NCBI GenBank assembly: GCA_015657575.1
Contig: JACDQN010000441.1
Location: 1-50,909, forward strand
DNA from: Sphingopyxis sp.
GTDB lineage: Bacteria; Pseudomonadota; Alphaproteobacteria; Sphingomonadales; Sphingomonadaceae
DNA length: 50,909 bases
Direction of reading: 5' to 3'
Each line of letters starts with the position of its first letter. The first letter of the stretch is position 1. This document shows positions 1 to 50,909 of the stretch, piece by piece. The notes below the pieces were generated by a model. It saw only the letters and a program-made list of their open reading frames with translations, did not search any database and was not told where the DNA came from. Made by a program: the position numbers and the translations under genes.

Positions 1-1203
1 ATCATCACCTTCGTCAACAAGGTCGACCGTGAGGGGTTGCCGCCGTTCGAACTGCTCGACGAGGTTGCCGACCGGCTGGCACTCGACGTGTGTCCGATGA
101 ACTGGCCGGCAGGTATGGGCGGACAGTTCGAGGGGATCTACGATCTCGTCGACCCCGCGATCATGAAGCCGGGCGGCGATGCGTCGCGCATGTACGAGGG
201 CGACCGCTTCGACGTGTCGGGGCTCGACGACGATGCGCTCGCGGCGCGGCTCAGCGCCGATGCGCTCGCGCATCTCAAGGAAGAGACGGAGCTGGCGTCG
301 GCCTGTTATGCGCCCTTCGACGCCGCGGCCTATCGGAACGGCGACCTGACGCCGGTCTATTTCGGATCGGCGCTGAAGGAATTCGGGGTCGTCGATCTGC
401 TGAACGCGCTGGCGAACCACGCCCCCGGGCCGGGCGCGCAGCCCGCAGAGCCCGCACCGGTCCAGCCCGATGACGAGGCCGTCACGGGCTTCGTCTTCAA
501 GGTGCAGGCGAACATGAACCCCGCGCACCGCGACCGCATCGCCTTCATGCGTCTCTGCTCGGGCAAGTTCGAGCGCGGGATGCGGCTGATGCAGGGCGGG
601 ACGGGCAAGGCGATCGCGATCAGCCGCCCGATGCTGTTCCTCGCACAGGACCGCGAAATGGCCGAGGAAGCCTATCCCGGCGACATCATCGGCATTCCGA
701 ACCACGGCACGCTGCGCGTCGGCGATACCTTGTCGGAGCGCACGGACATCACGATCACCGGCTTGCCGAACTTCGCCCCCGAAATTCTTCGCCGCGTCGC
801 GCTCGTCGATCCGACCAAGACGAAGCAGCTGCGCAAGGCGCTCGACGACATGGCCGAAGAGGGGATCATCCAGGTCTTCTATCCGGAAATCGGATCGAAC
901 ATGATCGTCGGCGTCGTCGGCCAGTTGCAGCTTGAAGTGCTGATCAGCCGTCTCGAAGCCGAATATAAGGTCGAGGCGAAGCTCGAGGCGTCGCCGTGGG
1001 ACACCGCGCGCTGGATCGCCAGCGACGATGCGGCAGCGCTCAAGGCGTTCCAAGCCGATCACCGGGGCGCGTCCGCGACCGACCGCGACGGCGCCCCGGT
1101 CTTCATGGCGAAGGACGCGTGGGAAGTCGGCTATGTGACGCAGCGCCACCCCGCGATCCGCTTCACCGCGACGAAAGAGCGCGTGTTCGCCGACGCGGGT
1201 TGA
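1..1203 (+). CDS. prfC: Peptide chain release factor 3 (RF3), 5'-truncated by window edge
   Basis: Translational GTPase that recycles class-I release factors from the ribosome after peptide release. The frame is open from base 1, so the N-terminal part of the G domain (Walker A) lies outside the window. The visible part begins with ITFVNKVDRE, which contains the G4 motif NKVD, and then follows RF3 closely: TGFVFKVQANMNPAHRDR in domain II, EEAYPGDIIGIPNHGT, and NFAPEILRRV with VGVVGQLQLEVLISRLEAEY in domain III. It ends at a normal RF3 C-terminus. This is a chromosomal housekeeping gene and helps place the left side of the window outside the mobile element. Confidence 0.95.
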   Translation: MITFVNKVDREGLPPFELLDEVADRLALDVCPMNWPAGMGGQFEGIYDLVDPAIMKPGGDASRMYEGDRFDVSGLDDDALAARLSADALAHLKEETELASACYAPFDAAAYRNGDLTPVYFGSALKEFGVVDLLNALANHAPGPGAQPAEPAPVQPDDEAVTGFVFKVQANMNPAHRDRIAFMRLCSGKFERGMRLMQGGTGKAIAISRPMLFLAQDREMAEEAYPGDIIGIPNHGTLRVGDTLSERTDITITGLPNFAPEILRRVALVDPTKTKQLRKALDDMAEEGIIQVFYPEIGSNMIVGVVGQLQLEVLISRLEAEYKVEAKLEASPWDTARWIASDDAAALKAFQADHRGASATDRDGAPVFMAKDAWEVGYVTQRHPAIRFTATKERVFADAG

Positions 1204-1259
1204 TCCTGTCGGGCAACTCCGCCACCATGACGTCAACAGCGGCAAAGGTGGGGGTATCG

Positions 1260-1718
1260 ATGCGCGGATGGATATGGGCGCTCGCGGCCATCGCGAGCAG
1301 CACGCCGGCGGCGGCGCAGACGATCAGCATGCCGATCGCCAAGGGCTTCTGGATCAGCGCCACGGATAAATGCGCGGCGGCGACCAACGGCTATGCCTTC
1401 GACGGCAAGCGATGGGGGGCCGTCTATTTTTACGGGCCGAACGCCGGCATGGGCCCGGCGGTCGAGTTGGAGCCGATCACGCGGACGCGGCCGGTGGCGG
1501 GCGGCTTCACTTATATGCAGTTCGGCGGCTATGACGGCGCGGGCTATTTCCAGGTCAAGCCGCTCGCGCCGAACCGCATGCTGTTTCGCACCGGCGCCCC
1601 GGGTCCCGAAGGCATCCAGGTGATGGACGACACGCTCATCCGCTGCGATTTGAGCGCATTGTCGCCGAAAATGCGGACGGCCCTGGCGCGCGCTATTCCG
1701 GCATTGGCGGTCAAATAA
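1260..1718 (+). CDS. Small secreted protein of unknown function
   Basis: A 152-residue protein with a clear signal peptide (about residues 1-20, ending in TPAAAQ). I choose ATG 1260 because an AAGGTGGGG ribosome-binding sequence lies just upstream and it puts the signal peptide at the N-terminus; ATG 1227 is in frame but would add a charged leader. The mature part has about 130 residues with two cysteines, one near the start (DKCAAATNG) and one near the end (LIRCDLS), which could form a disulfide. I do not recognise the family. The gene ends in an 8-base tail-to-tail overlap with dinB. Confidence 0.75.
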   Translation: MRGWIWALAAIASSTPAAAQTISMPIAKGFWISATDKCAAATNGYAFDGKRWGAVYFYGPNAGMGPAVELEPITRTRPVAGGFTYMQFGGYDGAGYFQVKPLAPNRMLFRTGAPGPEGIQVMDDTLIRCDLSALSPKMRTALARAIPALAVK

Positions 1719-2841
1719 GGCTGAGCAGGTCGGCGGGCGCCGCGCCGCCGCTTTCATCCTCGTCTTCCTCGCCCTCGAACTTGCTGAGCGTGATGCCGAG
1801 CAGGCGAATGCCCTGTTCGGTCGGGAGCAGGGGAGCAAGGATCGCTTCGCCCGCAGCAAGGAGGCTCGTCCCGCCGAGGATGGGGTGGGAAACGGTTCTG
1901 GCCCGCGTGATCGTCTGGAAATCGGCGTAGCGCAGCTTCAGCGTCACCGTCCGCCCGCGCGCGCCTTTCTTGGCCGCGCGGTCCCAAACGACGGTACAGA
2001 CATGCGCCAGCGCCTCGCGGATTTCGGTGTCGGTGATCAGGTCGTTGAAAAAGGTACGCTCACCGCCCAGCGATTTGAGCGGCCGGTTCGACTTGACCCG
2101 CCGATGATCGATCCCCTGCGCCAGATTGTGGAGCCATTCGGCGCTGTTGCCGAAATGCTCGCCGAGCCAGGCCATGTCCTTCGCGGCGAGGTCGGCGCCC
2201 GAGAAGACGCCAAGCCCCTCCATCTTCGCTGCGGTCACCGGGCCGATGCCGTGAAAGCGGCGGATCGACAGCGTCTGCACGAAGGCCGCGCCCCTGCCCG
2301 GCGGGATGATAGTGATCCCGTCGGGCTTGTTCTGATCCGACGCGAGCTTGGCGATGAACTTGTTGTACGAGACGCCCGCCGAGGCGGTGAGGCCGGTTTC
2401 CGCACGGATGCGGCGGCGGATCAGCTTGGCCGTCGCGGTCGCGCTGCCGAGCCCGGCCTTGTCGCGGCTGACGTCGAGATAGGCTTCGTCGAGCGACAGC
2501 GGCTCGACCTCGTCCGCATAGTCGCGAAAGATCGCCCGGATCTGGTGCGAGATGTCGCGATAAACCTCGAACCGCGGCGGCACGAAGATCAGGCCGGGGC
2601 ACTGGCGCTTCGCGGTGATGCTCGGCATCGCCGAGCGCACGCCGAACTTGCGCGCCTCATAGCTGGCAGCGGCGACCACGCCGCGCCGCGACGAGCCGCC
2701 GACCGCGACGGGCTTGCCGCGCAGCGCGGGATCGTCGCGCTGTTCGACCGACGCGTAAAAGGCATCCATGTCGACATGGATGATCTTGCGGACGAGCGGG
2801 TCCGGTGCGCCGTCGGAAACTGGGTCTTCGCCGTCTTCCAC
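1711..2841 (-). CDS. dinB: DNA polymerase IV (Y-family translesion polymerase)
   Basis: Error-prone polymerase that copies past damaged bases. The 376-residue protein has the Y-family signatures: HVDMDAFYASVEQ near residues 22-34 with metal-binding Asp24 and Asp26, RGKPVAVGG, and SLDEAYLDV with Asp118-Glu119, followed by a thumb HhH-type region (SIRRFHGIGPVTAAKMEGLG) and a little-finger domain. The start is GTG at 2841; no better internal start precedes the conserved N-terminus. Length is normal for the family. It is transcribed away from the tRNA, and its promoter must lie in 2842-2942, where I see no clear LexA box. Confidence 0.95.
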   Translation of the reverse strand: MEDGEDPVSDGAPDPLVRKIIHVDMDAFYASVEQRDDPALRGKPVAVGGSSRRGVVAAASYEARKFGVRSAMPSITAKRQCPGLIFVPPRFEVYRDISHQIRAIFRDYADEVEPLSLDEAYLDVSRDKAGLGSATATAKLIRRRIRAETGLTASAGVSYNKFIAKLASDQNKPDGITIIPPGRGAAFVQTLSIRRFHGIGPVTAAKMEGLGVFSGADLAAKDMAWLGEHFGNSAEWLHNLAQGIDHRRVKSNRPLKSLGGERTFFNDLITDTEIREALAHVCTVVWDRAAKKGARGRTVTLKLRYADFQTITRARTVSHPILGGTSLLAAGEAILAPLLPTEQGIRLLGITLSKFEGEEDEDESGGAAPADLLSLI

Positions 2842-2942
2842 GCCGTCGGCTTAGCATGTTGCCGAAATGTTCTCAATGTCCGGCGCAAGGCCGCGCTTGA
2901 CGCCGCGCGGGCAAACTGGCAATCGCCGCCGACCTTGGAGAT

Positions 2943-3017
2943 GCGGGGTATAGCATAGTGGTAATGCTCTAGCCTTCCAAGCTAGCTAGGCGGGTTCGAT
3001 TCCCGCTACCCGCTCCA
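2943..3017 (+). tRNA. tRNA-Gly(TCC), insertion target of the element
   Basis: Cloverleaf read by eye: D stem GCAT/ATGC, anticodon stem CTAGC/GCTAG around loop CTTCCAA (anticodon TCC), T arm GCGGG-TTCGATT-CCCGC, 3' acceptor strand TACCCGC, then TCCA with an encoded CCA. The 5' acceptor strand reads GCGGGGTA, one G more than the GCGGGTA that would pair perfectly, so the stem would carry a bulged G in the GGGG run 2945-2948. That is either a real variant or an assembly indel. The tRNA 3' half is the likely attB/attL core because the integrase begins about 200 bases downstream. Confidence 0.93.
2991..3017 (+). other. Probable attL core within the tRNA-Gly 3' end
   Basis: Tyrosine integrases of this class usually recombine at the 3' end of a tRNA and restore it. 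Here the T arm and acceptor end of tRNA-Gly directly precede an integrase gene read in the same direction. I found no second copy of the tRNA 3' end in the window, so the other attachment site and the exact core length are not defined. The assignment is inference from position. Confidence 0.55.
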
Positions 3018-3131
3018 AGATTTCATCCGACATCGTCCGACATTGTCTTTGAAAACCGCAGAAAACTGCGGTATATTGCCTTTCTTTTTCCGATGGCATC
3101 CGGCGTTATCCGGTGGCAGCCGAGCATGTCT

Positions 3132-3196
3132 GGGGGCCACTTAGGGGGCCTCGCCATCGGGGACGAATTCGAGTGGCCCCCACCGTGGGGGCCACT
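3132..3196. repeat. Three copies of GGGGGCCACT, two forming a 12-bp-arm palindrome
   Basis: GGGGGCCACT occurs at 3132-3141 on the plus strand, inverted at 3172-3181, and again on the plus strand at 3187-3196. The last two are the inner part of a perfect inverted repeat: AGTGGCCCCCAC at 3172-3183 and its complement at 3185-3196, separated by one base. It sits between the tRNA and the integrase start, where integrase or excisionase arm sites or an integrase operator would be expected. The role is not known; it could also act as an RNA hairpin in the int leader. Confidence 0.7.
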
Positions 3197-3218
3197 TGGT
3201 GGAAAGGCCCATGAAATA

Positions 3219-4463
3219 ATGCCACTTTCTGATGTCGTCATCCGCAACGCTAAGCCGCGCGAGAAGCCCTTCAAGATGGGTGATTCGCTTGGACTGTTTC
3301 TGCTGGTTCAGCCGGGCGGCGGAAAATTGTGGCGACTCAAATATCGTATCAACGGTCGCGAGAAGAAGTTTGCGCTAGGCGTTTATCCGGATGTGAGCTT
3401 GAGCGACGCGCGCCGCCGCCGCGACCAGGCGCGCAGGTTGCTCGCGGATGGCAAAGACCCCTCACTCGAAAAGCAACGCGAAAAGACGCGCTCGCGAATC
3501 GAAGCGAACAATACCTTCGGCGCAATCGCCGAAGAATATTGCCGCAAGCGGCGGCGTGACGGTGAGAAGGCATGGGCAACTTCCACCGCGACGCGAAGCG
3601 AGTACCTGCTTTCGCAGCTCGCCATTTCGATCGGCCGCGTTCCGGTCGCTGAAATCGGACCTGCGGACGTTCTCGCCGCCGTGCGCAAAATCGAGGACAA
3701 GGGAAATCTCGAAAGCGCGCGGCGGACGCTGCAACTTGCCAGCAGCGTGTTTCGTTATGCGGTCGCCACGGTGCGTCTGACCTCTGACCCGACGCGGGAT
3801 TTGCGAGGCGCGCTTATTTCACCGAAGGTGACGCACTATGGCGCGATCACCGAACCCGCTAAAGCCGGCGAACTGCTTGTCGCGATCGACGGCTACGACG
3901 GTCATGGCGTCACCAAGCTCGCATTGCAGATTTCGCCGCATGTCTTTGTTCGTCCTGGCGAATTGCGCCAAGCTCAATGGGGAGAAATCGACCTTGCGTC
4001 CGCATTGTGGACCATCCCCGCGGAAAAGACAAAGATGCGGAAGCCGCACCACGTTCCGCTGTCGGGCCAGGCGGTCGAACTGTTTAGGTTGCTGCAATCG
4101 CTTTCAGGGACGAGCGGCTATGCGTTTCCCTCGATCCGCACCCGGAAGCGCCCGATGTCGGATAACACGCTCAATGCCGCGCTGCGTCGGCTCGGCTATT
4201 CAAGTGATGAAATGACGGGGCATGGCTTCAGGGCGATGGCAAGCACGCTGCTCAATGAATCCGGGTTATGGTCGCCCGATGCAATCGAGCGGGCGCTGGC
4301 CCATGGCGATAGCGACAAGGTTCGCGCGGCCTATCATCGCGGCGCCCACTGGAAAGAACGCTTGAAAATGGCGCAATGGTGGAGCGACTATCTGGACGGT
4401 TTGCGGAAGGAGGCTCAATCCCGAACCCCATCCACTCGGCTTGAGGGCATTCAGTATAGATGA
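3219..4463 (+). CDS. int: P4-type tyrosine recombinase/integrase
   Basis: Site-specific recombinase, 414 residues, that would integrate and excise the element at tRNA-Gly. The N-terminus (MPLSDVVIRNAKPREKPFK, then GLFLLVQPGGGKLWRLKY) is the DUF4102-type arm-binding domain of P4-like integrases. A central SAM-like domain lies around residues 100-190. The C-terminal catalytic domain shows RPGELRQAQW (first Arg), HGFRAMASTLL (H-x-x-R) and HGDSDKVRAAYHRG with the nucleophilic Tyr. I choose ATG 3219 because the family begins here and GGAAAGG lies about 11 bases upstream; an in-frame ATG at 3093 would add 42 atypical residues across the palindrome. Confidence 0.93.
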   Translation: MPLSDVVIRNAKPREKPFKMGDSLGLFLLVQPGGGKLWRLKYRINGREKKFALGVYPDVSLSDARRRRDQARRLLADGKDPSLEKQREKTRSRIEANNTFGAIAEEYCRKRRRDGEKAWATSTATRSEYLLSQLAISIGRVPVAEIGPADVLAAVRKIEDKGNLESARRTLQLASSVFRYAVATVRLTSDPTRDLRGALISPKVTHYGAITEPAKAGELLVAIDGYDGHGVTKLALQISPHVFVRPGELRQAQWGEIDLASALWTIPAEKTKMRKPHHVPLSGQAVELFRLLQSLSGTSGYAFPSIRTRKRPMSDNTLNAALRRLGYSSDEMTGHGFRAMASTLLNESGLWSPDAIERALAHGDSDKVRAAYHRGAHWKERLKMAQWWSDYLDGLRKEAQSRTPSTRLEGIQYR

Positions 4464-4726
4464 TCCCGACCGGATATGGAGAACGGATGGTTGTCCAATC
4501 GGGTTTGCACAATGTCCTCGCTTTATCGCCCCATGACGCCGCCTTCATGCGATATCGGTCGGTAAAGCGGCGAAAAAAGTTTCGCTAAATCAAAACGGAA
4601 AACCTCCCCGTGTGCATCGTACCTCTGAACGCGCGCCGCATAGGACGGATCGCCCGTTCGCATCATTCCGGGCCTGAAATTCGCCTTGGTACTTGAGACG
4701 CACAATAACAGAGGGATCATTCTCAA
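4464..4726 (+). other. Intergenic leader with one ECF promoter copy
   Basis: No convincing gene here. The only structure I see is the GGAAA-N16-CGT promoter at 4597-4620, embedded in about 60 bases that resemble the promoter in front of the sigma factor gene. About 105 bases separate this promoter from the next start codon. Confidence 0.6.
4597..4620 (+). promoter_or_regulatory. ECF-sigma promoter P1 (GGAAA-N16-CGT)
   Basis: GGAAA at 4597-4601, a 16-base spacer, then CGT at 4618-4620, within AAAACGGAAA...CTCCCC...GTGCATCGTACC. The same elements with the same spacing occur before the sigma factor gene and before the TonB receptor. This places the small secreted protein at 4727 in the same regulon, with a long leader. 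The element matches the general ECF pattern (a GGAA-type -35 and a CGT-type -10). Confidence 0.75.
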
Positions 4727-4966
4727 ATGCGTAAACTTGCTTTTCCGATCGTCGCCGCTGCCGCCGTCGCCCTGTCGCCCATTGTCGCCGCGCAGACGAC
4801 CGAACAGCCCGCCGACACCGATCAGGCCGAACCCGCTGGGGAGCCTGCGGCGGAACCCGCTGCGGAGCCCGAGACGGAACCGGCTGCCGAGCCTGCCGCC
4901 GAACCAGCGGCGGAACCTGCGAAAGAACCGGCGAGCGACGAACCGGCGGCCGATCCGAAACGCTAA
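4727..4966 (+). CDS. Small secreted Ala/Pro/Glu-repeat protein
   Basis: A 79-residue protein with a signal peptide (MRKLAFPIVAAAAVALSPIVAAQ, cut near residue 22) followed by an acidic low-complexity tail built from repeated AEP/AAEP units with charged ends (ADPKR). There is no folded domain in sight. The start ATG is preceded by AGAGGGA. It is followed by a strong terminator and preceded by an ECF promoter like those of the adjacent FecI and TonB-receptor genes, so it is probably co-regulated with them. It may be a periplasmic spacer-like peptide; the function is unknown. Confidence 0.75.
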   Translation: MRKLAFPIVAAAAVALSPIVAAQTTEQPADTDQAEPAGEPAAEPAAEPETEPAAEPAAEPAAEPAKEPASDEPAADPKR

Positions 4967-4981
4967 GGGTCCAGGAATGCG

Positions 4982-5011
4982 AAAAAGGGCGGGTCTTTCC
5001 CGCCCTTTTTT
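4982..5011 (+). terminator. Rho-independent terminator
   Basis: Stem AAAAAGGGCGGG (4982-4993) and CCCGCCCTTTTT (4999-5010) around loop TCTTT, ending in a run of six T. It closes the small secreted protein gene and insulates the sigma factor operon. Confidence 0.9.
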
Positions 5012-5089
5012 ATTTGCCGACAAGCAATCCGAAAGAGCCGCGACCATGCTATGTTGGCGGCGCATAAAAATAAATCGCTAAAACAAAAC

Positions 5090-5113
5090 GGAAAGTCTCC
5101 CCTCGTGCATCGT
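5090..5113 (+). promoter_or_regulatory. ECF-sigma promoter P2 in front of the sigma factor gene
   Basis: GGAAA at 5090-5094, 16 bases, CGT at 5111-5113, then ACTTCTGAA. It resembles P1 over roughly 60 bases (GCGGCG, A-rich stretch, TCGCTAAA, CAAAACGGAAA, CTCCCC, GTGCATCGTAC, TTCTGAA). Its place about 30 bases before the sigma factor start suggests autoregulation. Confidence 0.78.
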
Positions 5114-5144
5114 ACTTCTGAATGGAGGCGCGAAGACGGATGTC

Positions 5145-5735
5145 GTGAACAGGGAGAAGCGCGCACGGATCATGGCTTGGGTGGGGAAGGAGATACTTCC
5201 CCACGAGGCCGACGTGCGCGCCTGGCTCCGGCGCACACTCGATCCCGAAGACCTCGAAGATGTCATCCAGGAAACCTACTGCCAGATCGCGGCGCTAAAG
5301 GACGTCGGCCATATTCGCAGCGGTCGCGCCTATTTCTTCACCGCCGCGCGGAGCATCGTCCTGATGCGATTGCGCCGCCAGCGTATCGTCAGCATCGAAT
5401 CCGTTACGGAAATAGAGAGCCTGAACATCGTTGGAGATGAGCCGTCGCCCGAGCGGATCGCCGGAGGCCGCCGCGAACTGGACCGGGTGCGCCGACTGAT
5501 CGAGGGATTGCCGGACCGATGCCGCAGGGTATTCGAGCTTCGCAAGGTCGAAGGGCTGCCGCAAAGGGAAGTCGCGGAGCGGCTGGGGGTAAGCGAGCAT
5601 GTCGTCGAGAATGACGTGACCAAGGGTTTGAAATTGATTTTGCAGGCGATCGCCCAAGGTGAGCAGAGCGCCGAAAATGCTATGGCAAGAATGGAACAAG
5701 ATGAGCGAGCGCGAAACAGCACAAGCGATCAATGA
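5145..5735 (+). CDS. FecI-like ECF RNA polymerase sigma factor
   Basis: Extracytoplasmic-function sigma factor, up to 196 residues, in the classic FecI-FecR-TonB receptor order. Region 2 is seen in DPEDLEDVIQETYCQIAAL and the helix around YFFTAARSIVLMRLRRQ. Region 4 is seen in LPDRCRRVFELRKVEGLPQR followed by VAERLGVSEHVVENDVTKGL. GTG 5145 gives the longest form; ATG 5172 (MAWVGKEILPHEADVRAWL) is a realistic alternative, and neither has an ideal ribosome-binding site. The gene lies just after promoter P2 and overlaps the anti-sigma gene by 35 bases, implying translational coupling. Confidence 0.92.
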   Translation: MNREKRARIMAWVGKEILPHEADVRAWLRRTLDPEDLEDVIQETYCQIAALKDVGHIRSGRAYFFTAARSIVLMRLRRQRIVSIESVTEIESLNIVGDEPSPERIAGGRRELDRVRRLIEGLPDRCRRVFELRKVEGLPQREVAERLGVSEHVVENDVTKGLKLILQAIAQGEQSAENAMARMEQDERARNSTSDQ

Positions 5736-6678
5736 TCGCGCGGCCGCATGGGTCGCCCGCATGGACCGCGAGGGCGGAGACCCTGCCGTGCGCGCCGAAC
5801 TCAAGGCGTGGCTCGCCGGCGACGATCGCCGCCGCGGCGCCTATTTCCGCGCCAAGGCGGCGTGGACGATGCTCGACCGCGCGAGTGTGCTCGGCGCGGG
5901 GCAGGCTCCATCCTATGAGGTGGCCGCCGCTGGCGGCACGCGGTTTCCACGGCGACGGCTTCTTTGGGGTGGCGGCGGTGCTATCGCTGCCGCACTGGTG
6001 CTCGGCATTACTGGCCTGGATTTCCTTGCTACGCCCGACCAGCAAATCCAGACGGCGATCGGAGAAATAAGGCGCGTCCCGCTGAGCGACGGCTCGCTCG
6101 CTGCGGTGAATACCCAGACGACGCTCGACGTGACGATGAAGCCCGAGGTCCGGCAGGTCGCGCTCAAAGACGGCGAAGCCTGGTTCCAGGTCGCCAAGGA
6201 TCGCGCGCGTCCGTTCGTGGTCGAGGTCGGTGACGTTCGGGTTCGTGCGGTCGGCACGGCCTTCGCGGTCAAGCGGACCGCAGCCGGTGTCAATGTCCAG
6301 GTGACCGAGGGCGTGGTCGAAATATGGCGCGTCGGCGATGAGGCCAATATCCAGCGCGTGAAAGCAGGAACTCGGGCGTTGATCGCGCCCGACCGGGCGG
6401 TCGCGCCTGTGGTTGCCGCGAACGAAGAAATCGACAATGCGCTCGCCTGGCGCACCGGCCAGCTCGTCTTCGACGGCGATAGCGTCGCCGAAGCGGTCGC
6501 CGAGTTCAACCGCTACAATGTCCGCAAGATCGAGCTGGCAGATGCCGGTCTGGGCGAACAGAAAATGGTCGGACGTTTCCGCACTAACGAACCCGACGCC
6601 TTTGCACGCGCGGTCGCTACCTTGATGAAGGCGCGCGCCGAAATGCACTCTGACCGGATCATATTGTCGCAGAACTGA
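5701..6678 (+). CDS. FecR-type anti-sigma factor/transmembrane signal transducer
   Basis: Inner-membrane protein of 325 residues that would hold or activate the sigma factor depending on the state of the outer-membrane receptor. Residues 1-55 are a DUF4880-type cytoplasmic domain (NDRAAAWVARMDREG, RRRGAYFRAKAAW). A transmembrane helix spans about residues 86-104. The periplasmic FecR domain follows (GEIRRVPLSDGS, VNTQTTLDV, GEAWFQVAKDRARPFVVEVG, VRAVGTAFAV). A short C-terminal DUF4974-like region (LVFDGDSVAEAVAEFNRYN) ends the protein. ATG 5701 is chosen; GTG 5659 is in frame and also possible. Confidence 0.93.
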   Translation: MSERETAQAINDRAAAWVARMDREGGDPAVRAELKAWLAGDDRRRGAYFRAKAAWTMLDRASVLGAGQAPSYEVAAAGGTRFPRRRLLWGGGGAIAAALVLGITGLDFLATPDQQIQTAIGEIRRVPLSDGSLAAVNTQTTLDVTMKPEVRQVALKDGEAWFQVAKDRARPFVVEVGDVRVRAVGTAFAVKRTAAGVNVQVTEGVVEIWRVGDEANIQRVKAGTRALIAPDRAVAPVVAANEEIDNALAWRTGQLVFDGDSVAEAVAEFNRYNVRKIELADAGLGEQKMVGRFRTNEPDAFARAVATLMKARAEMHSDRIILSQN

Positions 6679-6700
6679 AATAAACTCGGTCTGCGAAAAC

Positions 6701-6724
6701 GGAAAATTCTCTCCCGCGCATCGT
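6701..6724 (+). promoter_or_regulatory. ECF-sigma promoter P3 in front of the TonB receptor
   Basis: GGAAA at 6701-6705, 16 bases, CGT at 6722-6724, within GAAAACGGAAAATTCTCTCC and GCGCATCGT. Same spacing and same core as P1 and P2. It lies about 48 bases before the receptor start codon. Confidence 0.78.
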
Positions 6725-6771
6725 GTCCATGTGAGCCTGAATAATCGGGCCGCTCATATGGGGAGGAATAT

Positions 6772-9700
6772 ATGCGGTATCGCGATCTTCGTAGCGCTCT
6801 AGCGACTTCGGCGGCAATCTGTGCGGTGGCAATCGCCACGCCGGCAATAGCGCAGACCAAGACTTTCGACGTTCCGGCGCAGTCGGCCGCGACGGGCATC
6901 CCCCAGCTCGCCACGCAGGCCGACGTGCAGATTCTCGTCGGCGCCGATGCTGTGCGGGGCAAGACCATCCGTGCGATCAAAGGCGCGATGACTGTCGATC
7001 AGGCGGTTCGCCGGGCTGCGGCCGATGCCGGGCTGCGGGTCGTGTCCAGCGACGGACGCACCTATACGCTGGCATTGGCGACGTCGGCTAATGCGGGAAA
7101 CGTCTCGACTCCCGCCGCCGATGATTATCGCGGCGAAGAAATCATCGTCACCGCGCAGAAGCGCGTAGAATCGGTGCAGGACGTGCCGATCGCCGTCACC
7201 GTGCTGTCGCAGAAGAATCTGGAAGAACAAAAGATCGAGGGCGGTCCCGACATCATGCGCGCGGTGCCGAACCTGACCTTTTCGAAGTCCAATTTCACCG
7301 GGTACAACCTGTCGATCCGCGGCGTCGGCACCAAGGCGATTTCGGCGACCAGCGATCCCGGAGTCGCAATTGCATTCAACAACTCCGGCCTCATCCACAA
7401 CCGCTTCTTCGAACAGGAGTTTTTCGACATGGAGCGGCTGGAGGTGCTACGCGGACCTCAGGGCACACTTTATGGCCGTAACGCTACCGGTGGCGTCGTC
7501 AACCTTATCTCGGCCAAGCCGAAGCTGAATGACTTTGAGGGCAGCCTTAAGGGCGAGGTCGGGAATTACGACAGCCGTCGCATGACCGCGATGCTTAACA
7601 TACCTATTGCGAAGGACATTCTCGGTGTTCGCATCGCGGGGTCAATGACTAACCGCGACGGATATGATTTCAACTCGCAGAGTGGCAATCGCGTCAACGG
7701 GCGAGATCTCTGGTCGCTCCGTACCACGGTTGGCTTTGAGCCGGCGCCGTGGTTTCGCGCCAATGCAATCTGGGAGAGGTTCAGCGAGAACGACAACCGC
7801 TCGCGTACCGGCAAGCAGCTTTGCACCAAGGATCCAGGCCGAACCCAATTTGGATCGAGGGATCTGAATGCTCTACCGAGCGCCACCTTCGGAGACCGCG
7901 ATACGAGTAATGGAATACGATCGCATTTTCAGCAGGGCTGTCTGCCGGGAAGCCTATATGAAGATGCGGCGTTTGGTGTCGTGGGCGGTTATGGGATCTC
8001 GTTTATTCAGGCTCCGTTGGCTTTGCGAAATCTTGGTCTGGGCATCGCCTATTTGAATGAGGATGAGTATGGTCTGCAAGGGCGGTTCGATCCTGTAGGA
8101 TTCTTGATCCCAGGCAGAGATCCGTTCGAGGGCGTCACGCAGTCGCGAAATTTACGAGAGATTTCCTCCATCCGCGACCCAAAATATCGGGCCAGATCGG
8201 ATCTGTTACAACTGAATATCGAGATGGATTTCTCGCCGTCGCTGACGTTCGTCTCGCAGACAACGTATAATGACGACAAAGTCTATTCATTTCAGGACTA
8301 TCTTCGGAGTACCAGCAATCCCGCGTTCCTAGATACAAGCACGCTGGTGGATGGTGTAACTACTGGTAACGTATATCCCAGCGGATACCAAAACCTCTCG
8401 CCAGGCGGCGTCTTCTGCGATCCTCAGATTGGCTGTTCCGACCGGCTGGCTATATTCGACACCTCGCAGGCGAAGAGTAAGCAGTTCAGCCAGGAATTTC
8501 GACTGCAATCGGACTTCGATGGCCCGCTAAATTTCAGTTTAGGCGCCAATTACACCCGCTTCAAGACGTTGAACGATTATTATGTAATGTCCAACGTCCT
8601 TACAGCGCTAGCTCTTTCATTCCCATTTTATAACACGACGCTCAACAGGATGCCGATAGATCGGGACATCTGCCCGCAGTCCAACTCTGGCTTCGGTGGG
8701 CCTGTGCCGGCTGATGACCCCATGGCCGGCTGTCCCTACGTCGATCCCAATCCGCTGGATTCGATCAATGGCGAAGGGCATAATTATTTCCGGTCGAAAA
8801 ACCCTTACAAGTTGGAGTCCTGGGCCGGCTTTGGCGAGGCTTATTGGAATATCAATGACACGCTGAAGCTCACCGGTGGGCTTCGCTTCACCCTCGACGA
8901 AAAGACATTCACTCCGGTGCCTTCGCAGACATTGCTTTCGCCCGGCCTTTTAGGCGGGGGTACGACAGCCAAGGGCTACCCGGAAAAACCCGACATCGTG
9001 CAAAAGTGGGGTGAATTCACCGGGCGAATTGGCCTCGACTGGAAGCCGGAGCTTTCCTTCACCGACGATACACTGCTTTATGCGTTTTACTCGCGCGGCT
9101 ATAAAGGTGGTGGCGCAAACCCGCCTACGCCGGGATTTGCGACCAAGGAGGAGCAGATCGCTCTATTCAAGGCAGCGGGCGCCTCCGACTTCATATTATC
9201 CTTGTACGAATCCTTTGGCTATCTTCCGACCCTGGGACTATTCGCGAACGAGTATCCCGACACCTTTCAACCCGAGTTCGTGAACGCCTTCGAGATCGGT
9301 GCCAAGAACAGTTTTATGAACGGCGCGCTGACGCTGAACGGCACAGCCTTCTTTTATGATTACAAGGATTATCAGGTCTCCCAGATCAGGGACCGGACGG
9401 CGGTCAATGAAAATTTCGACGCGAAGGTCTGGGGAGCCGAACTTGAGGCGGTATTTGCGCCTACCCGGAATCTGCGCTTCAACGCTAATGTCGGCTATCT
9501 CAAGACCAAGATTGCTAAGGGCCAGACCTCGATCGATATCATGAACCGGACGCAGGGTAATCCGGATTATGCCGTCGTAAAGCCCTGGATCCAGTTGCCG
9601 TCCAACTGTGTGCTCCCGGTCTCGGTCATCCAGGATGTAAACTTCAGCACAACTCGAGTTCAGGGGCTTTGCCCCGGCCTTCGGGGCGCCCTAAGACTTA

Positions 9701-10155
9701 CTTCGGACCCGGTGATCGACCCGGCGACTGGAGCAGAGTTTAATTATGCCAATTATCCTGAACTAAACGGTGGAGCTGGTCTGCTGGCCGACCTGGGTGG
9801 CAATGAGCTTCCGAATTCGCCGCGCTGGACGCTTAATGCCGGAGCCGAATATACGATCGACTTCGACCCCGACTGGAGCGCGACGATCCGCGGCGATGGT
9901 TATTGGCAAGCGAAGAGCTGGCACCGCGTCTATAACCTCGCGCCCTACGACCGGCTGCGCAGTTGGACCAACTTCAATATCTCGCTGCGCGTCGATGGTC
10001 CTGAAGACCTTTCGATCGAGGCCTATGTCAAGAATGTGTTTAACTCCACGCCGATCACCGATGCCTTCTTGAACAGCGATGACACCGGCCTGACCACGAA
10101 CGTGTTCACCCTCGATCCGCGCATCATCGGGTTCAGCATCGCGAAGAAGTTCTAG
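6772..10155 (+). CDS. TonB-dependent outer-membrane receptor with STN signalling domain
   Basis: A 1127-residue outer-membrane receptor/transporter. Residues 1-28 are a signal peptide (ending TPAIAQ). Residues about 30-100 are the STN domain (FDVPAQSAATGIPQLATQAD, AMTVDQAVRRAAADAGL) found in receptors that signal to FecR. A TonB-box-like EEIIVTAQKR lies near residue 123, then the plug (DVPIAVTVLSQ, LSIRGVGTKA, VLRGPQGTLYGRNATGGVVN), then a long barrel ending in IIGFSIAKKF with a terminal Phe. The partner genes and promoter P3 support surface signalling. The ligand is unknown; the long barrel resembles sphingomonad receptors for organic compounds as much as siderophore receptors. The middle (about 7600-9700) is visibly less G+C rich than both ends. 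Confidence 0.95.
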   Translation: MRYRDLRSALATSAAICAVAIATPAIAQTKTFDVPAQSAATGIPQLATQADVQILVGADAVRGKTIRAIKGAMTVDQAVRRAAADAGLRVVSSDGRTYTLALATSANAGNVSTPAADDYRGEEIIVTAQKRVESVQDVPIAVTVLSQKNLEEQKIEGGPDIMRAVPNLTFSKSNFTGYNLSIRGVGTKAISATSDPGVAIAFNNSGLIHNRFFEQEFFDMERLEVLRGPQGTLYGRNATGGVVNLISAKPKLNDFEGSLKGEVGNYDSRRMTAMLNIPIAKDILGVRIAGSMTNRDGYDFNSQSGNRVNGRDLWSLRTTVGFEPAPWFRANAIWERFSENDNRSRTGKQLCTKDPGRTQFGSRDLNALPSATFGDRDTSNGIRSHFQQGCLPGSLYEDAAFGVVGGYGISFIQAPLALRNLGLGIAYLNEDEYGLQGRFDPVGFLIPGRDPFEGVTQSRNLREISSIRDPKYRARSDLLQLNIEMDFSPSLTFVSQTTYNDDKVYSFQDYLRSTSNPAFLDTSTLVDGVTTGNVYPSGYQNLSPGGVFCDPQIGCSDRLAIFDTSQAKSKQFSQEFRLQSDFDGPLNFSLGANYTRFKTLNDYYVMSNVLTALALSFPFYNTTLNRMPIDRDICPQSNSGFGGPVPADDPMAGCPYVDPNPLDSINGEGHNYFRSKNPYKLESWAGFGEAYWNINDTLKLTGGLRFTLDEKTFTPVPSQTLLSPGLLGGGTTAKGYPEKPDIVQKWGEFTGRIGLDWKPELSFTDDTLLYAFYSRGYKGGGANPPTPGFATKEEQIALFKAAGASDFILSLYESFGYLPTLGLFANEYPDTFQPEFVNAFEIGAKNSFMNGALTLNGTAFFYDYKDYQVSQIRDRTAVNENFDAKVWGAELEAVFAPTRNLRFNANVGYLKTKIAKGQTSIDIMNRTQGNPDYAVVKPWIQLPSNCVLPVSVIQDVNFSTTRVQGLCPGLRGALRLTSDPVIDPATGAEFNYANYPELNGGAGLLADLGGNELPNSPRWTLNAGAEYTIDFDPDWSATIRGDGYWQAKSWHRVYNLAPYDRLRSWTNFNISLRVDGPEDLSIEAYVKNVFNSTPITDAFLNSDDTGLTTNVFTLDPRIIGFSIAKKF

Positions 10156-10180
10156 GTCCTCTCCACTGGGGGAACAACCT

Positions 10181-10227
10181 CGGGTCGATGCCTCGCTTGC
10201 TCCCGGGCAAGCATCGGCCCGGTTTTT
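10181..10227 (+). terminator. Rho-independent terminator after the TonB receptor
   Basis: Outer arms CGGGTCGATG (10181-10190) and CATCGGCCCG (10212-10221, one G-U pair), inner arms GCTTGC and GCAAGC, followed by GTTTTTC. It separates the receptor from the next gene. Confidence 0.82.
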
Positions 10228-10285
10228 CGGAAAGGTCCGAAGAAACCACATTGTCGCGCACTCCCCTCACTCCGGAGGGAAACTA

Positions 10286-10321
10286 GGCCGCCGCCTTTTC
10301 TTCCTGGCACCGGCGGCGGCC
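10286..10321 (+). repeat. Perfect 10-bp hairpin before the hydrolase-like gene
   Basis: GGCCGCCGCC at 10286-10295 and GGCGGCGGCC at 10312-10321 form a strong stem with a 16-base loop, 30 bases before the start at 10352. There is no T tract, so it is not a standard terminator; it may be a leader structure that affects expression of the downstream gene. Confidence 0.6.
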
Positions 10322-10351
10322 ACTCTTCTGACTGACGACAAGGAGATCGTA

Positions 10352-11209
10352 ATGATTGACCGGACGCCAACACCCATAGGCATCGCCATCGAACGACGCA
10401 ACTGGAAGTTCGGCCGGGGCAAGGCGGCGCAGCGTTGGTGGCACGGTGGTGATCCCGGCCGGACCGCCTTCTATAATGCGCTCTCATCGACCTTTCCGGT
10501 CGGCGAGAAATTCTTCATGTCGGCTGTGCGCCACTATCGCGATGACGCGCCCGAATCCCTGCGTGAGGACATCGATGCCTTCATCTTTCAGGAATCCACC
10601 CACTCGCGTGAGCATGTCTTTTTCAATCGGCAGGCGAGTGATGCCGGCTACGACCTGACGTCCTCGGAAGAACGGGCCGCACGGACGATCGCGTGGGCGA
10701 AACGCCGTCCGCCGCTCATGCAGCTTGCCGGGACCTGCGCGCTTGAACATTTCACGGCGACGCTGGCCAACGCCATATTGTCCGACCCTGCTCACCTTGC
10801 CGGGGCGGACACCGAAGCGCAGCGCATGTGGCGCTGGCACGCGATCGAGGAGATCGAGCATAAGGCGGTCGCCTATGACACCTTGCTGCTCGCAATGCGC
10901 GACCGGCCGCACTTCCGGCGCTGGACGTTGCGCTCATTCTCCATGCTCGCGGCGGGCGTGCGCTTTCACTATGTCGTCTTCCGCAACACCGCCGACCTGC
11001 TGCGGCAGGACCGGCAGAATAATTTCCGGACTTGGCGGGGGCTTCTCGCCTATCTCTATGGCAAGCCGGGCTTGATGCGCCTGCTGCTCCGCGACCTGTT
11101 CACCTATTTTCGCCCGAACTTTCATCCGTGGCAGCATGACGACCGCGCTTTGGCAGCGCGCGCGCTCGCAACCTTGTCGCCGCCGCTCGTGGCACCGATG
11201 CCGAAGTGA
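10352..11209 (+). CDS. Predicted metal-dependent hydrolase family protein (PF10118-type)
   Basis: A 285-residue cytoplasmic or membrane-associated protein of the COG3687/PF10118 family, whose reaction is not established. Characteristic acidic/His motifs are visible: FIFQESTHSREHVFF near residue 80, CALEHFTATLA near 130, and WRWHAIEEIEHKAVAYD near 155-170, a di-metal ferritin-like arrangement. A hydrophobic stretch follows (SFSMLAAGVRFHYVVF). The start ATG has an AAGGAGA site 6 bases upstream. It probably begins a new transcription unit after the terminator and is followed by a DUF2147 gene with almost no gap. Confidence 0.82.
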   Translation: MIDRTPTPIGIAIERRNWKFGRGKAAQRWWHGGDPGRTAFYNALSSTFPVGEKFFMSAVRHYRDDAPESLREDIDAFIFQESTHSREHVFFNRQASDAGYDLTSSEERAARTIAWAKRRPPLMQLAGTCALEHFTATLANAILSDPAHLAGADTEAQRMWRWHAIEEIEHKAVAYDTLLLAMRDRPHFRRWTLRSFSMLAAGVRFHYVVFRNTADLLRQDRQNNFRTWRGLLAYLYGKPGLMRLLLRDLFTYFRPNFHPWQHDDRALAARALATLSPPLVAPMPK

Positions 11210-11217
11210 GCAGCGGC

Positions 11218-11655
11218 ATGAGCAAGATATTTTTCGCAATGATCGTGGTTGCGGCCGCCGGGGGAGGGACGGCGGTCGCAGCACAGCAGGGGGGCGGTGC
11301 GATCACAGGTCTGTGGTCGACCGGAAGCCAAGGTGGCCGCGTCGAGCTTCATCGGTGCGGCGTTGCCATCTGCGGCAAGGTGGACGACGCCGCTCCCCTG
11401 CGTGCCAATCCCGACCAGCGCGATGTGAAGAACCCTGATCGCAAGTTGCGCGATCGGAGACTGAAAGGGTTGGTGGTGCTGCGCGGGTTCACGGGCGGTC
11501 CTAAAGAATGGGTCGGCGGCCCCGTTTATGACCCTGCTACCGGCGAAGGCGCCGAGAGGGGATATTTGACGCTTCGACCCGATGGCAAACTGGAGGTGAA
11601 GGGTTGCAAGGCGGCAATCTTCTGTCGAACGAAGGTCTGGACCCGCTCGCGCTGA
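11218..11655 (+). CDS. DUF2147 secreted protein
   Basis: A 145-residue protein: signal peptide MSKIFFAMIVVAAAGGGTAVAAQ, then a compact domain starting GLWST and including VELHRCGVAICGKV, PDRKLRDRRLKGLVVLRGF, WVGGPVYDPATGE and GYLTLRPDGKLEVKGC, which are the usual landmarks of DUF2147. Four cysteines are conserved in position. ATG 11218 starts directly at the signal peptide; GTG 11206, which overlaps the upstream stop, is the alternative. The 3' end overlaps the luxR gene by about 52 bases. Function in the family is unknown. Confidence 0.85.
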   Translation: MSKIFFAMIVVAAAGGGTAVAAQQGGGAITGLWSTGSQGGRVELHRCGVAICGKVDDAAPLRANPDQRDVKNPDRKLRDRRLKGLVVLRGFTGGPKEWVGGPVYDPATGEGAERGYLTLRPDGKLEVKGCKAAIFCRTKVWTRSR

Positions 11656-12413
11656 ATTTCGCGGCGGCGTTTCTGACTGAAATCCAGAAGGCCGGCGATC
11701 TTGCCGCCGTGGAAAGCCTGCTCGAAGCCGCGGCGCGGGAGCTGGGTTTTCGCCATTATGCGATGATCCATCATGACGATCACCGCGAACCGCGTCCCGG
11801 CCTCATCAACATGCACAATTATCCCGCTGGCTATGCGGAGGACTATTTCGATGGCATGCGCCACCGCGACGATCCGGTCATCCACGCCTGCGTTGCGGCC
11901 AATGCCTGTTTCACCTGGTGCGACCTGGCCGCCTTCATCACGATCGACGCGCGGCATCGCGACTTCCTCGATCGTGGTGCGCGCTATGGCGTCAGCCACG
12001 GCATCACCGTCCCGGCCTTCGTTCTCGGCGAGCGCAGCGGCTCGTGCAATTTCTGTAGCCCGCGGGCGCCCGATCGCGTGCGGCGCTATGTCGGCACCGT
12101 TCAGATCGTCGGCAGCTTCGCCTTTCAGGCGGCGCGCCGGATCGTGAATGGCGGCAGGCTCCGACAGGTGCGCGCCGCCCGGTTGCAGCCGCGCCAGCGG
12201 GAATGCGTCATCTTGGCCGGGCAGGGCAAGAGCAACACCGACATTGCGGCGATCCTCGGGCTGAGTCCGGCGACGGTCAAATCCTACATCGAGGCAGCCT
12301 GCGCGCGCTATGGCGTCCACAACCGGACCCAGCTCGTGATCGCCGCGGCGCTCGACGGCGAGATCGGCGTCCACGAAGTCGCGCCGAGACAATACCGCCA
12401 CCTGGCGGTCTGA
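11604..12413 (+). CDS. LuxR-family quorum-sensing transcription factor
   Basis: A 269-residue regulator with an N-terminal acyl-homoserine-lactone binding domain and a C-terminal LuxR HTH. In the ligand pocket Tyr81, Asp90 (in RDDPVI) and Trp105 match the conserved Tyr, Asp and Trp of TraR/LuxR, while the first conserved Trp appears as Tyr77. The HTH reads LQPRQRECVILAGQGKSNTD followed by IAAILGLSPATVKSYIEAAC. The start is TTG 11604 with a GGAGG site 7 bases upstream, inside the end of the DUF2147 gene. It lies 56 bases before luxI, so it is the cognate receptor and, by analogy with TraR of symbiosis islands, the top of the excision switch. Confidence 0.92.
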   Translation: MQGGNLLSNEGLDPLALNFAAAFLTEIQKAGDLAAVESLLEAAARELGFRHYAMIHHDDHREPRPGLINMHNYPAGYAEDYFDGMRHRDDPVIHACVAANACFTWCDLAAFITIDARHRDFLDRGARYGVSHGITVPAFVLGERSGSCNFCSPRAPDRVRRYVGTVQIVGSFAFQAARRIVNGGRLRQVRAARLQPRQRECVILAGQGKSNTDIAAILGLSPATVKSYIEAACARYGVHNRTQLVIAAALDGEIGVHEVAPRQYRHLAV

Positions 12414-12469
12414 CTTCCCGCATCTGAATTCGCTCAACTCTTGGCGACACAAGCCAAGGGAGCGATGCC

Positions 12470-13078
12470 GTGATTCATATCATTGAAGGTCTGGGCGAGG
12501 CGGAGCAACAGCCGCTGCTTGACGCCATGTTCGAAGCGCGCAAGCGCCTGTTTGTCAACCTGCTCGACTGGGATCTTGAGACCGTCGATGGCCGTCTCGA
12601 AATCGACCGGTTCGACGACGCTTTTGCGACCTATGTGATTGTCACCGACAATGCCCGACGCCACCTCGCGTCGCTGCGGTTGCTTCCGAGCACGCGGCAG
12701 CACCTGCTCGGTTCGATGTTCGAGCGGCTTTGCCGCGATGGCGTCCCGACGGGGCCAGAAATTTTTGAGATCACCCGCCTGTGCTTGCCGCCGACTGAAC
12801 CCAAGACCGAGCGTCGCCGACTGCGCGACGGGCTCATCCACGCGATGGTAGCGCACGGTCTGGAGCATGGCATTCGCCAGTTCACCGGTGTGGTGACAGC
12901 GCGCTTTCGCGAGCGGATTTTGGCGATGGGCTGGGATGGCGAGGCGCTGGGTCCGGCGATCGACATGGGCGGCGGGCGCCTTGGCGCCTTCCGTGTGACG
13001 ATCGACGAGGCGACCCCGGCGCTGCTTGTGGCGAACGAAATCCTGCCGCTTGCGGATCGGTCGGAGGCGACGTCGTGA
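12470..13078 (+). CDS. LuxI-family acyl-homoserine-lactone synthase
   Basis: Makes the diffusible signal from S-adenosylmethionine and an acyl carrier. The 202-residue protein keeps the family's conserved residues: Arg24 and Phe28 (ARKRLF), Trp34 (LLDWDL), Glu44 and Asp46 with Asp49 (EIDRFDD), Arg70 (SLRLLP), and Glu100 with Arg103 (EITRLCL). The start is GTG 12470 with AAGGGAG 8 bases upstream. It overlaps the dioxygenase gene by 4 bases, so luxI-phyH-fseA is read as one coupled operon. I could not find a convincing lux box in the 56 bases upstream. The acyl chain made cannot be told from sequence. Confidence 0.95.
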   Translation: MIHIIEGLGEAEQQPLLDAMFEARKRLFVNLLDWDLETVDGRLEIDRFDDAFATYVIVTDNARRHLASLRLLPSTRQHLLGSMFERLCRDGVPTGPEIFEITRLCLPPTEPKTERRRLRDGLIHAMVAHGLEHGIRQFTGVVTARFRERILAMGWDGEALGPAIDMGGGRLGAFRVTIDEATPALLVANEILPLADRSEATS

Positions 13079-13963
13079 CCGCGGACTTCGCACCCGACAG
13101 CGCCCCGGTCCGTCTTGACCGCGACGGCTATTGCATCATTCGCGGTCTGGTTGCGCCCAACCGGATCGACGCGATTGACTCCTCGCTCGATTATGATTTC
13201 GCGGCGACACCGTTTTGCGTTGGCGACTTCTTCGGCGAGCGGACGAAGCGTTTCGGGCGGCTGCTCACCCGTGCGCCCGCGACGCGCCAGTTGGTCATGC
13301 ACCCGGCCATTCTCGGTCTCGCCGAAGCTGTCCTCGGTCCCGGCTGCGATCGCATCGCGCTCAATCTGACCCAGGCGATCGAAATCCATCCGGGCGCGCT
13401 CGCCCAATATCCCCACCGCGACCACGACCTCTGGCCGTTCGCCAAGGGCGACCAGCAATTCCAGGTGAATGTCATGTGGCCGCTCACATCATTCACCAAG
13501 GAAAACGGCGCGACACTGCTGTGGTCGGGCAGTCATTTGGGCGACGGTGCGACTGATTTGAGCGAGGCGGCAGCGAGCACCGCGGTCTGCGAGCCGGGCG
13601 ACGCACTGGTGTGGCTCGGGGGGGACGTTGCATGGCGCAGGCGCGAACAATAGCGACGAGCCGCGACGCGGCATTATCGTCAGCTATTGCCTCGGTTGGC
13701 TCAAACCATATGAACTCCAATGGCTCGTCTATCCGCCTGAGGTGGCGCGGCATTTCGATCCGGACTTGGCGGCATTGGTCGGATACGCGCAACACCGCCC
13801 GAATCTCGGCAATGTCGAAGGCCGCTGCCCGTCATTTTTGCTGGCAGGCGACCGGCCTGAGCATGTCGCCGCCGTCGATGCTCTTCGCCCTGATCAGGCC
13901 GATGCTTTGCGCGCCCATGTCGCGGCGCAGCGCGCATCGGAGGCCGACAATGCCGGCGATTAA
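13075..13963 (+). pseudogene. Phytanoyl-CoA dioxygenase (PhyH)-family gene, one-base frameshift in G7 tract
   Basis: Fe(II)/2-oxoglutarate oxygenase, 295 residues if one G is removed. The first frame (13075-13653) carries the iron-binding HxD (His114-Arg115-Asp116 in YPHRDHDLW); the second (to 13963) carries the distal His and 2-oxoglutarate-binding Arg in LHGAGANNSDEPRRG. The break is in a run of seven G (13618-13624); with six, the protein reads smoothly as VWLGGTLHGAGA. As written, both catalytic halves are separated. It starts inside the luxI stop (GTGA overlap) and its end overlaps the fseA-like gene by 14 bases. Its substrate is unknown; modification of the acyl signal or precursor is speculation. 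The indel could be an assembly error, a true mutation, or phase variation. Confidence 0.87.
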
Positions 13964-14183
13964 AACCCGGGCGGTGTTGCCCCGCGGAAGCTGGCGCGAA
14001 CCCGAGATTTACGCCGCCCTAGCGGACGTTGGCGCGCGCGGTCTCGCTTGGGAACTTTTGCGGCGCAATCCTGATTACCCAGGCCGCGGAATCATTGGCG
14101 ATCGTCCTCAGATTGCTGATGCGGCATTTACCGCGCGCTGGGGGCTGCACTTTCGCCGAAACGCCGTGCCGGCCTGCGTCTGA
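13950..14183 (+). CDS. FseA-like activator, first reading frame (DUF6499, Msi172-like)
   Basis: A 77-residue frame starting at ATG 13950 with CGGAGG 8 bases upstream. It shows the DUF6499 signature: GSWREPEIYAALADV, GLAWELLRRNPDY and FTARWGLHF. In ICEMlSymR7A of Mesorhizobium, the equivalent Msi172 frame is joined to Msi171 (DUF2285) by programmed +1 frameshifting to give FseA, which activates rdfS. Here the homology leaves this frame exactly at TTT 14151 and continues one base on. Without the shift, the protein would end with the unrelated tail RRNAVPACV. With the shift the product is 252 residues. It is the last gene of the luxI operon. Confidence 0.85.
   Translation: MPAIKTRAVLPRGSWREPEIYAALADVGARGLAWELLRRNPDYPGRGIIGDRPQIADAAFTARWGLHFRRNAVPACV
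14151..14154 (+). promoter_or_regulatory. Probable +1 programmed frameshift site TTT-C
   Basis: In the zero frame the codons are CAC TTT CGC; skipping C14154 gives CAC TTT GCC GAA, so WGLHF continues as AETPCRPASEARLLWS in the DUF2285 frame. tRNA-Phe with a GAA anticodon can slip from UUU to UUC, which would improve wobble pairing, a common feature of +1 sites. The position is inferred from where family similarity changes frame. Since other genes here carry one-base indels, an assembly error is the main alternative. Confidence 0.65.
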
Positions 14184-14709
14184 AGCTCGGCTGCTGTGGT
14201 CGTTGGCGTTCGACCCATCGGTTCTGCGTGCTTGGCCAATTCGGATGCGGGGTCACGTCGAAAGTGCGCCCCCGATCGAAGATTGTCTGGCTGTCTTGGG
14301 TCGGAAGGAGCTTCACACCGTAATCGGCGGCATTCACCACGGGGTCCGCATCGATATTGCGGAAAGCCGTGCGGCGGTACCAATCGATCGGCTGATTTTT
14401 CCCATCACTATTGCCGATGCGCGAAAGCAGATTGCCGAATTTAAGCGGCTACTGGTTCTCGGGCGGGGCCAAAGCCTGTCGGCCCGCGCACCGACAGCGC
14501 AGTTGCGCCGCATCGTCCTTGGCCTGCGCGTCATCGATGCACTGGGTGAAGGCGCGTCGCTGAAGACGATTGGCGAGGCTTTCATTCGAGCAAACGACTG
14601 GCCTGGTAGCGGAGAATCGACGAAATCGGCCGCGCGCCGGCTCGTGGATTTTGCACGGCGCATGTCAGCAGGTGGGCCTGCGATGATCCTGTCTCGCCAG
14701 CGCCTTTAA
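14155..14709 (+). CDS. FseA-like activator, second reading frame (DUF2285, Msi171-like)
   Basis: C-terminal 184 residues of the frameshifted activator. The frame has no good start of its own near the homology boundary, which supports expression by frameshifting. It contains a DUF2285-like region (PTAQLRRIVLGLRVIDALGE, then GASLKTIGEAFIRANDWPG) and a Lys/Arg-rich end (STKSAARRLVDFARRMSAGG). In the known system this half, fused to the Msi172 half, binds DNA-linked targets and is blocked by QseM. Its stop codon TAA (14707-14709) shares the TTAA palindrome with the stop of the convergent qseC-like gene. Confidence 0.85.
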   Translation, partial: AETPCRPASEARLLWSLAFDPSVLRAWPIRMRGHVESAPPIEDCLAVLGRKELHTVIGGIHHGVRIDIAESRAAVPIDRLIFPITIADARKQIAEFKRLLVLGRGQSLSARAPTAQLRRIVLGLRVIDALGEGASLKTIGEAFIRANDWPGSGESTKSAARRLVDFARRMSAGGPAMILSRQRL

Positions 14710-14942
14710 CTCTCGCGTGCATTTTCGCTGTGTTCGCTTTCTTCGAACAGAGCCTGGGGGCGGATTCCGAGAGCTTCGCTGAGACTCCAAATAGTGAGCA
14801 AGGTGGCATTCTGCTCACCGCGTTCGATCAGTCCGACGTGCGCGCGATCGACCCCCATTCGGGCGCCAACCTCCTCTTGGCTTAGGTTCGCCATTTTGCG
14901 GTAACGGCGTACATTGGCACCGACGAGACGTCTTATGTCCAT
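14706..14942 (-). CDS. Small XRE-family repressor, QseC-like
   Basis: A 78-residue protein that is almost entirely a helix-turn-helix: VRRYRKMANLSQEEVGARMG, then VDRAHVGLIERGEQNATLLT and IWSLSEALGIRPQALFEE. It is divergent from a DUF2285 gene and convergent with the FseA-like gene, the same position as QseC in the Mesorhizobium symbiosis island, where QseC binds the qseC-qseM intergenic region and sets a switch between antiactivator-on and -off states. Two palindromes lie in the 70-base intergenic region. The functional match is inference from family and context. Confidence 0.85.
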   Translation of the reverse strand: MDIRRLVGANVRRYRKMANLSQEEVGARMGVDRAHVGLIERGEQNATLLTIWSLSEALGIRPQALFEESEHSENARES

Positions 14943-14964
14943 CCAAATCTTAGAGGACAGACGA

Positions 14965-14991
14965 GCATTTTGATGCTACGTATTATAATAC
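14965..14991. promoter_or_regulatory. Operator-like palindromes and -10 element between qseC-like and qseM-like genes
   Basis: AGCAT-TTTG-ATGCT (14965-14978) is a short inverted repeat, and GTATTATAATAC (14980-14991) is a perfect 12-bp palindrome. The second overlaps TATAAT (14984-14989), a consensus -10 for the plus-strand gene at 15013. A repressor bound here would block that promoter; because the palindrome is symmetric it could also serve the minus-strand gene. This A+T-rich patch stands out in G+C-rich surroundings. Confidence 0.68.
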
Positions 14992-15012
14992 TCTATGCTC
15001 AGGTTTTCGTTG

Positions 15013-15276
15013 ATGGATATTTCGTTTTTAGATCGGTGTCGAAGCGGTGTCGTCGAGCTGGCACCGAGTGAATCCGTCGTGACAGAGTATGACCATGCTC
15101 ACATGCTGACCTATGCACGGCTTCTCGACGCCGAACGAGATGGCCATAAGTGGTCCGTCGTCGCGGTGGAGGTGCTCGATCTCAACGTCTCTGTGGATGG
15201 CGAAGGCGCACGGCGCTGTTGGCAGTCGCACCTCGAACGCGCCCACTGGTTGGTGCGCGAGGGCTTCGCCACTTAG
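15013..15276 (+). CDS. DUF2285 protein, QseM-like antiactivator
   Basis: An 87-residue protein made of a single DUF2285 domain: YDHAHMLTYARLLDAERDGH, WSVVAVEVLDLNV, and the family's closing motif RRCWQSHLERAHWLVREGF. In ICEMlSymR7A, QseM is a small DUF2285 protein that binds and blocks both TraR and FseA; the domain shared with the FseA-like second frame fits that mechanism. I choose ATG 15013 (AGG 9 bases upstream, about 25 bases after the TATAAT box); ATG 14995 would sit at the transcription start. It is divergent from the qseC-like gene. Confidence 0.83.
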   Translation: MDISFLDRCRSGVVELAPSESVVTEYDHAHMLTYARLLDAERDGHKWSVVAVEVLDLNVSVDGEGARRCWQSHLERAHWLVREGFAT

Positions 15277-15452
15277 CTTATCGCCATAGGCAAATTGATG
15301 CGGGCTCATGGGGGTCGCGGGCCGCGGTCGCGATCGAGCCTTCGTGTTGGGGTGTCGGAATCGCACATCCTTGTGTTCGACACGTCCGCGACCTTGAGAT
15401 GTTCTCCATGCGCTGAATGACGCCTGCGCGGCGTCCATCGGCGGGAGGCGGC
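15277..15452 (+). other. Intergenic region before the excisionase operon
   Basis: About 175 bases with no convincing gene. By analogy the promoter activated by the FseA-like protein should be here, but I see no motif that I can name. Confidence 0.4.
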
Positions 15453-15683
15453 ATGGAAGAAGACGGCAGCATCGAACGGGCGATCGAGGCCAAACGCGGG
15501 TCGCCCTTTCTGAACCCGAAGCAGGCTGCCCATTATCTCGGCGTCTCGCTCCGCACCTTGCAGGAGCATCGCACCAAGGGGACGGGACCGCGATACCGGC
15601 GTCCTTGCCGGCGTATTCGCTATCATATCGACGATTTAGATACATGGTCGATTGCTGAGGCCGAGGGCACGGCGGATGATTGA
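15453..15683 (+). CDS. AlpA/MerR-like HTH excisionase, RdfS-like
   Basis: A 76-residue winged-HTH protein of the AlpA/excisionase type: FLNPKQAAHYLGVSLRTLQE, HRTKGTGPRYRR and RRIRYHIDDLDTW. Such recombination directionality factors bend attachment-site DNA so the integrase excises the element. The start ATG 15453 has GGGAGG 6 bases upstream. Its stop overlaps the traF start (ATGATTGA), so the two are coupled, the same rdfS-traF arrangement as in the Mesorhizobium symbiosis island. It is 11 kb from the integrase it would act with. Confidence 0.85.
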   Translation: MEEDGSIERAIEAKRGSPFLNPKQAAHYLGVSLRTLQEHRTKGTGPRYRRPCRRIRYHIDDLDTWSIAEAEGTADD

Positions 15684-16206
15684 AGCCGCGGCTCGCAATG
15701 ATCGGCTGGTCGGTCGCTGGGCGATCGGCTGCGCCGGTCTGATGCTCGCGCTGGGGGCGACAGTGGTGATGCCGCCGCGACCCCGGCTCGTCTGGAATCC
15801 GAGCGCCAGTGCGCCGATCGGACTTTATGCGCTCAGTGACGCTGGCAGTCTGGCGCGCGGCGACATGGTGGTCGCGCGCCTGCCCGGCGAGTTTCGGATG
15901 TTTGCCGCGCGGCGCCATTATCTTCCCGCCAATGTTCCGCTTGTGAAGCGCGTTGCCGGGGTTCCCGGCGACAAGGTGTGCGCTGTCGGTGCGCGCATCT
16001 TCGTCAACGGGCAGTTGGTCGCTTCACGTCTTTCTCGTGACGGGACGGGGAGGGTGATGCCCCGGTGGGCGGGCTGCGTGTCGCTGGCTGAGGGGCGCTA
16101 TTTTCTGCTGATGGCGGAGAGCGGCGCATCTTTCGATGGGCGCTATTTCGGGGTCAGCGAGGCGAGCGACATCGTCGGCAAGGCGCGACTGCTGTGGCGG
16201 GCTTGA
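15676..16206 (+). CDS. traF: TraF-type S26 signal peptidase, conjugative transfer
   Basis: A 176-residue membrane peptidase that matures pilin in Trb/Tra-type conjugation systems. An N-terminal transmembrane segment (GCAGLMLALGATVVM) precedes the catalytic Ser motif SASAPIGLYAL and the catalytic Lys motif VKRVAGVPGDKVC, the standard S26 pair. The C-terminal FDGRYFGV box resembles the leader-peptidase GDNRxxS region. The likely substrate is the TrbC-like pilin encoded at 45989. It overlaps rdfS upstream and the transglycosylase downstream. Confidence 0.92.
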   Translation: MIEAAARNDRLVGRWAIGCAGLMLALGATVVMPPRPRLVWNPSASAPIGLYALSDAGSLARGDMVVARLPGEFRMFAARRHYLPANVPLVKRVAGVPGDKVCAVGARIFVNGQLVASRLSRDGTGRVMPRWAGCVSLAEGRYFLLMAESGASFDGRYFGVSEASDIVGKARLLWRA

Positions 16207-16763
16207 GGCTCGCGCTCGCCGCGCTGGCGCTGGTCGCCGCAGCGCCCGCCAAGGCTGAGTCGGTCGATCGCTGGCAGCCCTATATTGCCGAGGCGTCGGC
16301 GCGCTATGCAGTTCCGGTCGAATGGATCGAGCGCGTGATGCGCGCCGAGAGCGGCGGGCGGACGACGCTCGACGGCCGCCCGATCACCAGCCACGCCGGT
16401 GCGATGGGGCTGATGCAGCTCATGCCGGGGACATGGGCCGACATGCGCACCCGGCTCGGATTGGGGCGCGATCCGCACGATCCGCGCGACAATATTCTCG
16501 CCGGCGCCTATTATCTGCGACTGATGCACGACCGCTTCGGTTATCCCGGTCTCTTCGGCGCCTACAATGCCGGGCCGGGACGCTATGCGGCCTGGCTCGC
16601 GGGGCGCTCGGCGCTTCCCGGCGAAACGCGCGCCTATATCGCTACGGTGGCCGGCCGCGATCGGGCGCGTGCCGTTGGCGTGCAATCCCGTCCGGTGACG
16701 GCCCCGCCGGACGACGGCGGTGTGCGGGAGACCGGCGCGCAGATTTTTTTCATCCGGCGCTAG
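16194..16763 (+). CDS. Lytic transglycosylase (VirB1-like)
   Basis: A 189-residue secreted SLT-domain enzyme that opens peptidoglycan for the transfer apparatus. It has a signal peptide (to about AKAES), the catalytic Glu in RVMRAESGGRTT, then GAMGLMQLMPGTWADM, DPRDNILAGAYYLRLM and GLFGAYNAGPGRY, all SLT family hallmarks. The GTG start overlaps traF by 13 bases. The short C-terminal tail after residue 160 is Pro-rich and unconserved. Confidence 0.93.
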   Translation: MAGLRLALAALALVAAAPAKAESVDRWQPYIAEASARYAVPVEWIERVMRAESGGRTTLDGRPITSHAGAMGLMQLMPGTWADMRTRLGLGRDPHDPRDNILAGAYYLRLMHDRFGYPGLFGAYNAGPGRYAAWLAGRSALPGETRAYIATVAGRDRARAVGVQSRPVTAPPDDGGVRETGAQIFFIRR

Positions 16764-16873
16764 GTCGATAGGCGCGGATTTTCTTGCTGTTCGGGTAGCG
16801 AGGCGGGGTCGATCGAGGATTCGATTGGCGAACGCCTCTTGCGATTATGTTCTCTCTATGTTCTTTTTGTCGC

Positions 16874-17068
16874 ATGGAACAGATAGACACAAGCCGAGTC
16901 GCCGACACCATCCTCGCCGCGCCCGGCTGGGCCCGCCTCGGGATCACCGCGCCTGCCTCGCATGTTCGCACCGATGCAGCGCACGAGCTGGCGCGCGTCA
17001 TCGTCGCCGCGATCGAGGCCGGCGGTTTTGCGGCGCCCGCCGCCGAGCAGCCGGCCTTGCCGCTGTGA
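16874..17068 (+). CDS. Small DUF6771-like protein
   Basis: A 64-residue protein with the pattern IDTSRVADTILAAPGWARLG and VRTDAAHELARVIVAAIE that I recognise from small DUF6771 proteins in sphingomonads. It starts at ATG 16874, with a weak ribosome-binding site. No function is known. It is followed closely by three more small genes in the same direction, probably one transcription unit with them. Confidence 0.68.
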   Translation: MEQIDTSRVADTILAAPGWARLGITAPASHVRTDAAHELARVIVAAIEAGGFAAPAAEQPALPL

Positions 17069-17084
17069 CCGTCGCGGCGTCGCG

Positions 17085-17414
17085 ATGGCGCGCTGGGCCG
17101 CCGACGGGTCGCGCATTCCGACCAATCTCTTCGAGGCCGCCGCCTGGCGCCGCGGGGTCAAGCCGGTGTGTCGCTGCGGACATAGCGCGGTCTTCGACCC
17201 GCATTGTCTGTGGTGGCGTTTCGAACGGCGCGGGTGGGATGACCGGCTCGAAAAGGCGCTTGCGCGCTTCTGGTGCATCCGCTGCAAATGGCGCACCGGC
17301 AAGCGCGTCCGGCCCGCACACTTCGAACTCGTCGCGCAGAGCGTGTCGGACATCGTGCTGGAATATCCGCCCGAGCATGAATGGAAGCGCGCGGTGCGCC
17401 GCTTCCGCTCTTAG
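17085..17414 (+). CDS. Conserved hypothetical protein with Cys/His zinc-site pattern
   Basis: A 109-residue protein. CRCGHSAVFDPHCLWW (near residues 26-41) and FWCIRCKWRTGKR (near 64-76) supply Cys and His residues spaced like a zinc-binding site, with basic residues around them, so nucleic-acid binding is possible. The start is ATG 17085, 16 bases after the DUF6771 stop. I do not recognise a named family. Confidence 0.62.
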   Translation: MARWAADGSRIPTNLFEAAAWRRGVKPVCRCGHSAVFDPHCLWWRFERRGWDDRLEKALARFWCIRCKWRTGKRVRPAHFELVAQSVSDIVLEYPPEHEWKRAVRRFRS

Positions 17415-17424
17415 GCGATAGACG

Positions 17425-17937
17425 ATGGAGAACGAGGGCGACGATGCGCTCGTCGGAATAGGCCAGCGCCACCGCGTGATAATCTGGGACGGGGAGCGCG
17501 AGGTCGAGCGCGAGCTTCATTGGGGTCTGCCGTCGCGCGATCCCGACATCTTCCAGATCCCGCTTCTTCAGTCCGAAACCGCAGTGATCGACCGCCCGTG
17601 CCTCCTTCTGGCGAGCGAGTTCGGGTTGGTGAAGCGCGGCAAGACGATCTACGCCGCGAGCCTGATCGGTGATGATCCCTTCTTCTGCATCGCGGCGGTC
17701 TGGCGGCCGGGCGGGCGTGACTGGCCCGACAGCTTCGCCGCGCTTACTGTGCCCGCCTATCCCGATCTCGCGCCGCACAAGGACCGGCATGTCGCCGTCG
17801 TGCATCCCGACGACTGGTTCGACTGGCTCATGCGGACGCGCGATCCGCTGGACATCTTGCGGCCGTTCCCGAACAACAGCTTCGATATCGTGCCGCCGAT
17901 CCAGCAGAGCTTCGATGCACTTCTGGACGGTGCCTGA
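17425..17937 (+). CDS. SRAP-like protein lacking the catalytic cysteine
   Basis: A 170-residue protein that resembles the C-terminal two thirds of SRAP (YedK/HMCES) proteins: CLLLASEFGLVKRGK corresponds to the RCLIPASGFYEW region, then FFCIAAVWRPG, then VVHPDDWFDWLMRTRDPLD. It lacks the Met-Cys N-terminus needed for the DNA crosslink, and the usual HDRMP motif reads HKDRHVAVV. It sits 15 bases before a true SRAP gene, so it may be a diverged paralogue acting as a partner or a decaying copy. ATG 17425 follows the previous stop by 10 bases. Confidence 0.65.
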   Translation: MENEGDDALVGIGQRHRVIIWDGEREVERELHWGLPSRDPDIFQIPLLQSETAVIDRPCLLLASEFGLVKRGKTIYAASLIGDDPFFCIAAVWRPGGRDWPDSFAALTVPAYPDLAPHKDRHVAVVHPDDWFDWLMRTRDPLDILRPFPNNSFDIVPPIQQSFDALLDGA

Positions 17938-17952
17938 CCGGGGAGGCGAACC

Positions 17953-18623
17953 TTGTGCAATCTGGTGACCATGAAAGCGTCGGTCGATGAGGTCGCGTCG
18001 GCCTTTTGCGCGCGACGCCCGCCCGCGACCAACGCCGCCCCCGGCGACGTCTGGAAAGGCGGGACCGGCTTCGTCGTCCGCGAAGTAGCGGGCGAGCGTG
18101 AGATGGCGGTCATGCACTGGGGATTCCGCGGCATTCGGTGAACAAGCGGACCGGCGCGCCGAACAAGCCGAGCCCCGTCAACAACGCCCGCGACGACAAG
18201 CTGATGTCGCCCTTCGGGATGTGGCGCGAATGGTTCATGGCGCCGGCACAGCGCTGCCTCATTCCCTTCACCGCCTTTGCCGAGGCCGAAGGCGCGGCGG
18301 GCGCGATGACCAAGACCTGGATCCGTGTCGCCGACCAGTCGCTCGCCGCCTGGGCGGGGCTGTGGCGCCCGACCGACGAATGGGGCGATTGCTATACCGG
18401 CGTGATGGTCGATGCGACCGCCGAACTGTTCAACATCCACGACCGGATGCCCGTCATCCTGCGTCCCGACGAGCACGACGCCTGGCTTCATGCCCCCGCC
18501 GAAGAGGCGATGACGCTCGTTCGCCAATATCCCGCCGCATTGCTCGACGTCGAACGCACCGACGAGCCCTGGTCGGCGCGCGGGGGAGGCGGCGCGGCGC
18601 AGGCCGCCTTGCCCTTGCTCTGA
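17953..18623 (+). pseudogene. SOS response-associated peptidase (SRAP/YedK family), one-base frameshift
   Basis: SRAP proteins form a thiazolidine crosslink with abasic sites in single-stranded DNA. The TTG start at 17953 (GGGAGG 6 bases upstream) gives Met1-Cys2, the essential N-terminal cysteine after Met removal. Downstream are VNNARDDKL, RCLIPFTAFAEAEG with the Glu, and NIHDRMPVILRP with the His. The frame breaks at 18126: reading TTCCGCGG as TTCCCGCGG restores MHWGFPRHSVNKRTG and a 223-residue protein. On mobile elements these proteins may protect incoming single strands. A sequencing indel in a C run is the likeliest cause of the break. Confidence 0.87.
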
Positions 18624-18670
18624 AATCACGCTCTCGAGATCGTCCGTGCTCGGAAGGCCTGTTTGCGCCG

Positions 18671-21600
18671 CTATTCGAAAAGACTTTCGCTATCGCGTTC
18701 GGCCTGATCCCAATGCTGAATGCTCCTATCCAGATTGCGGTTCGCCGATCGACCCCAAGCTCGAAGGCGCTCGTCTTCGTGATTGAGAAAGTGCTCGGCT
18801 AGCGGTTTGCGACGCACGTAGCGAAGCGCAATGGGACCCCAACCGGCGCCAACCGGAAATCGATGTTCGAAGGCAGCAAGAACAGAGCGTGGATCCGGTG
18901 CGGCAGCGATCAGCGCGAGCGCGATCTTGGACCAACGCAATTGACCATTCGCCTTGTCGCTCACAGCATAACGGACGAAGCCGGCAAGGCGCGTTGCGCG
19001 CTCCTGTGCGGCTTCACCTACCCAATGCAATAAATTCTCGATGCCTTCTTCCGGATCTATGTCGCTGCCGTCGTCGTTCGAGCCGAGTGGACCGAGGAAG
19101 CGAGCGAGAAGATAGTTGCTGGTGGATTTCTCGGCTATTTCTTCAAGCACAACGCGAGGATGCCTTGCCATCAGCAGTTCAGCGAGGCCTACATAATCGG
19201 TGTCGCTGGCATAATGTTCGCCGCTCGCCGACCGCATCGCAATGCAGATTCGCCGCGTCAATTCGGGATCATCGTCTCCGTCGAGCACCGCTTTGCCGAT
19301 TTCACCGACATCGTGATCATCCGCTTGGCGATCAGACAGAAATACGCGCGGGTCGGTCAGAAAGGCGCGACCGAATGCGATGAGAGAAGAATCGAGTGGC
19401 GCCTTGTCATTCCGGTCCCCGAAAAGACGCATGTTCAGAATGTCGAGTGCGGCGCCGACGCCTTCATCTCTTTCGATGAGATGCTGCAAACTCAGCAAGG
19501 ATGTTGCCGGGTATCGGTTTGGACACGCCACCAAAGGCCAGAGTTGCGAAACGCTCTACCGCAATGTCACCCTTCGCCAGCTTCTTGTTGAACCGCGAAA
19601 CTGCGGCGCCATCGAGAGGGACGCCAAAATGCAGCGTGACGATATGTTCGCCGAGTACAGGATCGTCGATCAGCGAATCCAGCCTGTCTTGGACCCATTG
19701 TGGAGCGTGGCCATTCGCGCCCTCGATGAGCCCGCCTAGCAGGGCAGGCGGACACTGCTCGGGATTCGCGACGAAAAGGGCGTGGGCCTGTCTCCACAGC
19801 GGTTCGGGATCTTTTACAGACCTCGCTAGTCCGATCATGAATGGCCAGACGCTATGCGAACGGCCGACATTTGCGGCACGTTCCAGATACGGGGCCGGGT
19901 CCATCCCTGATCGGCCGATACAGCGTCCAATGGCGCGCGCGAGGCTGGTGACGTTGCGCTGAGTCTTCTTTTCGCGACCGGAGGGATGCCAATGGCTCCA
20001 GGGCTTTCCGGCCACGAAAGTATCGAACAGTTCGTCGAGCGTTCGGGGACGAAGGTCGCGCTCGAGTGACCGCAGTTCGGAAATTTGCGTCTCATCGACG
20101 ACGGCTTTGCGTCGGTTGGGTCGCTCGGCGAAATGCAAAGCATCATTTACGGCCCGCCAGCCTTGCTCGAAATAGCCGTTCCCCATGACGGCGCGAAGCG
20201 CGGGAATGGCTTTTTCCTTCTGGCCCGCGTCGAGCTGGCTGCGAAAATGTTTCGCGACGATGGTTCGCGCTCGATCGGCCAGCATCTCGTCGCCACCGCC
20301 GGCGATGGCCGTCAGTCGGGTATAAACGGCGTCGAACCAGGGCCGAAAATCTCCATTTTCGGGGCGCCATTCGGAAAGCCGCGATCGAGCGCCGAATTCA
20401 AGATTGAGCGAGGAGCTGAATTGCCCCGTCGATAGAGCGTGTCCCAATGCCTCGACTCCGAGAATGCGAACGGATTCCTCGGGGTCGGAGATCAGACGGT
20501 CGATTGCGTCCATTTTCATGTCGAGGTTGGCCATCGTGAAGCTCAGCACGGGCCAGAACCGCTCAAGCAGGTGCGCGCGCACGCTATTGTCGCCGGAATC
20601 AGGATCGTCCTTGGCAAACATCGCCAGCAACTCGACGACCCGATGAAACAACGGGGCATCATGACCGATGAGGACGAGAAGTTCGGCGAGTGCTTTGCGT
20701 TGCTTGGTCGGAGCCAGCAACCGCTCGCGGTTCGCGCCCATGACGGATCGTTCGATTGCGAACAAGGCAGCTTCCGGCGCTGCGGGAGCTGCATTGATAA
20801 ACGCCTCGTGCAGATCACTCGAAAGGGTGGCAGGATCTCCGAGCGCGCCGTCCGCCGCGAAAAGGCGCCGAGCGATGCTTACAGCGGCCGCGTCGTTGTG
20901 AAGCTGACCGACGCGTCGCGCAAAACTGGAAAACAGGCGCGGCGGCCCACTGAGAAAATGGGCAACAAGGGCGTCAGGGTCGCTACACTGGATTGCGGGC
21001 GCGGCGAGCATATTCGCCAGCGGAGGCGGCATAACGGCCCGCTGGGGCCCGCGCTTCTGCATTACTCCCCAGTCAAGCAGCCGGACACCCGCCGCGTAGA
21101 ATTTTGCTACGCTGAGTTCGGCGATGGAGGCAAGATGTCCGTGCTCGGCGGCATGGCCTCTCCCGTCGGCAATATAAAATGCCGTGACGAGCGCGGCAGC
21201 GTCTGCTGCGGATCGCAATGCCGGATCGTCGGCGCGACGACCGCTGCGAAACAGACGGTCTAGTAACTCCCCATCCTTGAGCGTCGAGAGGTCGATCGTA
21301 TCGTCGCCGGCCTCAGCGATCTTGAGCGCAATGCGCGCGTTCCCGCCGGAAAAAGCGGACAGGCGCTCCCGCTCGGCCTTACGAAGCTTTGGAAAACGCT
21401 GCTCGAGCAGGGCCTGTAGCACCGCTTCGCTATTCTCGCCGAGCACCACGACTAGACCGTCGGGATCGTCTCCAGACGTGTCATAGTCGATCGTGAGCAG
21501 GCTGGCCCTGCCGGTACGCCGAATGATCTCCGCGAGCTGCCCGTGAACCAGGTCGTTGCAATTATCGACGACGATGATGGCGTCGGTCCCCGACACCGCA

Positions 21601-22454
21601 ATTTTTTCAGCCAGGAGAGCCGGACTGACCGAAAGGTCCAATCCGGCATCGCCGTATATCGCTCGATCGCGTGACAGCGCATGGGGAGCGTCGATCGAGT
21701 CATCGAACAAGGCCTCGGCAAGCCTTGTTTTCCCCATACCCGACAAACCGAGGAGGCGAACGGAATGACCAGGCGACGAAAGTGCGGTTCGCATGGACCG
21801 AATGGCACTGAGCAAATCGACCGGCACTTCGCCGACTGATGCACGGTTTTCATCGTCCAGAAGATATGCGCGTTCATCTGCTCCGTCGGAGGACCAGCCG
21901 CCGTAGCCGCGCCAACCTGCCCTAGGGTGACCAGCTTTTTCCAATAGCCATAATGCCACGCCTGCCCGATTGTTAACCCACCTCGCGATCCTGTCTGCCC
22001 CCAGAAAGTGAAGTGAAATTGCTCTGTCCGGATCGACGTCCTCAACGGCGGCTCTCATGGCCGCGATGCGATCTTCCTCCGCCGAATGAGAGGGATCGTC
22101 CGTAGAAAAGACGATGTAGGCGCCGCCGCATGCCGCCAGTCGTTCGAAGATCGGGCGCGCCACTCCGCGCGGACGCATTTCATTTTTCAGCTTCGTCGCC
22201 GACATCCCTTCGGCTTTGCTCTGGAAATAGATGGTTCGCCGCGGGAGCCATCCTTCGGGCTCAGGATTTCCATGCCAGACGATCGACGCATCCACACCGC
22301 CATCGGCGGCATTCTGGTTCCCGCCCACCGAGACAGCCGCCGCCGATATGCCGCAGTCGCGGGCCTCGGCCTCTAGAAGACGCGCGAGCAATTCGCGTAA
22401 CTCGACATCGCCGAGCGACGCGACCATTTCCTTCGAGACTTCGAATGGCCCCAT
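18671..22454 (-). pseudogene. Large STAND-type ATPase with N-terminal PD-(D/E)xK-like nuclease, one-base frameshift
   Basis: Reading from ATG 22454, the protein would have about 1260 residues if one base is removed near 19496. The N-terminus has GGNQNAADGGVDASIVW followed by TIYFQSKAEGM, a D...(Q)xK nuclease pattern like Mrr/Cap4-type effectors. An NTPase follows with Walker A LLGLSGMGKTRLAEALFD (near residue 240) and Walker B DAIIVVDNCND. The rest is a long helical repeat region with many EA/RA pairs, HEAT/TPR-like. This architecture matches antiviral STAND (Avs-like) systems, although I cannot place it in a named subtype. The first frame stops at 19464; the second continues ...LSLQHLIERDEGVGAALDI to 18671. 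The start codon follows GGGTGAG. Confidence 0.7.
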
Positions 22455-22469
22455 CGATCTCACCCGCAA

Positions 22470-22635
22470 AATTGACTACCGCAAAGATATGCTGTCGCAT
22501 CGCATGCACATGGCAGTGACCCGTCTATATCGAAAGTTCCGGGGTCATCAGCATATGATTCAACCGGGAATGGCCGATGATCTGGCCTTTGGCTAATTCG
22601 CATCGGCGATGGTCCGGTCTTGAAGGGGAGAAGAT
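22470..22635. promoter_or_regulatory. Divergent promoter region between the STAND ATPase and the GGCT-like gene
   Basis: A 165-base region that must hold promoters for both directions. It is somewhat A+T richer than the flanks (for example GTCAGCATATGATTCAACC-like stretches near 22545). I see no confident -35/-10 pair. Confidence 0.35.
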
Positions 22636-23178
22636 ATGTTCATTTGTCTCGGTTGGGGCTCGCTGGTCTGGAATCCACAAGCGCTTCCGATCAAGGGACA
22701 TTGGAATAAAGACGGGCCCGAACTTCCAGTCGAATTTCTGCGCCATTCGGGAGGCGACCGGCTCACGTTGGTCATTCACGCTTCAGCGCCAAAGGTCCCG
22801 GTGCTTTGGGCGGAACTGGATGTGGCCAGCCTTGCGGAAGCCGTCGAAGCGCTTCGCGTTCGCGAAGGTTGCCCGACAGATCAGCCGATCGCGCGCATAC
22901 CCGCATCAAAGGACTATCCATATTCCTCCGACATCGCGAAATGGGCTGCCTCCCGCGATATTCACGGCACCGTATGGACGGCTTTAGGGCCAAGGTTCGA
23001 CAATCACAGCGGGCAGATGCCCACTGTCGAGCAAGCGATTGATTTCTTACAGGCACTTCCGCCAGAGAAATATGCCGGTGCCGAAGAATATGTGCGGAAT
23101 GCGCCGACGCAGATCAGGACACCCTATCGACGAGCTTTCGAGGAACGATTGGGCTGGAGACCGGCAAGTTCGGATTGA
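22636..23178 (+). CDS. Hypothetical protein with GGCT/AIG2-like N-terminus
   Basis: A 180-residue protein. The N-terminus MFICLGWGSLVWNP resembles the YGSL loop of gamma-glutamylcyclotransferase-like folds, and residues 35-55 (EFLRHSGGDRLTLVI) fit the following strands. I cannot identify the catalytic Glu with confidence. ATG 22636 has GGGGAGA upstream. It is divergent from the STAND nuclease and could be its accessory gene or independent cargo. Confidence 0.6.
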   Translation: MFICLGWGSLVWNPQALPIKGHWNKDGPELPVEFLRHSGGDRLTLVIHASAPKVPVLWAELDVASLAEAVEALRVREGCPTDQPIARIPASKDYPYSSDIAKWAASRDIHGTVWTALGPRFDNHSGQMPTVEQAIDFLQALPPEKYAGAEEYVRNAPTQIRTPYRRAFEERLGWRPASSD

Positions 23179-23613
23179 TTCAACTCCGGACCATTTTCCT
23201 TAACTATCGGTGATTTCTGCGCCTCGCGCCTGGCGGCGCGACCGCCGCTCTATTCCGCCCGCCGCCTTAGGGCGGCTGGCGTCACCGGGCCACGCTTTGC
23301 GCGTCCCGGCCTTCGGTGACGATCGGCTGGCGCGAGGCCGGAGCTTTGCTCCGGCATGGTGGCGCCGCGCTGGGCGCGGCGGCGCTGTTTTGGGGCCTTC
23401 CCCTGTCGCGCGGGTGGGCGGCGCGCCCTTCTGGGCGCGGCCCGGCGTCCCGCAAGCCGGCCCTCCGCTGCGCTCGGGTCCGGCTCCTCCACTGCGTTGC
23501 GGCCCTGCGGGTGCAAGCCGCCTCCTGGCCGCGCCCGGCAGGTCGCATCTCGCCGCCCACCCCCGCTCCGGGGGATGCCCGGAGGGTTTTTGGGCGGCGT
23601 TTGGAGGAACCCG
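23179..23613 (+). other. GC-rich non-coding leader with many short inverted repeats
   Basis: About 435 bases of extreme G+C with repeated GCGCGGC, GGCCGCC, CTGCGGG and TCCGCTGCGCTCGG-type elements. Long open frames cross it on both strands, but their amino-acid content (Arg/Ala/Pro/Gly) is what random GC-rich DNA gives, so I do not call a gene. Similar stretches precede the DUF736 gene and the small ORF at 28213, suggesting a shared leader or regulatory family. Confidence 0.55.
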
Positions 23614-24591
23614 ATGCGCCAGACCCGCAGCCGCCGCGCCGACCGCAAGGGCGGCGGAACCAAGCCCCCCGCCGACCGCGCCAGCCTTTATGACGAGGTG
23701 ACGGGCCGCATCATCGGCGAACTGGAGGCGGGCCGCTTCCCTTGGGTGCAGCCTTGGGGACGCCGCGACGGCGAAACGGGCGCCGCCGCGCCCGGTCTTC
23801 CGCGCAACGCGACGACCGGTCGCAGCTACAGCGGCGTCAATATCCTCATTCTGTGGGGCGAGGTCATCGAACGCGGCTGGCCCTCGCAAGCATGGCTGAC
23901 CTTTCGGCAAGCCTTGGCGGCGGGCGGCAATGTCATCAAGGGCGAGCGCGGCACCACCGTCGTCTATGCCGACCGGTTCACCCCCGAGGCCGAGAAGCAG
24001 CGCGCCCGCGAAAGCGGCGGCGATGCAAAATCGATTGCCTTCCTCAAACGCTTCACCGTGTTCAACGTCGCGCAGTGCGAAGGGCTGCGCCCCGGCCTCG
24101 CCGCCGACCCCGCGCCGCTTCCCGCGTGCGAAATCGTGCCCGTCGCCGAGGCGGTCATCGCCGCGTCGGGGGTCGATTTTCGGATCGGCGGCGACAAGGC
24201 GTTTTACGTGCCGAGCGAAGATTTTGTGCAGGTGCCGCCGCAACCCGCTTTCTTCGACCAGATCAACTATTATCGCACCGCGCTCCATGAACTGACCCAC
24301 GCTACCGGCCATTCCGCGCGGCTCGACCGCAAATTGATGAACGGACTTGGCGGCAAGGACTATGCCCGCGAGGAGCTGGTCGCCGAAATGGGGAGCGCCT
24401 TCCTCTGCGCCGCGCTCGGCATCGAGCCGACCGTACGCCATGCCGACTATCTCGCCTCTTGGCTGGGCGTATTGCGCGAGGACAATCGCGCGATCTTCCG
24501 CGCCGCAGGACAGGCGAGCCGCGCCGCCGACTGGTTGCTTACGCGCTACGCCGACGCCGCGACGATCGACGAGGGGAGGGCGGCGGCATGA
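23614..24591 (+). CDS. ardC: ArdC-like antirestriction protein (ssDNA-binding domain plus zincin-like peptidase)
   Basis: A 325-residue protein known from conjugative elements, where it protects entering single-stranded DNA from restriction. The N-terminal domain has YDEVTGRIIGELEAGRFPWV, GRSYSGVNILILW and WLTFRQALAAGGNVIKGERG. The C-terminal domain has the zinc-peptidase motif HELTHATGHSARLDR and YAREELVAEMGSAFLCA. The start ATG 23614 follows GGAGG by 6 bases. The stop overlaps the next gene (ATGA). Confidence 0.9.
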   Translation: MRQTRSRRADRKGGGTKPPADRASLYDEVTGRIIGELEAGRFPWVQPWGRRDGETGAAAPGLPRNATTGRSYSGVNILILWGEVIERGWPSQAWLTFRQALAAGGNVIKGERGTTVVYADRFTPEAEKQRARESGGDAKSIAFLKRFTVFNVAQCEGLRPGLAADPAPLPACEIVPVAEAVIAASGVDFRIGGDKAFYVPSEDFVQVPPQPAFFDQINYYRTALHELTHATGHSARLDRKLMNGLGGKDYAREELVAEMGSAFLCAALGIEPTVRHADYLASWLGVLREDNRAIFRAAGQASRAADWLLTRYADAATIDEGRAAA

Positions 24592-25007
24592 TCCTCTTGA
24601 CCCCCGACCTTCACGCCGCGCTGTGCGCCAACGCTGCCGCGCATCGCGATGCGCTCCAGCGCGGCGCGGACGAACCCGACCCCGTTCCCGTCGTCAAATT
24701 CTTCAATCCGCTCGGCGCGGCGACATGGCTGGCGAGCGAACTCTATCCCGATGGCGACACGCTGTTCGGTCTTGCCGACTTGGGGTTCGGATGCCCCGAA
24801 CTCGGCACGTTCAGCCTGTCCGAACTCGCGAGCGTCCGGCTTCCCCTCGGCATGGGGATCGAGCGCGACATCGCTTTCGCGACGCCGCATCGGCTTTCGA
24901 CATGGGCCGATTGGTCGCGCCGTTCGGGTTCGATCCTCTGGGCTGAAACCTTGCTTCGCCGCGCCGCGAGCGCCGCGAACGACGAAATTCCGCCAGCAGG
25001 CGGATGA
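24588..25007 (+). CDS. DUF2958 protein
   Basis: A 139-residue protein: VPVVKFFNPLGAATWLASEL, DTLFGLADLGFGCPELGTFS, RLPLGMGIERD are the DUF2958 signature. It is encoded with a 4-base overlap after ardC, a pairing that I know from plasmids and ICEs of Alphaproteobacteria. Biochemical function is unknown; a role in establishment of incoming DNA is inferred from the neighbours. Confidence 0.87.
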   Translation: MILLTPDLHAALCANAAAHRDALQRGADEPDPVPVVKFFNPLGAATWLASELYPDGDTLFGLADLGFGCPELGTFSLSELASVRLPLGMGIERDIAFATPHRLSTWADWSRRSGSILWAETLLRRAASAANDEIPPAGG

Positions 25008-25090
25008 CGCGGGCGGCCGTTCGCCGCCATTTAACCGGTCCCGCCTCGCTTCAAGACAAAACGGGACCGGTGCTCACAAGGAGCAGTAAG

Positions 25091-26899
25091 ATGAAACTCG
25101 ACTTTATCGATCTTGGCAAGCTTTCGATCAGCAAGGCCAATATGCGCTACGCGAAAAAGGCGCCCGACGTGTCCGATCTGTTGCCGACCGTTCGCGCGCG
25201 CGGCGTCCTCGTGCCGTTGATTGTTCGCCCCAATTGCGGTCCCGACTCGTTCGAAATCGTCGCGGGGGCGCGCCGTTTCACCGCCGCCAAAGCCGTCGCC
25301 GACGAACGCGAGGGCGCGGGCGAACCTTTACCCTGCGCCATTCTCGAACAGGGCGACGACGCCGCCGCCATCGAGGCATCGCTGATCGAGAATATCGCGC
25401 GGCTCGCCCCCGACGAGGTGACGCGGTGGGAAACTTTCGCGAAGCTGGTCAAGGAGGGCCGCGAGATTGCCGATATTTCGGCGACGTTCGGCATCCCCGA
25501 ACAGGGAGTGAAACGCATCCTCGCGCTCGGCAATCTCTTGCCCCGCGTCCGCGATCTTTACCGCGCCGAGAAGATCAATGCCGCGACCGTCCGCCACCTG
25601 ACCTTGGCGACCAAGAGCCAGCAGAAGGCATGGCTTGTCCTCCACGACGACCCCGATGCTTATTGCCCGACCGGTCATCAGTTGAAGGAATGGCTGTTCG
25701 GCGGCGCGTCGATCAAGGTCGATCATGCACTGTTCGACCCCGATACGAGCGGCCTCGCGATCATCGCCGACCTGTTCGGCGACGACCGCTATTTTGCCGA
25801 CGCCGACGCTTTCTGGACCTTGCAGCAAGCCATGATCGCCGAGCGCCGCGAAGCCTATCTCGACGAGGGCTGGAGCGATGCGGTGATCGTCCCGGCGGGC
25901 GAATATTTCTCGCGCTACGAATATGTGAAGGCGTCGAAGCGCAAGGGCGGGCGCGTCTATATCGACGTGTGCGACAATGGCGAGGTCCGCTTCCACGAGG
26001 GCTATGTAACGAGCAAGGAAGCCAAGCGGCTCGAACGCGGCGAAGCCATCGACACCGGCCCCAAGGTGCCGCGCCCCGAGGTGTCGAGCACGATGCAGAC
26101 CTATATCGATCTGCACCGCCACGCCGCCGCGCGCGCCGCATTGACGCGCCATCCCAAGGTCGCGCTGCGCCTGATGGTCGCCCACGCTATCACCGGCTCG
26201 TGGCTGTGGAAGGTGAAGCCCGACCCGCAGACGTGCCGCAACGAGTCAGTGCGCGAAAGCGTCGAGGTCAGTCCCGCCGAGGTCGAGTTCGACGAAAAGC
26301 GCCGCGCCGTTCTCGCCTTGCTCGGCTTTTCCGCCGAGGAGCCCACCGTCACCGGCGGCAATGGCGACGGCACTGGTCTTGCGGCGGTCTTTCTGCGGCT
26401 GCTCGACCTTCCCGACCGCGCGGTGATGGACGTCATCGTCATCGTCATCGGCGAAACGCTCGAAAGCGGCAGCGCCGCCGTCGAGGCGGTCGGCGGCGAA
26501 ATCGCCGTCGATATGGCGCGTTGCTGGCAGGCCGATGACGCCTTTTTCGAGTGTCTGCGCGACAAGGAAGTGCTGACTCGCATCGTCGCCGAGGTGGCGG
26601 GCGAACCGGTCGCCACGGCCAATGCGAACGAAACCGGGAAGGTGTTGAAGGGCATCATCCGCGATCATCTCGACGGCACGAACGGTCGACCCAAGGTCGA
26701 CGGCTGGGTGCCGAAATGGATGACCTTCCCGCCCGCCGCCTACACTACGCGCGGCGGCGTCGGCACCGTTACCGCCCACGGCAAGGTGCAGGCCGCGCGC
26801 ATCGACCATGAACCCGAACCGAGCGGTCCCGGCGCGGTCGTCGCGCTTCCCGCGCCCCAGCCCGCGCGCGAGCCGCAGCCCGAACGCGAGGCGGCTTGA
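25091..26899 (+). CDS. ParB/Spo0J-like partition or regulatory protein
   Basis: A 602-residue protein. Residues 1-100 form a ParB N-terminal nuclease-like domain (DLGKLSISKANMRYA, GVLVPLIVRPN, FEIVAGARRFTAAKAV, EASLIENIARLAPDEVTRWE), followed by an HTH (ADISATFGIPEQGVKRILAL). The long C-terminal part with a mid VMDVIVIVIGETLESGSAAV region is characteristic of large plasmid/ICE ParB-like proteins, not of chromosomal ParB. There is no parA next to it, so it may act in gene control or DNA processing. ATG 25091 has AAGGAG 8 bases upstream; longer in-frame starts cross the intergenic gap. Confidence 0.87.
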   Translation: MKLDFIDLGKLSISKANMRYAKKAPDVSDLLPTVRARGVLVPLIVRPNCGPDSFEIVAGARRFTAAKAVADEREGAGEPLPCAILEQGDDAAAIEASLIENIARLAPDEVTRWETFAKLVKEGREIADISATFGIPEQGVKRILALGNLLPRVRDLYRAEKINAATVRHLTLATKSQQKAWLVLHDDPDAYCPTGHQLKEWLFGGASIKVDHALFDPDTSGLAIIADLFGDDRYFADADAFWTLQQAMIAERREAYLDEGWSDAVIVPAGEYFSRYEYVKASKRKGGRVYIDVCDNGEVRFHEGYVTSKEAKRLERGEAIDTGPKVPRPEVSSTMQTYIDLHRHAAARAALTRHPKVALRLMVAHAITGSWLWKVKPDPQTCRNESVRESVEVSPAEVEFDEKRRAVLALLGFSAEEPTVTGGNGDGTGLAAVFLRLLDLPDRAVMDVIVIVIGETLESGSAAVEAVGGEIAVDMARCWQADDAFFECLRDKEVLTRIVAEVAGEPVATANANETGKVLKGIIRDHLDGTNGRPKVDGWVPKWMTFPPAAYTTRGGVGTVTAHGKVQAARIDHEPEPSGPGAVVALPAPQPAREPQPEREAA

Positions 26900-26989
26900 A
26901 CCGGATCGGGCGGCGGCGATGCCGTCGCCCGGTTCTTTATCCCAATATCCGCGCCGCGCGCCGCCGCCCTTCGGGCGCCGGCGCGCGGC

Positions 26990-27202
26990 CTATTTGCGCC
27001 GGTGCCGAATGACGATCTTGGTGCGCGCGCACAGCGTGCAATCATCCTTGCGGCGCTCATATCCGCGCTGCCCGCCGAGTTCGCGGGTCACGGTATCGGC
27101 CTGACTGCGCACAGAAAGATCGAGCCGATCGGCGATGCAGTCGTCGCATATCGCCGCGCCATCGAGCCGCGCGATCAGCCGTTCGATCTGACTTGCTATC
27201 AT
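26990..27202 (-). CDS. Small Cys-pair (zinc-finger-like) protein
   Basis: A 70-residue protein: an N-terminal helix (MIASQIERLIARLDG), the pair ICDDC, a HTH-like segment (IADRLDLSVRSQADTVTREL) and a second pair CTLC near the C-terminus. The two CxxC pairs could bind one zinc. The start ATG 27202 follows AGGTGGGG. I have seen similar short proteins in sphingomonad elements, and a DNA-binding role fits. It is the only minus-strand gene in the ardC-relaxase block. Confidence 0.7.
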   Translation of the reverse strand: MIASQIERLIARLDGAAICDDCIADRLDLSVRSQADTVTRELGGQRGYERRKDDCTLCARTKIVIRHRRK

Positions 27203-27571
27203 ACTGTCCCCACCTATCGCAGCCGCCTGTAGCCGCGCCGCCCGACAATCCCAAGCAATCGTCGCGCCCTTGCCGACGACACCTGGCGCGCGCGACACCG
27301 CGCAGACAGCCGCTCACGCACGAGCGTCCGACCGCGTGCCAGGGCGGGGCGATCGACCTGGGACGGCCGCGGCCCCGCGAAACCATCGCGCGAAACTGAT
27401 TTCCCCGCGCCGCTATGCGGCGCTCCTCGCGGCCGCTTCGCTTCAAATCAGCTTCACGCTTCCGGTCCTCCGCTGGCGCTCCGGCCTGCGGTTCGCGGGT
27501 CCGCTCGCGCCGTCCCTGCGGTCCGCCCATCGCCCGGCACGGGGTCGGGCGAGATGCGAAGGAGATGAATC
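27203..27571 (+). other. GC-rich non-coding leader of the DUF736 gene
   Basis: About 370 bases. The right half has repeated CGCTTCGC, GGTCCGCC and GCTCCGGCC elements like those before ardC and before the small ORF at 28213. It ends in AAGGAGATGAATCATG, a ribosome-binding and start sequence shared almost exactly with 28213. No gene seen apart from the small minus-strand one that ends the left border. Confidence 0.5.
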
Positions 27572-27892
27572 ATGTCTGCAATCGGTTATGTGCAACGCCA
27601 GTCGGACGGCAGCTTCAAGGGCGCGATCCGCACGCTTTCGATCAACGCCGAGGTCGCCATCGTGCCCAATCGCGGCAAGACCGGCGAACAACCCGACTAC
27701 CGCGTCGTGTCGAACGGCGTCGAACTCGGCGGCGGCTGGATCCGCACCGGCGAGGTGAGCCAGCGCGAATATGTCCGGCTCGCCATGTCGGCGCCCGAAC
27801 TCGGGCCGCGCACTCTCTACGCCAATCTCGGGCGCGCCGCCGGGCAGGATGACGACGACACGTTCGCGATGATCTGGAACCCCGGCGAATAA
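27572..27892 (+). CDS. DUF736 family protein
   Basis: A 106-residue single-domain protein with the DUF736 pattern IGYVQRQSDGSFKGAIRTLS, YRVVSNGVELGGGW and LGRAAGQDDDDTFAMIWN. It is common on alphaproteobacterial plasmids and ICEs near the relaxase and ardC; its molecular role is unknown. ATG 27572 follows AAGGAGATGAATC. A strong terminator comes 9 bases after the stop. Confidence 0.93.
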   Translation: MSAIGYVQRQSDGSFKGAIRTLSINAEVAIVPNRGKTGEQPDYRVVSNGVELGGGWIRTGEVSQREYVRLAMSAPELGPRTLYANLGRAAGQDDDDTFAMIWNPGE

Positions 27893-27900
27893 GCGAGCCG

Positions 27901-27935
27901 CCCCGCGCCGGTCATCCGGCGCGGGGCATTTTTTG
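27901..27935 (+). terminator. Rho-independent terminator after DUF736
   Basis: Perfect 11-bp stem CCCCGCGCCGG (27901-27911) and CCGGCGCGGGG (27916-27926) with a TCAT loop, followed by CATTTTTTG. Confidence 0.92.
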
Positions 27936-28212
27936 TGCTGCCGAGGTCAAATTCTTGCCCTCCAACTCAGCGGCATCGACATCCGATAGGGAGGAAATCG
28001 CTCAGTCGGACCCAGCATCCGGCGGTGGACGCGCCGCGTCAAGGATCGCCGGTTCCCCCAATTTTGCCGCCGCCTCCGGTCCGCTTCGCTCCCCTCCATC
28101 GACGACAAAATCGGCACCCCCGGCGCCCGCTGCGCGGCCGCTTCGCGGTCCTGGACCCGGCGCGCCCACCGCCGGGAATCGCCTCATCTTTCACAAGATC
28201 AGGAGATGAATC

Positions 28213-28374
28213 ATGTCGATCGAACAGCAAATCGAAGAACTGCGCGCCGAGCTTTCATGGTGCGACGACGGCGCCGAACGGCGCCAGATTGAAGCGGAAC
28301 TGGAGGCCGTCGAGAGGCAATGGAAGCGCCAAAAACGGGCGGAGAAGAAGGCCGAAACAGAGGGAAGCCGCTGA
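28213..28374 (+). CDS. Small charged helical protein (53 residues)
   Basis: ATG 28213 opens MSIEQQIEELRAELSWCDDG, then ERRQIEAELEAVERQW and a Lys/Arg/Glu-rich end, 53 residues in all. The heptad-like pattern suggests a single coiled-coil helix. It is short, but its start region AGGAGATGAATCATGTC repeats that of the DUF736 gene, and it lies between DUF736 and the relaxase, where small orphan genes are usual. No function can be named. Confidence 0.6.
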   Translation: MSIEQQIEELRAELSWCDDGAERRQIEAELEAVERQWKRQKRAEKKAETEGSR

Positions 28375-28688
28375 CAGGGCAGGGCAATCGGGGCGGCGCG
28401 GCGACGCGCTGCTCCCATTTTTTGGTCGCGGGAGGGGGCAGGGATGGGCGGAAAAAGGGATGGAGGGCAGCGGGAAGGCGTAAGGCAAGATAAAGCTACG
28501 GCACCCCTGGTTGCCGTAACTGATTGTCTGCACATTGTTTTTGGTCTCGTTGGACCAGTGCCGTCCTGCTGACGACAGTGCCAAAGCGGCAGAAAATGGC
28601 GTTTTTCCGCCCTTTTCGGCGGCACCGATTTTCATGGTTCGGGCTTGCGCGCATGATAGGGGTTTCTCTCCCACCTAAGGCGCTGATC
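28375..28688 (+). other. Intergenic region before the relaxase, candidate oriT
   Basis: This 314-base gap holds an inverted repeat TACGGCA (28497-28503) / TGCCGTA (28512-28518) with an 8-base spacer, and GTCCTGC at 28563-28569, which resembles the core of P-type nic sites (ATCCTGC), between two direct copies of AGTGCC. An oriT next to its relaxase gene is common. The nic resemblance is weak and the call is inference. Confidence 0.4.
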
Positions 28689-30674
28689 ATGCCCAGCAAC
28701 GACGACTTTGAACCGCGGCTTGGTCGCTTGGGCGACAAGGGCCGCAAGCCGCGCCCACGCAAATTTATCTCGCGCGTCATCGCCGCCACCAATCTTGCGC
28801 GCGGTGGCGCGTCGGGCCGGGGTCGCCAATCGGCGTTCACCGGCAGCCGGATCGGGCGCGGTGCGGGCGTAGGCCGCGTCCTTTCGTCGCGCGACCGCTA
28901 CGCCGCTTTCCGTCAACGCCGCGTCATCGTGAAAATCCGCACCGTCAAACTCGGCGGCAAGGGCCTCGATGCCGCCAAGGCGCATCTGCGCTACGTCGAG
29001 CGCGACGGCACGACGCGCGGTGGCGGGCGCGGGCAGCTCTATGGGGCTGACGCCGACAAGGTGGACCGGAACACTTGGCTCAAACAGGGGAGCGACGATC
29101 GCCACCAATTCCGCGTCATCGTCAGCCCCGAGGACGGGCTGGAATATGACGATCTCAAATCGCTGACGCGTCGGTTGATGGAGCGTGCCGAGGAGGATCT
29201 CGGGACGCGGCTCGACTGGGTCGCGGTCGATCATTTCAATACCGGGCACCCGCACAGCCATATCATCGTCCGCGGCAAGGACGAACGCGGCAAGGATTTG
29301 ATCATCGCGCGCGACTATATCGTGCATGGCTTTCGCGAGCGCGCGTGCGAGCTGGTCGATCTCGATCTGGGCCCGAAAACCGATCGGGCGATCGAGCAGC
29401 GGCTGCGTGCCGAAGTCGAGCAGGAGCGTTTCACGAGCATCGACCGCGCCCTGCTTCGCGAAAGGGGCGACGATATTCTTGTCAGCACGAAGGCGCGCGG
29501 TGCGTTCGATCAAACGATACGGATGGGGCGGCTGCGCAGGCTCGAGCGGCTCGGGCTGGCCTCACAGCTTGGTGCGGCGCATTGGAAACTTGCGCCCAAC
29601 CTCGAGTCGGTGCTCCGAAAAATGGGCGAACGCGGCGATATCATCCGCACGATGCAGCGTGCCTATTCCGAGCGTGGCGTGGCGCTCGCGGTGGCCGACC
29701 AAGCGATCTACGATCCGTCTGTGCCCGGGACGGCATCGCTGGTCGGCCGGATCGTCGAGCGCGGCCTGTCCGACGAACATGCCGACCGGCACTATCTGAT
29801 CGTCGAGGCGACCGATGGGCGGTCGCATTATGTCGAGACGGGAAAAGGCGAAAGGCTTCCGTCGTGTCCGCCGGGCGCGATCGTTCGAATCGTTTCTGTC
29901 GAGCCCACCGTGCGCGATGCCGACCGAACGGTCTCCGATGTCGCCGCTGCAAATGGCGGGCGCTACACGGTCGATGCGCATCTTCGGTTCGACCCGAGCG
30001 CCTCGCAGGAGTTTGCCGAGGCGCATGTCCGGCGGCTCGAAGCGATGCGCCGAATGAGCGGCGGTACGCAGCGCGAGCCCGACGGCACCTGGCATATAGC
30101 ATCCAATCATCTCGAACGCGCCGCTGCGTATGAGGTCGCGCGCGCACGCGATCAGCCCGTCACCGTCGAGATATTATCGCCCGAACCAATTGAGCGGATT
30201 GTCGAGGCGCGAGCCGCGACTTGGCTCGATCGAGAACTCGTCGCCGATACGCAGCTTCCGCTTCGCGCAGCTGGCTTCGGCAAGGAAACCAGTGGGGCGC
30301 TGGCTATTCGCCGACAGTGGCTCCTCGACGAGGGCTTCGCAGTACGTCAGGGCGAGCGGGTCATTGTACGAAGTCGCGCGCTCGATGAGCTCTGCCAGCT
30401 TGAGATACGGAGCATGGCTGACGTGCTGGCGCGAGAGATCGGCAAGCCCTTGGCCGAGCCTCGGCATGGCGAGCGGATCGAGGGGCGCTTGGGTCGTCCG
30501 GTCGACCTTCTGAGCGGTCGCCACGCGCTCGTCGAGCGTTCACGAGATTTCGTGCTTGTTCCCTGGCGCCCAGCGCTGGAGCGTCAAGTCGGCAAACCCG
30601 TGGCCGGAATCATGCGCGATCAAGGCGTCAGCTGGCAGATCGGCCGCCGGCGCAGCGGGCCGTCGGTGTCGTGA
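28689..30674 (+). CDS. VirD2/TraI-type relaxase with DUF3363 domain
   Basis: A 661-residue conjugative relaxase that would nick at oriT and lead the strand into the recipient. An Arg/Gly-rich N-terminus (residues 1-75) precedes the nuclease domain: HLRYVERDG near residue 100 with Tyr102 as a possible nucleophile, FRVIVSPEDGLEYDDL, and the metal-binding motif DHFNTGHPHSHIIVRG (Asp181-His182, His187, His189, His191). The C-terminal half is the DUF3363-type region (SVEPTVRDADRTVSDVA, WLDRELV, PLRAAGFGKE). ATG 28689 follows TAAGG by 8 bases; longer in-frame starts run into the oriT-like gap. Confidence 0.9.
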   Translation: MPSNDDFEPRLGRLGDKGRKPRPRKFISRVIAATNLARGGASGRGRQSAFTGSRIGRGAGVGRVLSSRDRYAAFRQRRVIVKIRTVKLGGKGLDAAKAHLRYVERDGTTRGGGRGQLYGADADKVDRNTWLKQGSDDRHQFRVIVSPEDGLEYDDLKSLTRRLMERAEEDLGTRLDWVAVDHFNTGHPHSHIIVRGKDERGKDLIIARDYIVHGFRERACELVDLDLGPKTDRAIEQRLRAEVEQERFTSIDRALLRERGDDILVSTKARGAFDQTIRMGRLRRLERLGLASQLGAAHWKLAPNLESVLRKMGERGDIIRTMQRAYSERGVALAVADQAIYDPSVPGTASLVGRIVERGLSDEHADRHYLIVEATDGRSHYVETGKGERLPSCPPGAIVRIVSVEPTVRDADRTVSDVAAANGGRYTVDAHLRFDPSASQEFAEAHVRRLEAMRRMSGGTQREPDGTWHIASNHLERAAAYEVARARDQPVTVEILSPEPIERIVEARAATWLDRELVADTQLPLRAAGFGKETSGALAIRRQWLLDEGFAVRQGERVIVRSRALDELCQLEIRSMADVLAREIGKPLAEPRHGERIEGRLGRPVDLLSGRHALVERSRDFVLVPWRPALERQVGKPVAGIMRDQGVSWQIGRRRSGPSVS

Positions 30675-30708
30675 AGAAATCGCAAGCTTCTGGTAAGCGG
30701 GGCAGGGT

Positions 30709-31386
30709 ATGAATGGGCGAATGAAATTGGCTCTTCTGATCTTCGCTGCAATCCTCCCTCTGTCCGCACATGCGCAGGACATTAGCGGACGGGCGATCGC
30801 GATCGATGGAGACTCGCTCGACATGGCGGGGATCGGCGTGAGGTTGCACGGCATTGATGCGCCGGAGGCGAGGCAGATTTGCAGACGATCCGGCGAGCCT
30901 TGGGCTTGCGGAAAGGACGCTGCTGCAAAACTTGCGACATTGGTCGGGGCAGGGGAGATTCGTTGTTTGCAACGCGATGTCGATCGCCACGGCCGGATCG
31001 TTGCCACTTGCACGGTAGGCACGATCGACCTGGCGGCGGCAATGGTGGAGGCGGGCCTCGCTGTCGCCTTGCGCGATTTTTCGGAAACATATGTTGCAGC
31101 GGAAGAGCGGGCGCGATCGATGCGGATCGGTATTTGGGGCTCGGAGTTCCAGATGCCTGCCGAATATCGTTCCTCCAATCCCGAGGCTCGGCCCAGGAGG
31201 ACGGCGCCAACTGTCGTAGAGCGCCGCTCGAAAGAGCTGCCACGCATGAATGCCATATATTATCGCAACTGCGCCGAGGCATGGGCGGCGGGGGCGGCTC
31301 CGCTCTATCGAGGGCGGCCCGGATATCGTCCCGAGATGGACGGCGACGGCGATGGCATTGCATGCGAACCATATCGTGGCCGATGA
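30709..31386 (+). CDS. Secreted thermonuclease-like protein (SNase plus Excalibur domain)
   Basis: A 225-residue exported nuclease. A signal peptide (MKLALLIFAAILPLSAHAQ) is followed by an SNase domain: GRAIAIDGDSLDMAGIGVRL, HGIDAPEARQICRRSG with the first catalytic Arg region, DVDRHGRIVATC, and AMVEAGLAVALRDFS. The C-terminal Excalibur calcium-binding motif reads YYRNCAEAWAAG and DGDGDGIACEPY. ATG 30709 or ATG 30721 could start it. It lies 34 bases after the relaxase gene in the same direction. Confidence 0.9.
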   Translation: MNGRMKLALLIFAAILPLSAHAQDISGRAIAIDGDSLDMAGIGVRLHGIDAPEARQICRRSGEPWACGKDAAAKLATLVGAGEIRCLQRDVDRHGRIVATCTVGTIDLAAAMVEAGLAVALRDFSETYVAAEERARSMRIGIWGSEFQMPAEYRSSNPEARPRRTAPTVVERRSKELPRMNAIYYRNCAEAWAAGAAPLYRGRPGYRPEMDGDGDGIACEPYRGR

Positions 31387-31496
31387 TATCTTCGGCTTTC
31401 GGGCGGCAGATCGGTGCCTGACGCTCGTTGAGGTCACAACGCGTTGCGTCCATTCAGCGCACGCAATTCTGGCAATTATTCGACAGAAGGTCCCAA

Positions 31497-32894
31497 ATGA
31501 CGACTATCCTGCGCACCGGCGCCGTCTTGATCCATCCCAGCGGCGACTACATGGGCAATCTGCTCTGGCCCGGCGTGTTGCCTGGGGAGCATCAAGAGGC
31601 GCTGCCCGTGGCGATCGCCGCGATTTCCGCGCAGGGCTATTGGGCAAGCCCTTTTCCGGAGGGCGATGGCGTCACCTTCAACCGTTATGGCGAAACGCCC
31701 TATGATCCTGACGCCGCCCTCGCCGATTTCCGGGCCGCCTTCGGGTTTCTGGATCTCGACGTGCTCGACCCTGGCGAAGGACAGGCGCGCGCCCTAGCGC
31801 GCCTCGCTGGTGACCGGAAGATCATCTGCACCTGTCTTGTACCGGTCGAGGGCCTGCGCCTCGAAGCGCCATTCGATCTCGGCGAGACGCGCTTCCATGC
31901 GCCGGTCGATGGCGAGGAGAATCGGCTTGCTGACCATGCCTGGCAGGAACTGTGCGACGTGCCCGGCGCGGACGTGAATCCGAACTGGGTGCCCGGCGCG
32001 CGGGCGAGCGGCACGACCGAACTGCTGGGCCTCGCGCTGATCGAACGGAAGGTCGAGTTTCCCTTGTCGGCCTTCTATGAGTCGGGTGTCTCGTTCGACA
32101 GCCAGTCGAAGCTGCTGCGCTTGGCCATGGAGGACGCCGATCATGCGCTCGACCCGGTTCGCTTCGATCTCTGCCACTATCGCAGGCTCGAATATCTGCC
32201 CGCGAAGGCTGGCTGGATTGGCGAGACGGGGCTTGCCTATGTGATACCCGAAGGGCGTGCACTGAAAGCGCGCTTCCTCCAGGGTAAGCCCTATGTGCTC
32301 CGGGTCTCGAATAACTGGCTGGGTCTGGAGATTGACGGGGGCAGCCTGTCTTGGGCCGAGCCGCTCGCCGGCATGATCGTCGACACACAGGCCAGCGACG
32401 AGATCACGCTGACGCTCAAGGCCGCGCTACGAGCTCTCAACCGGGCCTTTTACCTGGTCGAGCTCGAAGCCTCGTTCCTGCACCTCGTTTATGCGATCGA
32501 CGCGCTATGCGAGCCGGACAAGCTGCGCGGCGATCGCCATCGCCTGTGGATCAGCGCTTTCGGCTCTGGAGGCGACGCGGCACGATTCGCAGCACTGCTC
32601 GCGGAGTTCGACCGCCACTATGGCGTGCGCAATCGTATCGTCCATGAAGGGGCGACTTTCGCCGGCCTTGGCCTCGTCGGCGAGGAGCAGTGCCAGTTCA
32701 TGCTGGGGCTGCTCGGCGGGTGCATCCTGACCTTCGTCCGCGAGGGTTTCGTCACCCGCCGCGCAGCAGCCGAATTCGCTTTCGATGCGCTGACGTCGCC
32801 CGCTATCACGCCGTATGTGACGGCGATGGCGTCCACGCATTTCAAGCTGCCGCTCAACGCGGACAAGGGTTTCACCGAGCATATGCAGCCATGA
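31497..32894 (+). CDS. Hypothetical protein with C-terminal HEPN-like RNxxxH motif
   Basis: A 465-residue protein without a family that I can name for its N-terminal 300 residues. Near residue 375 the sequence YGVRNRIVHEGATFAG fits the R-x4-H motif of HEPN/Apea-like domains, often RNases or dimerisation modules in defence systems. ATG 31497 has AGAAGG 6 bases upstream. It overlaps the next gene by ATGA, so the two form a pair. Confidence 0.65.
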   Translation: MTTILRTGAVLIHPSGDYMGNLLWPGVLPGEHQEALPVAIAAISAQGYWASPFPEGDGVTFNRYGETPYDPDAALADFRAAFGFLDLDVLDPGEGQARALARLAGDRKIICTCLVPVEGLRLEAPFDLGETRFHAPVDGEENRLADHAWQELCDVPGADVNPNWVPGARASGTTELLGLALIERKVEFPLSAFYESGVSFDSQSKLLRLAMEDADHALDPVRFDLCHYRRLEYLPAKAGWIGETGLAYVIPEGRALKARFLQGKPYVLRVSNNWLGLEIDGGSLSWAEPLAGMIVDTQASDEITLTLKAALRALNRAFYLVELEASFLHLVYAIDALCEPDKLRGDRHRLWISAFGSGGDAARFAALLAEFDRHYGVRNRIVHEGATFAGLGLVGEEQCQFMLGLLGGCILTFVREGFVTRRAAAEFAFDALTSPAITPYVTAMASTHFKLPLNADKGFTEHMQP

Positions 32895-33577
32895 CCGACA
32901 GCGCTAAACAAGGGGCATCGCGGACGAAGGCTGGGCTTGCCGACCGGCTGAAGCGGATCGACCGGTTAGAAAGCGAGTTGACGCGCAAGGGCGCCGCCAT
33001 CCTCGGCAAGTGCGCCAGCCTCGGCCATGCCGATTTCTTCATCTTCGGCGCGCTGCGGCGGACGCTGGCCCAAGCCCGCGGCTTTCGTGACCTGATCGCG
33101 GCGCGGAACTTCCCCTGTGCGGCCGCCATTCTGCGCCTTCAGATCGACACGGCAATGCGTGTCAATGCGCTGTCGCTGGTGGACGAACCGGACGCGACCT
33201 GCAAGGCGGTCCTGGACGGAGAACAATTCAACCGCCTCAAGGATCGGGACGGGAAGAAGATGTCGGACGCCTATCTGCGGGAGAAGCTGGCCACAAGCCA
33301 TCCGTGGATCAGCCCAGTGTACGAGCGAACATCCGATTTTGTTCACCTGTCGGGGCGCCATTTCGACGTGTCGATCGCCCGCACCGATGACGAGACGCGA
33401 ACGGCCTATTTCCAAATCAGCGGCCACGATCCGCAGCGTCCGGACGAAACCTATTTCGAGGTGGTCGACACCTTCTTTGCGGCAACGAAGCTCGCGGGCC
33501 AGCTGATACTCGCGTTCCTGATGGCTCGGCATCAGCGTGAGCAGGTGCCGGCATCGATGCCGGAGAGCGATCCCTAA
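32891..33577 (+). CDS. Hypothetical protein, coupled to the HEPN-like gene
   Basis: A 228-residue protein, mostly helical. A Lys/Arg-rich N-terminus leads into RIDRLESELTRKGAAILGKC, FIFGALRRTLAQARGFRDLI and, near residue 140, WISPVYERTSDFVHLSGRHF. The last region has the loose look of DUF5677-like proteins, but I am not certain. ATG 32891 overlaps the upstream stop (ATGA), so it is translationally coupled. It converges on the DUF4238 gene with a 4-base overlap. Confidence 0.6.
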   Translation: MTDSAKQGASRTKAGLADRLKRIDRLESELTRKGAAILGKCASLGHADFFIFGALRRTLAQARGFRDLIAARNFPCAAAILRLQIDTAMRVNALSLVDEPDATCKAVLDGEQFNRLKDRDGKKMSDAYLREKLATSHPWISPVYERTSDFVHLSGRHFDVSIARTDDETRTAYFQISGHDPQRPDETYFEVVDTFFAATKLAGQLILAFLMARHQREQVPASMPESDP

Positions 33578-34479
33578 GCCTTCGCTTCGGCCTTGCGCCA
33601 GCGTGCGCCGTGGGTGGTGCGTCGCTCGAAGCGGTAACCGGCCCATTCAAGGTCGTCGTCCAGATCGGGATCGTCGCAAATCATGTAGCGGACCGTCAGG
33701 CTGTTGCCTTGCTGGACCAGATATTGGCGGTTGATCATCCGCGCGGCGTCAGCGGGCATGGTGGAGTTGGTGAACCTCGGCGGTCCTCCGGCGATGATGA
33801 AGACGCCGCAATGGCTGTCGAGCGTAAGCCACCAGGTCCGCAGATTGTTGAAAAAGGTGCCGAAGACGGACTGCCGTCCAGGCACGGATACCATCAGCGT
33901 CGGGTTGGTCGAGGTGCGCAGCGGGATCGGGGACTGACAGACCATCACATTAATGACCGCTGCGTCGTCCGGGATGGTCGTGTCCATCGCGCCTTCGCGA
34001 AAAAGTACATGCGCGTTGTCGGCGGACGCGGCGATCCATTCGTGCATCTCGCGCTCTTCCGTGCTCAAGTCTGCGTCGAGTGCTCCGGCCTTGAAGCGGG
34101 CGGATTCCGCCTCGATGAAGCGCAGTGTTTCGAGATTGCGCCGCTGGAGGTGGCGCGCGAAGCCGTAGATCGGGATCTTGTCCGTTTCATCCAGGCTCGC
34201 ACAGGCGCCATCGGCGATCTTCTGCCAGGTCGCGCTGTTGAAGAAGGGCGTTTCGATGACCCGGTTGATCGGACCTTCGATCGAGCCGGCGACGCCATTA
34301 TCGACGAAATCGTGCATCGAATCTTCGTATCCGATTCGGTTGATAGACTTGCGGCCGGTGACAAGAACGTCGCCATGCCGCTCGAGGATACGGACCTTGT
34401 TCGGATCGTCCTGACACGCAAAACGCCGCAGATAGAATTGCGGGACATAGTGATGCCGCTTGGGACGGCCGCCGGTCAT
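33574..34479 (-). CDS. DUF4238 family protein
   Basis: A 301-residue protein starting MTGGRPKRHHYVPQFYLRRF, the hallmark N-terminus of DUF4238. The rest has VINVMVCQSPIPLRTSTNPT and a C-terminal WRKAEAKA tail. DUF4238 proteins occur widely in accessory regions and often sit near defence genes; the reaction is unknown. It is the second gene of a minus-strand pair and overlaps the HEPN-like gene by 4 bases. Confidence 0.82.
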   Translation of the reverse strand: MTGGRPKRHHYVPQFYLRRFACQDDPNKVRILERHGDVLVTGRKSINRIGYEDSMHDFVDNGVAGSIEGPINRVIETPFFNSATWQKIADGACASLDETDKIPIYGFARHLQRRNLETLRFIEAESARFKAGALDADLSTEEREMHEWIAASADNAHVLFREGAMDTTIPDDAAVINVMVCQSPIPLRTSTNPTLMVSVPGRQSVFGTFFNNLRTWWLTLDSHCGVFIIAGGPPRFTNSTMPADAARMINRQYLVQQGNSLTVRYMICDDPDLDDDLEWAGYRFERRTTHGARWRKAEAKA

Positions 34480-35015
34480 TCGACCACCACCTTGCTGCGC
34501 GCGCGCTCTTCTGCCGTACGCGCCTCGTCATCGATATCGAAGCCGTCGATCGACAAGCCGACGATCATGTTGATGAAGGCCTTGGCCTCGGCGACGACCG
34601 CCTCGGCCTCAACGGTGTTGCTGAAAGAGCCTTGGTGTACGACGGCGTTGCGGACCGCGTTGATCGTCGCAGCCGACTTGATGAGCGCCTTGGCGATGGG
34701 GCTCGTCCTGGGCGCCGCGAAGTAGACCGGGACGAACAAGCGCTCGACCTTCAACGGCAGGCCATTTGCCCACCGGAGGAACTGGTCGACGATCGCTGCG
34801 TCGAACTGAGTTTTTTGAGACCACTCGCTCCGCACCGCGTAATTCGCGGCGATTTCCGCCGCCGTCGCGCAGCGCACGATAGCGGCCGAGGGTTCATCGC
34901 GGGCGTGAAGCCCGGAAAGCTTGGTCCATTGAGACTGAAGTTTTTCGAGATCGGTGCGCTCGTTATATGGTTTCTTCGAAGCCTTCCGATGCGCATCTTT
35001 GTTCGACTTGATCAC
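34476..35015 (-). CDS. HEPN-like protein coupled to DUF4238
   Basis: A 179-residue protein, mostly alpha-helical. Near residue 120, INAVRNAVVHQGSF fits the HEPN motif R-N-x3-H. An N-terminal Lys-rich stretch (residues 1-25) may bind nucleic acid. It starts at 35015 and is translated first, overlapping DUF4238 by ATGA. A toxin-antitoxin or defence role is possible but is inference. The 35016-35157 gap should hold divergent promoters. Confidence 0.65.
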   Translation of the reverse strand: MIKSNKDAHRKASKKPYNERTDLEKLQSQWTKLSGLHARDEPSAAIVRCATAAEIAANYAVRSEWSQKTQFDAAIVDQFLRWANGLPLKVERLFVPVYFAAPRTSPIAKALIKSAATINAVRNAVVHQGSFSNTVEAEAVVAEAKAFINMIVGLSIDGFDIDDEARTAEERARSKVVVE

Positions 35016-35157
35016 GCGTCCCCCGTTTAACTTGTTCTTCCCCTCGACTCCCTACAGTATTTCAGTGTCGACGACGAGGCGATCGTAGGGTGCATAAGCC
35101 ATCCCGTCGGCAGTGACCGGTCTCGGTGACGGAGCGATGCTTTGGGGAGAAGGGTGT

Positions 35158-35793
35158 TTGATTTCGAACGCAGAACAGTTGCCGCGCATCTTTCAGGCCA
35201 ATCTCGCTCGTCTGTTTGACCGCGTCATTCTGCCCGGACTCGAAGCGCTGACCATCCACCCCCAACTCGAGCGCGGCGAGGCGGCGACGTTGTGCGCCTT
35301 TCTCGACCGCGCCGCGGCCCAAGTCGACAACTACACCGCGAACGAGGCGGCGAAGGCCTATGTCTTGACGCTGGCGGCTGTGTTCGAGCGCCAGATGAGC
35401 GTGTGGGCGCGGGCATGCCACAACGAAGGCCGAAGCGATTTCTCGCGGACCCGTGGCTTTGAAGCGCTCCTGGCCGGTTGTGCGGATCAGGCGGGGATCG
35501 ACCTGGAACGGGATCGACTGGGATCGGACCTCGGCCAGATGTTCTTGGTCGCCAATGTCGTGCGGCATGGCGACGGCCGCTCCTGTGAGAAGCTCCGGGC
35601 CGCAGCGCCGAAGCTCTGGGAGGCTGGCCCGCCGGATGTTCTCGATCTCCTGCCAGGCGAGGCGGTGGTCAGCGAACTCCTCAGGATGCGAAAGCGCGAC
35701 CTCGTTCGCTACATTCGCGCGACCACTTGCTTCTGGGGTCTGGCCGACCCGATGCCGATGGCTGTAACCGACCCACCCTATCGAGAGGAATGA
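35158..35793 (+). CDS. Hypothetical protein with HGDG-type helical motif
   Basis: A 211-residue protein from TTG 35158, chosen because GGGGAGAAGGG lies 5-15 bases upstream; GTG 35113 is an in-frame alternative. LTLAAVFERQMSVWARACHN and MFLVANVVRHGDGRSCEKL resemble a HEPN-like family, with His in the last motif. It runs into the next gene 3 bases later, so these two are one unit. Confidence 0.6.
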   Translation: MISNAEQLPRIFQANLARLFDRVILPGLEALTIHPQLERGEAATLCAFLDRAAAQVDNYTANEAAKAYVLTLAAVFERQMSVWARACHNEGRSDFSRTRGFEALLAGCADQAGIDLERDRLGSDLGQMFLVANVVRHGDGRSCEKLRAAAPKLWEAGPPDVLDLLPGEAVVSELLRMRKRDLVRYIRATTCFWGLADPMPMAVTDPPYREE

Positions 35794-35796
35794 GGC

Positions 35797-36585
35797 ATGT
35801 CGGGCGAGGATGATAAAACCGGTGAGCGCTTTGCGGATCACGACGCGCCGCGCTACCGCGATGTCGCTGAGATCGGGCGAGCGGACCTCTACGAAGCGCT
35901 TCTGACGTTGGCAGGGTTTTCCGAGAATCCGATGCTCGTCATGCAGGCCAGCCAGCTCTGCCTGGTCGACAACATGCTGAACGGCATCGAACAGGAGGTG
36001 ATTAGCCACCAGTTCGATGAAGAGCCGCCGCGAGGAAAGATCGCGCTGCTCCAATCTCTCTCTCCGATGTGGATCTTTGCTGCCTACGAGTTGCTGCGGA
36101 CCTGGCGCCAGCGCTGTGAGGAGGTGATCAAGCTGGCCGAGAACGCCGGCTTCAATCTCAAGGCCAGCAGTCTCGAACGCGACCTTGGCTATCGACACTA
36201 TGATCGAGAGCTACGTGCCAAGCAGCTCCGGGACGCCGAAGAACGACCGGAAATGGTCGAGCAGATGCGCATTGACCTGCGCCGTACAGAAATGGGCTTC
36301 ACCCAACTGGAATTCATCAGGGTCGCGATCGCGAAGCATGAGGTAAGCAAGAAAGGCCCCAAGAAGCCGATCGCCTTTGCACCCGGCCTGGCCTTGATAA
36401 ACCGGCACTGCGGTTCGATGGAGTATGAGATGAGCAATGGCGGCTCGATCATCGGCTTTGTCACGCGCCGCGACATTGCCGAGACGATCCGCTTCATCCC
36501 CGGGGCGCCCAACCCGAGCGACGAGGAGTTGGTGAGTTTTCGGCAGTACATGAGTCCGCCCGATGTCGAGGCGCCGGCGAAGTGA
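35797..36585 (+). CDS. Hypothetical protein, partner of the preceding gene
   Basis: A 262-residue protein. Residues 28-60 (DLYEALLTLAGFSENPMLVM, then QASQLCLVDNML) and 90-110 (SPMWIFAAYELLRTWRQRCE) are helical, residues 200-240 look like a beta-rich end (GSMEYEMSNGGSIIGFVTRR). I do not recognise the family. ATG 35797 follows GAGG. With the preceding gene it may be a two-part cargo system. Confidence 0.6.
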   Translation: MSGEDDKTGERFADHDAPRYRDVAEIGRADLYEALLTLAGFSENPMLVMQASQLCLVDNMLNGIEQEVISHQFDEEPPRGKIALLQSLSPMWIFAAYELLRTWRQRCEEVIKLAENAGFNLKASSLERDLGYRHYDRELRAKQLRDAEERPEMVEQMRIDLRRTEMGFTQLEFIRVAIAKHEVSKKGPKKPIAFAPGLALINRHCGSMEYEMSNGGSIIGFVTRRDIAETIRFIPGAPNPSDEELVSFRQYMSPPDVEAPAK

Positions 36586-36607
36586 GCCGGACATCGAGGT
36601 CAACATA

Positions 36608-37422
36608 TCAGCCTTGTTGCGATCGCGCCCGATGCCGGAGCAGATATACGCTGACGGCCGACGCTACCGTTACGACCAGCTCGGCCTCGGCGAACTGCGG
36701 ATCGCGGCCTTCCTGAAGGTGCCGTCCCTCCTGCGAGGTGAAGCCCCAGAGCTTGTGCAGCGCGGCGTCGAGCGGCGACGGCAACGACAGCCGATTGATG
36801 ATAGGGCCGAGGGTGTCTGAGCTGCCGGAGACCTCGCGCGCGACGCATTCCAAGGCGGCCATCGCGTGCTGAATCGCGCCGGTAGTATCGGCTTGGGGCC
36901 GCCGCGAGATGCCGCGCAGAGCCTCGTGGACTTCGTTCGCGGCGGTCGGTGTCCCAGCCGCCCGCATCATTTCGACGGCATCGCTCGTCGCAAGGGCAAA
37001 GGCTTCTGATCCGCGCGCCATGATCTTGCCGCCCTCGATCTGCCAGCCGATGCCGTTTCGCGAAAAAGCCGGTTCAGGCGACTTGCAAAGTAATCTTGGC
37101 GTGTTCCGGTATAGTCGTTCTTGCCGATCTCCGTATGGAGCCGCTCGGCGATGTCATAGATCTTGTACCAGGGTGCCTCGCTCATGAGGCCGTCGATCTC
37201 ACGCGCGACATTCTCTGCGCCCCAATTTTGGGCGTAATCCGGTCGCTTCAACAGCACGGCGCAGATGATTTCGCGCAACGTCTTGCCACCCATGTCCGCG
37301 GCGTAGGCCAGCTGCGTAAGGCCGACGCGCAGAACGTCAGGTGCATCCTCACGGATCGTGATTTCTGCGTCTGGCGCGCTGTAGTCGAAGCGTTCCGAAA
37401 AGGATGATCCTGCGTCCGTCAT
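36608..37422 (-). pseudogene. AbiJ-NTD4-type protein, one-base frameshift
   Basis: Two overlapping minus-strand frames read as one protein of 271 residues when one A is restored. The first has FSERFDYSAPDAEITIRED, GLTQLAYAADMGGKTLREII and WYKIYDIAERLHTEIG, the AbiJ N-terminal domain-4 pattern. The second has GSEAFALATSDAVEMMRAAG, TPTAANEVHEALRGIS and GAIQHAMAALECVAREVSG. The break lies at TTT 37056-37058: one more T would give LFRENGIGWQIEGGKIMARGS. AbiJ proteins cause abortive infection in other bacteria; activity here depends on whether the indel is real. Confidence 0.77.
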
Positions 37423-37557
37423 CGGTACCGCATAGCATGCGCATGGTGGCTGGTATTCAGGAAAGGAGCTGCCAGCCTAGAAACTTCTGACTAACGGTGC
37501 TTGCGGCAAGGATCGGCTTCTGTTTCCTTGTTCAAGCTGTTCAAGTATGGCGGAGCG

Positions 37558-39322
37558 ATGCCGGACCAAACAGACCAAGCAACGGAGCCCGCTCCGCATA
37601 TCCGCCTTCTTCACATCCAACGTTTTCGAGGGATTGAAAAGCTCATCTGGCGGCCCGGCGCTGGGGTCAATCTCCTTCTTGGCGGTGGCGATGTAGGCAA
37701 AACAACCGTCCTCGAAGCAATCGCGCTTCTTCTCAATCCGACCAATTCGAGCACCTTGTCGGACGCCGACTACTGGCAACGCAAGCACGAAGATGGGTTC
37801 GTAATTGGTGCGGTGATAGCGCTGCCGTTGTCATGCCGGCATCGCCGAGCAGCGTAAACCCTCGTGGCCGTGGGAGTGGAATGGGAAAAAGCCGGTGGTC
37901 CCCGACATTGAAGCCAATGAGGGCCGGGTAAACGACCCGGTCTATTGCGTTCGCGTCACCGGCACACCGGATTTCGAACTTCAGCATGAGATTTTGCAAC
38001 CGGACGATAGCGCCGACCATTTCTCAGTCTCGGTCCGGCGCAACATTGGCCTCGTGCGCCTCGGCGGCGACGACCGCAACGATCGCGACCTTCGCCTGAT
38101 CCAGGGGTCGGCACTCGAACGGCTCTTGAGCGATAAAACCCTTCGCTCGCGGCTCGGGAACAAGCTCGCGCAGACTGATGTGGAGGGCGAGCTGAAGGAC
38201 GGAGCGAAAGAGGCCCTCGCGGCGCTCGACAAGCGGTTTGGTGAGCGCGCACTTCCAAGTGACCTGAGTCTCGGTCTTGTGGGAGGCCCAGGCTTCTCGC
38301 TCAATGCTCTCATTGGTTTGACGGCCGCGAAGGACGGCGCGCTGCTGCCGCTATCGAGCTGGGGCGCCGGCACGAGGCGGCTTGCGGCATTGGAGGTCGC
38401 TGCAGCACACACAGTCGATCATCCGATTATGGTAGTTGACGAGATCGAGCGTGGCCTCGAATCCTATCGGCAGCGCCTCTTGATCGAAGAGTTGATCGCG
38501 GGGCCATCGCAGGTTTTCGTTACGACGCATAGCGCCCCCGCGGTGAGCGCCGCCGAAGGCGCATGCCTTTGGTATGTCGACGCAGGCGGGTCCGTGGGCA
38601 GCCTTCCCGATTCAACGAAGCCCCAGCAACGCCGGGACCCTGAAGCCTTCTTGTCTCGGTTGTTGATCATTTCCGAGGGTAAGACGGAAGTGGGCTTCGT
38701 GACGACGCTGATAAACCGCTCCTTGGGTGAAGATATGCGCCGCCACGGTATCTGGGTAAGCGACGGCGGAAGCAACAGCGAAGCTCTCGCCGTTCTGGGT
38801 GATCTCGCCGAAAGTGGACTCAAGGTCGGAGGATTTGCTGACAATGAGGGTACGGACAATACACCATGGGCGTTGGTAAAAGGTAAGCTCGGCGACCTAC
38901 TGATGCGCTGGCAAAGCGGATGCATGGAAAGCAATTTGTTTCCACACGTCGCCGACGAGCATCTCGAAGCTTTCATCGAGGAGCCCGACGGATATGCTGG
39001 AGAACGATTGCGAACGCTTTTCGAGCGCGTCAATGTCGAAGAGAAGAGCCTGGCCGCGATCGCCGCCGCGACCGACATTCGCCAGTTGATGATCGATGCG
39101 GCGAAGGGATCTCTCCCCGCAGAACCTGATACGCCCGCCGATAAAAAGAAGGCTTGGCGCAAGCATGGCCAGCGGTGGTTCAAATCCCATGCCGGCGGCG
39201 TCGAACTCTGCGAGAAGATGTTCGCCTTCGGACTTTGGCCCCACGTCGAAGCCGAGCTTCTCCCATTCGTGAATGCGGTTCGCGAAGCTGTCGGACTGCC
39301 GACCGTCACGACGGTAAACTGA
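37558..39322 (+). pseudogene. GajA-like OLD-family ATPase/TOPRIM nuclease (Gabija), one-base frameshift
   Basis: Reads as 587 residues, close to typical GajA length, if one base is removed near 37826-37835. The N-terminal ATPase has IQRFRGIEKLIWRPG and Walker A LLLGGGDVGKTTVLEAI; the ABC-type signature and Walker B region follow (LSSWGAGTRRLAALEVAAA, PIMVVDEIERGLESYRQRL). The TOPRIM nuclease domain begins near residue 369 with LLIISEGKTEVGFV and continues SGLKVGGFADNEGTD. The break separates FVIGAVIALP from AGIAEQRKPSWPWEWNGKK. It is coupled to a UvrD-like helicase by a TGATG overlap, the Gabija arrangement. ATG 37558 has GGAG upstream. Confidence 0.85.
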
Positions 39323-40851
39323 TGTCCGACGCATCAGTCGAGGAAGCGCTTCGGTCCGCTGCGCGTCTCGTCGTCGTCGAAGCGCCTGGCGGTTGCGGCA
39401 AGACCCACCAAGGCGCGCTCTATGCGCGCGATATTGCCCTGACGCTCGGCGAAGGGCGCTTGCTCATCCTCACCCACACTAACGCTGCGTGCGACGTGTT
39501 CGCCCATCGGACAAAACAGCTCGGCCGCCGCGTCGAGATTCGGACTATCGACGGACTGATAACCGAGATCGCAAGTGCCTATTACAAGGCCCTCGATCTG
39601 CCCGCAGACGTCGACGTCGGCGCGTGGGCAAGACGCGAGGCAGGCAATTACGACCTGCTCGCGCAAAAGACCGCAGCGCTGCTTTCCGCCAACCCGATGA
39701 TCTCGGCGACTTTGGCCCACCGCTATCCAATCATTATCTGCGACGAGCATCAAGACTCCAGCGCCCATCAGCATTCGATCATCTTAGCGTTGCACCGGGC
39801 AGGCGCTCTCCTCAGAATCTTTGCCGATCCGATGCAGCAGATTTTCAACGGTAACCAGGCTGAAGAAGCAGCAGCCGCGCAGCGCTGGATGGACCTCAAA
39901 GCGGCGGCCGACAGCTTCGAAGAGCTGGATCATCCTCATCGCTGGACCAACACGCAGCCCGCGCTCGGCGCCTGGATCATGGAAGCCCGCGCTGCTTTAA
40001 ATAATGCCGGACAAATCGATTTGACCGGCAAGCTGCCGCTAGGCCTTAGCGTGCATTATGCCGACAACGTCGCGCCGCAGCAGGGATCGTTCAGTGTGCA
40101 GGACGATGCCAGTGGGCCGATCTACGCGCGCTCAAACGCCCAAGGCCAATTGCTCATATTGTCGGGCCGCAACCGAACTGTAACGTCGCTTCGCACTTTT
40201 TTCGGACGCCGTATTCCCATTTGGGAGGGCCATATACGCAATGGCCTTGCTGGCCTGATTGCCCACATCAATACGCACCAAGGCAACGCAAGTGAACTCG
40301 CGCGCGGAACTGTGTCGTTCATGGGAAGCGTAGCGAGCGGCTTCTCGCCGACATCATTTGGGAACCGCTTTGTCTCCGAAGCCGCGAGCGGATGCGCTTC
40401 TCCCTGCACGGGCAAGCCACTTCTGCTGCAATCGATTGCACAGCATCTCGTCGACGATCCGAGCCACAAAGGCGTAGCGATGGCACTCATGCGGCTCCAG
40501 GAGCTCGCGGCGACGGAACAGGCTTTTTCCAGCATTCGAGTCCACCATCCGCGCGAGTTCACAGAAGCGATCCAGCTTGGGAGATACGATGATCCCGACG
40601 AGGGATTTGCCGATATAGCACGGCGGAGGACCTACGCGCGGCCAAGGCTGCCTGAGAAGGCCATCAGCACAATCCACAAAGCCAAGGGCCTTGAGTTCGA
40701 AAACGTGATCCTTCTCCCTTGCGATCTGGCAAGTTTCGGAAATAGCAAGCGTGCGAGGGCGAAGCTCTATGTTGCGTTGAGCCGCGCCACCAAGAATTTG
40801 ATGCTGGTCGTCTCGAAGGGCCAGCCGAGCCCGCTGTTCAAACTAGGCTAG
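39322..40851 (+). CDS. GajB-like UvrD/PcrA-type helicase (Gabija)
   Basis: A 509-residue superfamily-1 helicase-like protein. Walker A is VVEAPGGCGKTHQGAL near residue 20, motif II is PIIICDEHQDSSAHQ, motif III-like FADPMQQIFNGN follows, and the C-terminal AISTIHKAKGLEFENVILL and LYVALSRATKNLM are motifs V and VI. In Gabija, GajB pairs with GajA to cleave phage DNA when nucleotide pools drop. The start ATG overlaps the gajA stop by one base. This gene appears intact. Confidence 0.88.
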   Translation: MSDASVEEALRSAARLVVVEAPGGCGKTHQGALYARDIALTLGEGRLLILTHTNAACDVFAHRTKQLGRRVEIRTIDGLITEIASAYYKALDLPADVDVGAWARREAGNYDLLAQKTAALLSANPMISATLAHRYPIIICDEHQDSSAHQHSIILALHRAGALLRIFADPMQQIFNGNQAEEAAAAQRWMDLKAAADSFEELDHPHRWTNTQPALGAWIMEARAALNNAGQIDLTGKLPLGLSVHYADNVAPQQGSFSVQDDASGPIYARSNAQGQLLILSGRNRTVTSLRTFFGRRIPIWEGHIRNGLAGLIAHINTHQGNASELARGTVSFMGSVASGFSPTSFGNRFVSEAASGCASPCTGKPLLLQSIAQHLVDDPSHKGVAMALMRLQELAATEQAFSSIRVHHPREFTEAIQLGRYDDPDEGFADIARRRTYARPRLPEKAISTIHKAKGLEFENVILLPCDLASFGNSKRARAKLYVALSRATKNLMLVVSKGQPSPLFKLG

Positions 40852-40914
40852 CCAACCTCCATTCCGGATCGGATGACCCACGCTCGGCGGCGTTACCGAC
40901 CGCATCTTTGGGGG

Positions 40915-41190
40915 TCACATACCAGCGTCATATCCTACCTGATGTGCCGCCTGCCCGTCTGAAGTAATCCGATAGCCGACAGTGCCATAAGTTTCGCACG
41001 TTGCCTGTTCGATCCACCCTTTCCCTATCATGGCATCAAAAGTTTTTCGACCGACGAAAGGAAAATGGGCCTCATCTTCAATGTCGCCTAAGCATAAACC
41101 CTGCAAAACCTTCATTTCCCTAGGGTTTGGGCGGCTAGAAGTCATCAGTCTCTCCATCATTTCCAGCAGCGCGAGGGCTGCACGGCCCAC
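40915..41190 (-). CDS. Small hypothetical protein, winged-helix-like
   Basis: A 91-residue protein with a GTG start; MMERLMTSSRPNPREMKVL, then GRKTFDAMIGKGWIEQATC and VGYRITSDGQAAH look like a compact winged helix. It begins 11 bases after the stop of the 311-residue minus-strand gene, so it forms an operon with it. No family is recognised. Confidence 0.55.
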   Translation of the reverse strand: MGRAALALLEMMERLMTSSRPNPREMKVLQGLCLGDIEDEAHFPFVGRKTFDAMIGKGWIEQATCETYGTVGYRITSDGQAAHQVGYDAGM

Positions 41191-41201
41191 TTGGATGTCC
41201 C

Positions 41202-42137
41202 CTACAGGAATTTCTCGGCCAGCTCGCGCTTTCCCTGCGGATCGGTGAACGAGATTTTTTCGCCCTTAGGCTCATAAAAGCCCGACACGAAAAGGTCGTA
41301 TTTACCGATCTCCACGCGCACCGAATATTCAGTACCGTCGTCCAAGGTATCGCGGAGCGACGCCTTGCAGGTTTCGCCTCGCATCTCGAACTCGAACGTC
41401 TCGCTTTCCCGGTCCCAAGTCTTGACCGCAGTCCGGATAAGCGTGTCTCCGATTGTCTTGAGCTTCTTCGGCGAGAGCATCGCCAGAGAGGATTCCTTGA
41501 TCGGGCCGAACATGCCGCTGTTGTTCATGGCCTCCAATATCTTCCGCATGTGGGCGCCCGCATGCTGGTTCACGAACAGTGACGATCGCGATCCGTGCGG
41601 AGCGCCCAATATGCTCGAACGAATATTCCACCAAGTTTCGGCGACTTCGGCCCTTTGCGCATCGGCAGCAGATTGCTGTACGAACCAGGCAATGGCGTCG
41701 CGGCTCCGAATGGTGCCGTCGGCTTCGAGCTCGACATTCAACGCGACAACGACCACCGGGTAAGCGTTGTCGGCATAAAGTGGCTGATCAAGACGACGGG
41801 CATAAAGTCCTGGCACGTCATTCACCTTCTCGACCAGCCGGTCGGCGGCGGCCGGGGAATAGGGGCAGGTTACAAAGCCCCTAACGAACTCCCTAGTATG
41901 ATCCATGTCAGCGTAAGTCTTGAGGTCCGACAAGGTCGAAACATACTCGACGCCACGTCGCTGCGGCGCCGTGAGCAGCGGGTGCCACTCGGGATAATAG
42001 GCAACCGCATTGCCCAGCTCCTCGACGAGCTGCTCGACCTGCCGGCGACCGGCGCCGGGGTCCTTCAGATTCTTGGTGAGATACGAAATGGTCTCGGCGT
42101 TTTCCTGTGCCGCGACCGTTGGAGCTCGAAATTCCAT
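41202..42137 (-). CDS. Hypothetical protein (311 residues) with structured upstream operator
   Basis: A 311-residue protein, starting MEFRAPTVAAQENAETISYL. No membrane segments are evident. Residues 130-165 (YPVVVVALNVELEADGTIR) and 250-300 (FEFEMRGETCKASLRDTL, KISFTDPQGKRELAEKFL) look beta-rich. I cannot name a family. Its start at 42137 lies just downstream of three palindromes spaced 18 bp apart, so it is probably tightly regulated, perhaps by its own product or by the small winged-helix-like protein. Confidence 0.65.
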   Translation of the reverse strand: MEFRAPTVAAQENAETISYLTKNLKDPGAGRRQVEQLVEELGNAVAYYPEWHPLLTAPQRRGVEYVSTLSDLKTYADMDHTREFVRGFVTCPYSPAAADRLVEKVNDVPGLYARRLDQPLYADNAYPVVVVALNVELEADGTIRSRDAIAWFVQQSAADAQRAEVAETWWNIRSSILGAPHGSRSSLFVNQHAGAHMRKILEAMNNSGMFGPIKESSLAMLSPKKLKTIGDTLIRTAVKTWDRESETFEFEMRGETCKASLRDTLDDGTEYSVRVEIGKYDLFVSGFYEPKGEKISFTDPQGKRELAEKFL

Positions 42138-42150
42138 AGAGTTAAACTTT

Positions 42151-42193
42151 CACGTGTTTAATAGTTTTTACGTAAATAGCATACATTACGTAA
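42151..42193. promoter_or_regulatory. Three TTACGTAA/CACGTG palindromes at 18-bp intervals
   Basis: CACGTG at 42151-42156, TTTACGTAAA at 42167-42176 and TTACGTAA at 42186-42193 have centres 18 bp apart. They lie in an A+T-rich patch immediately upstream of the minus-strand gene starting at 42137. Evenly spaced palindromes in a promoter point to cooperative binding of a dimeric regulator. The regulator is not identified. Confidence 0.7.
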
Positions 42194-42547
42194 AATGTCA
42201 ATATGGCGCTATTTCGCCGTCGGATGGGGTCAGGGAAAATCCAAGTTGGGGCGTCAAGCTGCAGCTGTCCTGCACCAGCGAGCGACCGAGTTCGGGCAAC
42301 GAGAAATTATGGCGCGAACGACCGACATGAGGCGCATTGCAGTCCGGCTGCTAACTGCCGGCGACTCGGGGCGAACTCAGGTGCATGCTCAGATCAAAAT
42401 GTCGGACGTCCCGACCTGAACTGATACGCAAAACGCGCCGCCTGCGCCAATATGCGTCGTCGCGCGTCATAACCGTCATATGTGATTTCTCCCTTCCGGC
42501 TGAGCTTGCGGCTTCGAGGCGATCCTGTGCCTCGCCGGGAGAATCTC
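42194..42547 (+). other. Intergenic region before traG
   Basis: About 350 bases without a convincing gene; short open frames here have no family features. It separates the divergent 311-residue gene from the conjugation operon and should hold the traG-trb promoter, but I see no clear element. Confidence 0.45.
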
Positions 42548-44563
42548 TTGACCCCCACGAAGCTCCTTGTCGGACAGATCTTCGTCGTTTTCGCGATCGT
42601 CATCGCGGGCGTGTGGGCCGCGACGCAATGGTGCGCCGCGCAGCTTGGCTATCAAGCGCAGCTCGGGCCGGCCTGGTTCATGGCTGCCGACACGCCAGTC
42701 TATCGGCCGTGGTCGATCTTCCCGTGGTGGTATCATTTCGAGGCCTATGCGCCGGACATTTTCGACAAGGCGGGGATGCTGGCCGGGGCGAGCGGATTTC
42801 TGGGTTGCGCGGCTGCCATTGCCGGGTCGCTGTGGCGCGCGCGGCAATCGCGCCACGTCACGACTTATGGTTCGGCGCGCTGGGCGATCGACCGCGAGAT
42901 CGAACGCGCCGGCCTGACAGGCGAGGCGGGTGTGTTTATCGGCCGCAAGCGCGGTCGCTATCTGCGCCACGACGGCCCCGAGCATGTCATGGCCTTTGCG
43001 CCGACCCGCAGCGGGAAGGGCGTCGGACTGGTCGTTCCGACGCTGCTGAGTTGGACCGGCTCGGCAGTCATCCACGACATCAAAGGCGAGAACTGGCAGC
43101 TGACCGCGGGCTGGCGCGCGCGCTTCGGTCACGCGCTGCTGTTCAATCCCACCGATCCCGGGTCCGCCAAATATAACCCGCTGCTCGAGGTTCGGCGCGG
43201 CGAGCATGAGGTTCGCGACGTTCAGAATATCGCCGACATACTGGTCGATCCCGAAGGCGCGCTCGAGCGGCGCAATCACTGGGAGAAAACGTCGCATTCG
43301 CTGTTGGTCGGCGCGATCCTCCACATTCTCTATGCCGAGCAGGACAAGACGCTCGCGCGCGTCGCGACCTTCCTGTCCGATCCCCAGCGTTCGTTTGTCA
43401 CCACGCTCCGCCGGATGATGACGACCAATCATATCGGCACCAAGGAAGCGCCGCAGGTCCATCCCGTAGTCGCGTCGGCGGCGCGCGAAGTGCTCAACAA
43501 GTCGGAGAATGAACGCAGCGGCGTTCTCTCGACCGCGATGTCGTTTCTTGGTCTCTATCGCGATCCGACCGTCGCCACGGTGACGTCGCGGTGCGACTGG
43601 CGCATTGCCGATCTTGTCGAGGGCGAGCACCCCGTCTCGCTCTATCTCGTCATCCCGCCGTCGGACATTGCGCGGACCAAGCCGCTCGTGCGCCTCGTAC
43701 TCAATCAGATCGGGCGGCGGTTGACCGAGAAGCTCGACGCCGATCGCTCCGACGGCCGCAAGCACCAGCTCTTGATGATGCTCGACGAGTTTCCGGCGCT
43801 CGGGCGGCTCGATTTCTTCGAGACGAGCCTGGCTTTCATGGCGGGCTACGGCGTGCGCGCCTTCCTGATCGCGCAAAGCCTCAACCAGATCGAAAAGGCT
43901 TACGGCGAGCATAACAGCATCCTCGATAACTGCCACGTCCGGGTTGCCTTCGCGACGAACGATGAGCGGACGGCGCGGCGGATTTCGGACGCGCTCGGGG
44001 TCGCGACCGAACAGCGCGCGATGCGCAACTATGCCGGCCACCGCCTCGCGCCCTGGCTCGCGCACGTCATGGTCAGCCGGCAAGAGACCGCGCGCCCGCT
44101 GCTGACGCAGGGCGAGGTGATGCAGCTTCCCCCCGCCGACGAGCTCGTTCTCGTATCGGGCATGGCGCCGATCCGCGCCCAGAAGCTGCGCTATTATGAA
44201 GACGCCAACTTCCGCGCGCGCCTCGCGCCGCCCCCCGTGGTTTCGGGCGGCGACTATGCCGACCGCCCGACGCCGCGCGCCGATGACTGGAGCGGGATGG
44301 TTTGCGCGCCCGACGAGCGTCTTGGTGAGGGCGATGACGGGGCGGCGGACGATGACGGCGGTCTCCAGCAGCAGCGCCATCCGACGCTCGACGACCATGC
44401 GGTGAAGACCGAACCGGCGAAGCAGCTCGAACTCCCCGATCTCGAACGCGATGATCCCGACGCCGCGGCCGACAAGCGCGTCATGGACCGCGTTCGCGCG
44501 TCGCTGGTGCGCGGTCACGCGCTCAACCAGTCGCAATCCCAAGACCTGTTGCCGGGGCTGTAG
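42548..44563 (+). CDS. traG: TraG/VirD4-type coupling protein
   Basis: A 671-residue inner-membrane ATPase that delivers the relaxase-DNA complex to the secretion channel. Two transmembrane segments lie in the N-terminal 110 residues (IFVVFAIVIAGVWAATQW and ASGFLGCAAAIAGSLWRA). Walker A is FAPTRSGKGVGLVVPTLL, Walker B LLMMLDEFPALGRLDFFE, with VIHDIKGENWQLTAG and a conserved ERSGVLSTAMSFLGLYRD region. I place the start at TTG 42548 (GGGAGAA 7 bases upstream, family-like N-terminus); GTG 42482 would add 22 unusual residues. The acidic C-terminal tail is typical. Confidence 0.93.
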   Translation: MTPTKLLVGQIFVVFAIVIAGVWAATQWCAAQLGYQAQLGPAWFMAADTPVYRPWSIFPWWYHFEAYAPDIFDKAGMLAGASGFLGCAAAIAGSLWRARQSRHVTTYGSARWAIDREIERAGLTGEAGVFIGRKRGRYLRHDGPEHVMAFAPTRSGKGVGLVVPTLLSWTGSAVIHDIKGENWQLTAGWRARFGHALLFNPTDPGSAKYNPLLEVRRGEHEVRDVQNIADILVDPEGALERRNHWEKTSHSLLVGAILHILYAEQDKTLARVATFLSDPQRSFVTTLRRMMTTNHIGTKEAPQVHPVVASAAREVLNKSENERSGVLSTAMSFLGLYRDPTVATVTSRCDWRIADLVEGEHPVSLYLVIPPSDIARTKPLVRLVLNQIGRRLTEKLDADRSDGRKHQLLMMLDEFPALGRLDFFETSLAFMAGYGVRAFLIAQSLNQIEKAYGEHNSILDNCHVRVAFATNDERTARRISDALGVATEQRAMRNYAGHRLAPWLAHVMVSRQETARPLLTQGEVMQLPPADELVLVSGMAPIRAQKLRYYEDANFRARLAPPPVVSGGDYADRPTPRADDWSGMVCAPDERLGEGDDGAADDDGGLQQQRHPTLDDHAVKTEPAKQLELPDLERDDPDAAADKRVMDRVRASLVRGHALNQSQSQDLLPGL

Positions 44564-44566
44564 GCG

Positions 44567-44971
44567 GTGAAGGTCCGGCAAAATCTCTATATCGACCGCG
44601 ATCTCGCCGATGCGCTCGACGCGCTGGTCATCCGGCGCGGTGGGAACAAGTCGCGGATCGTCAACGCGGCGCTGCGCGACTGGCTGGCGCGGCGAGCGAG
44701 CAAGGAAATCGACGATCTGCTCAAGGTGCGGCTCGACCGCATCTCGCGCGAGGTCGCGGCGGGGCGGCGCGACATCGAGGTGGTACTCGAAGCGCTGGCC
44801 TTGTTCGTCCGCTACCAGCTCACCGTCACCGCGCCGCTCCCCGAGGCGGACACCGCGGCGCTCGCTACCGGCAACGCGCGCTTCGAGCGCTTTATCGCGC
44901 AGCTCGGCCGCCAGCTAGCGGGCGGCGAACGGACGCTGGGTTCCAATGCCAGCAGCGAGGTGAAGCCATGA
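44567..44971 (+). CDS. Ribbon-helix-helix (CopG-like) regulator in the trb operon
   Basis: A 134-residue protein. The N-terminal 45 residues fit a ribbon-helix-helix DNA-binding domain (KVRQNLYIDRDLADALDALV, KSRIVNAALRDWLARR). The C-terminal half has helical segments (EVVLEALALFVRYQLTVTAP) that may oligomerise. GTG 44567 lies 3 bases after the traG stop. A gene of this type between traG and trbB is common in Trb-type ICEs and may set operon levels or act at oriT. Confidence 0.83.
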   Translation: MKVRQNLYIDRDLADALDALVIRRGGNKSRIVNAALRDWLARRASKEIDDLLKVRLDRISREVAAGRRDIEVVLEALALFVRYQLTVTAPLPEADTAALATGNARFERFIAQLGRQLAGGERTLGSNASSEVKP

Positions 44972-45987
44972 GCGACGCGCTTCATTCTGCCAATCTGTCC
45001 TCCGGGCGCCGCCGGGCGATGCTGCGCACCGCGATGGGGCCGGGCATCGCCGCGGCTCTGTCCGATCCCGCGGTCATCGAGATCATGGTGAACCCCGACG
45101 GAGTGTTGCGGCTCGACCGGCTGGGCGAGGGCCGCATCGACACCGGCACGCGCTACGATCCGGCGCAGGTCGAACGCATCATCCGGCTGGTCGCGAGCCA
45201 CGCGCGCACCGAGGTGCATGCCGCAGCGCCGATCATTTCTGCCGAGCTGCCGCCGCATGGCGAGGGGGCAGGGGAGCGGTTCGAGGGCGTGCTCCCGCCG
45301 GTCAGCCTCGCGCCCTGCTTCTCGATCCGCAAGCCCGCCGCGCGCATCTACACGCTGCTCGACTATGTGAAGGACGGGATCATGCCCGCCGACACGGCGC
45401 GGCTGCTGTCGATGGCGGTGGTCGAGCGGCGGAGTATTCTCGTCGCGGGCGGCACCTCGTCGGGCAAGACGACGCTCGCCAACGCGTTGCTCGCCGAAAT
45501 GGCCGGTCTCGACGAGCGGGTGATCATCATCGAGGACACGCGCGAACTGCAATGCGCGGCAAGCGATGTCGTCGCGCTGCGGACACGCGCGGTTGGCGCG
45601 ACGGGCGCGGGCGCGGTGACGATGGCCGATCTCGTGCGCTCGACGCTTCGCCTCCGCCCCGATCGCATCATCGTCGGCGAAGTGCGCGGCCGCGAGGCGC
45701 TCGACATGCTCAAGGCCTGGAATACCGGCCACCCCGGCGGCATCGCGACCGTCCATGCGAACAGCGCGAGCGCGGCACTCTACCGTCTCGAACAGCTGGT
45801 GCAGGAAAGCGTCGTCACCGTGCCGCGCCGGCTGATCGCCGAAGCGATCGACATGATCGTCTTCATCGCCGGACGCGGCCTTGCGCGCCGCGTCGAGACC
45901 ATCGCGCGCGTCGCCGGTCTCGACGCGCAGGGCGATTACGCCGTCCGCGACCTCAGCCCCGATCCCAGCGCTCTTGAAGGAGAATGA
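44968..45987 (+). CDS. trbB: TrbB, VirB11-type secretion ATPase
   Basis: A 339-residue hexameric ATPase that powers pilus assembly and transfer. Walker A is VAGGTSSGKTTLANALL near residue 163, followed by IIIEDTRELQC (Asp box), RSTLRLRPDRIIVGEVRG and TGHPGGIATVHANSA (His box), all VirB11 family motifs. It starts in a 4-base overlap with the RHH gene. Length and order match trb clusters. Confidence 0.95.
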   Translation: MSDALHSANLSSGRRRAMLRTAMGPGIAAALSDPAVIEIMVNPDGVLRLDRLGEGRIDTGTRYDPAQVERIIRLVASHARTEVHAAAPIISAELPPHGEGAGERFEGVLPPVSLAPCFSIRKPAARIYTLLDYVKDGIMPADTARLLSMAVVERRSILVAGGTSSGKTTLANALLAEMAGLDERVIIIEDTRELQCAASDVVALRTRAVGATGAGAVTMADLVRSTLRLRPDRIIVGEVRGREALDMLKAWNTGHPGGIATVHANSASAALYRLEQLVQESVVTVPRRLIAEAIDMIVFIAGRGLARRVETIARVAGLDAQGDYAVRDLSPDPSALEGE

Positions 45988-45988
45988 C

Positions 45989-46357
45989 ATGCATGTTCGC
46001 GCCCTCGCACCGAAGATGGCCAAGGCAAGCGCCCGCGCCCCCGCATTACGGCGGCTGGCCGTCGTCGGCATCAACCTCGGCCTCGTGCTCGGTCTGGCCG
46101 GTGCCGCCCATGCCGCCGGCTCGGGCATGCCGTGGGAAGAACCTCTCCAGCAGCTCTTGGAATCGGTCCAGGGCCCGGTCGCGAAGATCGTCGCGGTGAT
46201 CATCATCATCGTCACCGGGCTGACGCTGGCGTTCGGCGAAACCGCGGGCGGGTTCCGGCGGCTCATCCAAATCATCTTCGGCCTGTCGATCGCCTTTGCC
46301 GCGTCGAGCTTTTTCTTGTCCTTCTTCTCCTTCGGCGGCGGGGCGCTCATCGCATGA
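45989..46357 (+). CDS. trbC: TrbC, VirB2-like pilin precursor
   Basis: A 122-residue prepilin. A long leader (residues 1-45, with GINLGLVLGLAGAAHAAG) is followed by the two hydrophobic segments of VirB2-like pilins: VAKIVAVIIIIVTGLTLAF and LIQIIFGLSIAFAASSFFL. TraF at 15676 is the likely maturation peptidase. The start ATG 45989 follows GAAGGAGA. The stop overlaps trbD (ATGA). Confidence 0.93.
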   Translation: MHVRALAPKMAKASARAPALRRLAVVGINLGLVLGLAGAAHAAGSGMPWEEPLQQLLESVQGPVAKIVAVIIIIVTGLTLAFGETAGGFRRLIQIIFGLSIAFAASSFFLSFFSFGGGALIA

Positions 46358-46641
46358 GCGGCGCCGACCATCCTGAGAGCAATGGCCACCTGGCCGGCTT
46401 CGAGGCGCCGATGCACCGCGCGCTCGCCGAACCGATCCTGCTCGGCGGGGCGCCGCGGGCTATCGCGATCGTCAACGGCACCGTCGCGGCGGCGCTTGGC
46501 CTCGGCTTGCAGCAATGGGCCGCCGGCCTCGCGATGTGGGCGTTCGGCCACACGCTCGCGGCCTTCGCCGCGAAGCGCGATCCCGATTTTGCGCCCGTCC
46601 TCGCGCGTCACTTGCGCCAGCGGGGGTATCTTGCATGCTGA
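46354..46641 (+). CDS. trbD: TrbD, VirB3-like inner-membrane component
   Basis: A 95-residue membrane protein: HLAGFEAPMHRALAEPILLG is the VirB3/TrbD N-terminal motif, then two hydrophobic segments (GTVAAALGLGLQQWAAGLAM) and a basic cytoplasmic end (DPDFAPVLARHLRQRGYL). It overlaps both trbC and trbE. Confidence 0.93.
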   Translation: MSGADHPESNGHLAGFEAPMHRALAEPILLGGAPRAIAIVNGTVAAALGLGLQQWAAGLAMWAFGHTLAAFAAKRDPDFAPVLARHLRQRGYLAC

Positions 46642-49129
46642 ACCTTCGCGAGTATCGCAATCGCGCCGACCGGCTCGCCGACCATCTGCCATGGGCTGCG
46701 CTGATCGCGCCCGGCGTCGTTCTGAACAAGGACGGCAGCTTCCAGCGCACGCTGCGTTTTCGAGGCCCCGATCTCGAAAGCGCGACCGAGGCCGAACTCA
46801 TCGCTGCCTGCGCGCGCGCGAACAATGTCCTCAAGCGCTTCGGCTCGGGCTGGGCCTTGCACTTCGAGGCCGAGCGTCGCGAAGCGCTCGCCTATCCCGA
46901 GAGCGCGTTTCCCGACGCGGCGTCATGGCTCGTCGAGCAGGAACGCCGCGCCGCCTTCGAGAACGCGGGGGCGCATTTCGAGAGTCTCTATTATCTGACG
47001 CTCACCTTTCTGCCGCCTCCCGACCAGACCGATACCGCGGGCCGCGCGCTCGTCGAGCGCAGCGATGCGGTCAAGGGGCGCGACTGGCGGCAGGCGCTCG
47101 CGGGCTTTGTCGCCGAGACCGATCGCGCGCTCGACCTGTTCGCGGGGTTCATGCCCGAGGTGCGCGCGCTGAGCGACGGCGAGACGCTGACCTATCTCCA
47201 CGGTACCGCCTCGACGCGCCGCCATGCCGTCGCGGTCCCCGAGACCCCGATGTATCTCGACGGAGTGCTTGCCGACACGCCGCTGGCGGGCGGCCTCGAA
47301 CCGATGCTCGGCGACCAGCATCTGCGAACGCTGACGATCTTGGGTTTTCCGAATGTCAGTCGCCCGGGCATCCTCGACGCGCTCAATCATGAAGGTTTTT
47401 CCTATCGTTGGGTCACGCGCTTCATAGCGCTCGACAAGCAGGAGGCGACCAAGGCGCTCACCAAATTGCGCCGCCAATGGTTCAACAAGCGCAAGTCGGT
47501 GACCGCGATGTTGCGCGAGGTCATCTACAACCAGCCGGCGCAGCTGCTCGACAGCGACGCCGACAACAAGGTGGTCGACGCCGATCTCGCGTTGCAGGCG
47601 CTCGGCGCCGACATGCTCGCGTTCGGCTATCTGACGACGACGATCACCGTTGCCGATGCCGACCGGGGGCGCGTCGAAGAAAAAGTCCGTGCGGTCGAGC
47701 GCATCGTCAACGGGCTCGGCTTCACTTGCATTCGCGAGAGCATCAACGCCGTTGAGGCGTGGCTGTCGAGCCTGCCGGGTCATGTTTACGCGAACGTCCG
47801 CCAGCCGATCGTCCATACGCTCAACCTCGCGCACCTGATGCCGCTGTCGTGCGTCTGGGCCGGTCCGGCGCGCAACGCGCATCTCGGCGGCCCGCCGTTG
47901 CTCATTGCCGAGACCAGCGGCTCGACGCCGTTCCGGCTGAGCACCCATGTGGGCGATGTCGGCCATATGCTGATCGTCGGGCCGACCGGCGCCGGCAAGT
48001 CGGTGCTCCTCGCCTTGCTCGCTTTGCAGTTCCGCCGCTATCCCGATGCCCAGGTCTATATCTTCGACAAGGGCTTTTCGGCGCGCGCCGCAGTGCTCGC
48101 GGCGGGAGGCGCGCATCATGCGCTCGGGCTCGGCGGCGAGGACGGCGGTCACGCCGGGGAGGGCGGCCGCGCCATCGCCTTCCAGCCGTTGCGGCAGATC
48201 GACCGTGCCGACGAACGCGCGTGGGCGGCGGAGTGGATCGGCGCCTTGCTCGCGCATGAAAAGGTCACGGTCGATCCGCAAGTCAAGGAGGCCGTCTGGT
48301 CGGCGCTGACCAGCCTCGCCACCGCGCCGGTCGAGGAGCGCACGCTCACCGGCCTGTCGCTGCTGCTCCAATCGGCGCCGCTGCGCGCCGCGCTCGCGCC
48401 TTACACGCTCGAAGGTCCGTTCGGGCGGCTGCTCGACGCTGCCGAGGATGATTTGCGCGTCGCCGACGTGCAATGCTTCGAAACCGAGGCGCTGATGGGG
48501 CAGGGGGGCGTCGTCGCGCCGGTGCTCTCCTATCTGTTCCACCGCCTCGAAGCGCGGTTCACCGGCGCCCGACCTTGCTCATTCTCGACGAGGCCTGGGT
48601 GTTCCTCGACCACCCGCTGTTTGCCGCGCGCATCCGCGAATGGCTGAAGGTGCTGCGCAAGCGCAACGTCGCGGTCGTCTTCGCGACGCAGAGCCTCGCC
48701 GACATCGCGGAGTCCTCGATCGCGCCGGCGATCATCGAAAGCTGCCCGCAGCGAATATTGCTCCCCAACGACCGCGCGATCGAGCCGCAGAGCCAAGCCG
48801 CGTATCGTCGCTTCGGGCTCAACGTGCGGCAGATCGAGCTTGTCAGCCGCGCGATCCCGAAGCGGCAATATTATCTGCAATCGGCGCGCGGCAACCGGCT
48901 GTTCGAACTGGGGCTCGGGCCGATCGCGCTGGCGCTCTGCGGTGCGTCCGATCCCGAAACGCAGAAGCGTATCGACGCCATCGAAGCGAAGCTCGATCCG
49001 CTCGATGTCGGCGGCCGCGACCCGGCGGCGTTCGCGCGCGCTTTTCTTGCCGCCGCCGGCCTCGACTGGGCGTCCGACCTCCTCGCCGATTTTCCGTCCC
49101 CCCAAGCCCCCCAAGAAGGAGATTTTTGA
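46635..49129 (+). pseudogene. trbE: TrbE, VirB4-type ATPase, one-base frameshift
   Basis: The main energising ATPase of the transfer channel, 831 residues if one C is restored. The first frame has MLNLREYRNRADRLADHLPW, EALHFEAERRE-like N-terminal domain residues and Walker A LIVGPTGAGKSVLLALL near residue 447. The second frame has Walker B LLILDEAWVFLDHPLF, VVFATQSLADIAESS and a normal C-terminus. The break is at CCC 48568-48570: with four C it reads GAPTLLILDEAW. As written, Walker A and B are in different frames and the channel could not work, which argues for an assembly indel in an otherwise complete trb cluster. Confidence 0.9.
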
Positions 49130-49878
49130 TGCGACTATCCCTCCGTCACCACATCGTCACCGGCCTGCTCGGCCTCGGCGCGATCGGCGCGCTTGCCTTC
49201 GCCGTCGCAGTGCCCGGCGCGCCGGCGTCGGCGCAGCTCAGCGTGTTCGACCCGAGCAATTATTCGCAGAACCTGCTCACCGCGGCGCGGACGCTGAGCC
49301 AGGTCAATAACCAGATCCGCTCGCTCCAGAACGAGGCCCAGATGCTCGCGGGGCAGGCGAAGAACCTCACGCGCATCGACTTCCCGCAGCTCGACCGGCT
49401 GCGCGAAAAGCTCGGCGAGATCGACCGGCTGATGGGGCAGGCGCAGGGAATCGACTTTCGCGTCGATCAGTTGGACGAACGCTATCGTCAGCTTTTCCCC
49501 GACAGCTTCGCCGCGGCGATGACCCGCGACGAACGGATCGCGGCGGCGAAGCAGCGGCTCGACACCGAGATGGCGGCGTTCCGCCAGACGATGAAGGTGC
49601 AGAGCGGGATCGTGGAAAATGTTCGCGGTGACGCGGAAGCACTCAGCGAGATCGTCGCGAAGAGCCAGGGCGCTGAAGGCTCGCTCGCCGCGCAGCAGGC
49701 GACCAACCAGCTGCTCGCGCTCGCGACCAAGCAGCAGTTTCAGCTCCAGACGCTGATGGCGGCGCAGTTTCGCAAGGAATCGCTCGAAGCCGCGCGGCGC
49801 GGGCAGAGCGCGATCGAAGCGCGCGCGCGGACGACGCGCTTCCTCGGCGACGGCAAGGCCTACACGCCGCGCCAGTGA
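49129..49878 (+). CDS. trbJ: TrbJ, VirB5-like secreted transfer protein
   Basis: A 249-residue exported protein. A signal peptide (HHIVTGLLGLGAIGALAFAV, cut near PASAQ) is followed by a long helical region (NLLTAARTLSQVNNQIRSLQ, NEAQMLAGQAKNL) and a second helical pair (ALATKQQFQLQTLMAAQF), typical for TrbJ/VirB5. ATG 49129 lies in the trbE stop and has AAGAAGGAGA upstream. Confidence 0.92.
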   Translation: MRLSLRHHIVTGLLGLGAIGALAFAVAVPGAPASAQLSVFDPSNYSQNLLTAARTLSQVNNQIRSLQNEAQMLAGQAKNLTRIDFPQLDRLREKLGEIDRLMGQAQGIDFRVDQLDERYRQLFPDSFAAAMTRDERIAAAKQRLDTEMAAFRQTMKVQSGIVENVRGDAEALSEIVAKSQGAEGSLAAQQATNQLLALATKQQFQLQTLMAAQFRKESLEAARRGQSAIEARARTTRFLGDGKAYTPRQ

Positions 49879-50007
49879 GCCCGGGCGGCGCCGCGCCGCT
49901 TGCTCCCCGGCCTGGCGCCCGCCCGTCGCGGGGCCGGCGACCCGTCTCCCCCTTTCGGGAACCGGTCCCGCGACACCTTTGCTTGCATTTTCAGGAGTGT
50001 GTTTGCC
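49879..50007 (+). other. Short GC-rich gap between trbJ and trbL
   Basis: About 130 bases with no gene. It has short inverted elements (CCCGGGCGGC, GGGGCCGGCG) that could moderate coupling. AGGAG at 49993-49997 belongs to trbL. Confidence 0.5.
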
Positions 50008-50909
50008 GTGCAGGATCTCAATGTCATCGACCAGTTCATGCAGGCGTTCATCGCCTATATCGACAGCGGGTTCGGGCTGCTCGGCGGTGACGTCGGGTTC
50101 CTGACCACGATTCTGATCGGCATCGACATCACGCTCGCCGGGCTGTTCTGGGCGCTCGGTGGCGAGCAGGACGTCATCGGCAAGTTCCTCAAGAAGATTC
50201 TCTATGTCGGCGCCTTCGCGCTGATCCTGAACAGTTTTCCGGTCCTGTCCGATATCATCTTCCGCTCGTTCGCCGGGCTCGGGCTGACCGCAGGCGGCAG
50301 CGCAATCGGCCCCCAGGACCTGCTGATGCCGGGGCGCCTTGCGGGGACCGGCTTCGAGGCGGCATGGCCTTTGCTCGAACAGGCGAAGGAGCTGGTGGGG
50401 CCGATCGACTTCTTCGACAATTTCGTCGAGATCGCGGTGCTGGTGATTGCCTGGATCATCGTCATCGCCGCCTTCTTCATTCTCGCGATCCAGCTCTTCA
50501 TCACCATCCTCGAGTTCAAGCTGACCTCGCTCGCCGGCTTCGTGCTGGTGCCGTTCGCGCTGTGGAACCGCACCTCCTTCCTCGCCGAGCGCGTGCTCGG
50601 CAATATCGTCTCGTCGGGGATCAAGGTCATGGTGCTCGCGGTCATCGTCGGCATCGGCTCCAATTATTTTGCCGACTTCACCGGCGCGATCGCCGGCGAC
50701 GAGGTCTCCATCGAGCAGGCGGTGTCGCTGATGCTGGCCAGCCTCGCGCTGTTCGGGCTCGCGATCTTCGGCCCCGGCATAGCCTCGGGACTGGTCGCGG
50801 GCGCACCTCAGCTCGGTGCGGGATCGGCAGTGACGACGACCGCGCTCGCCGCAGGCGGCCTCGCAATGGGCGGCGCGGGCGCCGTCGCCGCGGCGCGCGG
50901 CGCGGCGGG
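50008..50909 (+). CDS. trbL: TrbL, VirB6-like membrane protein, cut by the window end
   Basis: At least 300 residues of a polytopic membrane protein, open to the last base. The GTG start 50008 is preceded by AGGAG, and LNVIDQFMQAFIAYIDSGF is the TrbL N-terminus. Hydrophobic segments include TTILIGIDITLAGLFWAL, VLVIAWIIVIAAFFILAIQL and VMVLAVIVGIGSNYF. The C-terminal Gly/Ala-rich region begins near the window edge. The remaining trbF-trbI genes would be expected next. Confidence 0.92.
   Translation, partial: MQDLNVIDQFMQAFIAYIDSGFGLLGGDVGFLTTILIGIDITLAGLFWALGGEQDVIGKFLKKILYVGAFALILNSFPVLSDIIFRSFAGLGLTAGGSAIGPQDLLMPGRLAGTGFEAAWPLLEQAKELVGPIDFFDNFVEIAVLVIAWIIVIAAFFILAIQLFITILEFKLTSLAGFVLVPFALWNRTSFLAERVLGNIVSSGIKVMVLAVIVGIGSNYFADFTGAIAGDEVSIEQAVSLMLASLALFGLAIFGPGIASGLVAGAPQLGAGSAVTTTALAAGGLAMGGAGAVAAARGAA

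What the first reader, a model, noticed from the sequence alone, without database searches (positions are those of the whole stretch)
11604..16206. Quorum-sensing excision switch like that of the Mesorhizobium symbiosis island, in a sphingomonad-type element
luxR, luxI, a DUF6499/DUF2285 two-frame activator, a small XRE repressor divergent from a small DUF2285 protein, an AlpA-like excisionase and traF occur together in one 4.6-kb block. This is the TraR-TraI-FseA-QseC-QseM-RdfS-TraF set of ICEMlSymR7A, and explains how transfer could be triggered by cell density. Gene families and order are read from the sequence; function is by analogy.
Basis: partly seen in the sequence, partly recalled or inferred. 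Interest (0 to 1): 0.9.

Follow-up and report, generated by a model that had tools for sequence, protein, structure and literature searches.

The report
Quorum-sensing excision switch with phyH
A mobile DNA element in a Sphingopyxis-like bacterium carries a chemical-signal switch for leaving the chromosome that closely resembles one known from a nitrogen-fixing soil bacterium, with an extra enzyme gene and a folded RNA that may keep the signal-making gene silent until it is needed.

Summary
The block is real: luxR, luxI, two-frame fseA with a +1 site, qseC/qseM, rdfS and traF at 11604-16206, inside an integrative element at tRNA-Gly. QseM and RdfS match the solved Mesorhizobium proteins; an FseA-box candidate precedes rdfS; FseA and QseM charges are opposite, as in that system.

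phyH follows 67 of 87 luxI features in the family survey; luxI-phyH-fseA on one strand occurs in 12 of these (window included) and in 31 of 80 loci of a second, biased scan. LuxI is far below the TraI models' cut-offs; whether LuxR is a TraR orthologue is unsettled.

Unexpectedly, a hairpin covers the luxI ribosome site. It is well above controls, its arms co-vary, it occurs in other alphaproteobacteria, and it is stronger with luxR directly upstream. A dyad resembling a lux box lies 68.5 nt upstream. I propose that luxI is translated mainly from RNA started inside the hairpin; this is inference, and one general test did not support it.

Verdict: new variant of a known switch.

The parts
2943..3017 (+). 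tRNA-Gly(TCC), insertion site of the element
   Evidence: a same-genus contig with the same sequence just after the tRNA aligns to window 2186-10063 at 86%
3126..4463 (+). tyrosine integrase (IntS role)
   Evidence: three integrase domains
11604..12413 (+). luxR
12394..12409 (.). candidate lux box ACCGCCACCTGGCGGT at the end of luxR, centre -68.5 from the luxI start
   Evidence: strong dyads are commonest at -60 to -70, in 17 of 91 loci
12430..12465 (+). RNA hairpin holding the luxI ribosome-binding site in its 3' arm
12470..13078 (+). luxI
   Evidence: its stop overlaps the phyH start (GTGA)
13075..13653 (+). phyH, N-terminal part of an Fe(II)/2-oxoglutarate dioxygenase gene
   Evidence: PF05721 1.4e-20; 78% identical to the L217 (Sphingopyxis granuli) copy
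13618..13624 (+). 7-G run where the phyH frame breaks
13628..13963 (+). phyH C-terminal part, in another frame
13950..14183 (+). fseA first ORF (DUF6499)
14139..14157 (+). +1 frameshift site TGGGGGCTGCACTTTCGCC
   Evidence: 81 of 101 family loci with both domains have the +1 relation
14152..14709 (+). fseA second frame (DUF2285, net positive)
14706..14942 (-). qseC-like repressor
14980..14991 (.). candidate QseC operator GTATTATAATAC
   Evidence: the same block is kept in L217
14995..15276 (+). qseM-like antiactivator (net negative); a second ATG at 15013 is also possible
15354..15381 (.). candidate FseA box GTCGGA-16-TTCGAC
15453..15683 (+). rdfS (ORF opens at 15417; ATG 15453 preferred from the 8dgl alignment and a Shine-Dalgarno-like sequence)
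15676..16206 (+). traF
16194..16763 (+). transglycosylase (role of msi107)
   Evidence: PMC8627217 passage
28689..30674 (+). relaxase with DUF3363 (RlxS role)
42527..44563 (+). traG coupling protein
45019..50907 (+). trb mating-pair genes up to trbL, cut by the contig end

Best explanation
This is the excision and transfer switch of an integrative conjugative element, built on the FseA/QseM logic of ICEMlSymR7A but driven by a sphingomonad luxR-luxI-phyH cassette. Proposed steps. (1) LuxR with acyl-homoserine lactone binds a box at the end of luxR and starts luxI-phyH-fseA transcription (inferred from a positioned dyad). (2) A hairpin hides the luxI ribosome site on transcripts that read through from luxR; transcripts from the LuxR-driven promoter start inside the hairpin and lack most of its 5' arm, so LuxI is translated; the tight luxI/phyH/fseA junctions would pass that control on (hairpin shown by statistics, filter and coupling inferred). 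(3) A +1 ribosomal frameshift makes full FseA (site shown, event inferred). (4) FseA binds its box and switches on rdfS-traF (candidate box shown). (5) RdfS and the integrase excise the element at tRNA-Gly, and TraF, relaxase and Trb proteins transfer it (by homology). (6) QseM, repressed by QseC, blocks FseA and perhaps LuxR in most cells (homology and charge pattern shown). PhyH most likely tailors or removes the signal or a related acyl compound (inference only; it may be broken here).
For: Homology to solved R7A QseM and RdfS. +1 relation of the two fseA frames in 81 of 101 family loci that have both, nearly all with the TGGGG...TTTC site that the window has. FseA-box model on 70 deduplicated rdfS leaders: score 61-69 against 16-17 for one shuffle each, window site 11.4; part of the 70 leaders have no good site. 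Charge: DUF2285 of FseA mean +6.6 (173 hits), QseM -5.6 (117 hits); window +7 and -5. Candidate 4-nt luxI-phyH overlap in 12 of 12 same-strand family loci, candidate fseA starts -11 to +30 nt from the phyH stop. Gene order. Hairpin: mean z -2.30 in 56 luxI-phyH loci against -0.24 for 150 generic genes, -2.46 in 42 further loci, 39 of them with phyH, own-arm pairing z -15.4 in 95 loci against -3.1 in 100 generic genes, stronger with luxR directly upstream (111 loci, -2.39) than without (34, -1.15; p 0.0008). Predicted start inside the hairpin in 28 of 33 loci that could be judged. Window ribosome site paired 0.98-0.99 from 20 to 50 C, and 0.38-0.42 if the RNA starts at 12442 or later.
Against: No functional data. 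No attR found: the exact tRNA 3' end occurs once in the draft genome, and the element is cut by the contig end. Release of the ribosome site by 5' truncation was not clearly commoner for luxI (14 of 49 loci drop by more than 0.4; 7 of 56 were dropped for lack of a recognisable site) than for generic genes (38 of 200). Genes other than luxR directly upstream do not go with a hairpin (10 loci, mean z -0.48), so it is not a shield against read-through in general. Sphingomonad luxI without phyH show little (18 loci, -0.75). RNAalifold on a plain alignment of 31 loci found no pairs. Dyads scoring 7 or more: 19 of 56 near -68 against 11 of 56 in a three times wider control stretch; at 6.5 or more, 26 against 31. 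The start-site offset of 42.5 nt is recalled from other LuxR promoters. The window phyH, and apparently trbE, are broken in frame, so this copy or its assembly may be defective. 78 of 104 family fseA features have no luxI within 2.6 kb, so FseA control need not be quorum-driven.
Confidence: 0.72

Rival explanations
1. The FseA/QseM/RdfS core works, but the lux cassette is a passenger: luxR-luxI-phyH is a mobile sphingomonad signalling cassette that happens to sit beside fseA and does not control it.
For: Only 26 of 87 luxI features of the family survey have fseA within 2.6 kb, and the cassette stands in three arrangements relative to fseA: 12 same strand, 10 divergent, 3 with fseA upstream.
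Against: Candidate 4-nt luxI-phyH overlaps and close fseA starts in 12 of 12 same-strand loci; 31 of 80 loci of the second scan are same-strand too (that scan was seeded half with such loci and at least four are the same loci). In 21 of those 80 the cassette lies beside rdfS without fseA.
Confidence: 0.15
2. The luxI hairpin is not a transcript-origin filter but serves another translational control: an RNA thermometer, or a small RNA or RNase E target, as reported or proposed for lasI, rhlI and sinI.
For: Passages read: lasI has a ROSE-like thermometer (PMC13104619); the rhlI ribosome site is predicted to be occluded and the sRNA RhlS may open it (PMC6786874); the sinI leader is a target of RNase E and of the sRNA RcsR1 (PMC5977203, PMC7143759). 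The general truncation test did not favour the filter.
Against: Predicted pairing of the site hardly changes between 20 and 42 C in 94 loci (0.84 to 0.83) or to 50 C in the window. The hairpin is weaker where luxR is not directly upstream. Arm sequences differ widely between loci, which speaks against one shared small RNA.
Confidence: 0.4
3. The hairpin is a DNA dyad, a second LuxR or repressor operator over the luxI start.
For: Fold energies of the two strands do not differ clearly (sense lower in 54% of 56 loci, mean difference -0.74 kcal).
Against: Arm sequences vary between loci while pairing is kept, the stem ends within 0 to 10 nt of the start codon in the 55 of 56 loci with a predicted one, and 56 of 648 predicted pairs are G-U.
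Confidence: 0.12
4. Decayed remnant: the switch in this copy no longer works because phyH, trbE and other genes are broken.
For: Frame break in phyH (7-G run, the longest G run of the window), split GajA-like and PD-Lambda-4-like genes, and overlapping gene calls for trbE (its second piece was not searched).
Against: The regulatory genes tested, the frameshift site, the candidate boxes and the hairpin are there; the draft has 561 contigs and is 78% complete, so assembly errors are possible.
Confidence: 0.15

Closest known systems
ICEMlSymR7A TraR-FseA-QseM-RdfS switch of Mesorhizobium (PMC10359603: abstract, FseA-box section, discussion and further passages read; PMC11963761 and PMC8627217: passages read)
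   Same: Two-frame fseA with +1 site, DUF6499 + DUF2285, negative QseM beside QseC, FseA box before rdfS, rdfS-traF-transglycosylase order, relaxase, Trb system, integrase at a tRNA gene
   Different: phyH between luxI and fseA; LuxI of another subfamily; a hairpin over the luxI ribosome site (not tested in R7A); candidate boxes compared by layout, not by sequence
Sphingomonad luxR-luxI-phyH cassettes, novR-novI-phyH and 'topology T' with virB genes (PMC3704786, PMC5012321, PMC4288048: passages read)
   Same: Gene order luxR-luxI-phyH; those authors noted nearby virB genes or a likely quorum-regulated phyH operon
   Different: In the passages read, fseA, qseM, rdfS or excision are not mentioned; here the cassette runs into fseA in an integrative element
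FseA/QseM homologues across proteobacteria (PMC10359603: 4709 FseA homologues, about 61% with the +1 site)
   Same: This FseA fits that widespread family
   Different: The parts read do not describe a phyH-containing quorum operon; 'sphingo', 'phyH' and 'alphaproteobacteria' as such do not occur in its main text
Occluded ribosome sites of autoinducer synthase genes: lasI thermometer, rhlI leader (PMC13104619, PMC6786874: passages read)
   Same: A stem covers all or part of the ribosome site of a luxI-type gene
   Different: The stem here is stable over 20-50 C in the model, is found across alphaproteobacterial luxI, and goes with luxR directly upstream

Membership tests
FseA/QseM-controlled ICE (ICEMlSymR7A type) | DUF6499 and DUF2285 encoded in two frames joined by a +1 site | tested here: met
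   PF20109 3.1e-14, PF10074 1.2e-7, +1 relation, TGGGGGCTGCACTTTCGCC
FseA/QseM-controlled ICE (ICEMlSymR7A type) | QseM: lone DUF2285 protein with negative charge | tested here: met
   7uqt 5.1e-9; net charge -5; PF10074 only 0.026
FseA/QseM-controlled ICE (ICEMlSymR7A type) | QseC-type repressor divergent from qseM with an operator between | tested here: inconclusive
   Divergent HTH_3 gene present (1.4e-13); candidate palindrome GTATTATAATAC kept in L217; no comparison with R7A QseC, binding not tested
FseA/QseM-controlled ICE (ICEMlSymR7A type) | RdfS directly before traF, FseA box before rdfS | tested here: met
   8dgl 5.8e-20; rdfS and traF overlap (15676-15683); candidate box 15354-15381
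FseA/QseM-controlled ICE (ICEMlSymR7A type) | TraR/TraI orthologues as input | tested here: inconclusive
   LuxR: engineered RhlR 2.6e-16, TraR 3e-9, wild-type RhlR 8.6e-5; LuxI 58 bits against TraI cut-off 292; no tree built
FseA/QseM-controlled ICE (ICEMlSymR7A type) | Integrase, relaxase, Trb genes and att repeats | tested here: inconclusive
   Integrase, DUF3363 relaxase, TraG, trb genes found; attR not found, contig ends in trbL
FseA/QseM-controlled ICE (ICEMlSymR7A type) | Excision raised by quorum signal and FseA, blocked by QseM | not testable with these tools
   needs cells
Sphingomonad luxR-luxI-phyH cassette | phyH directly downstream of luxI, same strand | tested here: met
   GTGA overlap 13075-13078; PF05721
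Sphingomonad luxR-luxI-phyH cassette | Active-site residues of PhyH (H and D of HxD, distal H, R) | tested here: inconclusive
   HRD present in the window N-part; distal H and R lie beyond the frame break; residue roles recalled
RNA thermometer (ROSE-like) | Opening of the ribosome site with temperature | tested here: not met
   model only: 0.99 at 20 C, 0.98 at 50 C; only the tRNA reached an Rfam gathering score in the window

The most novel reading that the evidence does not exclude
Tandem luxR-luxI loci across the Alphaproteobacteria carry a transcript-origin filter: a hairpin over the luxI ribosome site silences RNA that reads through from luxR, while RNA started at the LuxR-bound box begins inside the hairpin and is translated. 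In sphingomonad elements this filter, passed on through the overlapping luxI-phyH-fseA genes, sets a sharp threshold for excision, and PhyH edits the signal.
Probability: 0.28. Interest if true: 0.78.

Novelty: new variant of a known kind. Interest (0 to 1): 0.6.

Why it matters
It suggests a role for many of the long-noted sphingomonad luxR-luxI-phyH cassettes, whose targets are unclear in the papers read: moving conjugative elements. It also points to a hairpin at luxI genes of many alphaproteobacteria that could keep autoinducer synthesis off until true activation, which can be tested with simple reporter fusions.

Tried and rejected
A single lux-box sequence for all loci: rejected. The palindrome CATCCCCagtactGGGGATG scored above 8 in 26 of 56 loci, but not in the window or in any of the other same-strand family loci, which have other dyads at or near the same place.

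Covariation by RNAalifold on a MAFFT alignment of 31 loci: no pairs found; the alignment does not line up the arms. Arm-exchange and arm-permutation tests were used instead.

Programmed frameshift in phyH: rejected. 63 of 66 phyH features with a C-terminal part in range are in one frame; the window is one exception and the other two (L045, L191) break elsewhere in the gene.

RNA thermometer: not supported by the model. Release of the ribosome site in truncated RNA as a general property: not supported (14 of 49 against 38 of 200).

Hairpin as special to phyH loci: rejected after 30 luxI of other alphaproteobacterial families (one with a PhyH hit) gave mean z -2.06.

LuxR nearer to RhlR than to TraR: withdrawn on checking, because the best hits are engineered RhlR variants.

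attR by exact tRNA 3' end: not found. Paper searches: ten used; Ramsay 2015 and Ramsay 2022 are not held, so their content is known only as cited in other papers. No structure prediction, covariance model or tree was run.
Full report
What is there. The window is the left part of an integrative conjugative element at tRNA-Gly (2943-3017): integrase 3126-4463, a sigma/FecR/TonB-receptor set (5172-10155), the finding's block, ArdC, ParB and DUF736 proteins, a DUF3363 relaxase, TraG and trb genes to the contig end. A same-genus contig shares window 2186-10063 at 86%. The host is Sphingopyxis-like: window 1711-3017 matches the genomes of S. panaciterrulae and S. granuli at 84 and 82% over nearly all its length, and six other Sphingomonadales genomes, apart from tRNA pieces, only in part at 71-77%.

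The block. The small DUF2285 protein matches the solved QseM of R7A (7uqt, 5.1e-9) and the AlpA-like protein the solved RdfS (8dgl, 5.8e-20). The two fseA frames stand in +1 relation with the site TGGGGGCTGCACTTTCGCC at 14139-14157. Of 104 DUF6499 features in the family survey, 101 had a DUF2285 partner in range; 81 stand in +1 and 20 in the same frame. Jowsey and colleagues report about 61% with the +1 site and note the UGGGGG at the WGL codons (PMC10359603). Net charge separates FseA DUF2285 (mean +6.6, 173 hits) from QseM (-5.6, 117 hits) over both locus sets, as they describe. With the published spacing of the FseA box (inverted hexamers 15-16 bp apart), a palindromic model on 70 deduplicated rdfS leaders (of 123) scores 61-69 against 16-17 for one shuffle each; the window site is GTCGGA-16-TTCGAC at 15354-15381; part of the leaders have no good site. 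A 12-bp palindrome between qseC and qseM is kept in L217 inside a longer identical block, while other loci have other palindromes there.

The input half. LuxI is far below the cut-offs of the TraI models (58 of 292, 50 of 250 bits). For LuxR the picture is open: engineered RhlR variants score best, then TraR (3e-9), with wild-type RhlR at 8.6e-5.

The missed gene. phyH lies between luxI and fseA. In 12 of 12 same-strand family loci there is a phyH start overlapping the luxI stop by 4 nt, and a candidate fseA start -11 to +30 nt from the phyH stop. Relatives of known structure are Fe(II)/2-oxoglutarate dioxygenases such as AusE and PrhA (1.3e-22 to 6e-21, queried with the L217 copy). In the window its frame breaks at a 7-G run; 63 of 66 phyH features with a C-terminal part in range are in one frame. 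The contig has other split genes (GajA-like, PD-Lambda-4-like, apparently trbE), so assembly error is a real possibility.

Distribution. 199 genomes of the family were searched: 62 held DUF6499 and 62 a luxI-type gene. The 104 and 86 matches were fetched in 159 loci besides the window and annotated with profiles seeded from the window. Of 87 luxI features (one broken gene, in L191, counts twice), 67 have phyH downstream (both L191 pieces among them) and 26 have fseA within 2.6 kb: 12 same strand (window included), 10 divergent, 3 with fseA upstream, 1 without phyH. Of 104 fseA features, 26 have luxI within 2.6 kb, 72 qseM within 3 kb, 75 rdfS within 8 kb. So most fseA loci had no luxI close by; quorum control is one input among others. 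A scan of named genomes with a LuxI alignment, 12 of its 24 sequences from same-strand loci and so biased to them, kept the best 80 of 330 relatives: 73 have phyH, 31 same-strand luxI-phyH-fseA, 13 divergent, 7 fseA without phyH, and 21 have phyH next to rdfS with no fseA. L214-L217 (Sphingopyxis) and L227 (Variovorax) hold the whole set. In 289 genomes drawn over the class, DUF6499 occurs in 17; of the 21 loci from that search, only the window's own showed luxI or phyH, but these loci are short. In plasmids, 70 records hold a PhyH match, 36 of them predicted conjugative; whether luxI lies beside them was not checked. Earlier papers noted luxR-luxI-phyH and nearby virB genes (PMC3704786, PMC4288048, PMC5012321, passages).

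The hairpin. Directly before luxI a hairpin takes in the ribosome site: window 12430-12465. For 56 deduplicated luxI-phyH loci (of 67) the 40 nt before the start fold at mean z -2.30 (64% below -1.5), against -0.24 (11%) for 150 generic genes, -0.59 to +0.16 for eight other genes of the block, and -0.75 for 18 luxI without phyH. Replication: 42 further loci, 39 with phyH, -2.46. Own arms fit better than exchanged arms: 95 luxI-phyH loci, -17.5 against -13.3 kcal, z -15.4; 21 without phyH, z -4.1; 100 generic genes, z -3.1. It is not confined to sphingomonads: 30 luxI of other alphaproteobacterial families give mean z -2.06 and arm z -8.8. It is stronger with luxR directly upstream (111 loci, -2.39) than without (34 loci, -1.15; p 0.0008), but weak where another gene lies directly upstream (10 loci, -0.48). 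L215 has an unbroken 15-bp stem at this place. Against: RNAalifold found no pairs on a plain alignment of 31 loci; the strands do not differ clearly.

The box. A palindrome CATCCCCagtactGGGGATG starts 72 to 91 nt before luxI in 26 of 56 loci (model score 171 against 38 for one shuffle). Same-strand loci have other dyads at or near that place, several ACCCGAGTAATCACTCGGTC-like over the luxR stop; the window has ACCGCCACCTGGCGGT at 12394-12409. Strong dyads peak at -60 to -70: 17 of 91 sphingomonad loci with luxR upstream, other 10-nt bins 7 or fewer; 5 of 20 in other alphaproteobacteria. By a simpler count, 19 of 56 against 11 of 56 in a wider control stretch; at a lower threshold the excess vanishes (26 against 31). 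If transcription starts 42.5 nt after the box centre, a value recalled from other LuxR promoters, the start falls inside the hairpin in 28 of 33 loci that could be judged. In the window the ribosome site is then paired about 0.4 instead of 0.98. Over all loci, however, the drop is not clearly commoner than in generic genes (14 of 49 against 38 of 200).

Reading. In the sequence features tested and settled, the core switch belongs to the FseA/QseM kind; the input is a phyH-bearing quorum cassette. Precedents for occluded luxI-type ribosome sites exist in Pseudomonas (PMC6786874, PMC13104619) and leader control of sinI in Sinorhizobium (PMC5977203, PMC7143759), all read as passages. Searches for luxI with hairpin, stem-loop, thermometer or readthrough terms (listings, and no sphingomonad term) showed no title on such a filter; this covers only the held library. 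Density-controlled excision, the filter, the frameshift event and the PhyH reaction are all untested here.

Noticed in passing
window 37528-40851: Gabija-like defence pair (GajA-like gene in two pieces, then GajB-like) inside the element.
   Followed up: partly
window 18671-22454, minus strand: PD-Lambda-4_A-like candidate defence gene, split into two overlapping frames.
   Followed up: partly
window 46635-49129: trbE-like ATPase gene apparently split into two overlapping frames; the second piece was not searched.
   Followed up: no
L252, L254-L259, L261-L272, L291, L140, L187, L188: A second, highly conserved sphingomonad set, luxR-luxI-phyH-rdfS-traF without fseA and (except L270, where it was not seen) with an XRE gene upstream; quorum sensing may act on rdfS directly.
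   Followed up: partly
L128, L129: phyH-luxR divergent from fseA with luxI not detected between them: phyH kept without luxI.
   Followed up: no
family loci: rdfS and traF lie close together in the window and in the lux-bearing loci where both were seen, but 1.5 kb or more apart in many luxless ones; Mesorhizobium symbiosis elements likewise lack genes between the two that other elements have (PMC8627217, passage).
   Followed up: no
L294-L323: Hairpins over the luxI ribosome site in other alphaproteobacterial families.
   Followed up: partly
L227 and plasmid hits H1-H5: A Variovorax contig (L227) holds the whole switch; Variovorax and Hydrogenophaga plasmids hold PhyH matches at 55% identity whose surroundings were not inspected.
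   Followed up: partly
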